DNA of 64,000 nucleotides, taken from positions 1-64,000 of the forward strand of contig JABIDL010000041.1 of NCBI GenBank assembly GCA_018651745.1, given 5' to 3'. The position numbers and the translations under genes are program-made. This document shows, in pieces, positions 1-64,000 of the stretch. This DNA comes from Candidatus Neomarinimicrobiota bacterium (GTDB lineage: Bacteria; Fidelibacterota; Marinisomatia; Marinisomatales; TCS55). Under the pieces are notes generated by a model. That model had not been told where the DNA came from, did not search any database, and worked only from the letters and a program-made list of their open reading frames with translations. How positions within the stretch are numbered: the first letter of the stretch is position 1; the number at the start of each line of letters is the position of its first letter.

Positions 1-100
1 CTCACAAACACCAAACTCAATACTACTGTATAAAAAATTCTCTGTTTTATAATTATTATGTTCAACGAGTTAAATTATATTTTACAATAAATGCAGTTTT

Positions 101-817
101 ATGAAGGTTGGACCCAATATATTAAAAAATCTGTCTCCTCGACCCAAGGTGATAAGAAAATTGTTAGGCTATCTAGCAATGCTGCTGTTTTCAACATTAA
201 CTAAAACAAAAGCTAGAGGCCGACACAATCTTCCCCCAAAGGGACCCTTTATTGTTGTGGTGAACCATTTTAGTCTTATAGATGGGGCTTTTGTTGTGTA
301 TGGTTTGCTCCGACCCGGCATTTTTCTAATGGCGAGCGACCAACATGTGGATTGGTTTTATTTTTGGGCCCCATGGTTGTATGGATTAATTCCGCTGGAT
401 CGCGAACAACTCGCACCGTCAGTTATTAAACAGGCGATATCTGCCATTAAAAATGGTGAAATACTTGTTATTTTTCCTGAAGCAACTTCAAACTCAACCC
501 AGCTTCGTCATGCAAAAAAAGGTGCAGCCTATTTATCTGCAGTAACAAAAGTTCCGGTTGTTCCCATGAGCCTAGAAGGAACAACTAACGCATGGAAAAG
601 CATTTTCCGCGGAATTCGACCTACGATAAAAATTAGTATAGGGAAAAAATTTGGCCCGGTTAATTTGAAAAAATATGGAAAATCAAAAGACGAAGCACTT
701 AAAAATTTTGGTGATGAAATAATGTGTAGAATTGCAGCGCTCATGCCAGAAAAACATCATGGTGTTTTTAAGGGAAACCGTCGGATAAAAGATATTCGAA
801 TAGAAAACGATCGGTGA
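101..817 (+). CDS. 1-acyl-sn-glycerol-3-phosphate acyltransferase family protein
   Basis: PlsC-type (LPLAT) acyltransferase of 238 residues, expected to transfer an acyl chain to a lysophospholipid at the inner face of the cytoplasmic membrane. The catalytic HX4D motif is seen as NHFSLID (His56, Asp61). The family's FPEGTR acyl-acceptor block appears as FPEATS (125-130), so Gly and Arg are changed, and a VPM block follows near 155. A hydrophobic stretch at about 21-32 could anchor it to the membrane. It stands alone, convergent with the aminopeptidase gene that ends at 830. The family is clear; the exact lipid substrate is not, because the second motif is altered. Confidence 0.88.
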   Translation: MKVGPNILKNLSPRPKVIRKLLGYLAMLLFSTLTKTKARGRHNLPPKGPFIVVVNHFSLIDGAFVVYGLLRPGIFLMASDQHVDWFYFWAPWLYGLIPLDREQLAPSVIKQAISAIKNGEILVIFPEATSNSTQLRHAKKGAAYLSAVTKVPVVPMSLEGTTNAWKSIFRGIRPTIKISIGKKFGPVNLKKYGKSKDEALKNFGDEIMCRIAALMPEKHHGVFKGNRRIKDIRIENDR

Positions 818-829
818 AAGTGAATACAG

Positions 830-2770
830 TTATTTAAGTAAAAGCGCTTTTTGTGTCTCAATGTAATCACCGATCTGTAACCGTATAAAATACACGCCGC
901 TTTGTTTTTTTGATGCATCCCAAATAATTTCATGCTCTCCATTAGCGAGCTCAGCATTCATCAAATTTTGCACCAATCGTCCACCTATATCAAAAATTTG
1001 TAAAGTTGTGTGTGACATTCCAGGCCCAATATTAAAACGGATAGTTGCTACCGGATTAAATGGATTGGGATAAACAGGCATTAATGAAAAAGATTTTGGT
1101 ACATTATTCTCTTCATCAATAGATACATTATACTCCACATTTTTCAAAATCCAATTATCTGGGTCCAAAATAATATCATCAATAATGGTTCCAAAACCAC
1201 CCACATGATATACTTGTGACGCCTCAAAATTATCCACCACAATATGACTATCTACATTTGTACCAGTAATGTATAAATCAATAGGCATGTGAAAATATCC
1301 AGTAGTTTGTAATTGATCAATTTGGATAAAATACCCATCCGCCGGATCAGCTGTCCAGGAAATTGCATATTCGGGATAGCCACTTCCATAAATCCATTGC
1401 TGAAAGAAATCATTCAAATCAAGACCGGAAACATCTTCAGCCACAGCTTGAAAGTCTTCAGTGGTCGCCGAAGCGTATGCCAACGAATCATTAGAAGAAT
1501 AGGAATGTAAAATTTCGAAAAATGTACTATTACCCACAACATGCCGGAGCATATGAACAACCCAGCCTGCTTTATTATAAGACAACCCACCATGAAAAAT
1601 ATCACTCACATTTTCAGGGTTTTCTACATAAATCGTTCCCGGACCATAATAAGTATGGTTAGACATATATGTTTTATACGCTTCTTCGCCACCCGTATGT
1701 TCTTCCCAAAGTGCTTCACCATAACGAGCGAATCCTTCGTTCAACCAAATGTGATGAAAACTCGCACATGTGATTAAATCCCCCCACCATTGGTGAGCCA
1801 ACTCGTGAGCAATGAGCCATTCGGAATGACCTCCCATACTCGTCAGCGTTTGATGTTCCATTCCCCCTCCCCAGCCAAAATCAGCATGTCCATATTTTTC
1901 GTTGAGAAATGGATATTCGCCATATTTTTCAGCAAATAGAGTAATCATATCTTTGGTTTTCAAATAATTGGCGTGAGAAACATTATAATTCTCGGGATAA
2001 ACGTAAAAATCAATTGGCATAGAATCACCAGATACCGAAATATAATAATCCTGCCAAACGGTGTAAGGATAAATCGCCAAGGACACCAAATATGTGCAAA
2101 TCGGATACGACTCTTTCCAATGATACTCTTTTCTATTGTTTGAGAGATTTGTTTCAGATACAAGTATTCCATTTGAAGCGACAATTTGATTTCCCGGAAC
2201 ATTGATGATGATATCAACCGAATCCGCCTTATCTGAGGGATCGTCTTTGCTGGGCCACCAGTTGCGCGCTCCGTATGGCTCAGACAGTGTCCAAACATGG
2301 TCAATACCATTATGTTCATCAAAAACAAATGATCCGAAATCTGATTCGGGCGGAGAACCGTGATAATAAACGGTTACTTGAAATTCATAACCCTCGGGAA
2401 TTGTCACACCCGCTGGAATTTTAATTAGGTTATTTTCATGGACGAAATTTGTCAGATGATTGGAAAGGTAAATAGAATCAACCGTCATAGCGGTGGTAAA
2501 GTCTAATTCAATAGAATCGGGTTGTTGAAACCCAACTCCACCCCGAATTTGAACCTCTCCATAAATTTGATGAGGAAGACCAAAATCAATGTTTAATTCT
2601 ATTCGATAATAAGTAACATCAAATTTTTCCTGATTTTCAGTCATTGTTGAACGATGATGAAGTAGGCGTTTGCTTGTCAGGACACGCGAGCAATAATTAG
2701 TTGATTTATCTGTCTGCGGGTAGGCATTAAAAGAAAACAATAAAAATGTGAAAAATATTCCCCGCCGCAT
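830..2770 (-). CDS. secreted M1-family metallopeptidase (aminopeptidase) with type IX sorting domain
   Basis: Gluzincin aminopeptidase of the M1 family, 646 residues. A signal peptide covers about residues 1-18. The substrate-binding GXMEN motif is present as GGGMEH (301-306), the zinc motif as HELAH (322-326), and the third ligand is Glu345 in NEGFA. From about residue 563 there is an Ig-like C-terminal domain starting with the YPNPFNP signature and ending in a short basic tail. This is the sorting signal used by the type IX secretion system in Bacteroidetes, Ignavibacteria and Marinimicrobia. The protein is therefore predicted to be exported and then carried across the outer membrane. No T9SS structural gene is in the window. 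GXMEN carries His in place of Asn. Confidence 0.92.
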   Translation of the reverse strand: MRRGIFFTFLLFSFNAYPQTDKSTNYCSRVLTSKRLLHHRSTMTENQEKFDVTYYRIELNIDFGLPHQIYGEVQIRGGVGFQQPDSIELDFTTAMTVDSIYLSNHLTNFVHENNLIKIPAGVTIPEGYEFQVTVYYHGSPPESDFGSFVFDEHNGIDHVWTLSEPYGARNWWPSKDDPSDKADSVDIIINVPGNQIVASNGILVSETNLSNNRKEYHWKESYPICTYLVSLAIYPYTVWQDYYISVSGDSMPIDFYVYPENYNVSHANYLKTKDMITLFAEKYGEYPFLNEKYGHADFGWGGGMEHQTLTSMGGHSEWLIAHELAHQWWGDLITCASFHHIWLNEGFARYGEALWEEHTGGEEAYKTYMSNHTYYGPGTIYVENPENVSDIFHGGLSYNKAGWVVHMLRHVVGNSTFFEILHSYSSNDSLAYASATTEDFQAVAEDVSGLDLNDFFQQWIYGSGYPEYAISWTADPADGYFIQIDQLQTTGYFHMPIDLYITGTNVDSHIVVDNFEASQVYHVGGFGTIIDDIILDPDNWILKNVEYNVSIDEENNVPKSFSLMPVYPNPFNPVATIRFNIGPGMSHTTLQIFDIGGRLVQNLMNAELANGEHEIIWDASKKQSGVYFIRLQIGDYIETQKALLLK

Positions 2771-2884
2771 GAATTCAATTTACTCAGATTCAGGTATATA
2801 CTTCAATGGTAGGCCCTTACCAGAAAAACGTCATGGTGCTAATCAATAACGAAAGTAATCCCAATCATTTAAAAATCAGAATGC

Positions 2885-3736
2885 TCAATGATTTAGAGTA
2901 ATAATGATCAATCCAAATAATGTTATTAATCCACCCACCGCCCACAGTAACCCAATTGGCTCTCCAAAAACAGCATAAGCAAGTCCGGATGCTATGATGG
3001 GCTCTCCAAGCGGGAAAGACGCCACGATTGTTGGTCTCATAAATTTAAGAGCATGGTTATATAGCCCGTGCCCTATCACCGTAGGAAACAATCCCAAGGC
3101 CGTAAGCCAAACAATATCAACGGGTTTGATGTTTGCAACACCATCCCCAAAAAATAATGACCCCAAAAACAGTGGAAGCGCAGCGGATAGAAACAGGGTT
3201 CTAATGTAAACAATAGATTCTGTGTTCTGTCGAATTTTTTCAGATAATAGCCACACCGCAGAAATTAACACAGATCCTATAATCGCAAATCCGATTCCAA
3301 TGACATGATTGGTATTTACATTTATTTGGTTTGAAAACACAAGGGTCAAGCCTGCGAACGCACATAAAAGGCCGAAAATTATTTTTTTATTCCATTGACG
3401 TTTTAGATAAAATCGCTCCACCAATGCGGTAAATAATGGTGGAATGGTTGAAAACAAAGTAGCATTAGCAACGGTTGTTAATTTGACTGCTTGGAAAAAA
3501 CAGGCAAAATGAAGCCCAAGCAAAACTCCCGTTAAAACAATCGTTCCTCTATATCCATTTTTTATAGACCCTTGTGAACGTATTCCACTATATGCCCACA
3601 AAAATCCTGCTGCAATTAGCACCCTCCAAAACGCAATAACCACCGGATTTAATTCTGGCACCATCCGTGCCAATACAGCCGCCGAACTTGTGGCAAAAAG
3701 TGCAAGGATAAGCAGTAAAATAATGTTTTTGTTCAT
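2885..3736 (-). CDS. EamA/DMT-family transporter
   Basis: Drug/metabolite transporter superfamily permease with two EamA repeats and about ten hydrophobic helices, 283 residues from the start chosen here. The reading frame is open to 3820, but the ATG at 3736 (MNKNIILLL) begins directly with the first membrane helix and leaves room for the divergent gene starting at 3791, so the longer form is unlikely. The repeat motif is visible in the second half (EPIIASGLAYAVFGEP, residues about 245-260). Substrate cannot be told from sequence. A second EamA protein lies at 59052-59954. Confidence 0.85.
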   Translation of the reverse strand: MNKNIILLLILALFATSSAAVLARMVPELNPVVIAFWRVLIAAGFLWAYSGIRSQGSIKNGYRGTIVLTGVLLGLHFACFFQAVKLTTVANATLFSTIPPLFTALVERFYLKRQWNKKIIFGLLCAFAGLTLVFSNQINVNTNHVIGIGFAIIGSVLISAVWLLSEKIRQNTESIVYIRTLFLSAALPLFLGSLFFGDGVANIKPVDIVWLTALGLFPTVIGHGLYNHALKFMRPTIVASFPLGEPIIASGLAYAVFGEPIGLLWAVGGLITLFGLIIITLNH

Positions 3737-3790
3737 AATGGAATTTGATGACTGTGGAACAATTAGAAACATGTAAATTATATTACTCTT

Positions 3791-4627
3791 ATGAAGTACA
3801 AAATTCCCCGAATAATACATCTATGTATTTATTTTATTCTGTTAGCGCCTGGATTTTCACACCACATTAATGAGGACAAAGCGTTTAATCTGGTTAAAGA
3901 TTTATTTAAACACTCATCTGTTCCAAAATCTTTTCTGGACAGCGCCTTTTCTAATCCGGATATAAAAATACACGAAGAAATCGTTGAAAAGTTCAACCAC
4001 CCATGGGAGAAAAAAGATTTTCCATCATACCGAAAATTGTTTGTTACAGAGTCGAGAATTCAAAAAGGAACAGAATTTTATTTAAAGAACAAGCCTATTT
4101 TATATGCAGTGTCAGATAGTTTTTCTGTAGATCCCTTTCTCATACTAAGCATTGCCGGCATAGAAAGCAATTATGGGGTACATCATGCACAGTATTCTGT
4201 TTTTAATGCGCTTTACACTATTATTCACCGCCTTCCAAGAAAAGAAAAATGGGCAGCAAAAGAATTGTATCACTTCTTAAAACTATGTCATGAAAATAGT
4301 ATGGACCCTCAGGATATTTCAGGATCATATGCCGGCGCATTTGGGTTTGGGCAGTTTATTCCCTCGAGCTTTAGCATGTTTTCTGTGGATTTTGACAACG
4401 ATGGCCTGCGCCACCACTTAGAGTGGCCAGATGTTCTCGGAAGCATTGCTAATTATCTAAAAAAGAACGGGTATAAAGGAACAGATTTTTCAAAAGATAA
4501 GCCGATTTGGAAATCGGTTTGGGCTTACAATCATTCTGAAAATTATGTACGGGCGGTGTTAGACCTAAGAGATGAATTGAAGAAAAACATTGAAAACACC
4601 CAACAAGCGATCGAGGGGAAAGATTAG
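3791..4627 (+). CDS. lytic murein transglycosylase, MltB-like (GH103)
   Basis: Periplasmic enzyme that cleaves peptidoglycan glycan strands to give anhydromuramyl ends. There is an N-terminal signal peptide (hydrophobic residues about 8-22, no lipobox Cys). The SLT/MltB core includes SIAGIESNYGV with catalytic Glu125, and the conserved block GAFGFGQFIPSSF near 185-197, followed by a DVLGSIANYL segment typical of MltB. At 278 residues it is shorter than E. coli MltB (361) but holds the catalytic domain. It overlaps the convergent phosphatase gene by four bases. Divergent from the DMT transporter, with about 54 bases between starts. Confidence 0.88.
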   Translation: MKYKIPRIIHLCIYFILLAPGFSHHINEDKAFNLVKDLFKHSSVPKSFLDSAFSNPDIKIHEEIVEKFNHPWEKKDFPSYRKLFVTESRIQKGTEFYLKNKPILYAVSDSFSVDPFLILSIAGIESNYGVHHAQYSVFNALYTIIHRLPRKEKWAAKELYHFLKLCHENSMDPQDISGSYAGAFGFGQFIPSSFSMFSVDFDNDGLRHHLEWPDVLGSIANYLKKNGYKGTDFSKDKPIWKSVWAYNHSENYVRAVLDLRDELKKNIENTQQAIEGKD

Positions 4628-5889
4628 CCGGTATATTTCACCATCAAGACGGTAATATCGTCAGATTGTTCTGCGCTACCGACGAAGGAATTAATATCGT
4701 CCAAACTCCCAGACACAATTTCAGTTGATTTTTTTCCGGCGGTTGAGCGCAGATATTCTTCCAATCTTTCATAAGAATACTCATTTCCACCGGCGTCCAT
4801 TGCTTCGTTAACTCCGTCTGTATATAAATACATAGAATCACCCTTTTCCAGTGTAATGGTTTTTACTCCAAAATCCATGTCACCCATTACACCAAGCGCA
4901 ATACCTTCCGTGCCATCCAACTGTTCATTTGTTCCATCTTCGCGCACAATATAGGGTGGATTATGTCCACCATTCGAGTAATGAACTTCCCCAGTTTTAG
5001 TGTTTAAAATTCCGTAAAAAATAGTACAAAACATGCCCTGATCATTGTCTTTGCTAAGATCGTTATTCGCCCGAAATAAAATATCAGAAGGCTCAACCCC
5101 CGGGATTGTGCTTGCTGCAACATGTGTTTTAGTAACAGCCATAAACAATGCTGCAGGCACACCTTTCCCGGAAACGTCTCCAATCACGAAACAAAGGTGC
5201 TCTTCATCTATGAGGAAAAAATCGTAGAAATCGCCTCCAACTTCTTTTGCCGGGATTATACTTGCAAATAAATCAAAATCATCTCTATCGGGGAAGGCGG
5301 GGAAATTTTTTGGTAGCATCCCCATTTGAATATCAGCTGCAAGTTTGAGCGACTCCTGAATGCGTTGTTTTTCAACAAATGCAACCAAAAGCTGTGCCCT
5401 TTGGATGGCCACCCCGGCCTGAACTGATAGTGCCTCTAATAAATTTTCATCTTGAGAACCAAAAGATTCACCATCCTTTTTATTAAGAACCTGAACCACT
5501 CCAACAAGATTGCCTTCATTATTCATCATTGGCATACAAAGTACAGACTTGGTTCGGTAATTGGTTTTTTTATCAAATTCAGGATTAAACCGATCATCAT
5601 CATAAGCATCGATTATATTGGCCGTTTTTAGAGTTTTTGCCACATCGCCGGCGATTCCTATTCCAACGGGGAATCGGATTTCTTTTTCGTCAAGCCCTTC
5701 AGCAACCTTACTCCATAACTCGTTGGTTGATTCGTCATAAATAAAAAGACTGCTCCTGTCCGCATCCATGACCTCAGTCGTTTTTTGTAGAATTATAGGC
5801 AGAAGATTATCAAGCTGCATTTCACCGCCAAGTGCCTTAGCAACTTCAAGAAGTGCATTCAAATTTCTTACTTGGTGGTTTTCGCTCAT
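4624..5889 (-). CDS. GAF-domain PP2C-type serine phosphatase (RsbU/SpoIIE family)
   Basis: Signal-input phosphatase of a partner-switching cascade, 421 residues, cytosolic. A GAF sensor domain fills about residues 12-168 (core around 112-140, SVLCMPM and LVGVVQVLNKKDG). A short helical linker (168-200) leads to the PPM/SpoIIE phosphatase domain, where the metal-binding motifs GGDFYDF (Asp220) and GDVSGKG (237-243) are intact. Its expected role is to dephosphorylate the STAS antagonist encoded just upstream, which then captures the RsbW-like kinase. It is the last gene of the minus-strand rsbW-rsbV-rsbU series (12-base gap). The ligand of the GAF domain is unknown. Confidence 0.9.
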   Translation of the reverse strand: MSENHQVRNLNALLEVAKALGGEMQLDNLLPIILQKTTEVMDADRSSLFIYDESTNELWSKVAEGLDEKEIRFPVGIGIAGDVAKTLKTANIIDAYDDDRFNPEFDKKTNYRTKSVLCMPMMNNEGNLVGVVQVLNKKDGESFGSQDENLLEALSVQAGVAIQRAQLLVAFVEKQRIQESLKLAADIQMGMLPKNFPAFPDRDDFDLFASIIPAKEVGGDFYDFFLIDEEHLCFVIGDVSGKGVPAALFMAVTKTHVAASTIPGVEPSDILFRANNDLSKDNDQGMFCTIFYGILNTKTGEVHYSNGGHNPPYIVREDGTNEQLDGTEGIALGVMGDMDFGVKTITLEKGDSMYLYTDGVNEAMDAGGNEYSYERLEEYLRSTAGKKSTEIVSGSLDDINSFVGSAEQSDDITVLMVKYTG

Positions 5890-5901
5890 TATAATCGCCT
5901 T

Positions 5902-6234
5902 TTAAGCTGCTTCTGCGCCGGTTGCTTGGTCAGATGTGATTGTGAATATGGGAGTAAATCCTGAAATGTCGAACACTTCCTTTATATGGTCACTCATTGA
6001 ACATAGCACAAAAGATCCTCCTGAAGATTTGAGTTTTTTTGCCGCCATCAGAAAAACCCTAAGCCCCGCACTTGAAATATAGTCAATCTCTTTTAAATCA
6101 ATAACAAACCTAGTTTCCCCTCGGTCCAAAACTTCTACAATTTTATCCTCGAATTCACCGGACGTGTTAGTATCAATTCTTCCCACGGGTTCTAAAATGA
6201 TGACTTCCCCCTCTTTTTTATCTCGTATTTCCAT
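5902..6234 (-). CDS. STAS-domain anti-sigma factor antagonist (RsbV/SpoIIAA-like)
   Basis: A single STAS domain of 110 residues. The phosphorylatable serine region is seen in DYISSAGLRV (51-60), with Ser54 the likely acceptor by analogy to RsbV Ser56. In this family the unphosphorylated form binds and blocks an RsbW-type kinase/anti-sigma factor. It lies between its predicted kinase (upstream) and its predicted phosphatase (downstream), 33 and 12 bases away, so the three genes very probably form one transcript. Confidence 0.92.
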   Translation of the reverse strand: MEIRDKKEGEVIILEPVGRIDTNTSGEFEDKIVEVLDRGETRFVIDLKEIDYISSAGLRVFLMAAKKLKSSGGSFVLCSMSDHIKEVFDISGFTPIFTITSDQATGAEAA

Positions 6235-6266
6235 GAATTTGTTTCCTTATTTTTGTTTTAATGATT

Positions 6267-6683
6267 TCAGATTAGTTCCTTAATCATTATAAAATGATTT
6301 TTATTTCCTTCGGTAAAATAATCAACATGTGACATAAGTTTTTTTACCAAAAACACTCCAAGCCCTCCAATTGGCTTATCATCAACCGACAGCGATGTGT
6401 CGGGATCTTCACGTTCCAACATATTGTAGGATTTTCCGTCGTCCACAATTTCTACTTTCAAATTATTTTTGTCCACGTCGAAAAGAATTTCAATAGTATG
6501 TTCACCATCATCTTCATATCCGTAATTCACAATATTGGTCAAAAGTTCGTCAAGAGCCATTTGTATATCATGGACTACTTTTTCAGAAAGTTGGTTTTCC
6601 TCCCCAAAGCGATCAAAAGATTTTCGCACATGATCAATGCGGTCTTGATCGTTTGGAATCTGTATAGATTGATGTGCGCTCAT
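6267..6683 (-). CDS. RsbW-like serine kinase / anti-sigma factor (GHKL ATPase)
   Basis: HATPase_c_2 protein of 138 residues. The N-box is seen in the segment MALDELLTNIVNYGYED (about 42-58), with Glu46 and Asn50 placed as in RsbW/SpoIIAB, and a G-box-like GGLGVFLVKKL segment lies near 106-116. It should phosphorylate the adjacent STAS protein and, when free, bind a target such as a sigma factor. No sigma factor is encoded in the window, so the output is unknown. It is the first gene of the rsbWVU series and is divergent from the repeat-protein gene at 6901. Confidence 0.88.
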   Translation of the reverse strand: MSAHQSIQIPNDQDRIDHVRKSFDRFGEENQLSEKVVHDIQMALDELLTNIVNYGYEDDGEHTIEILFDVDKNNLKVEIVDDGKSYNMLEREDPDTSLSVDDKPIGGLGVFLVKKLMSHVDYFTEGNKNHFIMIKELI

Positions 6684-6824
6684 TACCCCACAATTTATTG
6701 ATTGTTTTGATTAGGTAAAACAGGATAAAATAATTGGACAATTCGAGGGAATTCCCCAGGTAAATAATAATTGAGGGTTTGTGTTCCCCATCACATACAT
6801 GTATTTGAAAATCTTATTATTTTC

Positions 6825-6853
6825 TTGTACAAAAAGTAAAACCATAATAAACT
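6825..6853 (+). promoter_or_regulatory. candidate promoter of the nine-residue-repeat protein gene
   Basis: TTGTAC (6825-6830) and TAAACT (6848-6853) are separated by exactly 17 bases, an acceptable match to a sigma-70 promoter. An alternative pair, TTGAAA at 6805-6810 with TACAAA 17 bases on, overlaps it. Either would give a 5' leader of about 40-70 bases before the ATG at 6901. Confidence 0.4.
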
Positions 6854-6862
6854 TGGTTTTAC
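6836..6862. repeat. 9-bp perfect inverted repeat in the repeat-gene leader
   Basis: GTAAAACCA (6836-6844) and TGGTTTTAC (6854-6862) are exact reverse complements around a nine-base centre that contains the candidate -10 box. It could be an operator for a dimeric regulator or a leader hairpin. It lacks the T run of a terminator. Confidence 0.5.
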
Positions 6863-6886
6863 AATCAGTGAAACAGACAAATAGGC

Positions 6887-6892
6887 AGGAGG
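6887..6892 (+). promoter_or_regulatory. strong ribosome binding site deciding the start at 6901
   Basis: A perfect AGGAGG stands eight bases before the ATG at 6901. The reading frame is open upstream to 6781, but that longer N-terminus has no such site and would place 40 extra residues before the membrane segment, so the start is set at 6901. Confidence 0.85.
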
Positions 6893-6900
6893 TCTATAAA

Positions 6901-8211
6901 ATGGCAAGTAAATTAAATGATAGTGGTAATAATAATACCAAACTGCTAGTTGGCATAGGTGTTGTCGTTGTGGCAATTGCGCTGGTAGTGATGAACTATC
7001 CTCCAGGCGAAGACGGTCTTTCCGGAACGATTGGAAAACGCCGTGCAGCGAAAGGACAGTTTAAAGAAGGAGATGCTCGTTTAGGCGAAGGGGCCAGCGT
7101 CAGCCGGCTTATGCAGGACCAGGGTTTCAAAACTTTGGTAACCAGCGCAGAGTTCCAAAGCATGACGCAAAATCCAGCATTTATGAGCATGCTCTCTAGT
7201 GGAGAATTTCAGGCTTTACTTGGGAATGCTGAATTTGCAGCTTCCCTAAAATCCGGTAAGCTCAGCGAAATGGAAAAAGGCGGCGAAATGAAGGGAAAGG
7301 GAGATGAAAAATTCCCACGAAAGAAATTTGGCGCAATGTTAGGATCCAATGCATTCAATGCAATGTTAGCCTCACCTGAATTTGGAGCACTGCTCAGCAA
7401 CGCTGAGTTTGGTGCCGCGCTGAAAGCTGACGATCTGGGCAAAGCGATGAAAATCAGCGAAGAGCGTCTACCAAAAGGTAAGTTTAAAGCACTTGCAAGC
7501 GGAGCTGAGTTTGGAGCGATGTTGAAAAATGCAGACTTTGGCAAAATGGTTGAAAGTGGTGAAATGAAAAAAGCCCTGCATTCAAAAGAGTTCCGAAACC
7601 TTGCAGCACATTCCGAATTCAATGCAATGTTAGCCTCACCTGAATTTGGCGCACTGCTTAGCAATGCTGAATTTGGCGCTTCATTACGCGCCGATGGTTT
7701 AGTAAAAGCAATGAAGTCAGAGGAATTCCGCGAGAAAATGCCAAAAGGTAAATTTGGCGCCATGTTAGGTAATGCAGAATTTGGAGCCATGTTAGGCAAT
7801 GCAGAATTCAACGCAATGTTAGCTTCGCCTGAATTTGGCGCAATGTTAGGCAATGCTGAATTTGGCGCTTCATTACGCGCCGATGGTTTAGTAAAAGCAA
7901 TGAAGTCAGAGGAATTCCGCGAGAAAATGCCAAAAGGTAAATTTGGCGCCATGCTAAACGGATCTGAATTTAATGCTCTCGCCAGCAGCGCAGCATTTGC
8001 ATCCATGTTAGGCAATGCAGAATTTAATGCCATGTTAGGCAATGCAGAATTTGCATCCATGCTTGGAAACGCTGAATTTAACGCAATGCTAGCTTCGCCT
8101 GAATTTGGCGCAATGTTAGGCAATGCTGAATTTGGCGCAATGTTAGGCAATGCTGAATTTAATGCAATGATGGCAAATCCAGAATTTGGTTCAATGCTTC
8201 TTAAATATTAA
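6901..8211 (+). CDS. membrane-anchored protein of tandem nine-residue repeats (unknown function)
   Basis: I do not recognise this 436-residue protein. A short polar N-terminus and one hydrophobic helix (about 15-32) are followed by a basic linker (46-55). From about residue 80 almost to the end it consists of some 37 units of nine residues, consensus GNAEFxAML. Position 2 is Asn or Ser, position 3 Ala or Pro, then Glu and Phe; Met/Leu close the unit. Asn/Ser-Ala/Pro-Glu is a typical helix start, so each unit may be one short helix plus a turn. Charged variants (KSEEFREKM, PKGKFGAML, RADGLVKAM) recur in fixed order. The register breaks only near residues 126-139 and 189-195. Divergent from rsbW; followed by a strong terminator, so probably a single-gene transcript. 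Confidence 0.85.
   Translation: MASKLNDSGNNNTKLLVGIGVVVVAIALVVMNYPPGEDGLSGTIGKRRAAKGQFKEGDARLGEGASVSRLMQDQGFKTLVTSAEFQSMTQNPAFMSMLSSGEFQALLGNAEFAASLKSGKLSEMEKGGEMKGKGDEKFPRKKFGAMLGSNAFNAMLASPEFGALLSNAEFGAALKADDLGKAMKISEERLPKGKFKALASGAEFGAMLKNADFGKMVESGEMKKALHSKEFRNLAAHSEFNAMLASPEFGALLSNAEFGASLRADGLVKAMKSEEFREKMPKGKFGAMLGNAEFGAMLGNAEFNAMLASPEFGAMLGNAEFGASLRADGLVKAMKSEEFREKMPKGKFGAMLNGSEFNALASSAAFASMLGNAEFNAMLGNAEFASMLGNAEFNAMLASPEFGAMLGNAEFGAMLGNAEFNAMMANPEFGSMLLKY
7661..7764 (+). repeat. 104-bp direct repeat, copy 1
   Basis: Identical base for base to 7850-7953, at an offset of 189 bases, which is seven nine-residue units. The identity includes synonymous positions, so the copies arose by recent duplication or are kept alike by gene conversion. 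Confidence 0.9.
7850..7953 (+). repeat. 104-bp direct repeat, copy 2
   Basis: Second copy of the block at 7661-7764, in frame inside the nine-residue-repeat gene. Flanking units are similar but already diverged at the DNA level. Confidence 0.9.
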
Positions 8212-8323
8212 AAAACCGAAATTCTGAATTGAAAATTATTGTATCTGAGATTCATAATTAGCATCAATAGTATAAAAAAATAACAGAATTGCCATAAGGC
8301 CTATTGACGGTCTAAGTTCTGGT

Positions 8324-8360
8324 AAGGAGGATATGGGAAACCATATCCTCCTTTTTTTTT
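8324..8360 (+). terminator. strong intrinsic terminator after the repeat-protein gene
   Basis: A 13-bp perfect stem (8324-8336 with 8341-8353) closes a GAAA tetraloop and runs into a series of T ending at 8360. It lies about 110 bases after the stop codon at 8211 and about 60 bases before the next gene, isolating the two. Confidence 0.93.
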
Positions 8361-8423
8361 ATACAGTTTGACTTTACAGCCGGCGCCTGTCGAAATTCTA
8401 TTAATTATTGGGAGACCTAAACA

Positions 8424-11400
8424 ATGTGTAATTCAAAATACTATCTTTTTGCCACCACACTTATCGTAAGCGCTGCTTTCTTAACGCCGGGGAGAGCCCA
8501 GCTAAAATCCTTAGAAACCGAGGATGTCCAAATTATTTATACAAGCCCACTGCATAAATATCTTATACCCCAACTTGTAAGCACATTCACCAATTCTTAC
8601 AATTTCCATAGGAATATGTTTGATTATACACCCACAGAGAATATTACAATCCTAATGCAGGATTTTGGGGACTTTGGTCATGGTGGCGCAGATGCACTTC
8701 CAACAAACAACGTCAATATCGGGATTGGACCCTTTAATTATGTTTATGAAACAATGCCCGCCAGCGAACGAATGAATTGGCTTATGCATCATGAGTTGAC
8801 GCATATTGTGACCACAGATATGCCAAACAATGTTGATAGGTTTTGGCGCGGGCTTTTTCGCGGAAAGGTATCCACCTCCATTGACGATCCTATTTCGATT
8901 ATGTATAGTTACCTCACCAATCCAAGAAGGTATGCCCCCCGCTGGTATCACGAAGGCTCGGCAGTTTTTATGGAATCTTGGATGGCAAATACAAAAGGAC
9001 GCGTTTTTGGTGCTTACGATGAAATGGTCTTCCGAACTCGCGTAAGAGCTAATGCTACAATATATGATATTGTAGGTCTTGAATCTGAAGGAAAAACAAC
9101 CGATTTCCAAATTGGTGTCAATTCCTATCTTTATGGCACGCGATTTATTTGCTATGCCGCAAATACCTATGGTCCGGAAAAATTTGTGGAGTGGGTTTCA
9201 AGAAAAGATGGCAGTAAAGCATATTTTACATCCCAGTTTAAAAAAGTATTTGGGCTAAGCATTGACAAAGCATGGTCTGATTGGATTCAATGGGAGCGCG
9301 AATTCCAAACAAACAATCTTGAACTCGTTAGACAATATCCCACCACACAATTTCGTCCGGTTTCAAATATGTCGCTGGGGTCTGTCTCAAAAGGGTTTTA
9401 TGATGATAAAAATGGAAAAATTTATGTAGGCGTTTTTTATCCCGCCGAAGTGTCGCACATAGCTGCAATTGATGTAAAAACCGGCGCAATGGAAAAAGTG
9501 GCAGACATCCACGGCGCTGCAATCTTTTTTGTAATGTCTGCGGCGTTCGATCCGGATAAAGGCGATTTGTTTTTCACCATGGATAACGGACATTGGCGCG
9601 ATCTTTGGATGGTAAATGTTTATACCAAGGAATCTAAAAAGTTGTACGAAGATTTGAGAACCGGGCATTTAGCATTTAACCAAGCAGATAATTCACTATG
9701 GGGAATTCGGAATGCAGATGGATACTCAACGGTCATCCGACTAGAAGCGCCGTACGAGGAATTCAGCTCAATTAAAACGTTTGGTTACGGTGGCGCGTTT
9801 GAGGAATACGATGCTCACACAATGGATATTTCGCCAGACGGGGAAACCCTATCTATTGTAAAGGTGGATATGAATGGCATTCACCGGCTTACGCATGTTT
9901 CCATGGAAAGCGCGATGTCCGGAGATTTTACAGGAAAACCAATCTTTGATTTTGATACAAGCGCACCCGAGAACTTTGTGTTCTCAAAAGATGGACGATA
10001 CCAATACGGATCCTCCTATTATTCAGGTGTTTCAAATATTTTTCGCTATGATGCGGCGGAAGACACAGTTGTTGCACTAAGCAATGCAGAAACCGGATTC
10101 TTCAACCCAATCCCAGTTTCCGATGATTCTTTAATTGTGCTACGATATACAAGCGACGGTTTTCGCCCGGTGATGATTCCTAATCAGGAAGTGGAAGATG
10201 TAAGCGCCGTTAATTTTCTTGGTTGGGATATTTATGACAAACATCCCGTTGTTCAGACATGGGCGACAAAAGCCCCCACCAATCTTGATCTTGAAAAAAT
10301 TATAATTAAAGAAGGCGACTATAAACCAATATCAACCATGGGTCTTTCATCTATATATCCAGTTGTGCAGGCGTACCAAGACCCTAAATATCCTGCGTAT
10401 GGAGTTCGCATGAATTTTATGTCCACCCTTGGGCTGAATAAAGCCGACCTTACTATTACATATTCCCCACAAGATTCCATTCCAGATGACCAGAAAATTC
10501 ATGCGATTGGAACATTTAAATTGAATGTGATGACCGGTCCGCTGGCAGGTTCGTGGACATTTAGTGGCGGGAAAGACGCTTCAGATTTTTATGATCTTTT
10601 TGGTCCAACCATCAGCAGCCGAAAGGGGTCCTTTATCCGCACCAGTTTTTCAAAATCGATCAATAGCCATTTACCATTAAACATGGCGACAAGCATTGCA
10701 GTTTATGGTGGGTTTGAAGAGTTACCCGACTATCAGGACCAGCCGGCAGCATATGATAAATTTCTTTCAGGAAGTCTATCGTTTAGTCATTATAAAGCAC
10801 GCCGAACACTTGGGTCTATAGATCAGGAAAAAGGCAGGATTGCATCTTTCTCGTTATCTGGATCTTATCTTCCCCACTCTGCGGATACTCCTAAATTATA
10901 CACGAAAGGAACGCTAAATGCCTCGTATGGTGCACTGCTTCCACTTGTAGATCACCTCCCTTTATGGATTCGCGCTTCCGCAGGGAACTCCATGAGAATT
11001 TTAGGCGATAAAACAATTGCAGACGAAAACGCTTCATTCGGCTATTATTATTTTGGAGGCTTTGGCAATAACTGGATTGATTATCAAGGCATTAAACGTT
11101 ACCGGCAATATTATACATTTCCGGGCACAGGAATTACGAGCCTTGGTGGAACAAATTTTGTTAAAGTATTGGGTGAATTAATTCTACCCGCTCTCAGGTT
11201 CCGCCATGTGGGCACACCTTTTTTCTACCTGAACTGGGCTCGACTGTCACTATTCTCATCTGTTTTGCAAGGCGGAATTTTTGCAGGGAATCTGCTTAGC
11301 TATGAAAGCTCAACTTTTGGCGAGGAAATTACACGAGCTACAAACTTGGGCGCTCAAATTGATTTCCGACTTGTACTTTTTTCTTATATGAGATCAACAC

Positions 11401-11498
11401 TATCTGTGGGGTATGCTATTGCAAAGGCAGAGCTTAAAAACGGCTCAACTTTAGAGTATAGTCCGGAGCTGATGATATCCCTTCAGATATTGGATTGA
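8424..11498 (+). CDS. outer-membrane metallopeptidase-like protein with TolB-type propeller and beta-barrel
   Basis: Large exported protein of 1024 residues. A signal peptide spans about 1-25. Residues 30-280 resemble the peptidase MA-like gluzincin domain: zinc motif HELTH (123-127), and a downstream HEGSAVF block with Glu177 as likely third ligand. About 300-640 holds repeated strands in TolB/WD40-like propeller style (for example ISPDGETLSIV). About 680-1024 is rich in alternating aromatic strands and ends in a beta-strand, like an Omp85/surface-antigen barrel. This suggests an outer-membrane-anchored protease facing either side. The next gene starts one base after its stop (TGA, then GTG), so the two are translationally coupled. 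Confidence 0.8.
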   Translation: MCNSKYYLFATTLIVSAAFLTPGRAQLKSLETEDVQIIYTSPLHKYLIPQLVSTFTNSYNFHRNMFDYTPTENITILMQDFGDFGHGGADALPTNNVNIGIGPFNYVYETMPASERMNWLMHHELTHIVTTDMPNNVDRFWRGLFRGKVSTSIDDPISIMYSYLTNPRRYAPRWYHEGSAVFMESWMANTKGRVFGAYDEMVFRTRVRANATIYDIVGLESEGKTTDFQIGVNSYLYGTRFICYAANTYGPEKFVEWVSRKDGSKAYFTSQFKKVFGLSIDKAWSDWIQWEREFQTNNLELVRQYPTTQFRPVSNMSLGSVSKGFYDDKNGKIYVGVFYPAEVSHIAAIDVKTGAMEKVADIHGAAIFFVMSAAFDPDKGDLFFTMDNGHWRDLWMVNVYTKESKKLYEDLRTGHLAFNQADNSLWGIRNADGYSTVIRLEAPYEEFSSIKTFGYGGAFEEYDAHTMDISPDGETLSIVKVDMNGIHRLTHVSMESAMSGDFTGKPIFDFDTSAPENFVFSKDGRYQYGSSYYSGVSNIFRYDAAEDTVVALSNAETGFFNPIPVSDDSLIVLRYTSDGFRPVMIPNQEVEDVSAVNFLGWDIYDKHPVVQTWATKAPTNLDLEKIIIKEGDYKPISTMGLSSIYPVVQAYQDPKYPAYGVRMNFMSTLGLNKADLTITYSPQDSIPDDQKIHAIGTFKLNVMTGPLAGSWTFSGGKDASDFYDLFGPTISSRKGSFIRTSFSKSINSHLPLNMATSIAVYGGFEELPDYQDQPAAYDKFLSGSLSFSHYKARRTLGSIDQEKGRIASFSLSGSYLPHSADTPKLYTKGTLNASYGALLPLVDHLPLWIRASAGNSMRILGDKTIADENASFGYYYFGGFGNNWIDYQGIKRYRQYYTFPGTGITSLGGTNFVKVLGELILPALRFRHVGTPFFYLNWARLSLFSSVLQGGIFAGNLLSYESSTFGEEITRATNLGAQIDFRLVLFSYMRSTLSVGYAIAKAELKNGSTLEYSPELMISLQILD

Positions 11499-11499
11499 C

Positions 11500-12546
11500 G
11501 TGTATTTTGATCTGATTCTTAAAATAGCCTTCAGCCTTCTTCCGGCTGTAATTATGCTTCTTGTGTTCATGTTTATGGATAGCTATAAACTCATGGACAT
11601 AAAAACCGTGGTTATAGCAATTATCATTGGGTCCCTATCCGCAGTAGTATCATATTTTGTAAATGATCCCTTAGTAGCGTACCTATCGGATAAATTTGTC
11701 ATAGACATAGATACAGTCTGGACATTTTATTCTCGGTATGGCGCACCGTTTGTTGAGGAGTTTTTTAAAGGTTTCATTTTGGTTTATTTAATTCGTACAA
11801 ATAAGATTGGATTCAACATTGATGCAGCCATTTATGGATTTGGGCTGGGTGCCGGCTTTGCGATTATTGAAAATTTGTACTATGTTTATGTACTTGCCAC
11901 TGACACAAATCTAACCGTTTTTATTATTCGTGGTTTCGGAACAGCAGTGATGCACGGCGGGACGATGACTTTATTTGCAATGATTGCAAAGACAATGACA
12001 GATCGAAAGGTTTGGGGAGAGTGGGGAGGGTTTATTCCCGGGTTTCTTACGGCGGTTGTTTTTCATTCTTTTTACAACCATTTCTTTTTCAACCCGCTAA
12101 TTTTAACACTTTTGAATGTGATCACCATTCCGGTTATTTTGATGATTATTTTTAAACGCTCCGAAAAATTTCTACAGAACTGGCTTGGCGTTGGTTTTGA
12201 TTCCGATCAGGAATTATTGGATATGGTTAACCAAGGTAAAATGTCTGACACTAAAGTAGGAGAATATTTACAGTCTATTAAAGATCGCTTCCCTGGCGAA
12301 GCAGTATTTGATATGATTTGTCTTCTGAGGATACACCTTGAATTATCCATGCGCGCTAAAGGTGTGCTGATGATGAGAGAAGCCGGCGTTGATGTAGAGC
12401 CCGATGAGGATTTAAAAGACAAATTCAATGAACTTCATTTTTTGGAAGATAATATTGGAAAAACCGGTATGATGGCGCTTGGACCGTTTCTTCATCAAAG
12501 CAGTCAAGATCTTTGGCAATTGCACATGCTCGGGAAAGAAGTTTAA
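11500..12546 (+). CDS. PrsW-family intramembrane metalloprotease-like protein
   Basis: Polytopic membrane protein of 348 residues starting with GTG one base after the preceding stop. PrsW/CPBP-type motifs are visible: a paired Glu block APFVEEFFKG, then GFAIIENLYYV, then RGFGTAVMHGG and FHSFYNHF, which together supply the Glu and His residues used as metal ligands. About seven membrane helices occupy the first 225 residues; the last 120 are soluble and helical. In Bacillus, PrsW makes the first cut in an anti-sigma factor. Here the coupled neighbour is an outer-membrane protease-like protein; the substrate is unknown. Confidence 0.8.
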   Translation: MYFDLILKIAFSLLPAVIMLLVFMFMDSYKLMDIKTVVIAIIIGSLSAVVSYFVNDPLVAYLSDKFVIDIDTVWTFYSRYGAPFVEEFFKGFILVYLIRTNKIGFNIDAAIYGFGLGAGFAIIENLYYVYVLATDTNLTVFIIRGFGTAVMHGGTMTLFAMIAKTMTDRKVWGEWGGFIPGFLTAVVFHSFYNHFFFNPLILTLLNVITIPVILMIIFKRSEKFLQNWLGVGFDSDQELLDMVNQGKMSDTKVGEYLQSIKDRFPGEAVFDMICLLRIHLELSMRAKGVLMMREAGVDVEPDEDLKDKFNELHFLEDNIGKTGMMALGPFLHQSSQDLWQLHMLGKEV

Positions 12547-12561
12547 TTAAAAATTTATACT

Positions 12562-12945
12562 ATGGCGACAACCATTACAAATGGCATTCGGATTGAAGTG
12601 AAGTCCAGCTTTCTTCCCGAACGATCCAACCCTCCAAAACCACTGTTTGTTTTTGCATATCATATCACCATTACAAATGATGGCAATCATCCTGTGAAAC
12701 TGAAAGATCGATATTGGCACATTACCGATGCAAATGGGAATATCGAGGAAATTAGAGGACCGGGCGTTGTTGGGAATCAACCAAGGTTACAAAATAATGA
12801 CATATTTGAATATACGAGTTATTGTCCGCTTCCAACGGCCTTTGGAGTGATGAAAGGTGCTTTTAGAATGATAAGAGATTCTGGCGAAAGTTTTTTAGCA
12901 AAAATTGACCCTTTTAAACTATCTGTACCGTTTTCGGTTAATTAG
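12562..12945 (+). CDS. apaG: ApaG domain protein (DUF525)
   Basis: Small cytosolic beta-sandwich of 127 residues, the usual ApaG length. Family signatures are seen: FAYHITITNDG, LKDRYWHITDANG, and the glycine-rich GPGVVGNQPRL with a following YTSYCPL and GVMKGAFRM. ApaG is linked to cobalt/magnesium resistance and Ap4A in enterobacteria, but its activity is not settled. It lies 15 bases after the PrsW-like gene on the same strand and overlaps the convergent reductase by four bases. Confidence 0.93.
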   Translation: MATTITNGIRIEVKSSFLPERSNPPKPLFVFAYHITITNDGNHPVKLKDRYWHITDANGNIEEIRGPGVVGNQPRLQNNDIFEYTSYCPLPTAFGVMKGAFRMIRDSGESFLAKIDPFKLSVPFSVN

Positions 12946-13904
12946 TGGTCATATAATTTCCTAACCCAATTTATTTCATCATCAGAAAGCAATTCGCCAA
13001 GGCAAGCTGCGTTATTTACTTGGTTCACATTTCGTTGCCCCAACAAAACACAACTGTTTGAAGAGTCAGAATGCAGAATATCAATAACTCCACTCAAGAC
13101 AGGATGAGGACGATCGAAAAACTTTTTGCGCAACTGATCGGCATTGTGTTTCATTATATCAATAATTTTTTGGCTCTTGAAGTCATTTACATTGACTCTA
13201 AAGTCACCGTCTTTAAACAAAGGCGGTTCATTGTATTTGCCAGATAAAAGACCATGCTTTAAGGGAGAAAAAAAACACACTCCAAGATTTTTTTCCTCAA
13301 TCCATTTTTTTAATCCACTGGATTTGTAATTATCGTCCCAGACATTTCTGTACGGTTGAACGACATCGGGATCAGCTTTTTCTATATATTTCATTATTTT
13401 TCCAAGGTCCCAATCAGATAGACCAATAAACCGGGTTTTCCCCTCTTCTTTTAATTTTCTAACTGTATCTATCGCCCCATCAAACAATTCGCCATTTTTC
13501 CCAAAATTACAATGATGTAAATACAAAAGATCTACGCAGTCTGTTTTGAGGTTTTTCAGAGACCTTTCCATATTTTGTCGCATATGGCTAGGGGTATACC
13601 ATGTATTATAAGGACCTTTATCCCACCCAACTTTTGTGGCAAGAAAAATGTCATTCCTTGGGATAGATTTCCACATGGCGCCAATGATGGATTCAGAACG
13701 ACCATTTCCATACACATCGGCAGTATCCCAATGATGGATGCCGGACTTCCACGCCTGTAAAAGCGCTGCCGAAGAATCGGCATCATCCTGTTCTGCCCAT
13801 CCGACAGAAACTGATGCGTTTTTGTTTTCCCCGCCATAAGACCATGTACCAAGGCTTATGACTGATACACTTTCTTGAGTTCTTCCTAAAATAATTTTTC
13901 GCAA
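12942..13904 (-). CDS. aldo/keto reductase family oxidoreductase
   Basis: NADPH-dependent TIM-barrel reductase of 320 residues. The catalytic tetrad can be placed as Asp60, Tyr65 (DVYGNGRSE), Lys91 (ATKVGWD) and His130 (LLYLHH). The Tas/YajO-like lineage fits the segment GLSDWD and the C-terminal RNVNQVNNA block for cofactor binding. The substrate is not predictable. Its upstream region (13905-13956) is shared with the divergent Smr gene. Confidence 0.92.
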   Translation of the reverse strand: MRKIILGRTQESVSVISLGTWSYGGENKNASVSVGWAEQDDADSSAALLQAWKSGIHHWDTADVYGNGRSESIIGAMWKSIPRNDIFLATKVGWDKGPYNTWYTPSHMRQNMERSLKNLKTDCVDLLYLHHCNFGKNGELFDGAIDTVRKLKEEGKTRFIGLSDWDLGKIMKYIEKADPDVVQPYRNVWDDNYKSSGLKKWIEEKNLGVCFFSPLKHGLLSGKYNEPPLFKDGDFRVNVNDFKSQKIIDIMKHNADQLRKKFFDRPHPVLSGVIDILHSDSSNSCVLLGQRNVNQVNNAACLGELLSDDEINWVRKLYDH

Positions 13905-13956
13905 TTGTTTAAATTTCCTTTCTTAAAATTAACAAATATATCGGATAATCAACTCA

Positions 13957-14277
13957 ATGAAAATAGTAGACATCGGACATAATAATTATTCTCTGGACAA
14001 TGCAATGGTTGAGCTTGAAACTGCTGTGAGCCTGGCAATGCATGGGGGTACTATTCGAGTTATCAAGGTGATTCACGGCGTTGGTAGTGGCGCCATTCGA
14101 GGGGCTGTTCGCGTTTGGTGCTCTGAACAATCAGGTCGGTTTAAAGCTGTAATTTATGGAGAAGATTATGGGATTTTTCATCCCGAAAGTATGGATATGC
14201 GCACCGAATGCGGAATAAGAAGCCATGTTGATTATGGAACAAAAAACAGGGGAATGACTTTCATTTGGTTATATTAA
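13957..14277 (+). CDS. Smr-domain protein
   Basis: Stand-alone Smr (small MutS-related) domain of 106 residues. The signature loop is IHGVGSGAIR (39-48), which in MutS2 and SmrA-type proteins helps bind or cut nucleic acid. The usual N-terminal LDLHG motif is replaced by VDIGHNN (4-10), so nuclease activity is uncertain; His40 of the HGxGxG loop is kept. Confidence 0.8.
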   Translation: MKIVDIGHNNYSLDNAMVELETAVSLAMHGGTIRVIKVIHGVGSGAIRGAVRVWCSEQSGRFKAVIYGEDYGIFHPESMDMRTECGIRSHVDYGTKNRGMTFIWLY

Positions 14278-14335
14278 GATTCCACCTTATTGATCAAAAA
14301 AACCGTAAATTTCTTTTATAGAATAATTGGTAAAT

Positions 14336-15268
14336 ATGATAGAACAATATACTAAATATGACACCCTGTTTTCTAATTTGCGCCCCAATACTATAGGCGG
14401 AATAAAAATATATTCCCAAGAAGATGATTATATTATACAGCAAGATTATAATGCACTTACGAATGAAGAGCACAATATATGGAAGAGGCTTAAAGGCAAG
14501 TTGATTAACCCTTTGATGGAATATGCATGCGCAACATATATCAATGGCCTTTTCCTGCTTAATCTCAATTCGGATAGAATTCCAAACTTTTCAGAATTAA
14601 ACCCAAAGATTAAAAAAGCAAGTGGTTGGGAATTAATCCCTGTAGCAGGATTTGTGGATGAATATGTTTTTTTTGAACTTAATGCCAATCGCAAATTTCC
14701 AGTTACAGATATTGTACGAAAATCAAAGAGAATGGAAGAAAAATACGGCGATGTGTCAATCCAAAATGAGAACGACTATACACCAGAGCCGGATATTTTT
14801 CATGATGTTTGGGGGCACATCCCAATGTTAATGAATAAGAAATACGGTGATTTTTTAGCCGATATTGGTATGCTTGGGTTTAAAATTCTTAAAGACGACA
14901 AAGGACTTGGATCGGAACTTGTGGCACATAATTTAAAACGACTTCAGAACTTTGCTTGGTGGACCTATGAATTTGGTATTATGAAAAAACATGACAAAGG
15001 TAATGGCTTGCAAAAAATTAATAATGATATGAGCCATGAAATATATGGCGCAGGAATTTTATCCAGCTATGCTGAAACAAAGCGTGTTGTATCCTGCAGC
15101 AAAGGGGAATCTACATCATCTGAATTTCTTCCTTACAATATAGAGGATGTTGTTATGACTCGGTTTGACTACAGCGCAATTCAAGATCGATATTTTGTAA
15201 TTGATTCATTGGACAGTCTGTACCGATCTTTTTACGCTAATCAAAACCTATTTTGGTATAAAGGATAA
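14336..15268 (+). CDS. phhA: phenylalanine 4-hydroxylase-like aromatic amino acid hydroxylase
   Basis: Non-haem iron, pterin-dependent monooxygenase converting phenylalanine to tyrosine. The iron ligands are visible: His156 and His161 in DIFHDVWGHIPML and Glu212 in WWTYEFG, the family's 2-His-1-Glu facial triad. The 310-residue length is close to bacterial PhhA (about 260-300). The ATG at 14336 is preferred over an in-frame TTG at 14327. No pterin recycling gene (phhB) is nearby, so the biological pathway is not shown by context. A related aromatic hydroxylase is possible, but Phe is most likely. Confidence 0.85.
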   Translation: MIEQYTKYDTLFSNLRPNTIGGIKIYSQEDDYIIQQDYNALTNEEHNIWKRLKGKLINPLMEYACATYINGLFLLNLNSDRIPNFSELNPKIKKASGWELIPVAGFVDEYVFFELNANRKFPVTDIVRKSKRMEEKYGDVSIQNENDYTPEPDIFHDVWGHIPMLMNKKYGDFLADIGMLGFKILKDDKGLGSELVAHNLKRLQNFAWWTYEFGIMKKHDKGNGLQKINNDMSHEIYGAGILSSYAETKRVVSCSKGESTSSEFLPYNIEDVVMTRFDYSAIQDRYFVIDSLDSLYRSFYANQNLFWYKG

Positions 15269-15285
15269 TTATTACCTTTTTTCCT

Positions 15286-15840
15286 ATGAAAACTTCTTAT
15301 CCCATTCTTCTTTTTGTTGCGTTCATTTGGGTTTCCTGCGCTCCATCTCTCACTTCGCTCGCAGAAACCAACCCCCAAAAGGTGGTTGCAGTTCAGGACT
15401 CACTTTTATCGGCCAACCCAAATGATAAAATTATAAAAATAGCGCTTGTTACAGCCCACCTTAATATAGCACAATCTTCCAAGTCTCCGGAAAATTCTTA
15501 TCGCAATGCACTGAATTTGGATCCAAATAATGTTGAGGCAATATATCACCTTTCTATGATTGAAGGGCATCAGCTATTTAAAAAGGGAGACGAGTCGTCG
15601 CTTTGGGAATCGTTGGAATCGTATGCCCATTCTGCTGCGTTAATTGATTCGCTTGGAGAAGCTTTTTATTGGATGGGAAGAGTGTACGAAAAAAAAGACA
15701 ATCAAGATTTTGAGTTAATTATTGAATCATATCAAAAAGCAATTTCCCGAGAACTTTCACATCGCCTTCGGAAGGAGGCAATGCAACATTTATCTAGAAC
15801 TAAATCCCGGGAAAAAACATACAAAGATTTCTGGAAATAA
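15286..15840 (+). CDS. TPR-type lipoprotein
   Basis: Exported protein of 184 residues with a signal peptide ending in a lipobox (WVSC, Cys18). The mature part is helical and reads as two or three tetratricopeptide repeats (NALNLDPNNVEAIYHLSM, AFYWMGRVYEKKDN). It likely sits on the inner leaflet of the outer membrane as a scaffold. It starts 17 bases after the hydroxylase stop, and is separated from the motor operon by a weak terminator-like element and a strong promoter, so it may be only a neighbour of that operon. Confidence 0.8.
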   Translation: MKTSYPILLFVAFIWVSCAPSLTSLAETNPQKVVAVQDSLLSANPNDKIIKIALVTAHLNIAQSSKSPENSYRNALNLDPNNVEAIYHLSMIEGHQLFKKGDESSLWESLESYAHSAALIDSLGEAFYWMGRVYEKKDNQDFELIIESYQKAISRELSHRLRKEAMQHLSRTKSREKTYKDFWK

Positions 15841-15877
15841 ATCATTTATTAAAGTTATTATATATAATATTTTCTAT

Positions 15878-15908
15878 AAAAACCCAACTTGAGAACCCGA
15901 GGTTTTTT
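15878..15908 (+). terminator. weak terminator-like hairpin before the motor operon
   Basis: AAAAACC (15878-15884) can pair with GGTTTTT (15901-15907), followed by a short T run. The stem is only seven pairs, mostly A-T, with a 16-base loop, so it is a weak candidate for ending the phhA/TPR transcript. Confidence 0.3.
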
Positions 15909-15910
15909 AC

Positions 15911-15939
15911 TTGACACCTTAGCATAGTAGAAGTAAAAT
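15911..15939 (+). promoter_or_regulatory. consensus sigma-70 promoter of the motor operon
   Basis: A perfect -35 box TTGACA (15911-15916), an exact 17-base spacer and a -10 box TAAAAT (15934-15939). Transcription would start near 15946, giving a leader of about 50 bases before the ATG at 15997. This is the best promoter match in the window and suggests steady, strong expression. Confidence 0.8.
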
Positions 15940-15996
15940 TAGCTGTACTTGGTTAGCTAAATAATAGCTTTCCAAATCAATCCGAGGTAATTGTAA

Positions 15997-17163
15997 ATGA
16001 GTAAAACAAACTTTGTAAAAGCGGCAATTTTATGTCCTTTACTTCTCACGATATTTGTATCGGGCCTTCAGGCAAAGGACGAATATGAAATATCCGGAAA
16101 CATTGTGGGCGACGATGAAGAAAAAGTCACCGAAACAACGGTTTTATTATTAAAAGAAGACGGTTCAGAATCCCAGCGAACGGAATCATCTAAAAAACGT
16201 TTTGGTATGGGAGGTGGGGGTTTTTCGTTTGAAGATGTCCTTCCCGGAGAATATTCTATTAAAATAGACGCAGGTGCGCAAGGGACAGCAAACGTACCGG
16301 TATCAGTTGTGGATGACGATGTCGATTTAGGAGATGTGATACTTTCATCTGACGAGCCTAAGCCGATTGCTCAAAAAGAAAAAGCCGAAGATGTTTCCGA
16401 CCAGCCTGTTGAGCAGCCTGAAGAAGTTTCGGGGTCGGATAAAGATTATGTTATAAATGAACTGAATTTTGAAGTCAAAAAGCTCAACGCTGAAATCAAG
16501 CATTTAAATAATGAAATGGAAGATCTCAAAGCGTTAAGCAAAATGTGGATTAATCCCCTTGCAATTTATTCAAAAGAAATTATACTTAAGAATGGTAGCA
16601 CAGTTTTTGGAAAAATTGTGTATCAAGATGAAGAAACTCTAAAAGTAGAAACTCTTGTGGGTTATCTAATAATAAAACGTGAAAATGTAGTTCGTATTAT
16701 TGAAAATGTGGTGACAGAGGAATCCCAAGAGTATGTTCCTGAACAAATACGGGATAGTTATTCTCCACCACCAATGCCGAAGCTGGCCGAGCCTCAATAT
16801 ACATCGGGTAGCTTAAGTAGAGATGCCGCAAAGCAATATTCGGCCAATTGTGTTTTAGTTGGAAACATCAGCGAGAAGAAAGATAAACAAGGGAATTATA
16901 TTTTTACCGGTGAAGTAAAAAATATTGGAGGTCGACGCTCTGATTTTGTAAAGGTTGATTTTGTTTTTAGGAAAAACTGGAGTGGAGAAACTAAAACATT
17001 AACAACATTTGTTCGTGGTGCCTACCACACATTTGAATCCGGTATCACGACTGATGCCACTTTATTACCTGGAGCTTCGGGTGGATTTGAACTTTATGTT
17101 CCACACTCATTCGGGTCATTTATTGGGTATTCTTATATTATTGATTGGGAGGAATACGAATAA
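15997..17163 (+). CDS. secreted envelope protein with carboxypeptidase-like, coiled-coil and FxLYD-like regions; first gene of the motor operon
   Basis: 388 residues with an N-terminal signal peptide (about 1-27). Residues 30-110 resemble a carboxypeptidase-regulatory/Ig-like fold (ending PGEYSIKIDAG). An acidic linker and a short coiled coil (about 147-178) follow. A small beta unit at about 192-230 (NGSTVFGKIVYQDEETLKV) and a C-terminal FxLYD-like domain (about 285-385) close the protein. I cannot name it. It starts the seven-gene unit that contains motA, motB, fliF-like and fliG; its stop codon overlaps the next start (TAATG). It is a plausible periplasmic adaptor of the motor. Confidence 0.75.
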   Translation: MSKTNFVKAAILCPLLLTIFVSGLQAKDEYEISGNIVGDDEEKVTETTVLLLKEDGSESQRTESSKKRFGMGGGGFSFEDVLPGEYSIKIDAGAQGTANVPVSVVDDDVDLGDVILSSDEPKPIAQKEKAEDVSDQPVEQPEEVSGSDKDYVINELNFEVKKLNAEIKHLNNEMEDLKALSKMWINPLAIYSKEIILKNGSTVFGKIVYQDEETLKVETLVGYLIIKRENVVRIIENVVTEESQEYVPEQIRDSYSPPPMPKLAEPQYTSGSLSRDAAKQYSANCVLVGNISEKKDKQGNYIFTGEVKNIGGRRSDFVKVDFVFRKNWSGETKTLTTFVRGAYHTFESGITTDATLLPGASGGFELYVPHSFGSFIGYSYIIDWEEYE

Positions 17164-18014
17164 TGGATTTACGATCCGAGGTCATTTCCCATCCATGGAT
17201 TCAATTGCTGAGTATCTTCGTGTTGTTTTTCACCATTTCAGTGAGCTCTGCCCAAAACCAAGAATCAATTTCAGACATCTTTTTTCTAGATCTTGGAATT
17301 GTAATTGAGCCGTCAGATGGTAGCGAATCCTATTCTCGGGTTGTTGCAAGAACATCGGACGAAGTAAAATTCAGAGTAAAAAAAATTCAAAGCGGGTCTG
17401 TGTATATGGCATCGTCGAAAGAAATGATGAAAACATTAGATAGCATTCAGGAAAAAGTTTCTTCTTTGGATCATTCCATTAGGAATGATATTTTGTCTCT
17501 CAAACAAGAGAACAATGAATTAAAAGAATTAATTGCCGAACTCAAAGATTCTTTTCTTAGTCCAAAACCACTCCAAGGTGCAATAACGAGGTCTGTGTCC
17601 CCATCTAAAAATGTTTTGTTTAAAACAAAAGCGAAGTTTAATACATCTATTTATATGTCGGGCGTTTTTGCTTACCAGAGAGAAGATTACGACACCGCGT
17701 TAGAACATTTTTCATCTTTGAATTTGGATTTAGCACCACCACGCACAGCGGAAAATATTATGTATTGGATGGCAGACTCCTATTTACAAATGGACCAATA
17801 TCAGAATGCGCTCCAAATTCTTGAAGAATTATTAACCCGTCCCGGTTTAAATAGAGAGGCAGATGCATTAGTACAAAAAGGATTAGTGTATCGGAAACTT
17901 GGGCGCGAGGCTGAGGCGCTTAGTGCTTTTTCTGCAATTGTAACCCACCATCCAACAAGTGAATACGCAAAGCTTGCTGGGTTGGAATTGGCAAAGGCAG
18001 AGGCAATCAAATGA
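17163..18014 (+). CDS. periplasmic coiled-coil and TPR protein (CpoB/YbgF-like layout)
   Basis: 283 residues from the ATG at 17163, which shares one base with the preceding stop; a longer open frame from 17145 is less likely. A signal peptide or anchor spans about 15-35. A coiled coil lies at about 95-135 (LDSIQEKVSSLDHSI and KQENNELKELIAEL), then TPR repeats from about 160 to the end (ALQILEELLTRPG, ADALVQKGLVYRKLG). The order coiled coil then TPR is that of CpoB/YbgF, a partner of the Tol motor, but I see no further identity. Overlaps the next gene by four bases (ATGA). Confidence 0.75.
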   Translation: MDLRSEVISHPWIQLLSIFVLFFTISVSSAQNQESISDIFFLDLGIVIEPSDGSESYSRVVARTSDEVKFRVKKIQSGSVYMASSKEMMKTLDSIQEKVSSLDHSIRNDILSLKQENNELKELIAELKDSFLSPKPLQGAITRSVSPSKNVLFKTKAKFNTSIYMSGVFAYQREDYDTALEHFSSLNLDLAPPRTAENIMYWMADSYLQMDQYQNALQILEELLTRPGLNREADALVQKGLVYRKLGREAEALSAFSAIVTHHPTSEYAKLAGLELAKAEAIK

Positions 18015-19366
18015 AAAAGTTTAGACTACTGCTCAGTGTTTTTCTGGTACTCGTCTTAACTGATTCCGCATCTAGTGTAACACGCGTTGCATATACAAGA
18101 CCCGGGCTGATGATGAAAATTCCTGCAAGTCGCGTTGGACAACTTCCATATTTATTTAGAGTTGGGTTTGGTTCAGAAATTCACAATTTTTCAAATTTTA
18201 ATTCTGTGAAGGGGGTTTATTTTGATATGGGCCTTGGGAAAAACTTTATTCTCGGTTTTTCTTCTTCACAAGGCGCTGATACAACCTCTTTGGCAAATTT
18301 AGATGTATCCACATATACGCCACCTGTAGAATTTGGATTTCATTTTCAACAAAGGGTTTATACATATAATAATGTTTCTTTATCAATTGGTATGCACGAT
18401 GTTGTTTTTGAAAATCAAGATAAAGGTGGACTAGCGCTAGACCCCGATCAGCTTTCATTTTTTGGTGTAGTTAGTAGCGAGAAACAACTCGGCACGTATG
18501 CCATGAGTACTTTTATTGGGTTCGGAACCGGCGGATTTGCCGCGCAGGATACTCTTTCGGCTCTTGATACATCCCAAACATCCGGACGCGGTGCCGGCGT
18601 GTTTGCGGGTTTTATTTTAAATACTCCCTTTATGCAAAATTGGGGAGGTATAGATCTTGTGGGTGAATTCGATGGAACGGGCATCAATGTGGGACTCCGC
18701 ATCCCCCTTACCTCGGATTATCGCTTGAACCTAGGGTTCACCCACATAGAAAAATTACCAGATTGGAATAAGCGGTATTGGAATGGTCACCCCGGATGGA
18801 CTATTGGCTTAGACATGTCGGTACCGCGAGGGCTTTCCAGGGCAGCTCCAATTGATGGACCGTCTCCATTAACTTCAGCATCTGTAGAGTATGGGACCCA
18901 ATTTGATTCAACCTTAATGGAAGCGGATTACGCTGTTCACTCTTTGCGGGATTCGATGAGCATGATGACCAATGAAATGCGAAATTTGATTATTCGCCTG
19001 TCTGCCATGGATCAAAAATCAAAATTTCTTGAAGACTCTTTATCTTCAATTAAACTTTCAAAAAATGTTGACGAACAACATATGAATGAAGCTATGCGAC
19101 ATTTATCTCGATCCCTAAGGTATTTTTATTCCGGCGATTATAGGGAAGCGCTTCAAGAAGTTGACCTCGCACTAGACCTGAGGCCAGATCTCGCATTGGC
19201 CTATGCTCGCAGAGGATCGATTTACTACAAGTTGGGAGACATTCAAAGAGCAACTATTAACTGGAATTTGGCTTTGCGATTAGACCCGGAGTATGATGAT
19301 GTAAGAAATGTGCTGAAGGCTCTTCATGAAAACCGTTTGAAATCCACTAGCTTCTTGGAGGATTAA
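18011..19366 (+). CDS. outer-membrane beta-barrel protein with C-terminal coiled-coil and TPR
   Basis: 451 residues. A signal peptide (about 1-22) is followed by about 270 residues of alternating strands rich in Gly and aromatic residues, read as a beta-barrel or barrel-like domain. A coiled coil follows at about 305-345, then a pair of TPR units (about 360-435; EALQEVDLALDLRPDLALAYARRG). The barrel would place the coiled coil and TPR in the periplasm, facing the peptidoglycan-binding part of MotB. Not recognised as a named family. It lies four bases into the preceding gene and seven bases before motA. Confidence 0.75.
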   Translation: MKKFRLLLSVFLVLVLTDSASSVTRVAYTRPGLMMKIPASRVGQLPYLFRVGFGSEIHNFSNFNSVKGVYFDMGLGKNFILGFSSSQGADTTSLANLDVSTYTPPVEFGFHFQQRVYTYNNVSLSIGMHDVVFENQDKGGLALDPDQLSFFGVVSSEKQLGTYAMSTFIGFGTGGFAAQDTLSALDTSQTSGRGAGVFAGFILNTPFMQNWGGIDLVGEFDGTGINVGLRIPLTSDYRLNLGFTHIEKLPDWNKRYWNGHPGWTIGLDMSVPRGLSRAAPIDGPSPLTSASVEYGTQFDSTLMEADYAVHSLRDSMSMMTNEMRNLIIRLSAMDQKSKFLEDSLSSIKLSKNVDEQHMNEAMRHLSRSLRYFYSGDYREALQEVDLALDLRPDLALAYARRGSIYYKLGDIQRATINWNLALRLDPEYDDVRNVLKALHENRLKSTSFLED

Positions 19367-19372
19367 TAATTT

Positions 19373-20155
19373 ATGGATATTGCAACAATAGTAGGTATTA
19401 TAATAGGCTTAGGTTCCATTTTTGGAGGGATTTTTATGGCCGCCTCAGCAGCTAATGCCAGCATGGCGGGGTTTATTTCTCCCTCAAGTTTTGCAATTGT
19501 ATTCGGAGGGATGGTAGCCTCTGTTTCGGTTGCATTTCCCCTTTCGGATGTAATGAAGTTGGGTGCAGCAATGGGCGCAGTATTTAAAGGTGGAAAATTA
19601 AAATTAGGCGATGTTGTAGATGATGCAGTCGAGGCTGCGGACGTCGGTCGAAAAGGAGCTGCTGATCTTGAGAAAGCTGTGGAAGGAATTAGAAACCCAT
19701 TTTTTAGGGACGGAGTTCAAATGGTGGTTGATGGATATTCCTTGGATGAATTAACAGAAATTTTAGAAACACGGATTGAATACAGAGAAGTTCGTGAAAA
19801 AACTCAGGTTGGATTATTTAAGTCAATGGGTAACATGGCTCCGGCTTGGGGAATGATCGGGACCCTGATTGGTTTAGTAATTATGCTTTCTGGTTTTGGT
19901 GGTGAAGGAGGCGCTGACGCATTAGGCCCTGGAATGTCTGCCGCACTAATTACCACTTTTTATGGTGCTGTATTTGCGAACTTATTTTTTCTTCCGATGA
20001 GTGAAAAACTAGATACCCGGACCAGTTTTACTAGTACACTTCAAGCAATGCTTGTAGAGGCATCAAGGCTTATTCACCAAAAGAAACACCCTTTAATTGT
20101 TCGCGAAAAACTGAATTCATTTATTCCACCAAAGGAATGGAAATCACCCGAGTAG
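19373..20155 (+). CDS. motA: flagellar-type stator protein MotA
   Basis: Inner-membrane stator subunit that, with MotB, turns ion flow into torque. 260 residues, within the family range of about 250-295. Four membrane helices are visible (about 3-22, 30-52, 150-172, 182-205). The conserved proline helix is seen as MAPAWGMIGTLIGLVIML. The large cytoplasmic loop between helices 2 and 3 carries the charged segment (GIRNPFFRDGVQMVVDGY) that meets FliG. The resemblance is to true MotA/PomA rather than ExbB/TolQ. Placed before motB and in the same unit as fliG, as expected for a working stator-rotor pair. Confidence 0.93.
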   Translation: MDIATIVGIIIGLGSIFGGIFMAASAANASMAGFISPSSFAIVFGGMVASVSVAFPLSDVMKLGAAMGAVFKGGKLKLGDVVDDAVEAADVGRKGAADLEKAVEGIRNPFFRDGVQMVVDGYSLDELTEILETRIEYREVREKTQVGLFKSMGNMAPAWGMIGTLIGLVIMLSGFGGEGGADALGPGMSAALITTFYGAVFANLFFLPMSEKLDTRTSFTSTLQAMLVEASRLIHQKKHPLIVREKLNSFIPPKEWKSPE

Positions 20156-20160
20156 ATTAA

Positions 20161-20952
20161 ATGGCAAAAACGTCAAAAGAAAAAAAAGAGTACAAAAAAG
20201 GAATTCAAAAGGGAAAAACTTTAGTCGACGAAGGATTGCCGGGATGGTTTGGAACCTTTGCAGATATGATGACTTTGTTGTTTGCTTTCTTTGTTTTGTT
20301 GGCAGCGATTTCAACAATTGATCCTGTGAAGCTTATGGAAATGGCCAATTCAACGGGGAAATCACTTGGAACTAAAATTAAAAAAGACAATGCAGCATCA
20401 AATTTGGCGGACGTAAAAGATAATTTAGAAGAAATGATTGAAGAATTGGAAAAAGAATCAGAAGGAAGCCCACCTGTGGAAATTACAACAGGGCCAAAGG
20501 GTGTCACTTTAGAAATCAGCGGTGATTTTAGTTTTGGGTCTGGTAGCGCAGATTTAAAAGATGATTTACAAAATCTTTTAAGAGACCATGTGGTTCCGCA
20601 GATTAAAAACTCTATTTTTCAAATAGAGGTATCTGGGCATACTGACAGCGATATTCTTCCTAAAAAATTTCACGATAGATTCCCAAGTAATTGGGAGCTT
20701 GCATCGTCTCGCGCATCTGCTGTTGTTCGAGAATCCATAGCTCTTGGTGTAGATCCAACGCGCCTAATTGCAACTGGCTATGCACATTGGGCACCACGAG
20801 ACAAAGACCCCATGATGGAATTAAACTCGGAAACAGTAAAAACATTTAATGCTAGTCCAGAGAAAAAAGCAAGAAACAGACGAGTAGAAATCACATTTTT
20901 AAAGCCAGCTCACCACTCAACAAAATTTGTTGAACAAGCGGGACCTGGTTAA
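20161..20952 (+). CDS. motB: flagellar-type stator protein MotB with OmpA peptidoglycan-binding domain
   Basis: 263 residues. A basic cytoplasmic N-terminus leads to one membrane helix (about 31-50) with the ion-binding Asp35 in TFADMMTLLFAFFVLL, matching the MotB consensus. A plug/linker helix region (about 60-105) precedes the OmpA-like domain (about 120-250), with GHTD (159-162) and SNWELASSRA (176-185) for binding peptidoglycan. All parts needed for an active stator are present. H+ or Na+ use cannot be decided from this. Starts five bases after the motA stop. Confidence 0.94.
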   Translation: MAKTSKEKKEYKKGIQKGKTLVDEGLPGWFGTFADMMTLLFAFFVLLAAISTIDPVKLMEMANSTGKSLGTKIKKDNAASNLADVKDNLEEMIEELEKESEGSPPVEITTGPKGVTLEISGDFSFGSGSADLKDDLQNLLRDHVVPQIKNSIFQIEVSGHTDSDILPKKFHDRFPSNWELASSRASAVVRESIALGVDPTRLIATGYAHWAPRDKDPMMELNSETVKTFNASPEKKARNRRVEITFLKPAHHSTKFVEQAGPG

Positions 20953-20982
20953 TATTTACAGGAAATTAATAAGGAGATTATT

Positions 20983-22521
20983 ATGATGAAGAGGCTTAAG
21001 AATCATCCAATTTTATGGATGGCTGTCCTCTGTTTGGGAATTCTCGGAGCCCAAGAGGGATCTGGCTATTTAGCACAAAAACTAATGGTTGAAAACGATC
21101 TGCGGGCAAGAATCACCGATGCTTTGACTAAAGTTATTGATGAAAAAAAATATGTTGTTGATGTAAGCGTAGAGCTAGAATTAACGAGGTCGGTTGAAGA
21201 GCAGTTTACGATAATTACAGGAGAAGAAAATTCTTCTCCAGCACCAAACAGGCTTGGTGCGATTGCTGAAGATATCGAAGCAGAATCTAATACATCTTCC
21301 CAATCTATATCAGGAGTTGGTCTTCCGATACCGGGGTTTGATTTTGAGGTGGACCCAGAACCATCTGCACCCATTGCAGATAATGTTGAAGAAGAATATG
21401 AGGTGATAGAACAAAAACCTGCGGATAAACAGCACCAATCCAGAACGCATATTGAGACTCGCCCATCAGTTGCCAGCGTTAAAGAAATGGATATTTCTAT
21501 CATTCTCCAGGAAGGCGCATCTCCGGAGTTAATTGAAAATATCCGGCAAGTTGTAATGATTGCCGCACGATTTAATCGTGCGCGCGGTGATGTGCTCAGT
21601 ATTATGACCGCATCTTTTAAAGAACGCAGGGATGAAAAAACAGCAGAGCATATATTATTAAAAAATATCGCAGAAAAATTGGAATCGCTTGAAGAACAAA
21701 ATGCTTCAGATTCAGAGAATGAAGAAACATGGCAATCCGAATTAGATCGTTATAAAGAAAACGAAGCGCAACGCAGAGAAGAAGATAGGCTTTATTTTCA
21801 ATCCAAGTTAGCAGAGCTCGAAATGGCTGCACGTTCTCGAGCTTATGAAAACGAAAAAACAGATATTTTACAAGACGATTCTATCAAAATTCAATCTTTA
21901 AATGATGAAATACAAGAGCTTCGTAAGATTGTTTCTGCAACACCCGATTCAGGACTTCAAGCACAAATGAGCCTCAAAGAGGGTGAAAAAGAAAAACTAG
22001 ATAATCAAATTGCGGAAAAAATGAATATGTTGGAGTCTATCCAATCTGACCTCGACAGAAAATCTGGAGGTGGTTCAACCATGATGGTAGTATTTATGTC
22101 CATCCTTGGTGCGCTTGTTATCGTACTTGTAGTTGTTTTGGTTATGGTGCTTATGGGAAATAAGAATAAACAACAGGCATTTCCTCCGCCACCGCCATGG
22201 ATGTATCCACCCCGATCCCGTAAAAAAAAAGATGACACAGTAAATGGTGAATCAAACAAAACTGTTATCCCTACAACAGAATCTCAACCGAAAGCAGTAC
22301 AAGCTGTTGAAGATCCAAGTGTTATTCAGAGTGAAATTAATGATATGAAGCAAGCGGTAGTTTCTATGAGCGTTGGCCAACCATCCACAGCGACTAAAAT
22401 TGTTCAGGACTGGATCGTAACCGAAGCTCCCGCACCACTAGAACCTGAAGTTGTTCAGCCCGAAGAGTCTTCTGAAGAAGAGGATGGTGGCAAGAAAAAG
22501 AAGAAAAAAAAGAAAAAGTAG
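20983..22521 (+). CDS. FliF-like MS-ring protein, shortened and with a coiled-coil insertion
   Basis: 512 residues with an AAGGAG site six bases upstream. A signal peptide or first helix covers about 8-24. Residues 38-78 (ARITDALTKVIDEKKYVVDV) and 166-212 (ENIRQVVMIAARFNRARGDV) resemble the two halves of the FliF RBM3/YscJ-FliF C-terminal domain, split by a Pro/Glu-rich loop (80-160) where FliF has its beta-collar. A long coiled coil (about 220-360), one strong membrane helix (367-391) and a cytoplasmic tail follow. Residues 452-479 (VGQPSTATKIVQDWI) match the style of the FliF tail that binds FliG. RBM1 and RBM2 are missing. The tail ends in nine lysines. Family call is inference; the fliG neighbour supports it strongly. 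Confidence 0.75.
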   Translation: MMKRLKNHPILWMAVLCLGILGAQEGSGYLAQKLMVENDLRARITDALTKVIDEKKYVVDVSVELELTRSVEEQFTIITGEENSSPAPNRLGAIAEDIEAESNTSSQSISGVGLPIPGFDFEVDPEPSAPIADNVEEEYEVIEQKPADKQHQSRTHIETRPSVASVKEMDISIILQEGASPELIENIRQVVMIAARFNRARGDVLSIMTASFKERRDEKTAEHILLKNIAEKLESLEEQNASDSENEETWQSELDRYKENEAQRREEDRLYFQSKLAELEMAARSRAYENEKTDILQDDSIKIQSLNDEIQELRKIVSATPDSGLQAQMSLKEGEKEKLDNQIAEKMNMLESIQSDLDRKSGGGSTMMVVFMSILGALVIVLVVVLVMVLMGNKNKQQAFPPPPPWMYPPRSRKKKDDTVNGESNKTVIPTTESQPKAVQAVEDPSVIQSEINDMKQAVVSMSVGQPSTATKIVQDWIVTEAPAPLEPEVVQPEESSEEEDGGKKKKKKKKK

Positions 22522-22531
22522 AGGATAGGAA

Positions 22532-23464
22532 ATGATTACCGACTATAACCAGTTATCCGGCCTTCAAAAAGTTGCCATCCTGTTTTCGACTTTAGGCGAA
22601 AGCTTGGCGCTTACATTGGTAAAGGATTTAAGTAAGACAGAAATTCGAAAGATTAGGGCAACAATTAGAGAAATGGACGATGTTATTTTCTCTGTTAAAA
22701 AACGAGTTATGGAGGATTTTTACTTCAATTTTGTCAGCGAAAAATTTGAAGAAGATGAAAGTGATGACCCTAAAAAACCATTTGAATTTTTAACAGAAAT
22801 AACAGATGAACAGCTCGTTGCCTTACTAAGTACTGAACCACCACGCGTAATTGCTATTATATTAGCACAAGTTCCAAATGAACGGAAAACTGCGGTAATG
22901 AGTAGACTTAATGCAGATGTTAGAAACTCTGTGCTTAGAAATATGGGCAATTTAAAAGATGTTCCACTTCAGGCGATTGTAAATATTGCCACCCGACTTA
23001 GGAAAAATTCCCAAACATTACCCAAAACTGTTGAATTCTCCAGAGGTGGTGGAAAAGAAGTAGCAGATTTGCTGGGCGAAATGAGCCCAGAAGAAGAAAA
23101 GCAATTTTTAGAAGCGCTTATCATTGACGATCCAGAACTCGCAGAGGAAGTAAAAAAATATCACATAACCTTTGAGGCAATTTTTGAACTTTTTCCAGAT
23201 AATATTATAAGAGATTTAATGAATTCTGTTGAACTGGATGTGGTTGCACTTGCGCTGAAAGGAATGTCTGAAGATATCAGTAATCGTGTAATTGAAAACC
23301 TTCCTCAGAAAAAACAGGCAATGTATGAACCGATTGAAGGTGCAGTTTCAAAACGAGAGATTGATGGTGCCCGAAAGACGATTGTACAAGCTGCCAAACA
23401 AATGGAGAAAGACGGATCATATAATTTAGAAGACTTCGTAGGTGGATCAGAAATGATTGAGTAA
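22532..23464 (+). CDS. fliG: flagellar motor switch protein FliG
   Basis: 310 residues (E. coli FliG 331) with all three FliG domains. FliG-N: residues 7-70 (LSGLQKVAILFSTLGESLA), the part that binds FliF. FliG-M: about 90-160 with the EHPQ motif as EPPR (102-105) and LPxxxR-like repeats. FliG-C: 211-300 (TFEAIFELFPDNIIRDLM, then ALKGMSEDISNRVIENLP), the torque domain. The torque helix keeps some charge (Glu266, Lys274, Arg275) but the second of the paired Asp residues is Pro267. Last gene of the operon, ten bases after the fliF-like stop. No fliM, fliN or export gene follows. Confidence 0.93.
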   Translation: MITDYNQLSGLQKVAILFSTLGESLALTLVKDLSKTEIRKIRATIREMDDVIFSVKKRVMEDFYFNFVSEKFEEDESDDPKKPFEFLTEITDEQLVALLSTEPPRVIAIILAQVPNERKTAVMSRLNADVRNSVLRNMGNLKDVPLQAIVNIATRLRKNSQTLPKTVEFSRGGGKEVADLLGEMSPEEEKQFLEALIIDDPELAEEVKKYHITFEAIFELFPDNIIRDLMNSVELDVVALALKGMSEDISNRVIENLPQKKQAMYEPIEGAVSKREIDGARKTIVQAAKQMEKDGSYNLEDFVGGSEMIE

Positions 23465-23492
23465 AACTTAAATCAGTTCCTTCTAGAACAGG

Positions 23493-23541
23493 AAAGCCCC
23501 GTTTTTATCACAAGATAATTGAAGATAAAACGGGGCTTTTT
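23493..23541 (+). terminator. strong intrinsic terminator of the motor operon
   Basis: A 13-bp perfect stem (23493-23505 with 23527-23539) around a 21-base loop ends in a T run on the plus strand, 28 bases after the fliG stop. It reaches the stop codon of the convergent ppdK gene and may also slow that transcript, though its T tract on the minus strand is short. Confidence 0.88.
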
Positions 23542-26239
23542 AATTCAACTCACTTTGAGCCGCAGCAAGCCTAGCTATTGGTATGCGAAAGGGGGAACAA
23601 CTAACATAATCTAAACCAATATTTTTACAGAATTGTATGGAATTGGGATCACCACCATGTTCTCCACAAATACCAATTTTTAGATTTGGCTTTACTTCAC
23701 GCCCTAAATCCACGGCCATGGATACAAGTTTACCAACACCGGAGACATCAAGGCTTTGGAAGGGGTCTCCGGGAAGAATATTTTGATCAAGATAATCAGG
23801 TAAAAACGAACCAATATCATCCCGACTAAACCCAAAAGTTGTTTGGGTAAGATCGTTGGTTCCAAAGCTAAAAAATTCAGCCTTTTTCGCGATTTCATCA
23901 GCGGTTAAACATGCTCGAGGTAACTCAATCATTGTTCCAACCAAAAAGTTTACCTTACTACCCGTTTGTTCCAATACCTCTTTTGCGACACTTCGAACAA
24001 TATTTTCCTGATTTACATATTCAGTCACGGCTCCAACCAGTGGAATCATGATTTCAGGATAAACAGAAACACCATCATTTGTAAGTTCTGCTGCAGCTTC
24101 TAAAATAGCTCTTGCTTGCATTTCTGTAATTTCGGGGTATGCGATACCGAGCCTACAACCACGATGACCCAACATTGGGTTTAGCTCATGCAACTCCGCA
24201 ATGCGTTTTTCAACCTGATTTGTTTCCAATCCGACATGTTTTGCCAGCTCATCAATTTGGGAATGTGTTAATGTCATGAATTCATGCAAGGGAGGGTCTA
24301 GTAAACGAATGGTAACAGGTTTTCCCTCCATTGCTTTTAAGATGCCTTTAAAGTCGTCCTTTTGAAATGGTAATAGTTCCATAACTGCAGCACGACGTGT
24401 TTTTTCATCATTTGATAAAATCATTTTTCGGATTGCTAAAATACGAGCTTCATCAAAAAACATATGTTCAGTTCTGCATAAACCAATTCCCTCCGCACCA
24501 AATTGAATTGCCTGATCAGCATCGCCAGGCGTATCGGCATTCGTTCTTATTTTTAATTTTCTAATACTATCTGCCCATTTCATTAGTTCTAGATATTCAG
24601 GGTGGGTATTGGGATTTGCCGGTATAAGATCAAGCTTCCCTTCATAAATTGTTCCTCGTGTTCCATTAAGAGTAATCCAATCGCCCTCCTTAAGAACTTT
24701 TTCACCAATTTGAACCGTTTTTTTCGAACCGTTTATATGAAGCGCAGAACAACCAACAACACAACATTTTCCCCAACCTCGCGCAACTAGAGCAGCGTGA
24801 GAAGTCATTCCACCCTTTGCCGTAAGGATTGCTTCTGCCGCATGCATTCCATGAATATCTTCTGGCGAAGTTTCTTCTCGTAGCAAAATAACTTGCTCGC
24901 CATTCTTATTCCATGTTTCCGCATCATCTGCGGTAAAAACGATCTTTCCCGACGCTCCCCCCGGTCCCGCAGGAAGGCCTTTCGCAAGCAATACGGCTTG
25001 TTGCTCACTTTGGGCATCTAGCATAGGATGAAGGAGCTCATCTAATTGTTCAGGGTTCACACGCATAAGAGCAATTTCTTTTGTAATCATTCCCTCGTTT
25101 GTCATATCTACTGCCATTTTAATAGCCGCCATTCCAGTGCGTTTTCCCACACGAGTTTGCAACATCCACAACTGACCATTTTGAATAGTGAATTCAATAT
25201 CCTGCATATCGGAATAATGAGTCTCGAGGATAGATCGTATCCCAAGGAGTTCTTCGTAAATATCCGGCATAGATTTTTCAAGAGACTTCATCAACTGTGT
25301 GTCATCTGTTTTTGTAGATTCGTTTAGCGGATTTGGAGTACGTGTTCCGGCGACAACGTCTTCACCTTGTGCATTTGTCAGCCATTCTCCATAAAATACA
25401 TTTTCACCGGTGGCTGGGTTCCGAGTGAAAGCAACTCCCGTTGCCGACTCTTCTCCCATATTTCCGAACACCATTGCTTGAACATTGACAGCGGTCCCCC
25501 ACTCTCCCGGAATATTTTCAATACGACGGTAATTCACAGCACGTTTCCCATTCCAGCTTCTAAAAACCGCTTCGATTCCACCCCATAATTGTTCATAATG
25601 ATCATCGGGAAAATCCTTCCCCAACGTATTTTTAATTTCTACCTTGAACAACTCTGATATTGTTTTCCAATCTTCTCCCGAAAGATCAGTGTCTGCTGTA
25701 TAATTTTTATCATTTTTATAGTGGTCTAAAATTTTCTCGAGCTTAAACCTAATGCCCTGTCCATCCTTAGGATCAACTCCGGTAGCTTTTTCCATTACAA
25801 CATCTGCATACATCATCATCAATCTTCGATAGGCATCATACACAAACCGGGGATTATTTGTTTTTTTAATTAACCCAGGAATGGTTTTAGAAGTAAGACC
25901 AACGTTTAATACCGTTTCCATCATTCCAGGCATGGAAATTCGCGCCCCTGAGCGAATTGATACTAAAAGAGGATCGACCATATCCCCAAAGGAACCATCT
26001 ATTTCGCTTTCCATTTTTTTGATTGATCCTACTGCTTCATTTTTTAAACTCTCTGGGTATGCATTTTCGTTTTCATAATAATGGGTACAAACTTCAGTTG
26101 TTATTGTAAACCCTGGGGGAACGGGTATTCCAAGATTGACCATTTCGGCCATATTTGCGCCTTTCCCGCCTAAAAGATTTTTCATATTTGCGGCTCCATC
26201 AGCACGCCCTCCGCCAAAAAAATAAACATACTGGTTCAT
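23540..26239 (-). CDS. ppdK: pyruvate, phosphate dikinase
   Basis: Full-length PPDK of 899 residues, cytosolic, interconverting pyruvate + ATP + Pi with phosphoenolpyruvate + AMP + PPi. The N-terminal nucleotide-binding domain begins with LLGGKGANMAEM. The swivelling phosphohistidine domain holds GGMTSHAALVARGWGK with the catalytic His. The C-terminal TIM barrel includes the FGTNDLTQTTFG and GICGEHGGDP blocks, with the catalytic Cys in GICGEH. Single gene, divergent from the ABC binding protein. The AMP/PPi form fits reversible glycolysis/gluconeogenesis. Confidence 0.97.
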   Translation of the reverse strand: MNQYVYFFGGGRADGAANMKNLLGGKGANMAEMVNLGIPVPPGFTITTEVCTHYYENENAYPESLKNEAVGSIKKMESEIDGSFGDMVDPLLVSIRSGARISMPGMMETVLNVGLTSKTIPGLIKKTNNPRFVYDAYRRLMMMYADVVMEKATGVDPKDGQGIRFKLEKILDHYKNDKNYTADTDLSGEDWKTISELFKVEIKNTLGKDFPDDHYEQLWGGIEAVFRSWNGKRAVNYRRIENIPGEWGTAVNVQAMVFGNMGEESATGVAFTRNPATGENVFYGEWLTNAQGEDVVAGTRTPNPLNESTKTDDTQLMKSLEKSMPDIYEELLGIRSILETHYSDMQDIEFTIQNGQLWMLQTRVGKRTGMAAIKMAVDMTNEGMITKEIALMRVNPEQLDELLHPMLDAQSEQQAVLLAKGLPAGPGGASGKIVFTADDAETWNKNGEQVILLREETSPEDIHGMHAAEAILTAKGGMTSHAALVARGWGKCCVVGCSALHINGSKKTVQIGEKVLKEGDWITLNGTRGTIYEGKLDLIPANPNTHPEYLELMKWADSIRKLKIRTNADTPGDADQAIQFGAEGIGLCRTEHMFFDEARILAIRKMILSNDEKTRRAAVMELLPFQKDDFKGILKAMEGKPVTIRLLDPPLHEFMTLTHSQIDELAKHVGLETNQVEKRIAELHELNPMLGHRGCRLGIAYPEITEMQARAILEAAAELTNDGVSVYPEIMIPLVGAVTEYVNQENIVRSVAKEVLEQTGSKVNFLVGTMIELPRACLTADEIAKKAEFFSFGTNDLTQTTFGFSRDDIGSFLPDYLDQNILPGDPFQSLDVSGVGKLVSMAVDLGREVKPNLKIGICGEHGGDPNSIQFCKNIGLDYVSCSPFRIPIARLAAAQSELN

Positions 26240-26347
26240 ATAAGTATTACCTCATTAAGTTAAATTAGCGTAGAAGTTAACAGGATATCTTTTTGTCTCG
26301 CAAGGAAGATTCCTAACTTTATACGAATATTATAAATTAATGATACC

Positions 26348-27901
26348 ATGAAAACAAAATTAATTAATTGCCATGCTTTAACTGTTTTTACCACTTGCTT
26401 AATACTCTTTACAAATTGTGGTAAAAACAAACGGGACGCTAATTCATTAAACTTAGCTCTTATTACTGATATTCGAGGTTTTGACCCAGCTTTTGCCACA
26501 GACATCAGAACAGGTGGAATGATGGCATTGGTTTATGATAACCTTGTTCAATTTGGGGAATCTACTGAATTAATTCCCGGCATAGCACATTCTTGGGACG
26601 TAAATGAAAGTGGTCAGAAATACACTTTTTTTCTGAACACAACTGCTAGATTTCATGATAGCACTTTTGTAACATCATCCGATGTAATAGCATCTTTTAT
26701 GCGTTTATTATCTCCGGAAATAGGGTCTCCACAATCATGGCTTTTTAATAAGGTAAAAGGTGCAAATAAATATACGAATGGGAACGCACCTTTTGTATCT
26801 GGTCTAAAGAATATAAACGATTCTACATTGGTCATTGAGCTTATGGAACCCTTTGCGCCCTTTATTCAATATCTGGCAATGCCATCAGCGTCAATAATTA
26901 ATATTAAACACGAAGCAACTATTAAAGAAATCCCATCAGGCAGCGGGCCATGGATAATGAAAAATTGGGAGCGCGACGGATTTATCTCTTACGAACGAAA
27001 TGAGCATTATTGGGGGGTCCTTCCCAAATCTAAAAAATTGTCATTTCGAATTTTATCCGAATCAATGGCTCGAATGGCCGAATTTGAAGCTGGGAATTTA
27101 GATATTGTTAAAATTCCAGATATAGAACTAACACGATGGAAGAAAAAGGCAAACTGGACAGGGCAAGTTGTTGGAAAAGACGAGTTGAGCATTTGGTATA
27201 TAGGGATGAATTACATCCGACCTCCATTTAATGATCGACGAGTAAGGTTGGCAATGAATCTAGCTTTGGATAGACAAAAAATAATATCACTACTCTTATC
27301 TGGATCCGGGACGCTAGCCGAAGGCCCTGTCCCCCCACAGCTTATGAGCGCTATACAAAATAATCCGTTTCCTTTTAATCCTGAAAAAGCAATCCGGCTA
27401 TTAGAATCTGCGGGATATAAGAATGGATTGAAAACGAAGTTATGGGTTGCGGGCGGCTCAGAAATGTTTCATGTATTGGAAGCATTTCAATCGTATTGGG
27501 AAGCCGTTGGAATTACGGTTGAAATTGTAAATAGCGATTGGAATGTATTTAAAACAGCAGTTCGTCAAGGCACAGTTGATTTATATTATCTTGATTGGTA
27601 TGCAGATTATCCAGATGCAGAGAATTTTTTATATCCTCTTTTTCACAGTCGAGAATCTATGACAAAAAGAAGTCGATACAGCAACCCGGAAGTCGATAAA
27701 AATATTGAAATGATTCAGCGATTAACTCCCGGTGAAAAACGAAGCATCCTAATTGAAGAAACTCATATGATGATTAAAAATGATGCGCCGTGGGTGTTTT
27801 TATGGCACGGGAAAACCCATACTGCAGTTCAGCCTTGGATTAAAGGCTATGCACCTAAACTTATTTTTAATGCCGAAAGATATTTAACGATTCATCAATA
27901 A
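26348..27901 (+). CDS. ABC transporter substrate-binding lipoprotein (peptide/opine/nickel, family 5)
   Basis: 517 residues; the signal peptide ends in a lipobox (LFTNC, Cys25). SBP_bac_5 features are clear: the LNLALITDIRGFDPAF start, YDNLVQFGESTELIPGIAHSW, and the hinge segment around VRLAMNLALDRQKI. It should capture short peptides in the periplasm and deliver them to the two permeases encoded just downstream (five-base gap). No DppD/DppF-type ATPase gene is in the window, so the ATPases must be shared or distant. Confidence 0.93.
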   Translation: MKTKLINCHALTVFTTCLILFTNCGKNKRDANSLNLALITDIRGFDPAFATDIRTGGMMALVYDNLVQFGESTELIPGIAHSWDVNESGQKYTFFLNTTARFHDSTFVTSSDVIASFMRLLSPEIGSPQSWLFNKVKGANKYTNGNAPFVSGLKNINDSTLVIELMEPFAPFIQYLAMPSASIINIKHEATIKEIPSGSGPWIMKNWERDGFISYERNEHYWGVLPKSKKLSFRILSESMARMAEFEAGNLDIVKIPDIELTRWKKKANWTGQVVGKDELSIWYIGMNYIRPPFNDRRVRLAMNLALDRQKIISLLLSGSGTLAEGPVPPQLMSAIQNNPFPFNPEKAIRLLESAGYKNGLKTKLWVAGGSEMFHVLEAFQSYWEAVGITVEIVNSDWNVFKTAVRQGTVDLYYLDWYADYPDAENFLYPLFHSRESMTKRSRYSNPEVDKNIEMIQRLTPGEKRSILIEETHMMIKNDAPWVFLWHGKTHTAVQPWIKGYAPKLIFNAERYLTIHQ

Positions 27902-27906
27902 AAATT

Positions 27907-28845
27907 ATGGTTCGGTACATCATCAAGCGAGTTTGGCAATCGATTCCGGTTATCTTGGGCGTCATTATAATCACATTTATATTAATGTATATCATTCCAG
28001 GCGATCCCGTTATTTCGATGGTAGGAGAGCGGTTTGACGAAGCGCGCATACAAGAATTAAGAGAAGATTTACATTTAAACGATCCACTGTGGAAGCAGTT
28101 TACAATGTATTTGAGCAATGTTGTCCGAGGGGATTTAGGAACATCCTTTATTACAGGAAGGTCAGTGACTTCTGACTTGCTGCAAAAATTTCCAAATACC
28201 GCATTGCTTGCTGCCTCGGCGATGTTTATTGCTGTTCTAATGGGAGTTAGTTTGGGAGTGATATCGTCATTGCGCCCCAATTCCTTATTAGACAGAGGCC
28301 TTATGGTTTTTGCTTTAGCCGGCATATCCACTCCGGTATTCTGGCTAGGATTAATGCTGGCAATGTTTGTGGGAGTATATTTGCAATGGCTTCCACCTAC
28401 TGGGTTTGGTGGCATTGAGTATTTAATTCTTCCCGCCATTACCCTTGGTGTTCGATCCGCAGCATATTTGGCGCGAATCACGAGGGCATCAATGCTGGAT
28501 GTATTGAATAAAGATTATATTCGAACGGCTCGTTCAAAACGAGTACCTGAATGGCTTGTTGTAATGAAACACGCTTTCCCAAATGTTTTGATTCCCGTAA
28601 TAACGGTGATAGGAACAGACTTTGGCAGTTATCTTTCCGGCGCTGTTTTGACGGAATCAATTTTTGGTTGGCCCGGTATTGGAAGATTTGCTCTTGAAGC
28701 AATTTTAAAACGGGATTTCCCCGTAATTCAGGGAACCGTTCTCTTTATGGCATTGATGTTTATTACAGCAAATATGCTAGTAGATATTTTATACGGCGTT
28801 ATAGACCCTCGAATCAGGATGGAAAGTAATGGTTCCGAAAACTAA
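27907..28845 (+). CDS. peptide ABC transporter permease, DppB-like
   Basis: 312 residues with six membrane helices and the first helix typical of DppB (LGVIIITFILMYIIPGDPV). The EAA-type contact loop for the ATPase is near RITRASMLDVLNKDYIRTARSKRV. Overlaps the next permease by 17 bases, so the two are co-translated. Works with the lipoprotein at 26348 and the DppC-like gene. Confidence 0.94.
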   Translation: MVRYIIKRVWQSIPVILGVIIITFILMYIIPGDPVISMVGERFDEARIQELREDLHLNDPLWKQFTMYLSNVVRGDLGTSFITGRSVTSDLLQKFPNTALLAASAMFIAVLMGVSLGVISSLRPNSLLDRGLMVFALAGISTPVFWLGLMLAMFVGVYLQWLPPTGFGGIEYLILPAITLGVRSAAYLARITRASMLDVLNKDYIRTARSKRVPEWLVVMKHAFPNVLIPVITVIGTDFGSYLSGAVLTESIFGWPGIGRFALEAILKRDFPVIQGTVLFMALMFITANMLVDILYGVIDPRIRMESNGSEN

Positions 28846-29842
28846 AGGCATGTGGTTATCCGTTTGGCTACGATTGAAATCCAACTCTGCAGCAGTAGTC
28901 GGTTTGGCCCTTGTTGCTTTTATAATGCTTATGGGATTATTTGCACCCATTGTTGCACCTATGAGCCCAACTACACAGATATTAGAATATAGAAATGTTC
29001 CGCCGGGGTTTAGCGGCCACATAATTCGTTTTCGATATGCACCTTCTTTGCCGGAACAAGTAGAAGCCGTTTCCTCCCTAAAAAGATCGGGGAATAAAAT
29101 TGAATACACAGATCTCGCTGGGCGGAAAAAGACAATCCTTAATTCGCAAATTACATTTGAGGACGATGTTTTTTTCCTGTTGGGTGCGGATCATTTTGGA
29201 AGAGATATTTTTTCTCGACTTGTGTATGGTGCCAGGATATCATTAATTGTAGGATTTAGTGCCAGTTCAATTTCCATGTTGATTGGTGTTTTTTTAGGAG
29301 CATGGGCAGGGTACCGCGAAGGATTTATTTCTAAAATCATTATGAGGTTTACAGACATAATGTTTGGTTTTCCTACTTTGTTATTTTTAATTGGAATAAC
29401 CGCTGCATTTGACCCCAGTCTTACTGTAGTATTTATTGCAATTGGTTTGGTTTCTTGGCCCGGTATGTGCAGGTTGATGAGGGGACAAGTTCTCAAAATA
29501 AAAGAAGAACAATTTGTTTATGCAGCGCAAACGCTTGGCTATTCCACCCAAAGAATTTTATGGAAACATATTTTACCAAATTGTATTGCACCGATTTTGG
29601 TGACATATACTTTAGGAATTGCAGGCGCAATAATGGCTGAAGCAAGTTTGTCTTTTCTTGGTTTAGGCGCTCAGCCACCTACACCCAGCTGGGGGTCAAT
29701 GATAAACAATGGAAAAGATTTTATGCGAATAGCACCGTGGATTTCATTGAGTCCTGGAATTGCCATTGCTATGACGGTTATGGGCTTTAATTTTCTTGGC
29801 GATGGATTGCGCGATGCGCTCGATCCAACAATGAAAGAATAA
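28829..29842 (+). CDS. peptide ABC transporter permease, DppC-like
   Basis: 337 residues. The N-terminal OppC_N helix (VVGLALVAFIMLMGLFAPIV) and the binding-protein-dependent transport domain (about 145-335) are clear; the EAA loop lies near REDQ-like segment VLKIKEEQFVYAAQTLG. The start at 28829 lies inside dppB; a start a little later is possible. An extra loop of about 80 residues between helices 1 and 2 is longer than in E. coli DppC but is common in this subfamily. Confidence 0.93.
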   Translation: MVPKTKGMWLSVWLRLKSNSAAVVGLALVAFIMLMGLFAPIVAPMSPTTQILEYRNVPPGFSGHIIRFRYAPSLPEQVEAVSSLKRSGNKIEYTDLAGRKKTILNSQITFEDDVFFLLGADHFGRDIFSRLVYGARISLIVGFSASSISMLIGVFLGAWAGYREGFISKIIMRFTDIMFGFPTLLFLIGITAAFDPSLTVVFIAIGLVSWPGMCRLMRGQVLKIKEEQFVYAAQTLGYSTQRILWKHILPNCIAPILVTYTLGIAGAIMAEASLSFLGLGAQPPTPSWGSMINNGKDFMRIAPWISLSPGIAIAMTVMGFNFLGDGLRDALDPTMKE

Positions 29843-29847
29843 ATGTT

Positions 29848-31149
29848 GTGACTATAAATAATCATATAAAAAAATACATTCTTTCCAATCTTGTTGAAGA
29901 GAAATCAAGAAAAATTGGTATTGAGTTGGAATGCATTTTTTATGATGGAAATTTGAATAGAATTCCGGTAAACCCATGTAATCAGTTTTCAGCAACAGAT
30001 TTGTTGAACGCAATACAACACACTGAAATTATTAATAGAAAAGGTGTTACAACATCACTTGAGCCTGGCGGACAAATTGAATGGGGCTCTACGCCGTTTA
30101 TCAACCTCCACGATATTCATGATCAACTAGAAATGTTTATGGAAACCCTTTTGAAAGTAGCCTCGCATCATGGACTTTTTCTCGCCGATTATGCGATGGA
30201 CCCTCTTTACAATCCAACCGAAGTTGAATTAATTGACTTTAAAAAATATCATCTAATGCATGATCGGTTTATGTTAATCGGTCAACATGGCCAATGGATG
30301 ATGCGGTGTTCAAACAGTGTCCAAGTTAACATCGATTTGACATCAGAAACTGATGCTGAAGAAATGGCATTTATAGTAGATTGTATTACTCCAATTATAT
30401 CACTTTTATTTTCAAACAGCCCGTTTGCAGCAGGGGAAATATCGGGGGATAAAAACCTAAGATATTGCATTTGGAATGAAACCGATCCTGTAAGGACAGG
30501 GTTTTTATTAGACCACGGAATAGCTGAACCCAAAAATCTACTCAATGATTTATGCGAATATATAACAACGGTTCCTTCTATCTTTTCCTTAGATAAAGAA
30601 AATCATTATGAAGCATTTGATGGAACATTGGGCGATCGGTTAGAAGGGCTTGAAGCGTCTGGAGAATTAAAACAGAGTGATATTCTTACAGCTTTACACC
30701 AGATATTTACCCACGTTCGTTTCAAAAATGTAATTGAAGTTAGAGGAATGGATAGACCTCCAAGAGGATATGAAATGGCCCCGGTAGCATTGTGGACGGG
30801 AATACTTATGGTGAGTGAAACCAGAAAAGAAATTATGGAAATATTAGAAAAGTGGTCGGTTAACGACAGAAAAACTTTGAGGAAAACAGTAGAAAAAATA
30901 GACATAACTCAATTAGGGCCAAATGGCAAAACTTTAGAAGACTGGATTCGCACTTTTTGTAAACTCGCTATTACCGGTTTAAAAATTCGATCAGAACAAT
31001 TTAAATGGGACAATGAAGATAAGTACTTGAAACCCTATTTAAATCTCATTGATTCGAATGGAATTTTATCGCAATCAATTCAGGAAGAATTTCGAAAGAC
31101 CGATGCTTCATTGCGCACATTTATTATAAACAGGATAACAAATGAATAA
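29848..31149 (+). CDS. glutamate-cysteine ligase-type enzyme (GCS2 / plant-EgtA type)
   Basis: 433 residues, GTG start five bases after the permease stop. GCS2-family features: an ATP/Mg2+ site around RKIGIELECIF (about 21-31), the conserved block SLEPGGQIEWGSTP, and MMRCSNSVQVNIDL. The reaction is ATP-driven formation of a gamma-glutamyl bond, as in GshA or EgtA. No glutathione synthetase or ergothioneine gene is nearby, so the acceptor may be Cys or another amine. Overlaps the amidotransferase gene by eight bases. Placed with a peptide importer and two gamma-glutamyl hydrolases. Confidence 0.85.
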   Translation: MTINNHIKKYILSNLVEEKSRKIGIELECIFYDGNLNRIPVNPCNQFSATDLLNAIQHTEIINRKGVTTSLEPGGQIEWGSTPFINLHDIHDQLEMFMETLLKVASHHGLFLADYAMDPLYNPTEVELIDFKKYHLMHDRFMLIGQHGQWMMRCSNSVQVNIDLTSETDAEEMAFIVDCITPIISLLFSNSPFAAGEISGDKNLRYCIWNETDPVRTGFLLDHGIAEPKNLLNDLCEYITTVPSIFSLDKENHYEAFDGTLGDRLEGLEASGELKQSDILTALHQIFTHVRFKNVIEVRGMDRPPRGYEMAPVALWTGILMVSETRKEIMEILEKWSVNDRKTLRKTVEKIDITQLGPNGKTLEDWIRTFCKLAITGLKIRSEQFKWDNEDKYLKPYLNLIDSNGILSQSIQEEFRKTDASLRTFIINRITNE

Positions 31150-31870
31150 ACCGTTGGTTGGAATAAATCCATATTATTATGAATGGGATGATGCACTTTG
31201 GAACGGTACAAAAGATCGGTATTATAATGCGGTCTGGCATGGCGAGGGAATACCCTTTACAGTTCATTATCCTGATGACAATGAAGGTGTCAATAATATT
31301 GCGGATACAATTGACGGGCTTATAATGGTTGGCGGTCCGGATATCCCAAATGATTTATATAACGGCAAGCATCCGGAACTTTTGGATAAAGATATTCTTC
31401 ATCCTACGCGAGAAGCATTTGATAGAGCACTTTGTTGCGCGATGAGAAAACGAAAAAAACCAATTTTAGCTATTTGCTTAGGCATGCAACAGATAAATGT
31501 TATTTCTGGTGGGACATTATATGAGGATTTAAATGTGCAATTTAAAAATCCAGCATCTCATGGAGAATTTAAAGGAAATGTCGCCTATCACTCAGTTACT
31601 ATTAATGAGAGTAGTTTACTTTATCAGATTATTGGGAATAAAACTATTGAAGTTGCATCCACGCACCACCAGGGGATTAGGACACTCGGCAAAGGATTAA
31701 AAAGTGTTGCAACGGCACCTGACGGACTTATTGAGGCGATTGAGGACAAAGAACGACCCGAGGCGTTTATTGCAGTCCAATGGCATCCTGAGCTAATGCC
31801 GGGGAATCCCGATCAATTAAAATTGTTTAAATGGCTTTCAGAGGAAGCTAGCAACAGAAAAGAATCCTAA
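31142..31870 (+). CDS. class I glutamine amidotransferase-like gamma-glutamyl hydrolase (peptidase C26, PuuD-like)
   Basis: 242 residues. Catalytic triad visible: Cys112 in AICLGMQQ, His216 and Glu218 in QWHPE. The HHQGI segment (176-180) is typical of the C26 family that includes PuuD and other gamma-glutamyl hydrolases. It should cut gamma-glutamyl amide bonds in the cytosol. It overlaps the ligase gene by eight bases, so the two are coupled. The exact substrate is unknown. Confidence 0.88.
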   Translation: MNKPLVGINPYYYEWDDALWNGTKDRYYNAVWHGEGIPFTVHYPDDNEGVNNIADTIDGLIMVGGPDIPNDLYNGKHPELLDKDILHPTREAFDRALCCAMRKRKKPILAICLGMQQINVISGGTLYEDLNVQFKNPASHGEFKGNVAYHSVTINESSLLYQIIGNKTIEVASTHHQGIRTLGKGLKSVATAPDGLIEAIEDKERPEAFIAVQWHPELMPGNPDQLKLFKWLSEEASNRKES

Positions 31871-33372
31871 CAGACTATTCCCACACCGCCCCTGCGCTGA
31901 TCGCCAACCGCCGCATCATTTGTTACAGCATTTACCCCTCCAAAAAACATATTTTGATTGTTCCATTTTATAATGTCCACTTCTTCTGGAATTTTGTTTT
32001 GAAAATCTAGTTTTATTCCTGGCTCACAATGGAGGCTAGACCCCTCCAAATGAATTCGAGGATGAGCTATAGAAGTTTCAATATCTTTATTATTTTGAAA
32101 ATAATTAATGATGACTTGCGATATTGCAGAACGAATTCTATTACTGCCTCCACTTCCAAGAATAAGTTCAGGACCCGCATCACTAGCAACAATTGTAGGA
32201 GCAATCATACTTGGGATTCTGACTTGCTTTTCCCAAAGATGAAATCCATCGGGGTTTAAGTCTTCTTCTCCCAACATATTATTTAACACGACTCCCATCC
32301 CAGGGATACTATATCCACTGCCTTCACCATTTGTGGTGGTGATGCTAACGGCATTTCCCTCTTTGTCCAAAATACTTACTTGGGTAGTATCACCCCTACC
32401 GCTTGGATTGGTTTTCTTAAACACCCATTCCTGGTTTTCAATTTTTGATTTAAATGTGTTAATATTATTTTTTGAAAGAATATTATAAGATTCTTTTTTA
32501 TAATGATGCCGAGCTTGATGGGTGATGTTCATTGCTAGGGCAATATTCTCAGGCGAAGGGGATAGTTTGCTCTCATTAAGAATAGCCAAAAAGAATCCAA
32601 TAAGTGTTCCCCCCGTTGATGGTGCAGGATTTGAATAAATTGTTTTTCCATGATATTGGGATTTTACAGGATGCCTTCGATATACTTGATATTGTTGCAA
32701 CGCTCGCTCATCTAAAAAACCGCCCGATTTAGATTGCGAGAGAATAAGGTTAGATCCTATTCCGCTGTAAAAGTAATCGGGCCCTTCTTTTATCAAGATT
32801 TCTAAAAAATCACCAAAATCAGGATTTTTAAGAATATCCCCTTCGCCGATTAACGTTCCATCTGATTTAGTTAATATTTGTTCATCTAATTGATTATAGG
32901 TAAGAATTGGCTCAAGTAATTTTATTACATATGCTTGACATTTGTTTAAACGAATTCCGAATCGTGCGGCCCGAATAGCAGGTTCCATTACTTGTTCAAT
33001 CGGCAAAATGCCCAATTCTTTATGAATCTGGAATAATCCCTTTATACATCCGGGCACAGCAATAGACCCCTTCCCAATATGAAACAGCTGCTTAGTTGTA
33101 CCAAAATTAACCACGGTTTCAAAAAATTCGATATTCCTGTTTTTGTCCGTTTTTGGTGCATCTACAAAAAAATCGTATACGATGGGTTTTTTATTTTTTG
33201 GCCAAGCCAAACAGGCTCCACCGCCCCCTGCACTTGTGAGTGCATATTCAGATGTCATAGATGTTAAAACTGCTGCTACAGCAGCATCGAAGGCATTACC
33301 TCCAGACTCTAAAATATGTTGCCCAGCTTCTGCGGTGTGTTTTTCTCCTGCGGCTATCAATCCGTATTTCAT
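31867..33372 (-). CDS. ggt: gamma-glutamyltransferase family protein
   Basis: About 501 residues from the ATG at 33372; an in-frame start at 33411 would add 13 hydrophobic residues. GGT signatures: GGNAFDAAVAA near the start, GRGDTTQVS with the nucleophile Thr (first Thr after GRGD, about residue 329), then ITTTNGEGSGYSIPGMGV. Maturation into two subunits is expected at that Thr. Most bacterial GGTs are periplasmic, but no convincing signal peptide is seen, so it may act in the cytosol. Convergent with the C26 gene, overlapping by four bases. Confidence 0.9.
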   Translation of the reverse strand: MKYGLIAAGEKHTAEAGQHILESGGNAFDAAVAAVLTSMTSEYALTSAGGGGACLAWPKNKKPIVYDFFVDAPKTDKNRNIEFFETVVNFGTTKQLFHIGKGSIAVPGCIKGLFQIHKELGILPIEQVMEPAIRAARFGIRLNKCQAYVIKLLEPILTYNQLDEQILTKSDGTLIGEGDILKNPDFGDFLEILIKEGPDYFYSGIGSNLILSQSKSGGFLDERALQQYQVYRRHPVKSQYHGKTIYSNPAPSTGGTLIGFFLAILNESKLSPSPENIALAMNITHQARHHYKKESYNILSKNNINTFKSKIENQEWVFKKTNPSGRGDTTQVSILDKEGNAVSITTTNGEGSGYSIPGMGVVLNNMLGEEDLNPDGFHLWEKQVRIPSMIAPTIVASDAGPELILGSGGSNRIRSAISQVIINYFQNNKDIETSIAHPRIHLEGSSLHCEPGIKLDFQNKIPEEVDIIKWNNQNMFFGGVNAVTNDAAVGDQRRGGVGIVC

Positions 33373-33533
33373 AATACTAAATAAACTAAATGTCGTCACA
33401 ACACAAAACAAGGCTGTATTAATGTAATAGAATGAGTAAGTTTATTTATGGCGACAAGTTTTTTAGCTAATTTTAGTTTAAAACAAACTGGTGTTTTTTC
33501 AGACCAATTGTTACATCCGAATATGTGTTATCA

Positions 33534-33941
33534 ATGACAATTAACGATATCCACCCAATGGTGATTCATTTTCCTATTGCTCTCCTAACAATGTCCGTTT
33601 TATTTGATGCTGCTGGAACATTGTTTAGAAATTATTCTTTAACAAATGCTGGCGAATGGAATTTAAATATTGGCTTGTTGTTTGCAATTGTCGGAATTAT
33701 TACCGGGAATATATCAGATGGTGTAATTGGCCACATGAACAACACTTCTGGCACATTGTCAACCCATGGTTCGATACAAATAATTGTATCACTCGGGTTT
33801 GCCGGGCTCTGGATTTGGCGAAAAAAAATGGGTTCAAATTTTCTCAAATTGGGTAAACCCTATTTAATAATTGGGTTTTTGTTTGTGAGCTTATTATTCT
33901 ATGGATCCCACCTTGGCATATTGCTTTCAGGAAAAATATAA
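33534..33941 (+). CDS. DUF2231 membrane protein
   Basis: About 135 residues with four membrane helices; the start HPMVIHFPIALLTMSVLFD is the hallmark of DUF2231, with conserved His residues possibly binding haem or metal. GTG at 33525 is an in-frame alternative to the ATG at 33534. Function unknown; it precedes the succinate dehydrogenase genes by about 80 bases. Confidence 0.8.
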   Translation: MTINDIHPMVIHFPIALLTMSVLFDAAGTLFRNYSLTNAGEWNLNIGLLFAIVGIITGNISDGVIGHMNNTSGTLSTHGSIQIIVSLGFAGLWIWRKKMGSNFLKLGKPYLIIGFLFVSLLFYGSHLGILLSGKI

Positions 33942-34021
33942 TAATGAGCAAATCCATTTAATAAATTAGTGAAAACTACCTAATTTCAAGCACCGCGATT
34001 TGGCTAAATTTGACCTCAACA

Positions 34022-34693
34022 ATGAAATCCGCTCAAACATATATCAATTCATCCATAGGGAAAAAGTTGGTTATGGCAATTACAGGATCTCTACTTTGCC
34101 TCTATCTTTTAATACATTTTGGTAACAACCTTACTTTACTTGCAGGTCCCGGAACTTTTAACCATCTTGTTGGCAATCTTGAAAGTATAAAACCTTTTGT
34201 TAGAGTCATCGAAGTTATTTTATTGAGCATTTTTTTAATGCACATTTTCAGAGGATCTCAACTATCTTTGGATTCTCGCAGAGCGAAACCTATCAGATAT
34301 CAGATAGACGCTTCCGGAGAAAATAGTTCGATATTTTCTCGTACGATGGGTATTTCGGGGAGCATCATTTTTATTTTTCTTGTAACCCATTTATCTACTT
34401 TCTGGTACAGATTTCAAATTGCTAAAGATCATGAAGCCTACTACGATATTGTTGTTAATGGTCCTGTTGGCTTTTCGAATATTTTTATTACCATTTTATA
34501 CTTATTAGCTATGGTTTTATTAGGATTCCATTTAAGGCACGGATTTCAATCTGCAATTCAAACGTTCGGAATGAAGCAGACTAGAATTGGGAAATTTATT
34601 GAGCGCGTTGGTTTCCTTTTTTGGTTTGTGATTCCTTTAGGCTTTTTTGGGATTGCTTTTTGGTTTGGCATCTTGGGTGGAGGTCAAGTATGA
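34022..34693 (+). CDS. sdhC: succinate dehydrogenase/fumarate reductase cytochrome b subunit
   Basis: About 223 residues with five membrane helices, of the b558 type found in Bacteroidetes and related phyla. The start [15 protein letters not shown] at 34022 fits the family; a TTG at 34010 is also open. Conserved His residues for two haems lie within the helices ([31 protein letters not shown]). Anchors SdhA/SdhB and passes electrons to or from quinone. Overlaps sdhA by four bases (ATGA). Confidence 0.92.
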
Positions 34694-36606
34694 TTTTTGA
34701 TGCAAAAATACCACCAGGAGATTTAAAAGATAAATGGACAAATTATCGATCTAGTCTTTCATTGGTGAGTCCGGCAAATAAACGAAAACTTGATATCATT
34801 ATTATTGGAACAGGGTTAGCAGGAGCATCCGCCGCTTCGTCTCTTGCGGAAATGGGATACAATGTAAAAGCATTTTGTTTTCAGGACAGTTCGCGCCGTG
34901 CCCATTCTATTGCTGCACAAGGTGGAATCAATGCTGCAAAAAATTATCAAAATGATGGAGACAGCATTTATCGTTTATTTTACGATACAATTAAAGGAGG
35001 GGATTATCGTTCCCGGGAAGCAAATGTTTACCGATTGTCGGAAGTAAGTGGAAATATTATTGACCAATGTGTAGCGCAGGGCGTTCCGTTTGCTCGGGAT
35101 TATGGTGGAACGCTAGATAATCGTTCTTTTGGTGGTGTTCAGGTCTCTCGCACGTTTTATGCACGCGGGCAAACCGGCCAACAATTATTACTTGGAGCGT
35201 ACAGTGCGCTTAACCGTCAGATTTCTATGGGCCGAGTTGAAATGTTTAGTAAACATGAAATACTTGATGTTGTTATGATTGATGGAAAAGCCCGTGGTGT
35301 AATTGCTAGAAATCTCATCACCGGCGAATTAGAGCGGCATTTCGGGCATGCAGTGGTACTTGCAACCGGCGGCTATGGGAATGTGTTTTATTTGTCAACC
35401 AATGCAATGGGAAGCAATGTAACCGCAATATGGAAGGCTTTTAAAAAAGGTGCCATGTTTGGGAATCCCTGTTTTACTCAAATTCATCCAACGTGCATCC
35501 CGGTTTCTGGGGATTATCAATCAAAATTAACTCTGATGTCCGAATCACTCAGAAATGATGGCCGTATCTGGGTGCCGAAAAAACAGGGTGACACAAGACA
35601 GCCGAATGATATTCCCGAAGATGAGAGGGATTATTATCTTGAACGGAGATATCCGGCTTTTGGGAATCTTGTTCCAAGAGACATTGCTTCGCGTGCGGCA
35701 AAAGAACGGTGTGATAGCGGATATGGCGTTGGACCAACGGGGCAAGCTGTTTACTTAGATTTTAAAGATGCAATCGACCAGATGGGCAAAGAAGTAGTGA
35801 GTTCAAAATATGGAAATTTATTTGAAATGTATATGAAGATTACCAATGATGATCCATATGAACAGCCAATGAGGATTTATCCGGCAGTTCATTATACAAT
35901 GGGTGGTCTTTGGGTGGATTACAATCTAATGACAACGGTGCCCGGGTTATTTGCTATTGGTGAGTGTAATTATTCTGATCATGGAGCAAATCGTCTAGGC
36001 GCATCTGCTCTTATGCAAGGATTGGCAGACGGTTATTTTATTCTTCCTTATACTATTGGTACATATTTGGTAAACGAAATCAACTCAACGGGGGTTGATA
36101 TAAATCATGAAGCATTTTCTCAAGCCGAACAAGAAACAAAAGATCGAATTGATAAATTAATTAATAACAACGGAAACAAAACGGTTGAAAGCCTTCACAG
36201 AGATTTGGGGGTTATAATGTGGGATTATTGTGGAATGGCTCGCAATGCAGAAGGACTGAAAAAAGCATTGGATAAAATCCAGGAATTAAAATCTGATTTT
36301 TGGAAAAATGTAAAGGTTCCCGGGGAAAATGATGAACTTAATCTTGAGTTAGAAAAAGCAGAACGTGTCGCTGATTTTATTGAATTAGGCGAGGTAATGA
36401 TACGAGACGCACTTGATAGAGAAGAATCGTGTGGTGGGCATTTTCGTGAAGAGTATCAAACAGAAGAAGGTGAAGCTCTTCGTAATGATGACAGTAATTT
36501 ACACGTATCTGCCTGGGAGTATAAAGGATCAAAAAATCCGGCAATTTGTCATAAGGAACCCCTTGTGTTTGAAACCGTTACTCCAACCCAGCGGAGTTAT
36601 AAATGA
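34690..36606 (+). CDS. sdhA: succinate dehydrogenase/fumarate reductase flavoprotein subunit
   Basis: 638 residues from the ATG at 34690, which overlaps the sdhC stop; the open frame from 34621 is a spurious extension inside sdhC. FAD-binding GxGxxG-type start ([19 protein letters not shown]), the covalent-flavin region [15 protein letters not shown], and active-site blocks HPTCIP and [10 protein letters not shown] are present. Catalyses succinate-fumarate interconversion on the cytosolic face. Overlaps sdhB by four bases. Confidence 0.96.
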
Positions 36607-37355
36607 GCGATCTAAATTTAACGCTTAAAATTTGGAGGCAGCCTTCTTCAACTAAACCCGGGAAATTTGAAAGATATTCTGTTGATGGAATAAACTCACA
36701 CATGTCCTTTCTTGAAATGTTGGATGTGTTAAATGAAACATTAATTGAAACCGGGGATACGCCAATTGCATTCGATCATGATTGTAGGGAGGGAATTTGT
36801 GGTGCCTGCTCTATGGTTATTAATGGGCGTCCACATGGACCATTAAAATCGACAACGGTCTGCCAGCTTCACATGTTTAATTTTAAAGATGGCGATACGA
36901 TTACAGTAGAACCTTGGCGCGCCCGGCCTTTTCCAATAATTAAAGATTTGGTTGTGGATAGAAGCTCATTTGATCGAATTATGTATTCGGGTGGATATAT
37001 TTCGGTGAATACAGGAAGCGCACCCGATGGAAATGCCACATTAATTTCTCAGCCGGTTGTGCAGGAAGCGTTTGATGCTGCTGCCTGTATTGGCTGTGGT
37101 GCCTGTGTTGCGGTTTGTAAAAATGCGTCTGCGAGTTTATTTGTTGCAGCAAAAGTTTCGCAACTAGCATTACTTCCACAGGGACAACCTGAAAGAACAG
37201 AAAGAGTAATGAATATGGTTTCCAAAATGGATGAGGAAGGGTTCGGTCATTGTACCAATACGGCAGCCTGCGAAGCGGAGTGCCCAAAAGATATATCTAT
37301 AGGTCATATAGCAAGGATGAACAGGGAATTCAATACTGCCAATCTATCAGACTGA
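36603..37355 (+). CDS. sdhB: succinate dehydrogenase/fumarate reductase iron-sulfur subunit
   Basis: 250 residues. A plant-type [2Fe-2S] site is seen in [11 protein letters not shown] with a later Cys (TTVCQLH); the second half has [11 protein letters not shown] and CEAECPKD for the [4Fe-4S]/[3Fe-4S] clusters. Bridges the flavin subunit and the cytochrome b. Last gene of sdhCAB, followed by an intrinsic terminator at 37376. Confidence 0.95.
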
Positions 37356-37375
37356 CATTGACAGTAACCAGAAAT

Positions 37376-37404
37376 AAAAAAGCCACTTTAAAAGTGGCTT
37401 TTTT
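37376..37404. terminator. bidirectional intrinsic terminator between sdhB and tonB
   Basis: A 13-bp perfect stem (37376-37388 with 37392-37404) with a TAA loop gives a T run on both strands, so it can end both sdhCAB (plus) and the convergent exb-tonB unit (minus, stop at 37406). Confidence 0.92.
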
Positions 37405-37405
37405 G

Positions 37406-38038
37406 TTAATTCTTCAGTCGGAAATTAACCGGGATTGAAATCCAAACGCCAACCGGACGATCCCTTTGTTTGGCTGGTGTAAATCGAGTTTTTCGAATCG
37501 CTTCCATTGCAGCTTCATCTAGCCCGGTATTTGGAATGCCTTTTAAAACTTTCATTTCTTGTACTCGACCTTTTTTATCTATGAAGACTTGAATTACTAC
37601 AGTTCCTTCAATACCAGCTTCTTGAGCAATATCAGGATATTTTGGACTGATTCGTGAAAGGGGTTGTGGCGGATCATCGTATGGAATGAAAACTACATTG
37701 GGTCCTTCGGGCGGTGGAGGCGGAGCGCCCCACGGATCAAAGCCTTCCAGATCAAATTCATCTAATGTAACGTCATCAGCGATATCTTCACTTTCTGATT
37801 CCACAGGTACAGATGGACGGGCTGGTGGCGGCGGTTGATCAAATTGTTCAGTTTGGGGAATGTCAATTTGTTCGATAATAATCTGAACTTCTTCATCTAG
37901 TTCCATTACGGTAGCGCTTCTGGGAAAAATAAGAAACCCAAATGTAATCAGCAATATACCCGTCAGCCCTGCCAAACGTACCGTTATTCGATATTGTTTT
38001 TTTAAAGAGAGCAAACCGTTTGGACTTAGGCCCACCAT
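37406..38038 (-). CDS. tonB: TonB-family energy transducer
   Basis: 210 residues: one N-terminal membrane helix (about 20-40), a Pro- and Glu-rich periplasmic linker (about 60-120, with PPPPARPSVPV and PPPPPEGP), and a C-terminal TonB domain (about 125-208, SRISPKYPDIAQEAGIEGTV and TRFTPAKQRDRPV). It carries energy from the ExbB-ExbD complex to outer-membrane transporters. Shares one base with the upstream exbD and follows exbB-exbD-exbD. No TonB-dependent receptor is in the window. Confidence 0.94.
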   Translation of the reverse strand: MVGLSPNGLLSLKKQYRITVRLAGLTGILLITFGFLIFPRSATVMELDEEVQIIIEQIDIPQTEQFDQPPPPARPSVPVESESEDIADDVTLDEFDLEGFDPWGAPPPPPEGPNVVFIPYDDPPQPLSRISPKYPDIAQEAGIEGTVVIQVFIDKKGRVQEMKVLKGIPNTGLDEAAMEAIRKTRFTPAKQRDRPVGVWISIPVNFRLKN

Positions 38039-38448
38039 TAATCTACAGCAGTTTTAGTTGAATAGTTTAGCTTCAGGGCATCTGCTTTACGAAGTTCTAT
38101 ATGTAATCCCGATATAAGTTCCATTTTTGCGGATCCATCAGCTTTTAACGAAACGGTTAATTGTGGATCGGAAACACGTTTTTCATACATGACATTCCTA
38201 ACGCTTTTAACATCATAGAGTTTATCTTCTATGGAAACAAGACCATCTTTAGATACCCATATATGAGATGTATGTCGTTTTGATTTAAGTTTTTCAATTC
38301 GCTTTGCACGTGGAAGCTCAATTGGAAGGCCGGAATATTCTCTGAGAACGGTTGTAACCATGAAAAAGATGAGTAACATAAAAATAATGTCCGGCATGGA
38401 TGCAGTTGGAATCTCGGTATCAAGTTGAGTTTTTCTGGCAAAAGACAT
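38038..38448 (-). CDS. exbD: ExbD/TolR-family biopolymer transport protein (second copy)
   Basis: 136 residues with an N-terminal membrane helix that carries the ion-path Asp (ASMPDIIFMLLIFFMVTTV), then a periplasmic domain. It differs markedly from the neighbouring ExbD in its soluble part, so the two may form a mixed dimer in the ExbB pentamer. Shares single bases with both neighbours at stop/start. Confidence 0.92.
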   Translation of the reverse strand: MSFARKTQLDTEIPTASMPDIIFMLLIFFMVTTVLREYSGLPIELPRAKRIEKLKSKRHTSHIWVSKDGLVSIEDKLYDVKSVRNVMYEKRVSDPQLTVSLKADGSAKMELISGLHIELRKADALKLNYSTKTAVD

Positions 38449-38843
38449 TAATCGGAATCCGCTATTGAAATCCTAGTTGCATTTGCCATTTTTAATTGGT
38501 CGATGACAGATATGTAAGATTTATAAGGTGTTTTATTATGTGCCTTAACTGAAATAATGAGCTTATTGTTTTCTTTTATTTTTTGTCTAATGACTCGATT
38601 GATTTCGCTTACAGGTGTGGGTTCGTCACCAAGAAGAACTTGTCCAGAAGAATTAATAAGACAATTGAGAATATTTTTTTTCTTGATTTCCATCTCTTGC
38701 CCCTCAGCGGGCAGAACGATACCAAGCCCCTTATCCATATCAATCGTAGTTGTTACAAGGAAAAATATGAGAAGCAGAAAGGCAATATCTGCCATAGATG
38801 AGGTGGGTATTGCACCTCCCTTTATGCGCCGCTTGCCGGCCAT
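38448..38843 (-). CDS. exbD: ExbD/TolR-family biopolymer transport protein (first copy)
   Basis: 131 residues; the helix contains SSMADIAFLLLIFFLVTTTID with the conserved Asp for proton transfer. The periplasmic part ends with ISVIDQLKMANATRISI, normal for ExbD. Lies three bases after exbB. Confidence 0.93.
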   Translation of the reverse strand: MAGKRRIKGGAIPTSSMADIAFLLLIFFLVTTTIDMDKGLGIVLPAEGQEMEIKKKNILNCLINSSGQVLLGDEPTPVSEINRVIRQKIKENNKLIISVKAHNKTPYKSYISVIDQLKMANATRISIADSD

Positions 38844-38846
38844 TAT

Positions 38847-39464
38847 TTATGCCTTTTTATTTTCTAGTTCGTAGAGCTGATCTACAAGTTGGATAGAATG
38901 TTCTTCCATATCTTGAATTAGTTTATCAATTCTTGATACAAAAAAGTTCTGACACACTTGAATAATCATAGCTGTAATAAGTCCAAAAGCAGTAGTTAAT
39001 AACGCTTGGGATATGCCTCCCGCAACAACGGCGGGTGAAATATCATTTGCCGCTTTGATTGCATCGAAAGCGCTAATCATTCCTACAACAGTTCCGGTAA
39101 ATCCAATCATAGGTGCGATAGTGATTACAGCATTTAACCAAATCATATTTTTTTCTAAAAAAGCCATTTCAAGCGAACCCGCATTTTGAATTGCTTTTTC
39201 GACAGTTTCAATTCCACGATGGATTCTTGAGAGCCCCGCATGGAAAATCTCTGCAACGGGTCCATGTGTATCTTCGCATAATTTTAATGCCGCTTCAGGA
39301 CCTTTATCGTTTATTAAGTTTGTTACATCATCATAAAACCTTTTTGAGTCGATGGAAGATTTCAATAATGAATATGCACGTTCTCCTACAAACATTAGTC
39401 CGAAAACCAATGAGACCAAAATAGGCCACATGAAAGAGCCGCCATCTATGAAATATTGTACCAT
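38847..39464 (-). CDS. exbB: ExbB/TolQ-family proton channel protein
   Basis: 205 residues with three membrane helices: about 10-30, 105-130 and 145-170 (ITIAPMIGFTGTVVGMISAF and GISQALLTTAFGLITAMI). The family's conserved Thr and Pro residues are kept. A good GGAGG site precedes the ATG at 39464. First gene of the exbB-exbD-exbD-tonB unit. It is distinct from MotA at 19373. Confidence 0.94.
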   Translation of the reverse strand: MVQYFIDGGSFMWPILVSLVFGLMFVGERAYSLLKSSIDSKRFYDDVTNLINDKGPEAALKLCEDTHGPVAEIFHAGLSRIHRGIETVEKAIQNAGSLEMAFLEKNMIWLNAVITIAPMIGFTGTVVGMISAFDAIKAANDISPAVVAGGISQALLTTAFGLITAMIIQVCQNFFVSRIDKLIQDMEEHSIQLVDQLYELENKKA

Positions 39465-39546
39465 AGGTTGTACCTCCGTGTAATGATTATGTTAATAAAA
39501 TTATATAAGTTCATTTTCCTCGGTTCATTAAATACTGACGCGGAAT

Positions 39547-41166
39547 TTACTGCGAAGAATTCAAGAATGCAGTAGCTTCGTCAAAGAAAGTAAATGCAGT
39601 CATTATTTGTTCATCAGCGAGAATTCTTATCCCAAAAGCACTATCTTTTCCCCACCGGGCGCTAGCGATTTCAGCTCGCAACATTGCGAATAAATATTTT
39701 CTATCTATATTCAAATCAGATGTATCTGGCATTATTTCCTGCTCATTTAAGTAGGTTAAAAAATTACTATAATCATCTTCAGATAAGGTACTGTTTTTAA
39801 ACTCGGTATAGTCTCGAAGATCTTCCCAATGTTCGTTTGCATAATTGGACCCCCAATTAAAAAGAAGCCGCTTTGGGTTAGCGATTATTTTTTGTGTACC
39901 GGATTGGATAGCTGCTTTTTGAGGAATATATTTATCGGGCGTTATTCCACCACCACCATAAACGACTCTTCCAAGTCGGGTATTATACTTTGGTCTTAAA
40001 TTTTTTAACGAATCTATTTTAGCTTCTCGATTCTCGGCATATAGTTCTTTGTAATAATCATAATCTTTACCCTTTTCAAAAGGTCTCTGAATCAATCTTC
40101 CACTGGGAGTGAAATAGCGCGCAATTGTAACTCTAATAGCAGATCCATCTTTCATGGGAATTTGTCTTTGCACCAATCCTTTTCCAAAGCTGGTTTCTCC
40201 GACAATTAATCCACGATCCAAATCCTGTACAGCGCCTGCAACAATTTCGCTAGCACTTGCAGACCCTCTATTAATTAGGACTATTAGTGGATAATCTTCT
40301 CTTCCTTTTTTGGGGTTGGCAATAAAAGTTTGTTCAAGTTGATTTTGCTTACCTTTGGTGAATACCAGCGTATCTGGCCGCGCGATAAACATATTTGCTG
40401 TTTCTGCTGCTTGCTCAAGATAACCTCCGCTATTCATTCTTAAATCAAGAATAAGTTGGGTCATTCCTGAATTTTCAAGTTTTTTAATTGACGCTTTCAT
40501 TTCCTTAGATGTTGAAGCTGAAAAGCGCGTGAGCCAAATGTATCCTGTTTTTTCATCGAGCATTGTAGCTGCGCGTACGCTGTAAATCGGGATATCATCG
40601 CGAATAATGGTAACCGGAAATTCTTCACCACCAATTCTTCTAATTAACAAATCTACACTAGTCCCTTTTGGGCCACGAAGGGTTTGAAAGACTTCTTCTT
40701 TTGTGATATTGTATGCATCTTCACCATTAATACTTGTTATTTGATCCCCGGGGAGTAACCCGACACGCTCAGAGGGGCTGTCGGCCACGGGCGAGATAAC
40801 TGTGATGTACCCATTTAAAATATCAAATTCAATTCCGATTCCTTGAAATTTCCCCCGAAAAAGTTCATCAACAGTTTTTTGTTTTTTTGCAGGAATATAA
40901 ATTGAATGCGGGTCAAGTTCTTTCATGATGCCGGAAAAAGCGCCATCCATAAGTTGTTCCATATCCACATCTTCAAAATAAAGTTCATTCACATGAATTA
41001 ATATTTGATTCAGTGTCCTCATCTTGTTTTCAAGAACATTATAGGGATTTTGAGCAGAGAAAAACTGCTGCTGGAAAAATGGGCCTGCAATAAATAGGGT
41101 TAACATAATCCCCGAAAACCACAGAAAAATCCGGCTTTTAGTTTTGTTTTGTTTAGGATATTTCAT
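39547..41166 (-). CDS. S41-family C-terminal processing peptidase (CtpA/Prc-like)
   Basis: 539 residues with an N-terminal membrane anchor/signal (about 13-33). A PDZ domain is at about 90-175 (GIGIEFDILNGYITVISPV and GLLPGDQITSINGE). The S41 catalytic Ser lies in RGSASASEIVAGA and the Lys in GETSFGKGLVQ. After the protease core there is an extra 150-residue C-terminal helical region. Acts in the periplasm on protein C-termini. About 80 bases upstream of exbB on the same strand; a shared transcript is possible. Confidence 0.93.
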   Translation of the reverse strand: MKYPKQNKTKSRIFLWFSGIMLTLFIAGPFFQQQFFSAQNPYNVLENKMRTLNQILIHVNELYFEDVDMEQLMDGAFSGIMKELDPHSIYIPAKKQKTVDELFRGKFQGIGIEFDILNGYITVISPVADSPSERVGLLPGDQITSINGEDAYNITKEEVFQTLRGPKGTSVDLLIRRIGGEEFPVTIIRDDIPIYSVRAATMLDEKTGYIWLTRFSASTSKEMKASIKKLENSGMTQLILDLRMNSGGYLEQAAETANMFIARPDTLVFTKGKQNQLEQTFIANPKKGREDYPLIVLINRGSASASEIVAGAVQDLDRGLIVGETSFGKGLVQRQIPMKDGSAIRVTIARYFTPSGRLIQRPFEKGKDYDYYKELYAENREAKIDSLKNLRPKYNTRLGRVVYGGGGITPDKYIPQKAAIQSGTQKIIANPKRLLFNWGSNYANEHWEDLRDYTEFKNSTLSEDDYSNFLTYLNEQEIMPDTSDLNIDRKYLFAMLRAEIASARWGKDSAFGIRILADEQIMTAFTFFDEATAFLNSSQ

Positions 41167-41200
41167 AAAAAGAGGAAACTAGGTTTTAATTGCCGAATAT

Positions 41201-42133
41201 TTACAAACCAAAATAAACCATCGCCCTAATGGTCATACCTTGGATGGCAGATTTTGGAGAATCGTCAATTGGATAATGATCATTTAACACCCACCCGCTT
41301 TTGGCGATAGTGCCTTTATTAAATCCGGCGCTTATTCGTAGTCCCATTCTATCCAGGAATTGCCACTTTATGGCAACATAAGGTTGAAAATTGAAAAAAG
41401 TCCCCGTCAAATTTGTCATATTATGAGTCACGTTTATAGGTATTAAATATTGTCCCTGTAATGTATCAATGGCAGTTTGGATGTTTGATCCTGTTGTATC
41501 TACGGGATAATAAATAATGCCATTTGTTACTTCGCCATACATATTATTTGAAAACAGATTTCCCCATTCTGGATTGCCGGCAAATTGGTCAAACGATAAA
41601 TTTACCCTTCCAATTCCCATTAGCGCCCCAGCTGTAACTTCTAGGTCACGATAAATAGGGACAACATATTCCATGGTAACAGCTCCTAATAAAAATGAAA
41701 AGCGAGCTCGGATGGAAGGTTTTGGGAATTCACTTTCATATGCGACTGCATAATCCCCGGTAGATCCCGGCGTAGGTGCTTGGTATCCGCTTACCGTATC
41801 GCGATTTACATAAAGATACACTTGGAAAATGTCCGAAATTTCAGCAGATCCCATTCCGGCGTATCCACCAAGTCTCCATCGCCCGGCTATGTGTGTAAAT
41901 CCCTCTCCGCCATGTATTACGAATGGGGTTTTAAATTCATCAGGATTTAACCCCAAAGTTTTCAATTGATTACTTCCCGGGATTGAATCCAGTGTCATAA
42001 ACATAGCGCTGTACCCGATTCCGCCTCCGTAAAATTCATCTACGGGGAACATATCTCCCTGCGCCTGTGCAGGATTTTGTAATAAAAAGACAGCGAATGC
42101 CGTCAGCAAAATTTTGGTGCGAATATCTGTCAT
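41201..42133 (-). CDS. putative outer-membrane beta-barrel protein, unknown function
   Basis: About 310 residues from the ATG at 42133, which opens directly on a signal peptide ending AQAQ; an earlier in-frame ATG at 42154 is less likely. The mature part is Gly- and aromatic-rich with alternating strands and ends in MVYFGL, typical of a beta-barrel with a C-terminal aromatic/Leu. No named family recognised. It lies 34 bases upstream of the S41 protease gene on the same strand. Confidence 0.7.
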   Translation of the reverse strand: MTDIRTKILLTAFAVFLLQNPAQAQGDMFPVDEFYGGGIGYSAMFMTLDSIPGSNQLKTLGLNPDEFKTPFVIHGGEGFTHIAGRWRLGGYAGMGSAEISDIFQVYLYVNRDTVSGYQAPTPGSTGDYAVAYESEFPKPSIRARFSFLLGAVTMEYVVPIYRDLEVTAGALMGIGRVNLSFDQFAGNPEWGNLFSNNMYGEVTNGIIYYPVDTTGSNIQTAIDTLQGQYLIPINVTHNMTNLTGTFFNFQPYVAIKWQFLDRMGLRISAGFNKGTIAKSGWVLNDHYPIDDSPKSAIQGMTIRAMVYFGL

Positions 42134-42353
42134 GATAATAGAATGAAATAACAATTTAGAAAAATAGCCGTGAATATCAAACGTCTAATAATCAGATTTT
42201 ATCCTATTTTGATCTACCTTGTTTGGCAGATCCTTTTAATTTGATTATTCCGAGGGGCCACTCTATATTTGCCGAGAATCTGAGGTAAGGGAATAGTAAC
42301 AACGATGATATTTTCACCGTTAAAACCTCCCTTAAATATGGTATTGAGTAAAC

Positions 42354-44444
42354 ATGAATGGAATGAAGGGAATCGTTTGCGGTTGGATTTATCCAATTAT
42401 CGTTTTCGTTGTGATGGTCTCACTAACGACAGCCGGTGATATGTACATTATTTCTGGATATGATTTGGACAAAGATGGATTCGGAGAATTCATCCTTATT
42501 GATCAAGGTGCAAATCCAACCGTCCGATATATTGAGCTTACGAAAAAGATGAACCACGTGAATTTATGGTCTAAATCCTTAGATGATTTTCCGTTCATTT
42601 TGAGCCATGTTGAAATGATTTCCAATAGTGATTCAACCACAACTTTTCTTGTATTAAGCGGCCCCAATTTGAACGTAAGATCTGATAATAAATTAATTTC
42701 CCTTGAGGGATTTCAATGGAAAGATTCCACATTTTCTGACCTTGGCGCGCCTCTTATCTCTGGGAAAAAGAAGGGCGATCGTCTTAGACTAGAGCACATT
42801 TCATATTCTTCAGAATTAAATCTCGTAGCCATTTCTGTGAATAGCCCCACCCGGGAAGTTTTGATTTATCAACCCGAATTATATTCCACAACTTTTGCAT
42901 CAGTTGGGATTATCGATTCTCTTTTAATGAAAAACGGTCTCGGAAAAATAATGTGTGAATGGTTTGGCACTGAAAATAACCCCCTTTTAGCTGTATTTTC
43001 GTTGGAATCTGATTCTATTAGTGTGGATGTGTTTAATAACAATTCGCTGGACTATCCGGAATTCTCAGAAGTTTTTCCGATTCCAGAATTGTCCCTTTAT
43101 CCCTTTTCAATCAAGGTGCGAGATTTGTCCGGAGATGGATTTAATGATATATTGTTACCGTTTACAAATGATGATATTTATTCAATTACAATTGAAGACT
43201 CTTCGCTGAAATTTTTCAAGACATACCTTAGCCAGTCAGGACTCTTTACGCTACCACCCACCGCGAATGAATCAGAAATCAATACATTTCTAGAAGCTCA
43301 AATCAACGCAGGCTTGATTGATTCAGATTTTTTAATGATTCTTGAGAGCGAATTTCCGGATTCTGTTTCTCTGGCATTTATAGACACTATATCTGTTGGT
43401 GACACAGTTTTAATTTCAGCGATGCCTGATTCATCATCAGGGTTTTACAGTTTTAGATGGACCCGTCACCAACCGGACTCCGCATATTTTGATCCCCATT
43501 CTGGTTCAATCCGGTGGATTCCTAGCGATGAAGATATTGGGCATCATATTTTTTCTTATTCATTTAAAATCCGCGTCAATGAATCACTTATTGAAGATGT
43601 TGATGAATTTGGGGATCGTCACCAAATAATTCCTGTATTGATTCCGGGCGACAGTACTTGGGGTTTGGTTGTTGTTGATTCAACCCAATGGTATCCGCCT
43701 CCCGTTATACATCCACCATTCAAGAAAAAAATATTTTCAATGGCCGTTCGAACGAATGAGTATGATTCTACTGCCTATACTTTCAAAGGTAAAGCATCTT
43801 ACCAATTAGAGACCGAAGTGCTTCCGGGGCGAACAGGTTTACACCATTCCATTTCTACCAATATTGAATCCTTACCACGCGAAGATGAAATTTCATTTTC
43901 CCTTCGTTCGTCTTCAGCCGATACTATGCCCCAATTAAAGTTATCCGTTATTCACGATTTAAATTCAAATGTGCTTTCTGTAACACTTAATCCTGCATTA
44001 GATTCCATTCCTCAAACGTTTTATCCGGGAGATTGGGATCGAGACCTTTTAGGTTTTCCTGAATATTTGTTTCACGGGTTTGAGCAAGATTTAATTATGG
44101 ATTCATTAGAAAATTCAATCGTTTTTCATGAAGGAGAATCTGCAATACAAACAGATTCTTTATCTCAATGGATTGAGGTTATTGGACCATCAAGACCAGA
44201 CCATGTTGTAAGGATTTTATTTAATGCTGGCGACTTATATGAAATTAGAGGAACAGTTAGATTCCGAGATGATGGCTCTGCAACCACAATATCAGAATTC
44301 AGGTTTTCTGATGAATTTTATTCTACACATATAATAACAAATCTTATTCATTCGGATGATGATTTCACTAGAGCGATACCACTTCCATCGGTAAAATTGA
44401 AAAACAAAATTCCTGCATTAAATTCGGAAGTAATAAACCCATGA
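42354..44444 (+). CDS. secreted FG-GAP-like protein, paralogue of the next gene
   Basis: 696 residues with a signal peptide (about 1-26). Asp-rich loops of FG-GAP/VCBS type are visible (DLDKDGFGEF near the start and DLSGDGFNDILLPF at about 258), usual in beta-propeller surface proteins that bind calcium. Later there is a putative Ig-like block (FRWTRHQPDSAYFDP and SIRWIP). The same blocks in the same order occur in the downstream protein, so the two are paralogues. The last 200 residues differ and have no membrane helix. Overlaps the next gene by four bases. Function unknown; perhaps adhesion or ligand binding. Confidence 0.75.
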   Translation: MNGMKGIVCGWIYPIIVFVVMVSLTTAGDMYIISGYDLDKDGFGEFILIDQGANPTVRYIELTKKMNHVNLWSKSLDDFPFILSHVEMISNSDSTTTFLVLSGPNLNVRSDNKLISLEGFQWKDSTFSDLGAPLISGKKKGDRLRLEHISYSSELNLVAISVNSPTREVLIYQPELYSTTFASVGIIDSLLMKNGLGKIMCEWFGTENNPLLAVFSLESDSISVDVFNNNSLDYPEFSEVFPIPELSLYPFSIKVRDLSGDGFNDILLPFTNDDIYSITIEDSSLKFFKTYLSQSGLFTLPPTANESEINTFLEAQINAGLIDSDFLMILESEFPDSVSLAFIDTISVGDTVLISAMPDSSSGFYSFRWTRHQPDSAYFDPHSGSIRWIPSDEDIGHHIFSYSFKIRVNESLIEDVDEFGDRHQIIPVLIPGDSTWGLVVVDSTQWYPPPVIHPPFKKKIFSMAVRTNEYDSTAYTFKGKASYQLETEVLPGRTGLHHSISTNIESLPREDEISFSLRSSSADTMPQLKLSVIHDLNSNVLSVTLNPALDSIPQTFYPGDWDRDLLGFPEYLFHGFEQDLIMDSLENSIVFHEGESAIQTDSLSQWIEVIGPSRPDHVVRILFNAGDLYEIRGTVRFRDDGSATTISEFRFSDEFYSTHIITNLIHSDDDFTRAIPLPSVKLKNKIPALNSEVINP

Positions 44445-47400
44445 TAAATGCCCGAAATATATCATCTTATCTTTTGCTAATGTTTTTTGTATCAGCGCAG
44501 GATTTGAAAATTACTTACATGGATGGAACCTATGATTTAGACGAGGATCAACTCCATGAATTTGTAACAATAGAAACAGGATTTGTAGAGGATGCCGCTG
44601 TTTCGGTTGTCCGTTATTATGAAATAGACGAAGAAGGCTACCAGCGTCTAAATTGGGAATTAGAAACGCCGCATGGCCTTCTTGGTAGTTTTGTGGGGGT
44701 AAAAGTTGGAGATTTGAATGGCGACGGCGTTCCTGAACTTGTAACTGTGTTAAACGTCTCTGATGTTGAAGAGGAAGAAATTCTTCAGCCGATTGTATTC
44801 TATTATTCCTGGGATAAAGATGGGTTTACAGAAAATCCGGGTGGAACATTTAATTTATCATCTGGGGAAAGGTTTTTGCGTTGCCACAATCTTGAATTGG
44901 TTAATGTGGATGGAGATTCAGATCAAGAATTAGCCGTTTCTCTTGGTAGCCCGGTTCGAGGAATTAAACTATTAGATATTTCTGATGACGGATCCATTCG
45001 AGAATTAAAAGCATTGAGCCCGGAAGGTTTGAAATCTGGGATTGGTTTTGTGTATGTAGCATCTGTTGATAATGACCGAGATGGGTTTGATGAATTATTA
45101 ACATTCAGCCCGGAGGGAAGTATTTTGCGGGTTCAACCATTTTTTAATACAGGTGGCGAATTTTTATCCGGCGATCTCGTTGAGCAAGAAATCCAAGGAA
45201 TAGATGGTTTTTTGCCCTTTAGAATTTCTAAGACTGATTGGGATGCTGATGGTTTTAACGATGTATTGTTGCCTTTCCAAAGTGGACATGTTGTAGCGTT
45301 AACACCTTCAATCGGAATGGTGTCGGTATCCACATTGCCTGTAGATGGAGGGCCAATGTCGGACATGAATATCACAGATTTTAATCACGATGGATTTAAT
45401 GATATTTTGCTTGTGTCTGGAGAAATGAATATCCTTACTTTGGCGTATGGTACAAACGAAGGATTGATTAGTCCTGTAGAATATTTTACACTTGAAGCAG
45501 AACATGAAAACACTCAAGTATTTACATCACTACCTATAGAATTTCAGGGAGAATATTCTGGTTCCATTGTCGCCGCAGGCTGGGATGGAAGACAAACATC
45601 TGTATTTATTACTGACATTGGAAAAACCCCGGATATAGTTTCCCCTCCGCATAGCATTACAGAGTTAGATATTCGAGATCAGGAAGATATATTAAGTTTG
45701 TATCCAGAACTCAACCCGGATATAATTTTAGATTTTCCACGCACTCCCAAACCGCTTGAATCTGTGGGGCAACCTTTACCGGCAGGTGTGCTCCCGCGTC
45801 ACGTGTTACCTGTAAACCAATCGTTTGCTTACACCCTGCCAGAGGATGAGGCCACCCGGTTTTTCAGTTTTCGGTGGCTTGAACCTCCACCACGCGGAAT
45901 GTTTTTTCATTATGAGTCAAAATCAATTCGCTGGATTCCGGATGATTCCCAACTTGGGGCCTACCACATTTCTTATCATGTTGAAATGAAGGTGGGAGAA
46001 AATGTAAAGTTAGAAACCTCAAAAAACGACACTCTCTTAACCTATCAAATGATACCGGATTTAGAAGGATATGATGAGAAACTTTGGGTTTATGTAAACG
46101 ATTTACCAGCCTTTTTGAGCGAACCTTCTCGGACAGAATTTATAGCTAATTCCGAGTTTATTTATAAACCGCTCATTTTGGATAGAAATAGTGATGCCGA
46201 TTTGCGCTATGAATTAGAAGTAAAACCGGAAGGAATGCTAATTGATGGAACCAATACCATCCGATGGAAAACTGATAGTACACACGTAGATGTATATGAT
46301 GTCAGAATTATAGTATCGGACGGTTTTGATAGAGCTCTTCAAGAATTTCGTTTATTTGCCAGAGCGGGAATAAAAATCCTTTCTCAATCTGAAATTGAAA
46401 TCCAAGTTGAAAAACCCTATACCTACAAAGTGGAAGTATGGCGTCCCGATTTAAAATATCAAGTTGGTTATGAATTGATTGACCATCCGGAAGGAATGAT
46501 AATATCCGAAGAAGGAATGATTGCTTGGACGCCCTCTGTGTCCCAAATTGATACACAATCATATTTTATAGTTGCCAATCATGGTATGGCAAGAGATACG
46601 CAGTGGGTAAACCTATTTGTGAACCACCCACCGATTGTTGAAGAAGCCCCCCCCCTTATGAATGTGGTTAATTTGGGCGAAGATTTTGATTTTGAAATAA
46701 TGGCTCAAGATCCAAACGCAAATGATAAACTTATTTTTACTGCTGTAGAAATGCCGGAAGGAATGCGAATGGATCCATATACAGCACGAATCCACTGGGA
46801 GCCTAATTCCGATAATATTGACTTTTCCCATTTGAAAATTGAAATCACCGATGGTCGTGAGACGAAAATTGTAGAGTCAGACTTTTTTGTGAATGCCCCA
46901 ATCCGAATTGTTTCGCTACCTCCTATGGTTGGGTCAATGGATTCACCTTTTGAGTATCCAATTCTTATATCCGACCAAAACCGCGGTGCTTTGTTGCCAT
47001 ACTTGAATCCGATTCGTATTGATGATGTGGATCGCGTTAGGATTTATTCTGTCAATATATCTGATGATATTTACCGGGAGAATATTGATCGCTATATTCG
47101 AGATTGGGAGACAGCAGAAGCAGTGTATCTAATTGATCCTGAGAGTTTGGGCGAAGAAAATTTTGCAAGACTTAATCTTAAAAAATATGTTCCTTCTATA
47201 TTTTATGAGGACGATCGCCTAATCGTTATTATTGAAGCTCTTGACAAAAGAACGGTTTCGATTAAGGATATGCTATGGGAATTTTTTCAAGGGAGCAAGG
47301 GAGTACCGCCTCGCGTTATGGTTGAACGTATGAGCCCTTATAGATATTCCCTTTTAGATTTTCCGGATGGAATGGTTGTAGATGAATATTCAGGATCGAT

Positions 47401-48124
47401 ACGATGGACACCTGGAAAAAATCAGTTTGATATCCATCCTGTAAAAATCATTGTATCCGATGGCTATACAAGGGATGAGCAAATGTTTGATGTTTATATC
47501 AATTACCCTCCAATTATTGTATCCAATTCTCCGGTAGGTGGGATGGTGGAAGAAGTATTTAAATATCAAATTCGTGTGGAAGATAAAAACTCTGATGCTG
47601 AGTTAAAATATTCGCTACTAAAGGGCCCCCAAGGGATGCAGATCAGCGAACAGGGCAAAATTGTGTGGATACCCAAAACCGCCCAGATAAATAATAACTA
47701 CTTTACCGTAAAGGTAGAAGATGGTTACACAGAAGATATCCAGGAAAACAAATTATTCATTAATATTAATCCAACTATTATTTCAACGCCAAAGCCCGTT
47801 GCGCTCACTGGTCACGAATATCGCTATCGGATTATGGCTGAAGATTTAAATAGTGATAAAATCCAATTTCGCGCAATTAAACTTCCAAAATATTCAACAT
47901 TTAACAGAAAAACCGGTCTTTTTAGATGGAAACCTCGAGCCCGTCAACGCGGCCCAAATGACATTATTATTACGGCCATTGATGAGCGAGGAGCTACAAC
48001 AGTGCACGAAGTCCAAGTTCATGTCTTTGAAGATCCAAGCGCCCGGCAAATGGTTAATCGTGGGTGGCCGCTGTTGCTGACATTTGTTGGTGTTATGTTT
48101 GCTTGGGGAATGGCTCAGATTTAA
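44441..48124 (+). CDS. large FG-GAP and Ig/cadherin-like repeat protein with C-terminal membrane helix
   Basis: 1227 residues with a signal peptide. The first 330 residues carry about five Asp-rich FG-GAP loops (DLNGDGVPEL, DVDGDSDQEL family, DNDRDGFDEL, DWDADGFNDV, DFNHDGFNDI). From about 440 on there are at least six Ig/cadherin-like units with the recurring pattern PEGMxI followed by RWxP and a closing VSDG segment. A hydrophobic helix at the very end (WPLLLTFVGVMFAWGMA) would anchor the C-terminus in a membrane. It is likely a periplasm-spanning or surface structural protein. Co-transcribed with its paralogue just upstream. Confidence 0.78.
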   Translation: MINARNISSYLLLMFFVSAQDLKITYMDGTYDLDEDQLHEFVTIETGFVEDAAVSVVRYYEIDEEGYQRLNWELETPHGLLGSFVGVKVGDLNGDGVPELVTVLNVSDVEEEEILQPIVFYYSWDKDGFTENPGGTFNLSSGERFLRCHNLELVNVDGDSDQELAVSLGSPVRGIKLLDISDDGSIRELKALSPEGLKSGIGFVYVASVDNDRDGFDELLTFSPEGSILRVQPFFNTGGEFLSGDLVEQEIQGIDGFLPFRISKTDWDADGFNDVLLPFQSGHVVALTPSIGMVSVSTLPVDGGPMSDMNITDFNHDGFNDILLVSGEMNILTLAYGTNEGLISPVEYFTLEAEHENTQVFTSLPIEFQGEYSGSIVAAGWDGRQTSVFITDIGKTPDIVSPPHSITELDIRDQEDILSLYPELNPDIILDFPRTPKPLESVGQPLPAGVLPRHVLPVNQSFAYTLPEDEATRFFSFRWLEPPPRGMFFHYESKSIRWIPDDSQLGAYHISYHVEMKVGENVKLETSKNDTLLTYQMIPDLEGYDEKLWVYVNDLPAFLSEPSRTEFIANSEFIYKPLILDRNSDADLRYELEVKPEGMLIDGTNTIRWKTDSTHVDVYDVRIIVSDGFDRALQEFRLFARAGIKILSQSEIEIQVEKPYTYKVEVWRPDLKYQVGYELIDHPEGMIISEEGMIAWTPSVSQIDTQSYFIVANHGMARDTQWVNLFVNHPPIVEEAPPLMNVVNLGEDFDFEIMAQDPNANDKLIFTAVEMPEGMRMDPYTARIHWEPNSDNIDFSHLKIEITDGRETKIVESDFFVNAPIRIVSLPPMVGSMDSPFEYPILISDQNRGALLPYLNPIRIDDVDRVRIYSVNISDDIYRENIDRYIRDWETAEAVYLIDPESLGEENFARLNLKKYVPSIFYEDDRLIVIIEALDKRTVSIKDMLWEFFQGSKGVPPRVMVERMSPYRYSLLDFPDGMVVDEYSGSIRWTPGKNQFDIHPVKIIVSDGYTRDEQMFDVYINYPPIIVSNSPVGGMVEEVFKYQIRVEDKNSDAELKYSLLKGPQGMQISEQGKIVWIPKTAQINNNYFTVKVEDGYTEDIQENKLFININPTIISTPKPVALTGHEYRYRIMAEDLNSDKIQFRAIKLPKYSTFNRKTGLFRWKPRARQRGPNDIIITAIDERGATTVHEVQVHVFEDPSARQMVNRGWPLLLTFVGVMFAWGMAQI

Positions 48125-48126
48125 CG

Positions 48127-49185
48127 CTAATTAAGCGTCAGCATTTTTAATAGCTGATTACGCCCATCAACGTCTGGTTGAAATTTGATGGGAACTGCAA
48201 AAATTTGAATATCGCTAGCTTTTAATTCGCTTAATTTAATTAAATCCTTTTCTGTAGTTAAAATATAATCAGCACCGGAATCCTCTGCGCAATTCTTTAT
48301 TTCAATCAAATCATTATTGGTATAATTGTAATGATCTGGCTTGGTAAAATGACCGGACAATTGAGCGCCGATTTGAGTGAGCGTAGAATGGAAACTAACA
48401 GGATCACCTAGACCGGAAACGGCAAAAACTTTTTTTGTAGATATTTCATTAATTGATAGAGCTTCTCCAGCCATTCCTTTTAAGGTTTCTTGAGTTAAAA
48501 TTGAACTATTAAAAATAGCTACAGATAAATTTGTTGGTAAAGATGGTTTTGCATTCCCCAAATTAGTTTTGGTTAGAAAAATAATATCAGCTCGTGTTAA
48601 TTGATTGATAGGTTCTCGAAGCATTCCAAATGGAAGAAGTGTATGGTTTTTTTCATCCGACTGTGCATTTATTAACACTATATCTAAATCTCTCTCAATC
48701 GCCCGATGCTGAAACCCATCGTCTAAAATGATATAATCTGGATTAAAATGCTCAATTAAAAATTGCCCACCTCGAATTCTGTTTTCATCGGATACGATAG
48801 GAATTTGAGGAAGTTTTTTTGCAATTAGAACGGGTTCGTCGCCTCCTTCGCGCCACGATACAATTTCCCCCTTCCCATTCGAAACTAGTACAGTCCCTTT
48901 AGATTTTCTACCATATCCCCGACTTAAAACCGCCACACGCTTTCCGCTGTTTTGCAAAGTGCTGGCAATGTAGATAACGGTAGGGGTTTTTCCGGTACCA
49001 CCAACAGATAAATTCCCAACACTAACAACGATGCAAGGCAATCGTTTTGAAACAAAAAATCCGACATTATAGAAAAAATTTCGCCAAAAGATCATGGCGC
49101 GATAAAAAAACGCTAATGGAATTAATAAAATTCCGAAAGATTTATGTTTTATGTATTGCAACTTTTTCTTCTGCTCTTTTTTCAA
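48127..49185 (-). CDS. lpxK: tetraacyldisaccharide 4'-kinase
   Basis: 352 residues. Phosphorylates the 4' position of the lipid A disaccharide at the inner face of the membrane. The Walker A motif GNLSVGGTGKT (57-67) and the GGDEPVLIAKKL and DDGFQHRAIERD blocks are family signatures. A membrane-embedding helix precedes the P-loop (about 18-46), so the start at 49185 is needed even though it overlaps the acyltransferase gene by 44 bases. Last gene of the minus-strand lipid A cluster. Confidence 0.95.
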   Translation of the reverse strand: MKKEQKKKLQYIKHKSFGILLIPLAFFYRAMIFWRNFFYNVGFFVSKRLPCIVVSVGNLSVGGTGKTPTVIYIASTLQNSGKRVAVLSRGYGRKSKGTVLVSNGKGEIVSWREGGDEPVLIAKKLPQIPIVSDENRIRGGQFLIEHFNPDYIILDDGFQHRAIERDLDIVLINAQSDEKNHTLLPFGMLREPINQLTRADIIFLTKTNLGNAKPSLPTNLSVAIFNSSILTQETLKGMAGEALSINEISTKKVFAVSGLGDPVSFHSTLTQIGAQLSGHFTKPDHYNYTNNDLIEIKNCAEDSGADYILTTEKDLIKLSELKASDIQIFAVPIKFQPDVDGRNQLLKMLTLN

Positions 49186-49795
49186 GAGCGTTTAGAGCTT
49201 CGGTCAATTTAATTTTACATAAATCAAACTCATCATCCTGATGAAATTCTAATGGCTCCCCGTAAATAGCTTCAATGGTACCAAATGGTTTTGTAACAAG
49301 AAAAGTATCCCAGTTTGTAAATCCCCATGTTTTAGTAGATCTTCCAGCCATTGGAACAATAACAGCTTCGGTTTTTTGTGCTGCGCGAATAGCCCCTGCT
49401 TTTGGAACTTTAGCAGGTCCTTTTGGCCCATCCGGTGTCATAGCAACAAGGTTCCCCGGCACGTTTAATACATTTAGTAATTCATTATAAACTTCATTTC
49501 CACGCTCTGTGCTGGATCCTCTTAACACCTGCCAACCTAGTTTTTCTGCAATTCTCGAAACGATTTCCGCATCGCCATGTGTACCTGCAATTCCATAATT
49601 ATTTTGTCCGGATAATTGCATAAATGGCACGAGCAAGCAATTATGCCAACACGCCACAATAACGGATTTCCCACTGTTTAGCGCATCAGTATAAAAATGC
49701 TCACCTTCAATATTCCAGCGGTTGGTGTTGTACAGGAATTTTAATAAGGGTTTCCCTAAATAGGCCCCAAGCAAAAAAGTACATTTTTTTTTCAT
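49142..49795 (-). CDS. DUF374 lysophospholipid acyltransferase family protein
   Basis: 217 residues of the DUF374 acyltransferase type. A HX4-type motif is seen as ACWHNCLLVPF, followed by GTHGDAEIVSRIAEKLGW, RGSSTERG and TPDGPKGPA, all typical of the family. Being between lpxB and lpxK, it may add an acyl chain to lipid A in place of LpxL, but this is inference from position. Overlaps lpxB by four bases and lpxK by 44. Confidence 0.85.
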   Translation of the reverse strand: MKKKCTFLLGAYLGKPLLKFLYNTNRWNIEGEHFYTDALNSGKSVIVACWHNCLLVPFMQLSGQNNYGIAGTHGDAEIVSRIAEKLGWQVLRGSSTERGNEVYNELLNVLNVPGNLVAMTPDGPKGPAKVPKAGAIRAAQKTEAVIVPMAGRSTKTWGFTNWDTFLVTKPFGTIEAIYGEPLEFHQDDEFDLCKIKLTEALNALEKRAEEKVAIHKT

Positions 49796-50916
49796 CGAGC
49801 CATGTTTGTTTTTGACAAAATTGCATCTGCAGCTCTTTGATATACTCCGGGCAACCCTAATGTTCGACGGACTTCTTCGTAATTTATGATCATAGTTTTC
49901 CGTTCTTGAGTTTTTGATAATAAAGGAAGTATCGCTTTAGTAAGATTTTTAGCCGTCATTTTTGATTGTAGAAATTCTGGCACAATTTGCCTATTTGCTA
50001 TAAGGTTAACTATTGATACAAAGGGTACTTTTGATAACCGTTTTATAAATTGATATGATAGAGTTGATAGTTTATAAGAGACAACGACTGGCGTATCCAA
50101 TACAGCGCATTCTAAAGTAACCGTCCCCGATGCTGCAACCGCCGCTGTTCCAAATTGAATAGCGGAAGGTGGATGTTCAGATTCAACCCGCACACCTGGT
50201 GGTAAGTTGTAAATTGTAACGCCGGGCGCTTTTCCTAGTATACATTGGAGCGAAGGCAATTCTTTTTTCAACATTTGATATGTTTCTAAAAATATCGGCA
50301 AATGATTTTCTATTTCTTGCTGTCTACTCCCGGGAAGTAAGGTAAGGATAGGATCTTGTTTCGTTAAAGAATGTTTGGAATAAAATTTTGCAGAATTGAT
50401 ATTGCTCATTGAGTCGTCAACAAATGGATGTCCCACAAAAAATGCAGGCACACCCCGATCCTCAAACCAATCTTGCTCAAAAGGGAAAATACATAAGGAT
50501 TGATCAATGTACTTTTTTAGTATTTTCACACGCGATTCTTTCCACGCCCACATTTGAGGCATGATGAAATACGTAATTGGAGTTTTTAATCCTTGAACAT
50601 TTTTTGCAAGACGCAGATTAAATCCGGGGTAATCAATTAAAATAATTCTATTTGGGTTTATTTCTTTGATTTTGTCAACGGTTTCACTCATAACCTTTGT
50701 AAAATATGGTAAATGTTTGACAACTTCTGTAAACCCCATGATCGCCAAATTATCCACATGTTCAAGAATTTTCATTCCTTCTTTTGCCATGCGATCACCA
50801 CCATGCCCAACGAATTCAGCATTTGGATATTGGCGTTTTATTTCACGGATTAGATTGCTTCCGTGCAGATCCCCGGATGCCTCCCCAACAACTAGAAAAT
50901 AGGTGAGTGAATTCAT
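49792..50916 (-). CDS. lpxB: lipid-A-disaccharide synthase
   Basis: 374 residues, the usual LpxB length. Joins UDP-diacylglucosamine and lipid X to form the beta-1,6 disaccharide. Seen: VVGEASGDLHGSNLI at the start, FVGHGGDRMAKEGM, FPFEQDWFEDRG with VGHPFVD, LLPGSRQQEI, and AASGTVTLECAV. Located in the operon Gfo-methyltransferase-lpxB-DUF374-lpxK. Confidence 0.96.
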   Translation of the reverse strand: MNSLTYFLVVGEASGDLHGSNLIREIKRQYPNAEFVGHGGDRMAKEGMKILEHVDNLAIMGFTEVVKHLPYFTKVMSETVDKIKEINPNRIILIDYPGFNLRLAKNVQGLKTPITYFIMPQMWAWKESRVKILKKYIDQSLCIFPFEQDWFEDRGVPAFFVGHPFVDDSMSNINSAKFYSKHSLTKQDPILTLLPGSRQQEIENHLPIFLETYQMLKKELPSLQCILGKAPGVTIYNLPPGVRVESEHPPSAIQFGTAAVAASGTVTLECAVLDTPVVVSYKLSTLSYQFIKRLSKVPFVSIVNLIANRQIVPEFLQSKMTAKNLTKAILPLLSKTQERKTMIINYEEVRRTLGLPGVYQRAADAILSKTNMAR

Positions 50917-50938
50917 TTCCAGAACTCGCTTATCATTT

Positions 50939-51514
50939 TCAGGATAAATATGCTCTTAAAGCTATCAGCAATAGAATCAGAACAACGTTTTGTAAGGTCC
51001 TTTTTTCCGTAATTAGAGTTTGCCCAAGCGGAGATGGATCTCTCGGTTCTGCATCTTTCCAAGCTGTTAATCTAGGAAACAGTGCGTGAACGTTTTTCCT
51101 ATATATATCATAAGGATCGCCAAAGAGATCGATCAACGTCTCTTCCTCGAGAGATACAATCAACGAATATTGTACGATAAAAAAAGTGAGCGTTACGCCC
51201 AGCATTACTAAAATATTTGGTGATCCGGCAATTAAAACAATTCCAGCAAACATCATCAAATTTCCAATGTAAAGAGGATTTCTCACTCGATTATATGGCC
51301 CCGATGTACATAAAAAAGGTGCTCCCACATTTCGTGTACGCGTTGCACCGCCAGCATGACTAACTGCCCAAATCCTAATTAATTCTCCAATCAAAAGCAT
51401 TCCCACTCCGGGGACTATCTGTTCAATTTTTGGTTGAGAGAAATAGATGATAGTAAGAGCAATAGGGATTGGAGTAAAACTTCTGTATTGAAAGAAAAAT
51501 TGACGTATATCCAT
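50939..51514 (-). CDS. isoprenylcysteine carboxyl methyltransferase-like membrane protein
   Basis: 191 residues with about four membrane helices. The ICMT/phospholipid methyltransferase motif is present as GPYNRVRNPLYIGN (the SAM-binding HP.Y/RNP.Y block) and a later EEETLIDLFGDPYDIYRK with the conserved Glu and Tyr. It should methylate a lipid or a lipid-linked group using SAM. Sits between lpxB and the Gfo-type gene and shares one base with the latter; a role on the cell envelope is likely but the substrate is unknown. Confidence 0.8.
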   Translation of the reverse strand: MDIRQFFFQYRSFTPIPIALTIIYFSQPKIEQIVPGVGMLLIGELIRIWAVSHAGGATRTRNVGAPFLCTSGPYNRVRNPLYIGNLMMFAGIVLIAGSPNILVMLGVTLTFFIVQYSLIVSLEEETLIDLFGDPYDIYRKNVHALFPRLTAWKDAEPRDPSPLGQTLITEKRTLQNVVLILLLIALRAYLS

Positions 51515-52506
51515 TAATGTAAATCCTCAATAATTAAATCATGAATTTGTGTGGCTACTTCTAATGCGGCACGTCCGGCGCTGCCGTCAACAATTGGTTT
51601 TTCGTTACCCCGAATTACGTTTGCAAAATTTTCCAGTTCCATTTTTAGAGCATCAATTTCTGCAATGGGTGGTTTTTCATATACAATTTGTTTATTTAAA
51701 TCTGTTTCATCCAAAGGAACTGCCATCAACACCTCTAAGTCTTCGTTTTTAGCATCTTGCACCCTATATATTTCAGTCAGCCCAAGTAAAAAATCTATGG
51801 TTACATAAAAATCTTTCTGGAATACTTTTACCTTCCGGACTTTGTCTTTTGCAATTCTGCTGGATAACATACTTGCTACGGTACCATTTTCGAATCGAAT
51901 CCTAGCATGGGCAATATCAACTGAATTTGTTATAATTGATAATCCGCTGGCAAGAATATTTTCCACCGGAGAGCGGACTAGGGATAAAATAATGTCAATA
52001 TCGTGAATCATTAAATCCAACACCACAGGAACATCTGTGCCCCGAGTTGTATAAGGCGCCAAACGCTGCACCTCGATAAATTTTGGATTCAAATTGTACT
52101 TTTGAAGTGACAAAAGCGCAGGGTTTAACCGTTCTATATGTCCAACCTGAATGGATACTTTATTTTTGTCTGCAAGGGCAAGTAACATATCTGCTTCTTC
52201 AATTGACTGTGTAATCGGTTTTTCAATAAACACATGTTTTCCCGATTTGATACACTCCGCCGCAACCGCTGCGTGCGACAAGGTGGGAGTAACCACACAA
52301 AGACCATCTGCGCAATCGATAATTCCTGGAAGATCCGTAAATGCAGTAGTGCTGAATTTCTGCGCAATTTCATTGCATCTATGTTTGTTATTATCATAGA
52401 CACCAATAAAATTAATATTGGATAGTTGGCTTAGATGTCGTGCGTGGTGCTGGCCCAAATGACCAACCCCAATAACGCCAATACTGATTGTGTTCGGATT
52501 CGGCAT
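51514..52506 (-). CDS. Gfo/Idh/MocA-family oxidoreductase (possible lipid A sugar enzyme)
   Basis: 330 residues. A Rossmann NAD(P) fold begins IGVIGVGHLGQHHARHL; the EKPITQ block (Glu-Lys-Pro) and the C-terminal catalytic domain (DLMIHDIDIILSL) are typical. It starts the minus-strand lipid A cluster. GnnA, which oxidises UDP-GlcNAc for 2,3-diamino lipid A, belongs to this family and often sits with lpx genes, so this is a possible GnnA; the partner transaminase GnnB is not present here. That identification is inference. Confidence 0.8.
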   Translation of the reverse strand: MPNPNTISIGVIGVGHLGQHHARHLSQLSNINFIGVYDNNKHRCNEIAQKFSTTAFTDLPGIIDCADGLCVVTPTLSHAAVAAECIKSGKHVFIEKPITQSIEEADMLLALADKNKVSIQVGHIERLNPALLSLQKYNLNPKFIEVQRLAPYTTRGTDVPVVLDLMIHDIDIILSLVRSPVENILASGLSIITNSVDIAHARIRFENGTVASMLSSRIAKDKVRKVKVFQKDFYVTIDFLLGLTEIYRVQDAKNEDLEVLMAVPLDETDLNKQIVYEKPPIAEIDALKMELENFANVIRGNEKPIVDGSAGRAALEVATQIHDLIIEDLH

Positions 52507-52672
52507 GATTTCAGGTTATAAGTTTCTAAAGTTACGCTTAATCTAGGGTAATAAATTAATCCCGAATTTCCTTGCATTTAGTGAGTAAATACTATCAATT
52601 TTCACCGAACAAATTCGAGGTATGTTCTTATCAAATCTTTAAAAAATAGTCTAACACTGGTTGAGACAACCG

Positions 52673-53257
52673 ATGTCTGAAAATATACGATCTGGGATAG
52701 GATTCCTATTTCCCTTTGGTGGATTAATTGGGTTTGTATTATCTATTTTCGCCGAGCAATATGTTATTGGGATAATCTTTGTGGTCGTGGGAGTTTTAGG
52801 CTGGTTTATTTACATGGCAGTAATGAACACTCCCAATCCACCTGAAACTGGTAATATTATGATTTTATCCGGTGCTCTTATATCACTTGGGGTGTTCCTG
52901 ACTTATGGATTATCAAAAAATATGTTTGGCGGGATAGAATTCAGACCCGAAGGTATTATCATGTCTCTAATCATTTTGTTTTTTACATTGTTATTTGGAA
53001 TGGTATTTAAACGAACAATTCCATCTGAAAACACCGCACCTTCTTTAACAGACAAAGAAGCCGCTCTTGTTCGTAACGCTCTTGATGAAGACGATGCCGA
53101 TAATACAAAGGTAATTATTGTAAAACAGGATGATGCAGAAAAGGGATCAGAAGAAACCAATGAGTGGGACTATCAAAACTATAATCCCTATATGTATGCT
53201 TATCCTCCCGAATACTATGATGATGAAAATTATGATTACGACGATTATGAAGAATAA
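52673..53257 (+). CDS. small membrane protein with acidic tyrosine-rich tail, unknown function
   Basis: About 194 residues from the ATG at 52673 (an in-frame TTG at 52661 is possible). About four hydrophobic helices occupy residues 6-115. A charged segment follows, and the last 35 residues are packed with Tyr, Asp and Glu (YNPYMYAYPPEYYDDENYDY in part). No known family recognised. It is alone between the divergent lpx cluster and a terminator at 53287. Confidence 0.65.
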   Translation: MSENIRSGIGFLFPFGGLIGFVLSIFAEQYVIGIIFVVVGVLGWFIYMAVMNTPNPPETGNIMILSGALISLGVFLTYGLSKNMFGGIEFRPEGIIMSLIILFFTLLFGMVFKRTIPSENTAPSLTDKEAALVRNALDEDDADNTKVIIVKQDDAEKGSEETNEWDYQNYNPYMYAYPPEYYDDENYDYDDYEE

Positions 53258-53286
53258 ATCTTTTTACTATAACAAATATTGAAAAG

Positions 53287-53308
53287 AGGTGGGTCGCCCG
53301 CCTTTTTT
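53287..53308 (+). terminator. intrinsic terminator after the tyrosine-tail protein gene
   Basis: A seven-pair stem (53287-53293 with 53297-53303, one G-T pair) around a TCG loop leads into a T run on the plus strand, 30 bases after the stop at 53257. It overlaps the last codon of the convergent gene at 53307. Confidence 0.8.
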
Positions 53309-53783
53309 ATTTTCTAAACGACTTTGTCATGCTCAAAACAATATGAGTGCTTCCAACAAAACTTTTATGTTGTACAAGAGTTGAACGAACAAAAAGAAAA
53401 AATGATAATGGGTATAAAATATGAAACCACCATTCCGATATCCTCCCCATAAAAAAAACACCATCAAGAATAACCATTATCATAAACACTATTGTTGTTA
53501 ACATAGTTGGTGGATACAATGAACGCTTTAACCCAAGCATTTCTTTAATAAATTGATCGCCTAACTCTGGTTGCGACTCTGAATATTCTCGCACATTTAC
53601 ACCGGTACCAACAAAAAAGAACATTACAAGTGTTTGTCCAGCGAGAAAAACTAGGCTTACGAAAATGTCTAAAGTGATGTGTTGATGAGCCAAAAAGTGA
53701 AGATAATGATTCATTCCTATAGCAATCAGCCCAAACCCAGAAATCCCAAGTAAAATGTATGATAACACCATGAAAAACCACAT
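53307..53783 (-). CDS. small polytopic membrane protein, unknown function
   Basis: 158 residues with four clear membrane helices (about 4-24, 38-60, 93-115, 120-140) and short loops. No family recognised. It begins nine bases after the ychF stop on the same strand, so it may be co-transcribed with it. Confidence 0.65.
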   Translation of the reverse strand: MWFFMVLSYILLGISGFGLIAIGMNHYLHFLAHQHITLDIFVSLVFLAGQTLVMFFFVGTGVNVREYSESQPELGDQFIKEMLGLKRSLYPPTMLTTIVFMIMVILDGVFFMGRISEWWFHILYPLSFFLFVRSTLVQHKSFVGSTHIVLSMTKSFRK

Positions 53784-53792
53784 ACAATCAAC

Positions 53793-54890
53793 TTAAACGT
53801 TAAAATGAAAAAAAATACAATCACCATCTTGAACTACATAATTTTTACCTTGTAGCTGAATCTGCCCCGCCTCTTTTACGGCTTTTTCCGATCCAAGTTG
53901 GTCTAATTTAGCATAGGGAAACACCTCGGCTTTTATAAATCCTCGTTCAAAATCAGTGTGAATTTCTGCTGCAGCTTTTGGGGCTGTGGTGTTGTTTTTT
54001 ATTGTCCAAGATCTTACCTCTTCTGGACCACCTGTAAAAAAGGTCTCTAATCCAAGCAATCTAAAACCGGCGTGAATAAGTTTATTTAACCCTTGTTCGA
54101 ATAAATTATATTCATTTAGAAATAGATGTTTTTCCTCTTCTTGTAAAGATGCAATTTCTTGTTCTAGAGCCCCACAAAGTCTAATGGAAAGATTATTTTC
54201 TTTACTCGCAAAATCAAAAAGCGACTGACAAAGAGGCCCTCGAGTTTCATGCATTATTTCATTCTCATCAACATTAGCCACATAAAGAATAGGTTTTTGG
54301 GTTAACAAATGAAGTGAATGAATAAGTGAAACATTGTCTTCGTCAACTGGGAAAGTCCGAGCCCTATGACCATTGTTACAATGAGAAAGAAGTGCATTCA
54401 AAATAACTAATTCTTTGTTGGATTTTTCATTGCTTCTTGCAGCTTTTTCTGTAACTCGGATTCGTTTATCAAGCGATTCTATATCAGCAATTAGCAATTC
54501 TGTCTCGATGAGTTCAGCGTCTCGAACCGGGTCTAGTGATCCTTCTACATGAACAGTATTGTCGTCTTCAAAGCACCTCACTACATGAATAATAGCTGCT
54601 ACTTGTCTTATTTGACCTAAAAATTGATTTCCAAGCCCCTCTCCTCTACTGGCACCCCGAACCAACCCAGCGATATCTGTAAATTCTACTGTAGCGGGAG
54701 TTACCTTTTTTGGTCGATAAATTTCGCTTAATCGATTTAGTCTTGAATCCGGGAGAGGTACAACTCCTACATGCGGATCTATAGTACAAAATGGATAATT
54801 TTCTGCTGGGACAGATGATTGGGTTAATGCATTAAAAATAGTTGATTTACCAACATTTGGCAGTCCTATGATTCCGCAACGCAAAGACAT
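53793..54890 (-). CDS. ychF: redox-regulated ATPase/GTPase YchF (Obg-like)
   Basis: 365 residues, the usual YchF length. The G1 motif GLPNVGKS (9-16), switch region DIAGLVRGASRGEGLGN, and the NVDE-type G4 variant (VANVDENE) typical of YchF, which prefers ATP, are present. A coiled-coil insert and C-terminal TGS domain (FFTGGPEEVRSWTI onward) follow. A ribosome-associated housekeeping protein. Confidence 0.96.
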   Translation of the reverse strand: MSLRCGIIGLPNVGKSTIFNALTQSSVPAENYPFCTIDPHVGVVPLPDSRLNRLSEIYRPKKVTPATVEFTDIAGLVRGASRGEGLGNQFLGQIRQVAAIIHVVRCFEDDNTVHVEGSLDPVRDAELIETELLIADIESLDKRIRVTEKAARSNEKSNKELVILNALLSHCNNGHRARTFPVDEDNVSLIHSLHLLTQKPILYVANVDENEIMHETRGPLCQSLFDFASKENNLSIRLCGALEQEIASLQEEEKHLFLNEYNLFEQGLNKLIHAGFRLLGLETFFTGGPEEVRSWTIKNNTTAPKAAAEIHTDFERGFIKAEVFPYAKLDQLGSEKAVKEAGQIQLQGKNYVVQDGDCIFFHFNV

Positions 54891-54924
54891 GATCTAATAA
54901 TTATTAAGAAAAAATATAAGTGAA

Positions 54925-55470
54925 TTAAAACGGGTCAAGACCCGGATCCATACCGGTATCCCACACTAATTTTTCGAACAACCCAACTTGCAGATCTTTT
55001 GCAAAATATATTGCCTCGTCTTTTACGTGTAACACAGCATCCCCCCAAGCCATAAATGTCGGTTTTTGTATGAATTTTTTAATATCAATTTGGTAAGTAA
55101 TTGTATCGTGGTATGGTCTCACCTGACCTTTAAATTTTACTTCTTTAACGCCAAGAGCGCGTCCCCTGCCTTTCCCGCCGGCCCAAGTAAGGAAAAAACC
55201 AACCAACTGCCAAAAGCCATCCAAACCGAGGCAACCCGGCATTACAGGGTCGTTTTTAAAATGACAATCAAAAAACCACTGTTTTGGATCAATATCTAAT
55301 TCTGCAGTGATTTTGCCTTTACCATAATTTCCACCATCATTAGAAATGTGAGTAATTCGATCTATCATCAGCATTGGAGGTGTGGGGAGTTTCCCATTTT
55401 TTGATCCAAACATAGCTCCAGAGCCAATTTCAAAAAGATCTTTTTTGGTGTATGATGATTTTATGTTCAT
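54925..55470 (-). CDS. fabA: 3-hydroxydecanoyl-ACP dehydratase/isomerase, FabA-like
   Basis: 181 residues, close to E. coli FabA (172). Catalytic His70 and Asp84 are both kept and at the E. coli FabA positions, within DCHFKNDPVMPGCLGLDGFW. FabA dehydrates 3-hydroxyacyl-ACP and isomerises the C10 intermediate, the branch point to unsaturated fatty acids. No fabB is next to it. It is divergent from the enoyl-ACP reductase gene, with a palindromic site between them at 55488. Confidence 0.92.
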   Translation of the reverse strand: MNIKSSYTKKDLFEIGSGAMFGSKNGKLPTPPMLMIDRITHISNDGGNYGKGKITAELDIDPKQWFFDCHFKNDPVMPGCLGLDGFWQLVGFFLTWAGGKGRGRALGVKEVKFKGQVRPYHDTITYQIDIKKFIQKPTFMAWGDAVLHVKDEAIYFAKDLQVGLFEKLVWDTGMDPGLDPF

Positions 55471-55487
55471 TTATTTCCTTTCACAAA

Positions 55488-55502
55488 GTGTAGAATTTAC
55501 AC
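55488..55502. promoter_or_regulatory. 15-base palindrome upstream of fabA, candidate operator
   Basis: GTGTA (55488-55492) and TACAC (55498-55502) are exact inverted copies around GAATT. The site lies 18 bases upstream of the fabA start (minus strand), in the spacer shared with the divergent enoyl reductase gene, so a fatty-acid regulator could act on both. No regulator gene is nearby. It may be chance. Confidence 0.35.
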
Positions 55503-55581
55503 AGCAGGTATGATTTTGGCGTTACTCTTTTGCAAGGACAAAAAGCATGACTAAATTATAGATTAATACAAGGAGGCATAT

Positions 55582-56364
55582 ATGTCAGATTGGGTACTAA
55601 TTCTTGGATGTTCTACCGGGCACGGTGGCGCTACTGCAAAGCGACTTGCAGAAGATGGCTATGGAATCATAGGATTTCATTTTGATCGTGGAGACGTAAA
55701 AAAAGAAGCAGAAGCAGCGCGCGAAGCTATTGGAAAAATTAATGGTGGTAGAGTTCATTTTTGGAATACCAACGCAGCAGATTCAGATACGATGGACGAA
55801 TACATTCCGAAGATTAAGGAAATCACCGGAGGCAAGCCCCTGAAGTTGATGCTACACTCTATCGCGTTTGGAACCACTACCAATTTTTTCGGTGAAAAAC
55901 CAGTCACTCAAAAGCAAATGGATATGACCGTTCATATTATGGGGAACTCGATGTTATACTGGACGCAAAAATTGTTTGATGAAAAACTACTTGGGCAAGG
56001 ATCTCGAGTTTTGGGATTAACCAGCGAGGGGAATTATGTTGCGATGGATGGGTATGGTCCAGTAAGTGTTGCAAAAGTAGCGATGGAGGCAATTATTAGA
56101 CAAATTGGCTGGGAGCTGGGCGAGCACGGGATTACTGCCAATGCAGTTCAGGCGGGCGTAACGCCAACTCGCGCTTTAACTAAAATTACTCAGAATTGGG
56201 AAGCTTGGGTTGAAAATACAAAAAAGCGGAACCCCATGGGTCGCACGACAACTCCTGAGGATATTGCTAAAACTATATCAATGCTTCTACAGCCGGAAGC
56301 CAACTTTATTAACTGCTCCATTATATATTGTGATGGTGGCGAACACCGCTCGGGTTCTTTTTAA
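55582..56364 (+). CDS. enoyl-[acyl-carrier-protein] reductase, FabI/FabL-type SDR
   Basis: 260 residues with a perfect AAGGAGG five bases before the ATG. A Rossmann fold opens with ILGCSTGHGGATAK, an unusual dinucleotide motif. The active site uses Tyr158 and Lys165 with the six-residue spacing (Y-x6-K) that separates FabI/FabL enoyl reductases from ordinary SDRs; a second Tyr is at 152. Expected to reduce enoyl-ACP in the last step of fatty acid elongation. Divergent from fabA, consistent with a shared fatty acid role. Confidence 0.85.
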   Translation: MSDWVLILGCSTGHGGATAKRLAEDGYGIIGFHFDRGDVKKEAEAAREAIGKINGGRVHFWNTNAADSDTMDEYIPKIKEITGGKPLKLMLHSIAFGTTTNFFGEKPVTQKQMDMTVHIMGNSMLYWTQKLFDEKLLGQGSRVLGLTSEGNYVAMDGYGPVSVAKVAMEAIIRQIGWELGEHGITANAVQAGVTPTRALTKITQNWEAWVENTKKRNPMGRTTTPEDIAKTISMLLQPEANFINCSIIYCDGGEHRSGSF

Positions 56365-56535
56365 ACTTTTGTACAAAAACCAAGAAAAAGTTTTGGATCA
56401 AGAGGCTGCGGAATTTAGGAATGAGTTAGATCGGCGAGAAAAAACCACTATTTAGAGGCGAGCATGTTGGTATTGTGCTTCCCATTTTTTGGAACGATGA
56501 TTTATCCATAAATTAATCCGGATGCATAAAATCAA

Positions 56536-57354
56536 ATGACATTCATCCAATATTTACAGCAAGTTGACTTCCCCTTTGTGGTGCACCTTATGCGCGGCAT
56601 TACACATTTAGGCGATGAAGTATTTTATATTCTTGTATTGCCTATTGCATACTGGTGTTGGAGAAAGGATGCTGCAGTACCGCTTGCTTTATTATTGATT
56701 TCTACCCTTGTGTTAAATGTGGTACTTAAAGAATACTGGAGTATTTTGCGACCAAACGAGTCAATCCGATTAATTGAAGCAACGGGATTTAGTTTTCCTT
56801 CTGGGCACGCTCAAGCGCCGATGGTTTTGTGGGGCTATATTGCATGGATGACAAAATCTTACCGATGGCCTGCCCTAATTATTTTCCTTATTGGAATATC
56901 ACGCGTATATCTTGGAGTTCATTTTATCCAGGATGTAATCGCAGGGTGGCTTATTGGATTTACAACGCTATATCTTGGAATTCAGATTCAAAAAAGGATT
57001 GAATTCCGTAAGATTCAATTTGAGCCAATTCCCATGGCATTAATATGTGGTTTTTTGGGCGTATTGATACCAACTGTATTCTATCATGAACTAACGGTAA
57101 AAGGTGGAGGGTTAATGGCAGGAGCTTTATCCGGTCTTTTTCTGGAAAAATCTTGGGGAAATTTTCGCATGTCGACGATTCTTTGGAAGCAGATTGCAAA
57201 AGCTATAATTGGGATGGCGGTAGCCGTGGTACTTTATTCCGGATTTAAATTTACCTTTCCGGCGACAGATTTATTCAATTGGGTAATGTTTTTATGTATT
57301 GGATTGTGGATCGGCCTAGGTGCGCCGTGGACTTTTTCGCGATTGCGTATTTAG
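56536..57354 (+). CDS. PAP2-family phosphatase, membrane-bound
   Basis: 272 residues with about eight membrane helices. All three PAP2 motifs can be seen: KEYWSILRP (K-x6-RP), PSGHAQ, and SRVYLGVHFIQDV (R-x5-H-x3-D). It should dephosphorylate lipid phosphates (phosphatidate, undecaprenyl diphosphate) at the outer face of the inner membrane. The C-terminal third has additional helices beyond the core. Overlaps the convergent lipoprotein gene by four bases. Confidence 0.9.
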   Translation: MTFIQYLQQVDFPFVVHLMRGITHLGDEVFYILVLPIAYWCWRKDAAVPLALLLISTLVLNVVLKEYWSILRPNESIRLIEATGFSFPSGHAQAPMVLWGYIAWMTKSYRWPALIIFLIGISRVYLGVHFIQDVIAGWLIGFTTLYLGIQIQKRIEFRKIQFEPIPMALICGFLGVLIPTVFYHELTVKGGGLMAGALSGLFLEKSWGNFRMSTILWKQIAKAIIGMAVAVVLYSGFKFTFPATDLFNWVMFLCIGLWIGLGAPWTFSRLRI

Positions 57355-57731
57355 GAATTCGAACCCGAATCCACAAGATCAGCCCGGCGTTTTACCAGTT
57401 GAACTAATTCGTGGTTCTCAACTGTAGGCAGAAGGTCAAAACATAATTCTGCCTCTGTAATTGCATAGTTCCACCACCCTTTTTTTGTGTACATAAGAGC
57501 AAGGTTATGGTGAGCTTGTGAAAGCAATGTTATTTCTTCGCGAGATAGATCTCTCGGATTTTCCGGATAAAGTCGGGCAGCTTCCCGATATTCAAGAATA
57601 GCCTCGTCCACCAATCCTTTTTGAGCGTACCAATTTCCAAGCTGAATATGTTGATAGGGATCATCTTTGCATGCGCTAAGCCAAAGCGCAGCAACAAAAA
57701 TAAATATAAATCTGGGTTGAATGTTTTTCAT
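57351..57731 (-). CDS. small TPR lipoprotein
   Basis: About 126 residues from the ATG at 57731 (an earlier ATG at 57746 adds five). The signal peptide ends in a lipobox (LSAC). Two TPR units follow (GNWYAQKGLVDEAILEYREA and AHHNLALMYTKKGWWNYAI). Its last 18 codons include a tRNA-like sequence (see the feature at 57354). Function unknown. Confidence 0.78.
   Translation of the reverse strand: MKNIQPRFIFIFVAALWLSACKDDPYQHIQLGNWYAQKGLVDEAILEYREAARLYPENPRDLSREEITLLSQAHHNLALMYTKKGWWNYAITEAELCFDLLPTVENHELVQLVKRRADLVDSGSNS
57354..57407 (-). other. tRNA-like sequence inside the lipoprotein gene
   Basis: Read on the minus strand, 54 bases follow the order of tRNA consensus segments: TAGTTCAACTGGTA as in a D-arm, then a CCGG half-stem, and GGGTTCGAATTCC as in a T-arm. 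The acceptor ends do not pair and the anticodon stem is broken, so it is not a working tRNA. It may be a decayed tRNA fragment taken into the coding region, or chance. Confidence 0.3.
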
Positions 57732-57790
57732 ACCTAAGTTGATCAAAGTTGGGGTTTTAGAGTTACAAAAGGCAAGAGAAAATTCATTTA

Positions 57791-59077
57791 TTAGCTAATC
57801 ATCGATATCGGAGCATCGGGGTGTGTATTTAGAGGTTCTTTTACATAAAATATCAAAAGACAAACTCCAAATCCAATGAAGACCACGATGGATGTAAAAA
57901 TAACATCTGCGCCAACGATGGGTATAAAATATCCAGCAAGTACAATCGCTAAGATGGTGAAAGGCATAAGGAATGTGTCAATAATTGCCATATACATTTT
58001 TGAATCACGATTTCCCGCAAATTCGTAAACCATGTTCATTGCTGAGGGCATAAACCCTCCTTGTCCAATGCCAAGAAAAATAAAAATAGCATAAACTCCA
58101 AACATCGATTCTACAAAAAGAGCGGTCAGCGCTGCGAGCATGTATGAGATTAATGAAAAGGCAAGTGAAATTTTATGTCCAAATTTATCACCCACTTTTC
58201 CTGCTAAAAAGCTCGCTAGCCCGGATGTTACAACTGCAAGTATGGTAAAAATTCCGGCTTCACTAATGTTAAACCCAAATTTTTGCTGAGCATGAACAGC
58301 ATACATGGACATTCCCGGGAAATGTGCAGTAATAAAAATTCTGCTTAAAAGATATCTTCGAAAATTTTTTTGGTGTATTAAAATAGATTGCGTTTGTTGC
58401 CAGAATTCCTGAATGGTAATATGAGATCGTTGTGTAGATGTTTCGCTTAAGTGATACCACAAAAAAAGTGAAGTTCCACCCGTTAGAGATAAAAACATTA
58501 AAAGCAGGCCCCACCCAAAATTATTTGGGAATGGGGCCGAACTGTTTAAAAGTATTTTCACAATGATTCCACCAACAAATCCTCCAACACTATTAAATGC
58601 GAATGAAATTCCTAGGAATCGCCCCCGCGTTTTTCTAGGATTTACATAAGAAATAAATTCTGTCCAAATGGGGATGATGAATCCTAATGCCAATCCATAA
58701 AGAATAAAGCAGGTATAATAAAATATCCAAGCATTTGAGCCAGAGGGCCCCAAGAATGCAAAGACAAATCCTGCAATAAAAATCGGCGGTAGAGCAAGAA
58801 TGTGTGAACTAATAATTGCTTTTTTGTGCTTGCGGATATTTCTCCCTATCAAAGCAGATAAAAATTGAGGGATAGCGATCAGAATACTAAAAAGTCCTGC
58901 AACAGATATAACAATACTGTCCGGAGCCCCCAATGATTTTAAAAATAATGGCACAATGGCGTAAGTAGTATTGAAGGCAATTCCAAATCCCCAACTGAAT
59001 TCGTGACCGCAGTTTAGTATTAGATTTGTTTTTAATTGTTTGGGTGAAAGATCAGTCAAGAGATTTTCGCGGTTCAC
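57791..59077 (-). CDS. MFS transporter
   Basis: 428 residues with twelve membrane helices. MFS-type loop motifs are present between helices 2 and 3 (GRNIRKHKK) and 8 and 9 (GKVGDKFGHK). The family is wide, so the substrate is not known. Its first codons overlap the end of the upstream DMT gene by 26 bases, so the two are probably co-translated. Confidence 0.88.
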   Translation of the reverse strand: MNRENLLTDLSPKQLKTNLILNCGHEFSWGFGIAFNTTYAIVPLFLKSLGAPDSIVISVAGLFSILIAIPQFLSALIGRNIRKHKKAIISSHILALPPIFIAGFVFAFLGPSGSNAWIFYYTCFILYGLALGFIIPIWTEFISYVNPRKTRGRFLGISFAFNSVGGFVGGIIVKILLNSSAPFPNNFGWGLLLMFLSLTGGTSLFLWYHLSETSTQRSHITIQEFWQQTQSILIHQKNFRRYLLSRIFITAHFPGMSMYAVHAQQKFGFNISEAGIFTILAVVTSGLASFLAGKVGDKFGHKISLAFSLISYMLAALTALFVESMFGVYAIFIFLGIGQGGFMPSAMNMVYEFAGNRDSKMYMAIIDTFLMPFTILAIVLAGYFIPIVGADVIFTSIVVFIGFGVCLLIFYVKEPLNTHPDAPISMIS

Positions 59078-59954
59078 GAGTCAATGTTATGATGGCTGTT
59101 AAAAGGAGTACCGCTCCTGCCAATTGTGCTGGGTCGAGCATCCTCCCTCGATAAAACCAATCAATAAATACAGCTGATAATGGCCAAAATAATTCATAAA
59201 TGGTTGTATGTGATGCAGGGAGTTGTTTTAATCCGTAATAATAAATAAATAAAGCAACCGACCCCGTGGATATAACGATTAAAAATAATGTTTTCCAGTG
59301 ATCCAGATTTAAGGAAAAAATATCCCCCGAACTTTGGGTAAAGCCAAAGATTGCTACTGTTAATATGGCAGTAAGTGTAAGCCTAAGTGCAGTAACGGTT
59401 GTAAAGGGTAAAGATGTTAATGCATGCTTTCCAAGGACTGTGGAACTCCCCCAACTAAAAGCTGCAAGAAGGGACAACAAGACAGCAATAAATGTTTTTT
59501 CATCTGTAAACACGATAGGCCCAATACCAAACGTAACAAGATACCCACCTAAAAAAGCAAGTGATGCAAGCAAGATGAATTGCTTTGTAAGTTTTTCTTT
59601 CAACACGACAGATGCTAATAAAATAGCAAAAATGGGCTGAAATTTTTGGAGAAGAACGACTACAGAAAGATCGATAAAATCCACATAACTTAATGCTTTG
59701 GTGTAAAAAAAAGTCCCCAAAACACCGCCACAAATACTAATCCATAAAATAGATCCCCAAGTTCGTTGGTTTAGTGATTTTATTTCATTCCAGCCACGAA
59801 TTAAAAAAGGTAAAAACAAAAGAGCGCCGATTACATGTTCGCACATCACAATCAATAGCGAGGAAACATCAGACAAGTTTTGTCTGAGGATACCATCCAA
59901 ACTCCAAAGGAAAGCGGCGAAAAGAATCGCGGCTGGCGGAAGATATTTTTTCAT
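59052..59954 (-). CDS. EamA/DMT-family transporter (second in the window)
   Basis: 300 residues, ten hydrophobic helices in two EamA halves (QPIFAILLASVVLKEKL in the first half; the second half ends near ELFWPLSAVFIDW). Upstream of and overlapping the MFS gene; 14 bases after the yqgE gene stop on the same strand, so the three may share a transcript. Confidence 0.87.
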   Translation of the reverse strand: MKKYLPPAAILFAAFLWSLDGILRQNLSDVSSLLIVMCEHVIGALLFLPFLIRGWNEIKSLNQRTWGSILWISICGGVLGTFFYTKALSYVDFIDLSVVVLLQKFQPIFAILLASVVLKEKLTKQFILLASLAFLGGYLVTFGIGPIVFTDEKTFIAVLLSLLAAFSWGSSTVLGKHALTSLPFTTVTALRLTLTAILTVAIFGFTQSSGDIFSLNLDHWKTLFLIVISTGSVALFIYYYGLKQLPASHTTIYELFWPLSAVFIDWFYRGRMLDPAQLAGAVLLLTAIITLTREPRKSLD

Positions 59955-59968
59955 TATCCTATTTGGGA

Positions 59969-60526
59969 TTATGCTACGCCGCCACGACCGGATATGTGAG
60001 ACATGTCAATCCCAAAAGAATTTACAGCAGAATCCCACTGGTCGTTTACGGGTGTATTAAAAATATAATCGGATGTTGCGGATTGCAATAACCAGTCCCC
60101 ATTTTCTATTTCGCGTTCTAGCTGATTGCTTGCCCAGCCGGCGTGCCCTAACATTAATTTGTAAAGGCTTGGTCCTTTTTTAATTGCTATGTCCTGAAGA
60201 ATTTCTCTATTGCTCGTCATTGAAAAATCTTTAGAAAGTTTCACTGTTCCATCTGTTTGATAAGTTGTGGGGTGCAATACAATTCCTCTTTCAACCAATA
60301 CTGGTCCGCCAAAAAATATCTTAGGAATCAATTGTAGAAAATCTTCTTCTTTGGTGAATAGATTTTCGAATAAATCTTGAATCTCGGGCCCTTCAAAAGG
60401 TTTATTAATTATCAACCCCATAGTGCCATCTTTATTATGTTCACAAATTAGAATTACAGATCGCCCAAAATAGGGATCCTGCATATGCGGCATGGATATG
60501 AGTAGGTGATTTTTTAATGTGCTCAC
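59969..60526 (-). CDS. YqgE/AlgH family protein (UPF0301)
   Basis: 185 residues, the normal length. Family blocks: LLISMPHMQDPYFGRSVI at the start, GTMGLIINKPF, FFGGPVLVERG and LMLGHAGWASNQLEREI. It is a conserved protein of unclear biochemical role (AlgH regulates alginate in Pseudomonas). First gene of the minus-strand yqgE-DMT-MFS series. Confidence 0.94.
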   Translation of the reverse strand: MSTLKNHLLISMPHMQDPYFGRSVILICEHNKDGTMGLIINKPFEGPEIQDLFENLFTKEEDFLQLIPKIFFGGPVLVERGIVLHPTTYQTDGTVKLSKDFSMTSNREILQDIAIKKGPSLYKLMLGHAGWASNQLEREIENGDWLLQSATSDYIFNTPVNDQWDSAVNSFGIDMSHISGRGGVA

Positions 60527-60659
60527 TTCTAAATGTAGGTTAATACATAGATTACTTTCAATTCCATAAATACACTATAACAAAAAAAGTAAATCGCTTT
60601 TTGAATCCCTTTAACCAAAGAGTAAATTTACTGATGTCCAAATCGTATTTATTTAGGGA

Positions 60660-63512
60660 ATGATGAAAAAATCAGGAAAAAATATTGTTATTAAGGGTGC
60701 CCGCCAGCACAATTTAAAAAATATTGATTTATCAATACCGCGCGATAAACTGGTTGTCATTACCGGTTTATCCGGCTCGGGCAAATCATCATTGGCTTTT
60801 GATACTATTTATGCCGAGGGGCAGAGGCGTTATGTAGAATCTCTATCATCCTACGCCCGTCAATTTTTGGGTCTTATGGAAAAACCGGACATGGATCACA
60901 TAGAAGGCCTTTCTCCAGCTATTTCAATTGAACAGAAATCCACTCAACGAAACCCAAGGTCAACCGTAGGAACCGTAACAGAAATTCACGATTACTTAAG
61001 GCTTTTATTTGCACATATAGGAAAACCGAGTTGTTGGATATGTAAGCGCCCAATCCAAAGACAGACGGTCCAACAAATAGTTGATGGTGTTTGCAAGTTT
61101 CCCAAAGGAACGGGATTTAATATTTTAGCCCCGGTTGTGCGCGGGCGAAAAGGTGAACATAAAGGTGTATTTGAACAGGTGAGAAAAGAAGGCTTTTTAC
61201 GAGTCAGGGTTGATGAAAAAATCAAAAAGTTGGAAAGTGCCATTAAGCTTGAAAAAAATAAAAAACATTCGATCGAAGTTGTCGTAGATCGCTTATCGCT
61301 GGAAGGCGATTATAAAGACCGCCTAATAGAATCGGTAGAATTGGCACTTAAAATTGGATCCGGTCTTATCATTATTCAAGAGCTCCCTAAAAAGGACCAC
61401 CTATTTAGCGAACATTTTTCCTGTCCCCATTGCGAAGTATCAATGGAAGAATTATCGCCTAGAATGTTTTCTTTTAATTCGCCTTATGGTGCATGCACGC
61501 ATTGTGATGGTTTGGGTGCTCATCGAGAAGTAGACCCGGAACTTGTAATCCCGGATAAATCTAAATCTATTATCCAAGGTGCAATAGCACCATTAGGAGA
61601 GCAACCGCGAGGGAATTGGTATGGAAGCATTTTGAAAAGTTTGTCAAAACATTATCAGTTTAACTTCACCACGCCGTGGATAAAGCTTGATAAAGATGTA
61701 CGACATATGTTGTTGTATGGTACTGGAGACAATGTATTTAAAATGAAATATTCGTCCAAACGGTGGACTGGTACGTATAGCGGAGGTTGGGAAGGAGCTG
61801 TTCATAACCTCAATCGCCGGTATAATCAAACGCAATCTCATCATATTCAGGAATGGATTGAACAATTCATGAGCTTAAAATCTTGCCCCGAATGCGGCGG
61901 TTCTCGCTTGCGCCCGGAGAGCATGGCAGTATATGTTGGCAAGAAAAACTTAGGAGAAATTTCATCTTTATCTATTGTAAAAGCACAACAATATTTTTCT
62001 GAGCTTACCCTTTCAAAAACAGAACAAATCATAGCAACCCAGATTCTAAAAGAAGTTCAAAATAGATTAAAATTTCTTGTAAATGTTGGTTTGGAATATT
62101 TAACACTAGACAGAGCCGCCGCCACACTTTCTGGCGGAGAGGCTCAACGTATAAGATTGGCAACCCAAATTGGATCCCAATTGGTAGGTGTCCTTTATAT
62201 TCTTGACGAACCATCCATAGGATTACATCCCAGGGATAATTCTAGGTTATTAAATACGCTTAAAGTTTTACGTGATTTGGGAAATTCAATTCTGGTCGTG
62301 GAACACGATAAGGAAACAATGGAAGAATCTGATGTGCTAATTGACCTTGGCCCAGGCGCAGGTGAGCATGGAGGCGAAATTGTATTTTCAGGGCCACCGC
62401 ATAAAATCTTATCTTGCAAGAAATCAATTACTGGGAAATATTTATCCGGTAAAAAGTCGATTGATATACCGCCACAAAGGAGGAAAGGGAATGGGAAATC
62501 GCTAATCCTTAAAGGTGCTCGAGGCAACAATTTAAAAAAAATAACCGCATCGTTTCCACTTGGGAAAGTTATTGCAATTACCGGTGTTTCAGGGAGCGGA
62601 AAAAGCACATTAGTGAATGAAACTCTCTTCCCAGTATTAGCTCGGGAATTAAATCGCTCTCGGGCATATCCACTTCCTTATGATTCCATTGATGGATTGA
62701 TGTATTTGGATAAAGTAATTGATATAGATCAAAAACCTATAGGCAGAACACCACGATCAAATCCTGCTACTTATACAGGTGTGTTTACTTTTATCCGCGA
62801 CCTATTTTCTCAACTCCCAGACTCAAAAATACGTGGGTATAAGCCCGGTCGCTTCTCGTTTAATGTAAAAGGCGGTCGTTGTGAGTCTTGTTCGGGCGAT
62901 GGAATTATAAAAATTGAGATGAATTTTTTACCAGATGTTTATGTAACCTGTGAAATTTGTAAGGGTGCACGATACAACAATAAAACTTTGGAAATTCGCT
63001 ATAAGGGTAAAAATATAGCGGATGTGTTAAATATGTCAGTTGAAAAAGCATTAGATTTTTTTCAACATATTCCTCCTGTTAACAAAAAACTGACCACACT
63101 TAACGAGGTTGGGCTCGGTTATATTCGTCTTGGTCAACAGGCAACTACATTGTCCGGAGGCGAAGCACAACGTGTAAAACTTGCTACAGAATTATCTAAA
63201 GCCAGCCGAGATCGAACATTATATATTTTAGACGAACCTACAACCGGGCTGCACTTTGAAGATGTCAATATGCTTTTATCAGTACTTCAAAGACTTGTTG
63301 ATAAGGGAAACTCTGTGATAGTTATTGAACATAACCTAGACGTTATCAAGTCTGCAGATTGGGTTATTGATTTGGGACCAGAGGGCGGCGATGCTGGAGG
63401 TGAAATTCTTTTTTCAGGAACACCGGAAAATATAGTTAAAGATAAACGTTCCTATACGGGACAGTTTTTGAATCCGATTATCAACATGAAAAAAGTGAAT
63501 GGGAAATCATGA
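60660..63512 (+). CDS. uvrA: excinuclease ABC subunit A
   Basis: Full UvrA of 950 residues. Two ATPase halves are visible: Walker [10 protein letters not shown] (36-44) and GVSGSGKST (about 643), each with its LSGGEAQR signature. Zinc-binding CxxC pairs lie in the first half (CPHC, CTHC) and in the second (CESC, CEIC). Recognises DNA lesions and loads UvrB in nucleotide excision repair. A second ATG three bases in could also start it. Its stop overlaps the next start (ATGA). Confidence 0.98.
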
Positions 63513-64000
63513 AAACGCCCAATGAGCTAAAGCGCGTGTTTCCGCATTGGGAAATCACAAAAGATCTTATTGATCAGTGTATTGATATTATGCTAAACCT
63601 TCGGCAAAGCGGGCATCCGGGAGGATCGAGATCTAAAGTGCATGGAATGGTCGTAACATTGCTTTCAGGCGCAATGAGGTGGGATATTCGTGATGCGGGC
63701 AAGCGATTTGGAGACAGATTTGTGCTAGTTGCAGGTCACGCAAACCCTGTTGTATATGCAACGCTTGCTGTATTAAATGAAGCAATGAGAATCAAGTTTT
63801 CACAAACTTTCAATCCAAAATATTCACATTTTAAAGGCAAAGAATATCAACTTGTTTGGGAAGATTTATTAACTCTTCGGAATAATAAAGGACTTCCCGG
63901 TCACGCCGAAATGGAAGGTAAAACTCTATTCTTTAAATTTAATACAGGACCAAGTGGTCATGGGTCGCCCCCAGCTGCCGGAGAAGCGCTAGCATTAAAA
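63509..64000 (+). CDS. transketolase, N-terminal part (runs off the window)
   Basis: The first 164 codons of a thiamine-diphosphate transketolase-type enzyme, cut by the window edge. The start has a typical SGHPGG block (residues about 36-41), followed by a GHANP motif where most transketolases have GHA, and a TGPSGHG motif for the cofactor. It overlaps the uvrA stop by four bases. The catalytic core and C-terminal domain lie outside; a related TPP enzyme such as a DXS-like protein is less likely given the SGHPGG block. Confidence 0.85.

Follow-up and report, generated by a model that had tools for sequence, protein, structure and literature searches.

The window, a stretch of 64,000 nucleotides from a Candidatus Neomarinimicrobiota bacterium (contig JABIDL010000041.1), encodes a membrane-anchored protein with a long array of nine-residue tandem repeats, flanked by partner-switching genes on one side and putative protease genes on the other. 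The features of the locus are as follows (window coordinates; evidence in parentheses):

4624..5889, minus strand: RsbU-like phosphatase with GAF and SpoIIE (PP2C) domains (domain match)
5902..6234, minus strand: STAS-domain protein of the anti-anti-sigma type (domain match)
6267..6683, minus strand: RsbW-like anti-sigma kinase (HATPase_c_2), the divergent neighbour of the repeat gene (domain match)
6780..6795, no strand assigned: CRP/FNR-like palindrome TGTGTTCCCCATCACA (1 mismatch to TGTGA-N6-TCACA)
6887..6892, plus strand: Shine-Dalgarno sequence AGGAGG, 8 bp 5' of the ATG at 6901
6901..8211, plus strand: repeat-protein coding sequence, 436 aa (ATG and N-terminus common to relatives)
6940..6993, plus strand: sole transmembrane helix, residues 14-31 (sequence; hydrophobic stretch in 14 of 14 aligned N-termini)
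7021..7038, plus strand: conserved motif SGTIGK beyond the membrane helix, residues 41-46 (all 14 aligned N-termini have GTI)
7114..8199, plus strand: array of 38 nine-residue units, residues 72-433 (autocorrelation, profile segmentation, register)
7276-7314 and 7450-7470, plus strand: array breaks, residues 126-138 and 184-190
8324..8361, plus strand: intrinsic terminator 3' of the repeat gene, with a T run and a stem of 13 bp (folded hairpin, GGAGG/CCTCC-rich)
8424..11498, plus strand: 1024-aa protein with an apparent signal peptide and a HELTH...WYHEGSAVF zinc-peptidase motif (motif; no Pfam family)
11500..12546, plus strand: PrsW-family intramembrane protease with EExxK kept (PF13367 match)

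There is no need to invoke the longer open reading frame that begins with GTG at 6781. The single membrane helix that the original prediction placed ahead of the repeats is present in the window protein, and the N-terminal module to which it belongs (membrane helix, invariant GTI and first units) is common to all relatives in the N-terminal alignment, with a putatively cytoplasmic stretch of about 8-20 residues before the helix in each. The charge distribution points to an N-in/C-out orientation: because the helix has a positive flank on its N-terminal side and an acidic one on its outer side, the repeat array should be periplasmic by the positive-inside rule.

Residue autocorrelation of the window protein gives 34% identity at lag 9 (z = 16.7, versus a maximum of 3.2 among 300 shuffles) and 30% at lag 18 (z = 13.5), with no other period above z = 1.5, in keeping with the original description of the repeats as unlike heptads, pentapeptides, TPR or leucine-rich repeats; the period of 7 that would mark a heptad coiled coil is absent. 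Profile segmentation returned 33 units (at most 16 in 200 shuffles) with a score of 527 (at most 63) and the consensus GNAEFGAML, which recovers the GNAEFxAML noted originally; one of the 33 is spurious, placed in the membrane region, and the count of 38, which bears out the original figure of about 37, combines profile-segmented units with in-register units that score poorly. The units occupy residues 72-125 (six), 139-183 (five) and 191-433 (27), followed by the tail LKY. The two short breaks that had been noticed, KGGEMKGKGDEKF (residues 126-138) and KISEERL (residues 184-190), are degenerate copies of a trio of charged units (xADxLxKAM, KSEEFREKM, PKGKFGAML), the same charged types that were said to recur in a fixed order; the trio is complete twice, as RADGLVKAM-KSEEFREKM-PKGKFGAML at residues 263-289 and 326-352, both being included in a DNA repeat of 189 bp.

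The broader unit consensus is [GAS]-[NS]-[AP]-E-F-[GNA]-A-M-L, with Phe5 in 33 of the 38 units, mean hydropathy maximal at positions 5, 8 and 9, and all 10 prolines of residues 72-436 at unit positions 1 or 3. By helix-capping rules this pattern would correspond to a helix at positions 3-9, an N-cap at position 2 and a connector at position 1, and the helix-capped units of the original prediction agree with the proline, N-cap and C-cap positions.

Relatives were recovered with N-terminal alignments as queries in 13 of 245 Neomarinimicrobiota genomes, a scan of genome contigs with the full-length protein having given no match. They come from draft genomes: three in the window's genus, three in another family of its order, two in its class and the other five in two additional families. 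Weak matches elsewhere in the phylum (genomes G097, G098 and G048; E of 0.003-0.009) were dropped as different proteins with different neighbours. The array is built of ANREFANML in genome G089, of ESQEFENML blocks in G090, of alternating ANKSFAAML and ANREFAAML in G196, and of a degenerate SQDFQKxxx in G209, G211, G220 and G221, and it has a 12/6-residue period in G192 and G193 (z = 20.6 and 12.6 in G193, with none at 9). The relatives with the 6/12-residue period had been missed by the original prediction. Repeat number, of which a survey had been suggested, ranges from about 18 to 46 units across relatives; the hydrophobic content of the arrays is 42-60%, and Met content is low (1-4%) in four relatives. 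In the sister genomes G001 and G002 the repeat gene is duplicated in tandem; the additional copy (L013 3543-4412; L014 828-1700) is shorter and has no counterpart in the window's genome. The array sequences indicate that arrays are re-amplified lineage by lineage at a fixed locus.

Between units of the window protein, synonymous differences (pS 0.73) exceed nonsynonymous differences (pN 0.46), and the corresponding values are 0.86 and 0.25 in G089, 0.89 and 0.25 in G090, and 0.78 and 0.25 in G196. Phe5 is invariant in 38 of 38 units of G089 and 43 of 43 units of G090. With synonymous sites near saturation while Phe5, Met8, Leu9 and Asn/Ser2 persist, and with pN lower than pS, the array is evidently old and its unit under purifying selection, rather than a fresh product of slippage; local recent duplications are also present within it.

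AlphaFold without an alignment places a seven-residue helix on nearly every unit of the full-length protein (pLDDT 42, pTM 0.23), and with 18 units plus six in-register relatives it returns 18 helices of 6-8 residues (pLDDT 55, pTM 0.44). One short helix per unit is plausible as the predicted secondary structure of the array, and a disordered or just transiently helical chain is possible, given the low confidence of the models. For comparison with alpha-solenoid repeats, in which stacked helical units make up a continuous superhelix, the models offer one predicted helix per unit (pTM 0.44), and Foldseek found no fold match in the PDB (best E = 8.3). Of the novel solenoid or filament on the membrane that was originally proposed, the membrane anchor is supported and the solenoid or filament is conjectural; structure prediction, the check then suggested, gave in-register helices without a confident fold.

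At cutoff, the window protein falls into none of the Pfam or NCBIfam families, and it has no PDB match; no published description of a nine-residue repeat of this kind was found in open-access papers, and the phage, plasmid and viral collections held nothing credible (a plasmid match of 21% identity, E 0.007, was set aside). The earlier impression that no named family has this repeat is borne out in the Pfam, NCBIfam, PDB and open-access literature on which novelty was judged: no characterised repeat family matched the window protein credibly, and the relatives are conserved. The Pfam matches of relatives (Med31, MgtE_N, Cas5d, SapC) were compared with permuted and reversed arrays, which reach 6e-7, above the cutoffs of other families; those to Cas5d, SapC and MgtE_N do not rise above these controls. 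Med31/SOH1 (PF05669) matches exceed the cutoff in G089 (5e-11), G090 (2e-7) and G196 (2e-10), with none in the window protein, and the strongest two beat the best (6e-7) of seven controls made by permutation or reversal. Med31 belongs to the eukaryotic Mediator, has about 95 residues and lacks tandem nonapeptides, and its PDB profile match has E = 1.2; the resemblance is taken as a convergent short-helix pattern. The MgtE N domain (PF03448), a superhelix of short helices, is matched in the 12-period lineage only (G193, 2.4e-6), and the CBS and transporter parts of MgtE are absent from the repeat proteins. The RTX beta-roll shares the nine-residue period, but the array lacks GGxGxDxUx, is predicted to be helical and has no Pfam RTX match.

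The nearest working analogue appears to be the STI1/DP domain of ubiquilin and Sti1/HOP (PF17830), which the array resembles in its predicted short helices, tight turns, prolines at turns and Met-rich hydrophobic face; we do not assign the repeat protein to STI1, Med31 or MgtE_N. In ubiquilin, STI1 comprises six helices with proline turns of about 90 degrees and a Met-rich groove that binds hydrophobic segments (PMC13083928). PF17830 is matched in G196 at E = 0.0035 and 17.7 bits, versus a curated cutoff of 29.1, and not in the window protein, and the array differs from STI1/DP in its strict nine-residue period repeated 38 times, its membrane anchor, its bacterial host and its lack of ubiquilin-type domains. 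A strictly STI1-like Met-groove model is weakened by the low Met content of four relatives.

The peptidase, PrsW and STAS/phosphatase genes adjoin the repeat gene in every relative with a covering contig, in several families and orders, and the gene order in relatives is repeat gene, secreted protein of about 980-1024 aa, and PrsW protein of about 340 aa. HExxH and WYHEGxAVF are invariant in 12 of 12 orthologues of the large protein, which has no Pfam or NCBIfam match; its orthologues of at least 42% identity are found only in repeat-protein genomes or in G210, G134 and G088, where the peptidase contigs end short of the expected repeat gene. The window's PrsW protein matches PF13367 at E = 4e-20 with the motif EEFFK, below the NCBIfam equivalog cutoff, and EExxK is kept in 8 of 8 PrsW proteins checked. 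An RsbW-like kinase gene lies next to the repeat gene in all lineages except G209, G211, G220 and G221, at whose loci none was seen, and no sigma factor gene was seen in the repeat-gene loci. This conserved protease and partner-switching neighbourhood had escaped the original prediction. By eye, the C-terminal part of the large protein looks beta-rich, possibly an outer-membrane barrel. In G209, G211 and G221 (L062, L063 and L065) the phosphatase is larger (563-652 aa), appears sensor-like and is preceded by a substrate-binding protein of the NMT1/THI5 type, with an ABC ATPase also before the phosphatase in G209 and G211 (both named by eye).

The CRP/FNR-like palindrome lies 98-105 bp 5' of the ATG in five genomes (98-103 bp in the four relatives, exact in three; intergenic, including L049 and L050), a near-constant distance that suggests a cAMP- or redox-type (CRP/FNR-type) regulator. 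A search of six genomes for exact TGTGA-N6-TCACA sites gave just 4-8 in each. Folding locus by locus gave terminator hairpins at 8 loci, whose stems differ in sequence yet pair (-21 to -27 kcal/mol). With so strong a terminator after it, and with the near-constant CRP-like site before it, the repeat gene probably forms its own regulated transcript.

Membrane-tethered short helices faced with Phe, Met and Leu, beside two envelope proteases, are best fitted by a scaffold or binder of hydrophobic segments. The protein would be anchored in the inner membrane with its long array facing the periplasm, a succession of capped amphipathic helices of seven residues, each unit with an Asn/Ser N-cap at position 2, a helix at 3-9, a Gly/Ala/Pro connector at 1, and one hydrophobic face formed by Phe5, Met8 and Leu9. 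The units may pack on each other or on hydrophobic client segments. The array would most likely serve the two neighbouring proteases, PrsW and the secreted HExxH peptidase, as a multivalent scaffold or as a binder of hydrophobic segments, and the partner-switching proteins and the CRP/FNR-type regulator would set output or expression. The architecture is fairly well supported; we infer the function of the array, along with its periplasmic side, packing, client binding and partnership with the proteases. We prefer this reading tentatively, as somewhat short of an even chance: the 6/12-residue period of G192 and G193 is hard to square with a single strict fold, and the protease neighbours may be just co-regulated with the array gene.

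The alternatives are ranked here in descending order. The range of about 18 to 46 units, the re-amplification in each lineage and the change of period, as if length or bulk outweighed sequence, would also suit a spacer or extended rod (ruler) across the periplasm, or a filament, in which the unit sequence serves helix formation only; this is unlikely, since the strong conservation of Phe5, Met8 and Leu9 at near-saturated synonymous distance suggests more, and no filament homologue was found. A mostly disordered or condensate-forming low-complexity chain with transient helices would account for the low AlphaFold confidence and for the shift to a 6/12 period with the neighbourhood intact in G192 and G193, but the capping pattern of the unit, its strictly placed prolines and a hydrophobic content high for disorder make it a rather poor candidate.

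That PrsW and the peptidase are adjacent in all lineages, that RsbW and STAS genes are also neighbours, and that the invariant GTI just outside the membrane may serve for cleavage or docking, raise the prospect of an RsiW-like substrate of regulated proteolysis that releases a signal. This is improbable: unlike an RsiW-type anti-sigma factor, the repeat proteins have no cytoplasmic anti-sigma domain, for which the stretch before the membrane helix is too short in all relatives, and their loci showed no sigma factor gene. Very improbable, finally, is a polyprotein from which the neighbouring peptidase excises near-identical nonapeptides, as signal peptides or similar; many near-identical units, lineage-specific homogenisation and a dedicated adjacent peptidase speak for it, whereas the units vary widely within one array, no constant cleavage site lies between them, and helix capping would be needless.

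The repeat is best classed as a new family among the helical tandem repeats, an established category, and the protein, given its constant company of two proteases and a regulatory switch, is probably a working part of an undescribed cell-envelope system. The fuller claim, that a new helical tandem-repeat class with a nine-residue, one-helix unit binds clients as the scaffold of a so far undescribed system of envelope proteolysis under partner-switching control, with its repeat period replaced (9 to 6/12) at a fixed locus, is a doubtful one. Units known from helical tandem-repeat proteins measure about 12 to 50 residues; nine would be unusually short, and a structure would extend the range of repeat proteins and provide a simple scaffold for design. 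The locus is a testable entry into envelope regulation of Marinimicrobia, a major uncultured and little-known marine group, and a natural case in which the repeat period was replaced while the anchor and gene neighbours stayed, the 6/12-residue-period orthologues (ADRAALxNRM; L060 4231-5478 and L061 4103-5434) lying at the same locus as the nine-residue arrays.

Follow-up and report, generated by a model that had tools for sequence, protein, structure and literature searches.

In the flagellar motor, the tail of FliF binds FliG. In Myxococcus, Agl-Glt gliding couples a MotA/TolQ-like motor with TPR proteins and outer-membrane barrels, a likeness to the operon described here. In Flavobacterium, GldLM powers SprB secretion as well as SprB movement (PMC8986121). 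Rotor proteins without filament genes are carried by 11% of non-motile species (PMC12199754). To the open question why many non-motile genomes hold such proteins, an operon that we analyzed in a Candidatus Marinimicrobia MAG (96% complete, 1.86-Mb assembly) brings an answer that is concrete and can be tested, namely, a flagellar torque generator separated from the flagellum and placed in its own conserved operon. Throughout a phylum of uncultured, mostly marine bacteria, this operon specifies a pared-down, probably sodium-driven motor of flagellar type that is joined to outer-membrane proteins in place of a flagellum, a composition that suggests an undescribed rotary envelope machine. We found no published description of the system (Marinimicrobia with FliG, MotA, FliF, or gliding) in a search with hardly any preprints and few paywalled papers within its reach.

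The operon occupies positions 15911 to 23541 on the + strand of the window, the whole 64,000-nucleotide stretch of DNA analyzed; in it, seven genes lie close together between a promoter-like site and a strong terminator (Table 1). The gene order is A (lipoprotein/adaptor), B (coiled-coil-TPR), C (barrel-TPR), MotA, MotB, FliF-like, and FliG, with spacing of about 5 to 30 bp or slight overlaps; B begins with a TTG inside gene A, with an in-frame ATG at 17163. A preliminary description made from the sequence alone had placed these seven genes in one operon with one promoter and one terminator, and all seven were located as claimed. Its terminator was likewise supported, as the hairpin (−25.7 kcal/mol; z = −5.3) was equaled by 0/200 shuffles; it is common to the operon and a convergent PPDK gene. 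The promoter stood only in part. The site ranks first among 18 candidates in the region, but the count of promoter-like sites there was not above that of shuffles, i.e., it was at chance level, so we treat the site as supportive evidence only.

Table 1. Features of the operon, by position in the window
Feature	Position	Strand	Basis or remarks
Promoter-like site, TTGACA-17 bp-TAAAAT	15911..15939	+	11/12 consensus matches; ~57 bp upstream of first start codon
Gene A	15997..17163	+	Secreted; domain and conservation analysis
Gene B	17145..18014	+	Secreted coiled-coil-TPR, CpoB/YbgF-like layout
Gene C	18011..19366	+	Outer-membrane barrel-TPR; AlphaFold2 model and PDB matches
MotA/PomA-type stator subunit	19373..20155	+	Pfam; torque and sodium residues
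MotB/PomB-type stator subunit	20161..20952	+	Asp35, plug, OmpA-type peptidoglycan-binding domain
FliF-like rotor protein	20983..22521	+	Apparent signal peptide, RBM3, predicted coiled-coil stalk, one clear TM helix, cytoplasmic tail
RBM3 (S-ring/collar) domain, residues 48-212	21124..21618	+	Pfam and Foldseek
Predicted coiled-coil stalk, residues 218-361	21634..22065	+	AlphaFold2; a 102-residue helix and a 38-residue helix
TM helix, residues 365-392	22075..22158	+	Hydropathy and AlphaFold2 model
FliG-binding tail motif, residues 450-480, SVVSMSVGQP..AT.IV..W	22330..22422	+	hhalign
FliG	22532..23464	+	N, M, C domains; has lost the residues that bind FliM, retains rotor-stator Lys and Arg/Lys
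Intrinsic terminator hairpin, GCCCCGTTTT...AAAACGGGGCTTTTT	23491..23541	+	Folding energy vs shuffles

Four products had been assigned to flagellar motor parts, and each assignment was confirmed by Pfam matches above the curated cut-offs: MotA_ExbB (4e-27) for MotA, MotB_plug (5e-14) and OmpA for MotB, YscJ_FliF_C (1.1e-8) for the FliF-like protein, and the N, M, and C domains (8e-16, 8e-14, and 2e-21) for FliG. MotA scored 1e-51 against flagellar stator families versus 0.0017 against TolQ. Its torque-interface residues (E. coli numbering) are nearly invariant among relatives—R90 in 68/68, E98 in 67/68, P173 in 68/68, and P222 in 68/68. Asp35 of MotB, singled out in the preliminary description, is exactly the ion-binding aspartate (D32 position) and is D in 71/71 relatives. 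The sodium-filter threonines of PomA are T158, T185, and T186 (PMC10374538), and their equivalents are kept in all 68 MotA sequences; from these residues we infer that the coupling ion is probably sodium. MotB also matched ZorB models weakly (4.9e-14). Zorya anti-phage defense was considered and rejected, with no ZorA (PADLOC) or ZorC/D/E match among the seven proteins.

The FliF-like protein genuinely derives from FliF. At E ≤ 0.001, all 18 Foldseek PDB matches of its model were flagellar MS-ring FliF, in S-ring (RBM3/collar) structures, and a profile search of the PDB also placed FliF at the top (E = 1.9e-6). Its N terminus resembles a cleaved signal peptide (judged by eye), with which the protein seems to begin, and RBM3 starts about 25 residues past it. 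No YscJ_FliF N-terminal match, which would indicate RBM1/RBM2, was found among the Pfam families listed for 57 members. There is one clear TM helix, with a hydropathy peak of 3.32 at residues 369 to 387. The stalk was modeled with pLDDT mostly of 77 to 97; the full model had a pTM of 0.32, so how ring and stalk lie with respect to each other is uncertain. Ring and membrane are 50 to 215 residues apart (median, 170; 57 relatives), with a single distant copy having a stalk of merely 50 residues. A coiled coil of up to about 20 nm is predicted between ring and membrane, a geometry inferred from the model. The tail aligned with the flagellar FliF tail in hhalign with a probability of 86.7% (E = 4.4e-6; controls, at most 6.4%), and E451 and W477 of its motif are invariant. 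On this profile evidence, and without binding data, the motif is homologous to the FliG-binding tail of flagellar FliF.

FliG reached 121 bits against the NCBIfam equivalog TIGR00207, under the 226.7-bit cut-off. The FliM-site residues H126, Q128, and R160 are lost in 74/74 operon FliG proteins and retained in 11 to 12 of 12 flagellar ones. K264 is kept in all 74 operon copies, as is K or R at the R281 position; D288 and D289 are changed or deleted in most copies and the R297 column lacks Arg, which means an altered rotor-stator interface. The "complete stator-rotor set" of the preliminary description therefore holds for the presence of MotA, MotB, FliF-like, and FliG but not for FliM/N, RBM1, and RBM2, which are missing, or for the FliM site of FliG.

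The window genome was searched family by family for FlhA, FliP, FliM/N, flagellin, and CheW. Export gate proteins FlhA and FliP were absent, although the same models detect the gate in E. coli and the FliP model is matched in 38 relatives. There was no FliMN_C match for FliM/FliN, no Flagellin_N in the window genome (G000) or in G081 and G082, and no CheW in the window genome or 58 other relatives, on which ground chemotaxis control was rejected; no rod or hook genes were recognized within the window. The earlier observation that the export gate, FliM/N, and filament are missing from the window thus extends to the whole 1.86-Mb assembly. Either a full flagellar gene set elsewhere in the genome or FliF-like and FliG proteins without the expected folds would have refuted the proposal of a rotary envelope machine with a non-flagellar task. 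No export gate, FliM/N, or flagellin was found, the FliF-like model matched FliF S-ring structures alone at E ≤ 0.001, and all three FliG domains passed their Pfam cut-offs. The proposal is supported by these results, and the task of the machine is still an inference.

The phylum includes flagellated members and flagellar remnants are known elsewhere (PMC12199754), so we weighed whether the operon is merely what remains, by chance, of a flagellum that has since been lost. We rejected this reading, to which we give almost no credence, on paralogy, gene order, selection, and the FliG tree. In flagellated Marinimicrobia, a second FliF, FliG, MotA, and MotB are encoded in a flagellar cluster distinct from the operon, and the FliG proteins of the operon group together, separate from every flagellar FliG sampled, including that of E. 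coli (100/100 support). The order A-(B)-C-MotA-MotB-FliF-FliG, whose conservation the preliminary description had proposed to check, is retained at 71/71 loci of relatives (median gap, 5 bp), far above chance expectation. For six operon genes, dN/dS relative to a same-genus relative was 0.014 to 0.078 (dS near saturation), which indicates strong purifying selection at the sequence level. A, C, and the stalk are, moreover, specific new parts.

Of the accessory proteins, C was modeled (pLDDT, 83; pTM, 0.53) as an outer-membrane barrel of ~12 strands, followed by a ~75-residue helix and TPR repeats, with barrel and TPR matches in the PDB; this structure and the coiled-coil and TPR regions of B agree with the initial reading of both. 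Glt proteins were matched only at the level of generic TPR (GltC, 0.028). A has a carboxypeptidase-regulatory-like domain at its N terminus, then a coiled coil, and its C-terminal domains are highly conserved; mean column identity across the phylum is 44%, and its fold had no match above chance in a PDB search. In distant families A carries a lipobox and is an apparent lipoprotein, and B is duplicated there and missing from part of one family. B has a CpoB/YbgF layout (tol_pal_ybgF, 1.5e-11, below the family cut-off). Together with the barrel and apparent lipoprotein, this layout would fit a Tol-Pal/TonB-like device in which the stator pulls or gates at the outer membrane without continuous ring rotation. 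We consider such a device quite unlikely: Tol/TonB motors employ TolR/ExbD and neither FliF nor FliG, the operon retains MotA R90 and E98, FliG K264 and R281, and the FliF tail, and loss in streamlined genomes disfavors an envelope housekeeping role. TolA, TolB, and Pal had no match among the operon proteins.

The FliF-like gene was present in 157/245 genomes of the phylum, and FliP in just 38. Lineage f9 (24 small genomes, 0.4 to 1.0 Mb) shows none of FliF-like, FliG, and A, yet SprA is retained in both members tested; streamlined cells therefore look able to do without the machine. Outside the phylum (81 genomes, one search), only G325 had A-C-MotA, cut by the contig end, and G245 had a partial A-like match only. 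Pantothenate genes adjoin A-C-MotA in G325, as in Marinimicrobia family f16, so G325 may be a sister lineage. Genes flanking the operon differ between genomes, the only conserved neighbors being housekeeping genes and, in nearby families, an upstream TPR protein; no adhesin or other cargo gene was linked among them. Considering the lack of a linked cargo gene, a switch complex, and CheW, the FliF-FliG ring might be a static scaffold to place or gate MotAB, which would then sense load or a surface, with no useful rotation. This seems improbable to us, as ion-channel and torque residues are retained and the barrel and long stalk suggest force transmission.

It is also possible that the motor powers type IX-like secretion, standing in for GldL/GldM, the motor that drives the SprA translocon in Bacteroidota and seems to be missing from this phylum. 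SprA was found in 60/61 genomes (57 above the curated cut-off), including the window genome, and GldM in only 1/61, not the window genome; that sole match sits at the edge of a contig, and its genome is 4% contaminated. The Flavobacterium GldLM precedent (PMC8986121) also favors this reading. However, SprA is kept in four genomes without the operon—G033, G034, G049, and G056—so the operon cannot be the sole power source of the SprA system. Moreover, operon and SprA lie on different contigs, and the GldM model derives from Bacteroidota, so divergent GldM is not excluded. On balance we regard the type IX-like role as unlikely, without dismissing it.

We consider it probable that the product of the operon is a rotary machine, driven by sodium and not flagellar, that spans the cell envelope. 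In this machine, peptidoglycan-anchored MotA-MotB units would drive a FliG ring fastened to the FliF-like protein through the cytoplasmic tail of the latter; the FliF-like protein would cross the inner membrane once and continue as a periplasmic stalk with the RBM3 ring at its end. That ring may contact a complex in the outer membrane that combines barrel C with (lipo)protein A and TPR protein B, handing on torque or movement. Without FliM/FliN and CheW, the motor cannot be switched in the known way, and without an export gate the machine builds no filament. Gene content and order, domain folds, the FliF tail match, conserved stator residues, and the absence of four flagellar families were observed computationally; we infer the assembly of a ring, its rotation, the use of sodium, the geometry of the stalk, the contact with C, and what the machine does, and ring-stalk-C contacts remain unproven in the absence of complex models. 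Its likeliest use, which we advance only tentatively, is moving outer-membrane or surface proteins, e.g., adhesins, for surface movement; we count in favor of this the absence of operon genes in lineage f9 where SprA is kept (two tested).

The operon allows the parts required for torque to be compared with those for switching and export. A MAG set in which this phylum is represented has been scored for motility with fliG, fliM, and fliN, two of the three being required (PMC10359470), and our results caution that fliG is unsafe as a flagellar-motility marker in marine metagenomes. The whole case is computational, with no experiment.

Among known systems, GldLM resembles the proposed machine as an ion-driven motor delivering force over the periplasm to an outer-membrane complex. 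GldL/GldM, however, lack a FliF/FliG rotor, through whose ring torque would pass in the operon system. Agl motors likewise lack this rotor. Tol-Pal, which B recalls in its CpoB-like layout, has no FliF/FliG, and the operon stator is MotAB rather than TolQR. Zorya (ZorAB) also has neither FliF nor FliG, and the operon has no effector ZorC/D/E gene. In comparison, the operon shares with the flagellar motor its stator type, torque residues, three-domain FliG, FliF RBM3 fold, and matching FliG-binding tail. It differs from the flagellum in lacking FliM/FliN, export gate, and flagellin, from flagellar FliF in having an apparent signal peptide and a predicted coiled-coil stalk but no RBM1/RBM2, and from the flagellar motor in its link to TPR proteins and a barrel of the outer membrane; in some relatives it coexists with true flagella. 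Our opinion is evenly divided on the broadest proposal, that beside the flagellum and the injectisome there is a third use of the flagellar core, in which a phylum-wide, sodium-driven FliG/FliF rotor turns a periplasmic coiled-coil drive shaft and sets complexes of the outer membrane in motion, in the service of surface movement or secretion.

The same gene order was found in 71 of the 71 operon loci compared among relatives: the secreted (lipo)protein A, the coiled-coil-TPR protein B where present, the outer-membrane barrel-TPR protein C, MotA, MotB, the FliF-like protein, and FliG, with a median gap of 5 bases. The preliminary description had proposed such conservation as a check on its operon. 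Recognized duplicates were removed from these loci, and some may still represent one assembly listed in two collections. Variants were a doubled B in distant families, the absence of B from part of one family, an apparent split of a single gene (C or FliF) in two cases, and contig-end truncations. Relative to a same-genus genome, six operon genes had dN/dS values of 0.014 to 0.078, with dS near saturation; the FliF-like gene was not computable. Across 245 genomes of the phylum (Marinimicrobia), FliF-like proteins were detected in 157, FliG_C in 172, and FliP in 38; by our own count, 127 genomes had the FliF-like protein without FliP and 30 had both. Close relatives of the FliG that carry names are nearly all Candidatus Marinimicrobia or Neomarinimicrobiota, the two exceptions being labeled just FCB group bacterium and bacterium. 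Pantothenate genes adjoin an operon fragment in genome G325, as they adjoin the operon in Marinimicrobia family f16. Within the window, the TPR protein upstream of the operon is possibly an accessory and was not counted as part of it, and the 1,227-aa protein is a probable surface protein.

Coordinates of the operon and of other features in the window, its genome (G000), and genome G325
Feature	Location	Remarks
Open reading frame, 1024 aa	window 8424-11498	no Pfam match; followed by PrsW-type intramembrane protease gene
TPR protein	window 15286-15840	lies upstream of operon only in nearby families
Promoter-like site	window 15911	-35 box perfect
Seven-gene unit	window 15997 to 23464	neighbors overlap or lie about 30 bases or less apart
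Strong terminator	window 23491-23541	end of unit
FG-GAP and Ig-like domain protein, 1227 aa	window 44441-48124	adjoins 696-aa protein without Pfam match
SprA-type type IX translocon	G000:C38:1373-7069	open frame of 2074 aa
Operon fragment	G325:C16 (L155:4193-7224)	A, C, MotA in order, without B, to contig end; genome placed outside phylum

The absence of FliM/N, export gate, and filament that had been reported for the window extends to the G000 assembly (1,863,596 bases, 43 contigs, 95.8% complete): family-model searches for FlhA, FliP, FliM/FliN, flagellin, and CheW gave no match in G000 or in two same-genus genomes, while the same models did produce hits in flagellated relatives as well as in the E. 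coli control. The flagellated relatives examined have another FliF, FliG, MotA, and MotB in a separate classical cluster, and in the FliG tree a single branch with 100/100 support splits operon FliG from flagellar FliG, including that of E. coli. The tree has no outgroup and does not resolve the direction of descent. In two flagellated genomes, G104 (locus L129) and G103 (locus L130), FlhA, FliP, FliM/N, and flagellin were found, but the only FliG was of the operon type; a flagellar fliG is perhaps just missing from these assemblies, because both flagellar clusters end at contig ends.

Pfam detected all three FliG domains, as the preliminary description had held, and only the C-terminal FliF domain in the FliF-like protein. 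That description would have been refuted by a FliF-like protein without an MS-ring fold, and this was not the case: all 18 PDB entries matching the AlphaFold2 model at E ≤ 0.001 were MS rings of FliF, matched over the RBM3/collar region, with SpoIIIAG the next match, far below. A profile of 57 FliF-like proteins searched against PDB sequences likewise gave flagellar FliF as the top match (E = 1.9e-6). The flagellar FliF tail binds FliG. The best-conserved stretch of the FliF-like tail, SVVSMSVGQP..AT.IVKEWL, aligned to that tail with a profile probability of 86.7% (E = 4.4e-6), compared with ≤6.4% in 15 control profiles and ≤4.0% in 40 column shuffles. Two helices are predicted at this motif (AlphaFold2), and all 57 sequences retain E451 and W477.

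Pfam identifies MotA and MotB as stator subunits of the flagellar type. NCBIfam scores of MotA and FliG fall well under the equivalog cut-offs, indicating divergence from the flagellar orthologues. Judged from alignments of operon copies, the following residues with a part in ion passage or torque are conserved: MotA R90, P173, and P222 (E. coli numbering) in 68/68 and E98 in 67/68, MotB D32 in 71/71, and FliG K264 in 74/74, with Lys or Arg at R281 in 74/74. None of the 74 operon FliG retains the FliM-binding residues H126, Q128, and R160 (at the R160 position, Lys occurs in one copy and His in another), whereas 11 or 12 of 12 flagellar FliG have each of them; D288, D289, and R297 are altered in most operon copies. 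Three threonines of PomA are described (PMC10374538) as determining selectivity for sodium and as being common to all sodium stators. Their presence in 68/68 operon MotA, where the E. coli counterparts are Ala, Gly, and Thr, makes sodium the likely ion by inference. They are not a mark of the operon, because flagellar MotA of the same relatives have them too.

Flagellar FliF has a transmembrane helix at residues 21 to 39, whereas the N-termini of the FliF-like proteins, assessed by eye, look like cleavable signal peptides that end in small residues just ahead of a Gln. RBM3 and the single transmembrane helix are 50 to 215 residues apart (median, 170; n = 57). In the window protein, AlphaFold2 predicts this segment as one helix of 102 residues and another of 38; a straight 140-residue helix would be 21 nm long. 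In a hairpin, the shorter second helix would not reach back to the membrane. From this geometry, not from observation, we infer that the coiled coil may be a stalk raising the ring towards the outer membrane. The ring domain and coiled coil were modeled confidently, the linkers poorly, and the pTM was only 0.32. Some genomes have two FliF-like genes (G114, contigs C7 and C52; G066, contigs C1 and C14), which may reflect either a second motor in the cell or duplicates in the assembly. Among the envelope proteins, C is predicted to comprise a barrel of about 12 strands, a 75-residue helix, and TPRs; B has a CpoB-like layout; and the A proteins of distant families have a lipobox. By column identity, A (mean, 44%) and C (50%) are well conserved compared with the FliF-like protein (29%). 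G000 and most relatives have one or more weaker matches to A beyond the operon copy, and paralogues sharing a domain with A seem to exist.

No cargo gene linked to the operon was found among the flanking genes of relatives. FliF-like, FliG, and A had no matches in lineage f9 (24 genomes, each ≤1.0 Mb), and their absence from these small genomes counts against an essential envelope role. SprA of the type IX translocon was detected in 60 of 61 genomes and GldM was undetected in 60 of 61; on this evidence the phylum's type IX secretion system seems to be without its known motor. It is conceivable that the operon motor powers type IX secretion in place of GldM, but SprA also occurs where the operon is absent, and we consider this role unlikely. 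In Flavobacterium, the GldLM motor drives both secretion and movement of a surface adhesin (PMC8986121). Since FliM/FliN and CheW are absent, there is no known switch. Together with the absence in f9 and SprA without GldM, this would be consistent with a one-way motor for the movement of surface proteins that arrive by the type IX route, an assignment we offer only tentatively; the remaining probability falls to tasks other than surface-protein movement or secretion.

Our search, which did not cover preprints or subscription papers, found no published description of such a system. A 2025 survey (PMC12199754) reported rotor proteins without a filament in 11% of nonmotile species and did not settle what they do, and the consulted passages of a 2025 stator phylogeny list no FliF/FliG-linked nonflagellar stators (PMC12505986). 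The operon motor is homologous to the flagellar motor. The whole machine, which has outer-membrane parts and lacks an export gate, differs in kind from the flagellum, as does the injectisome.
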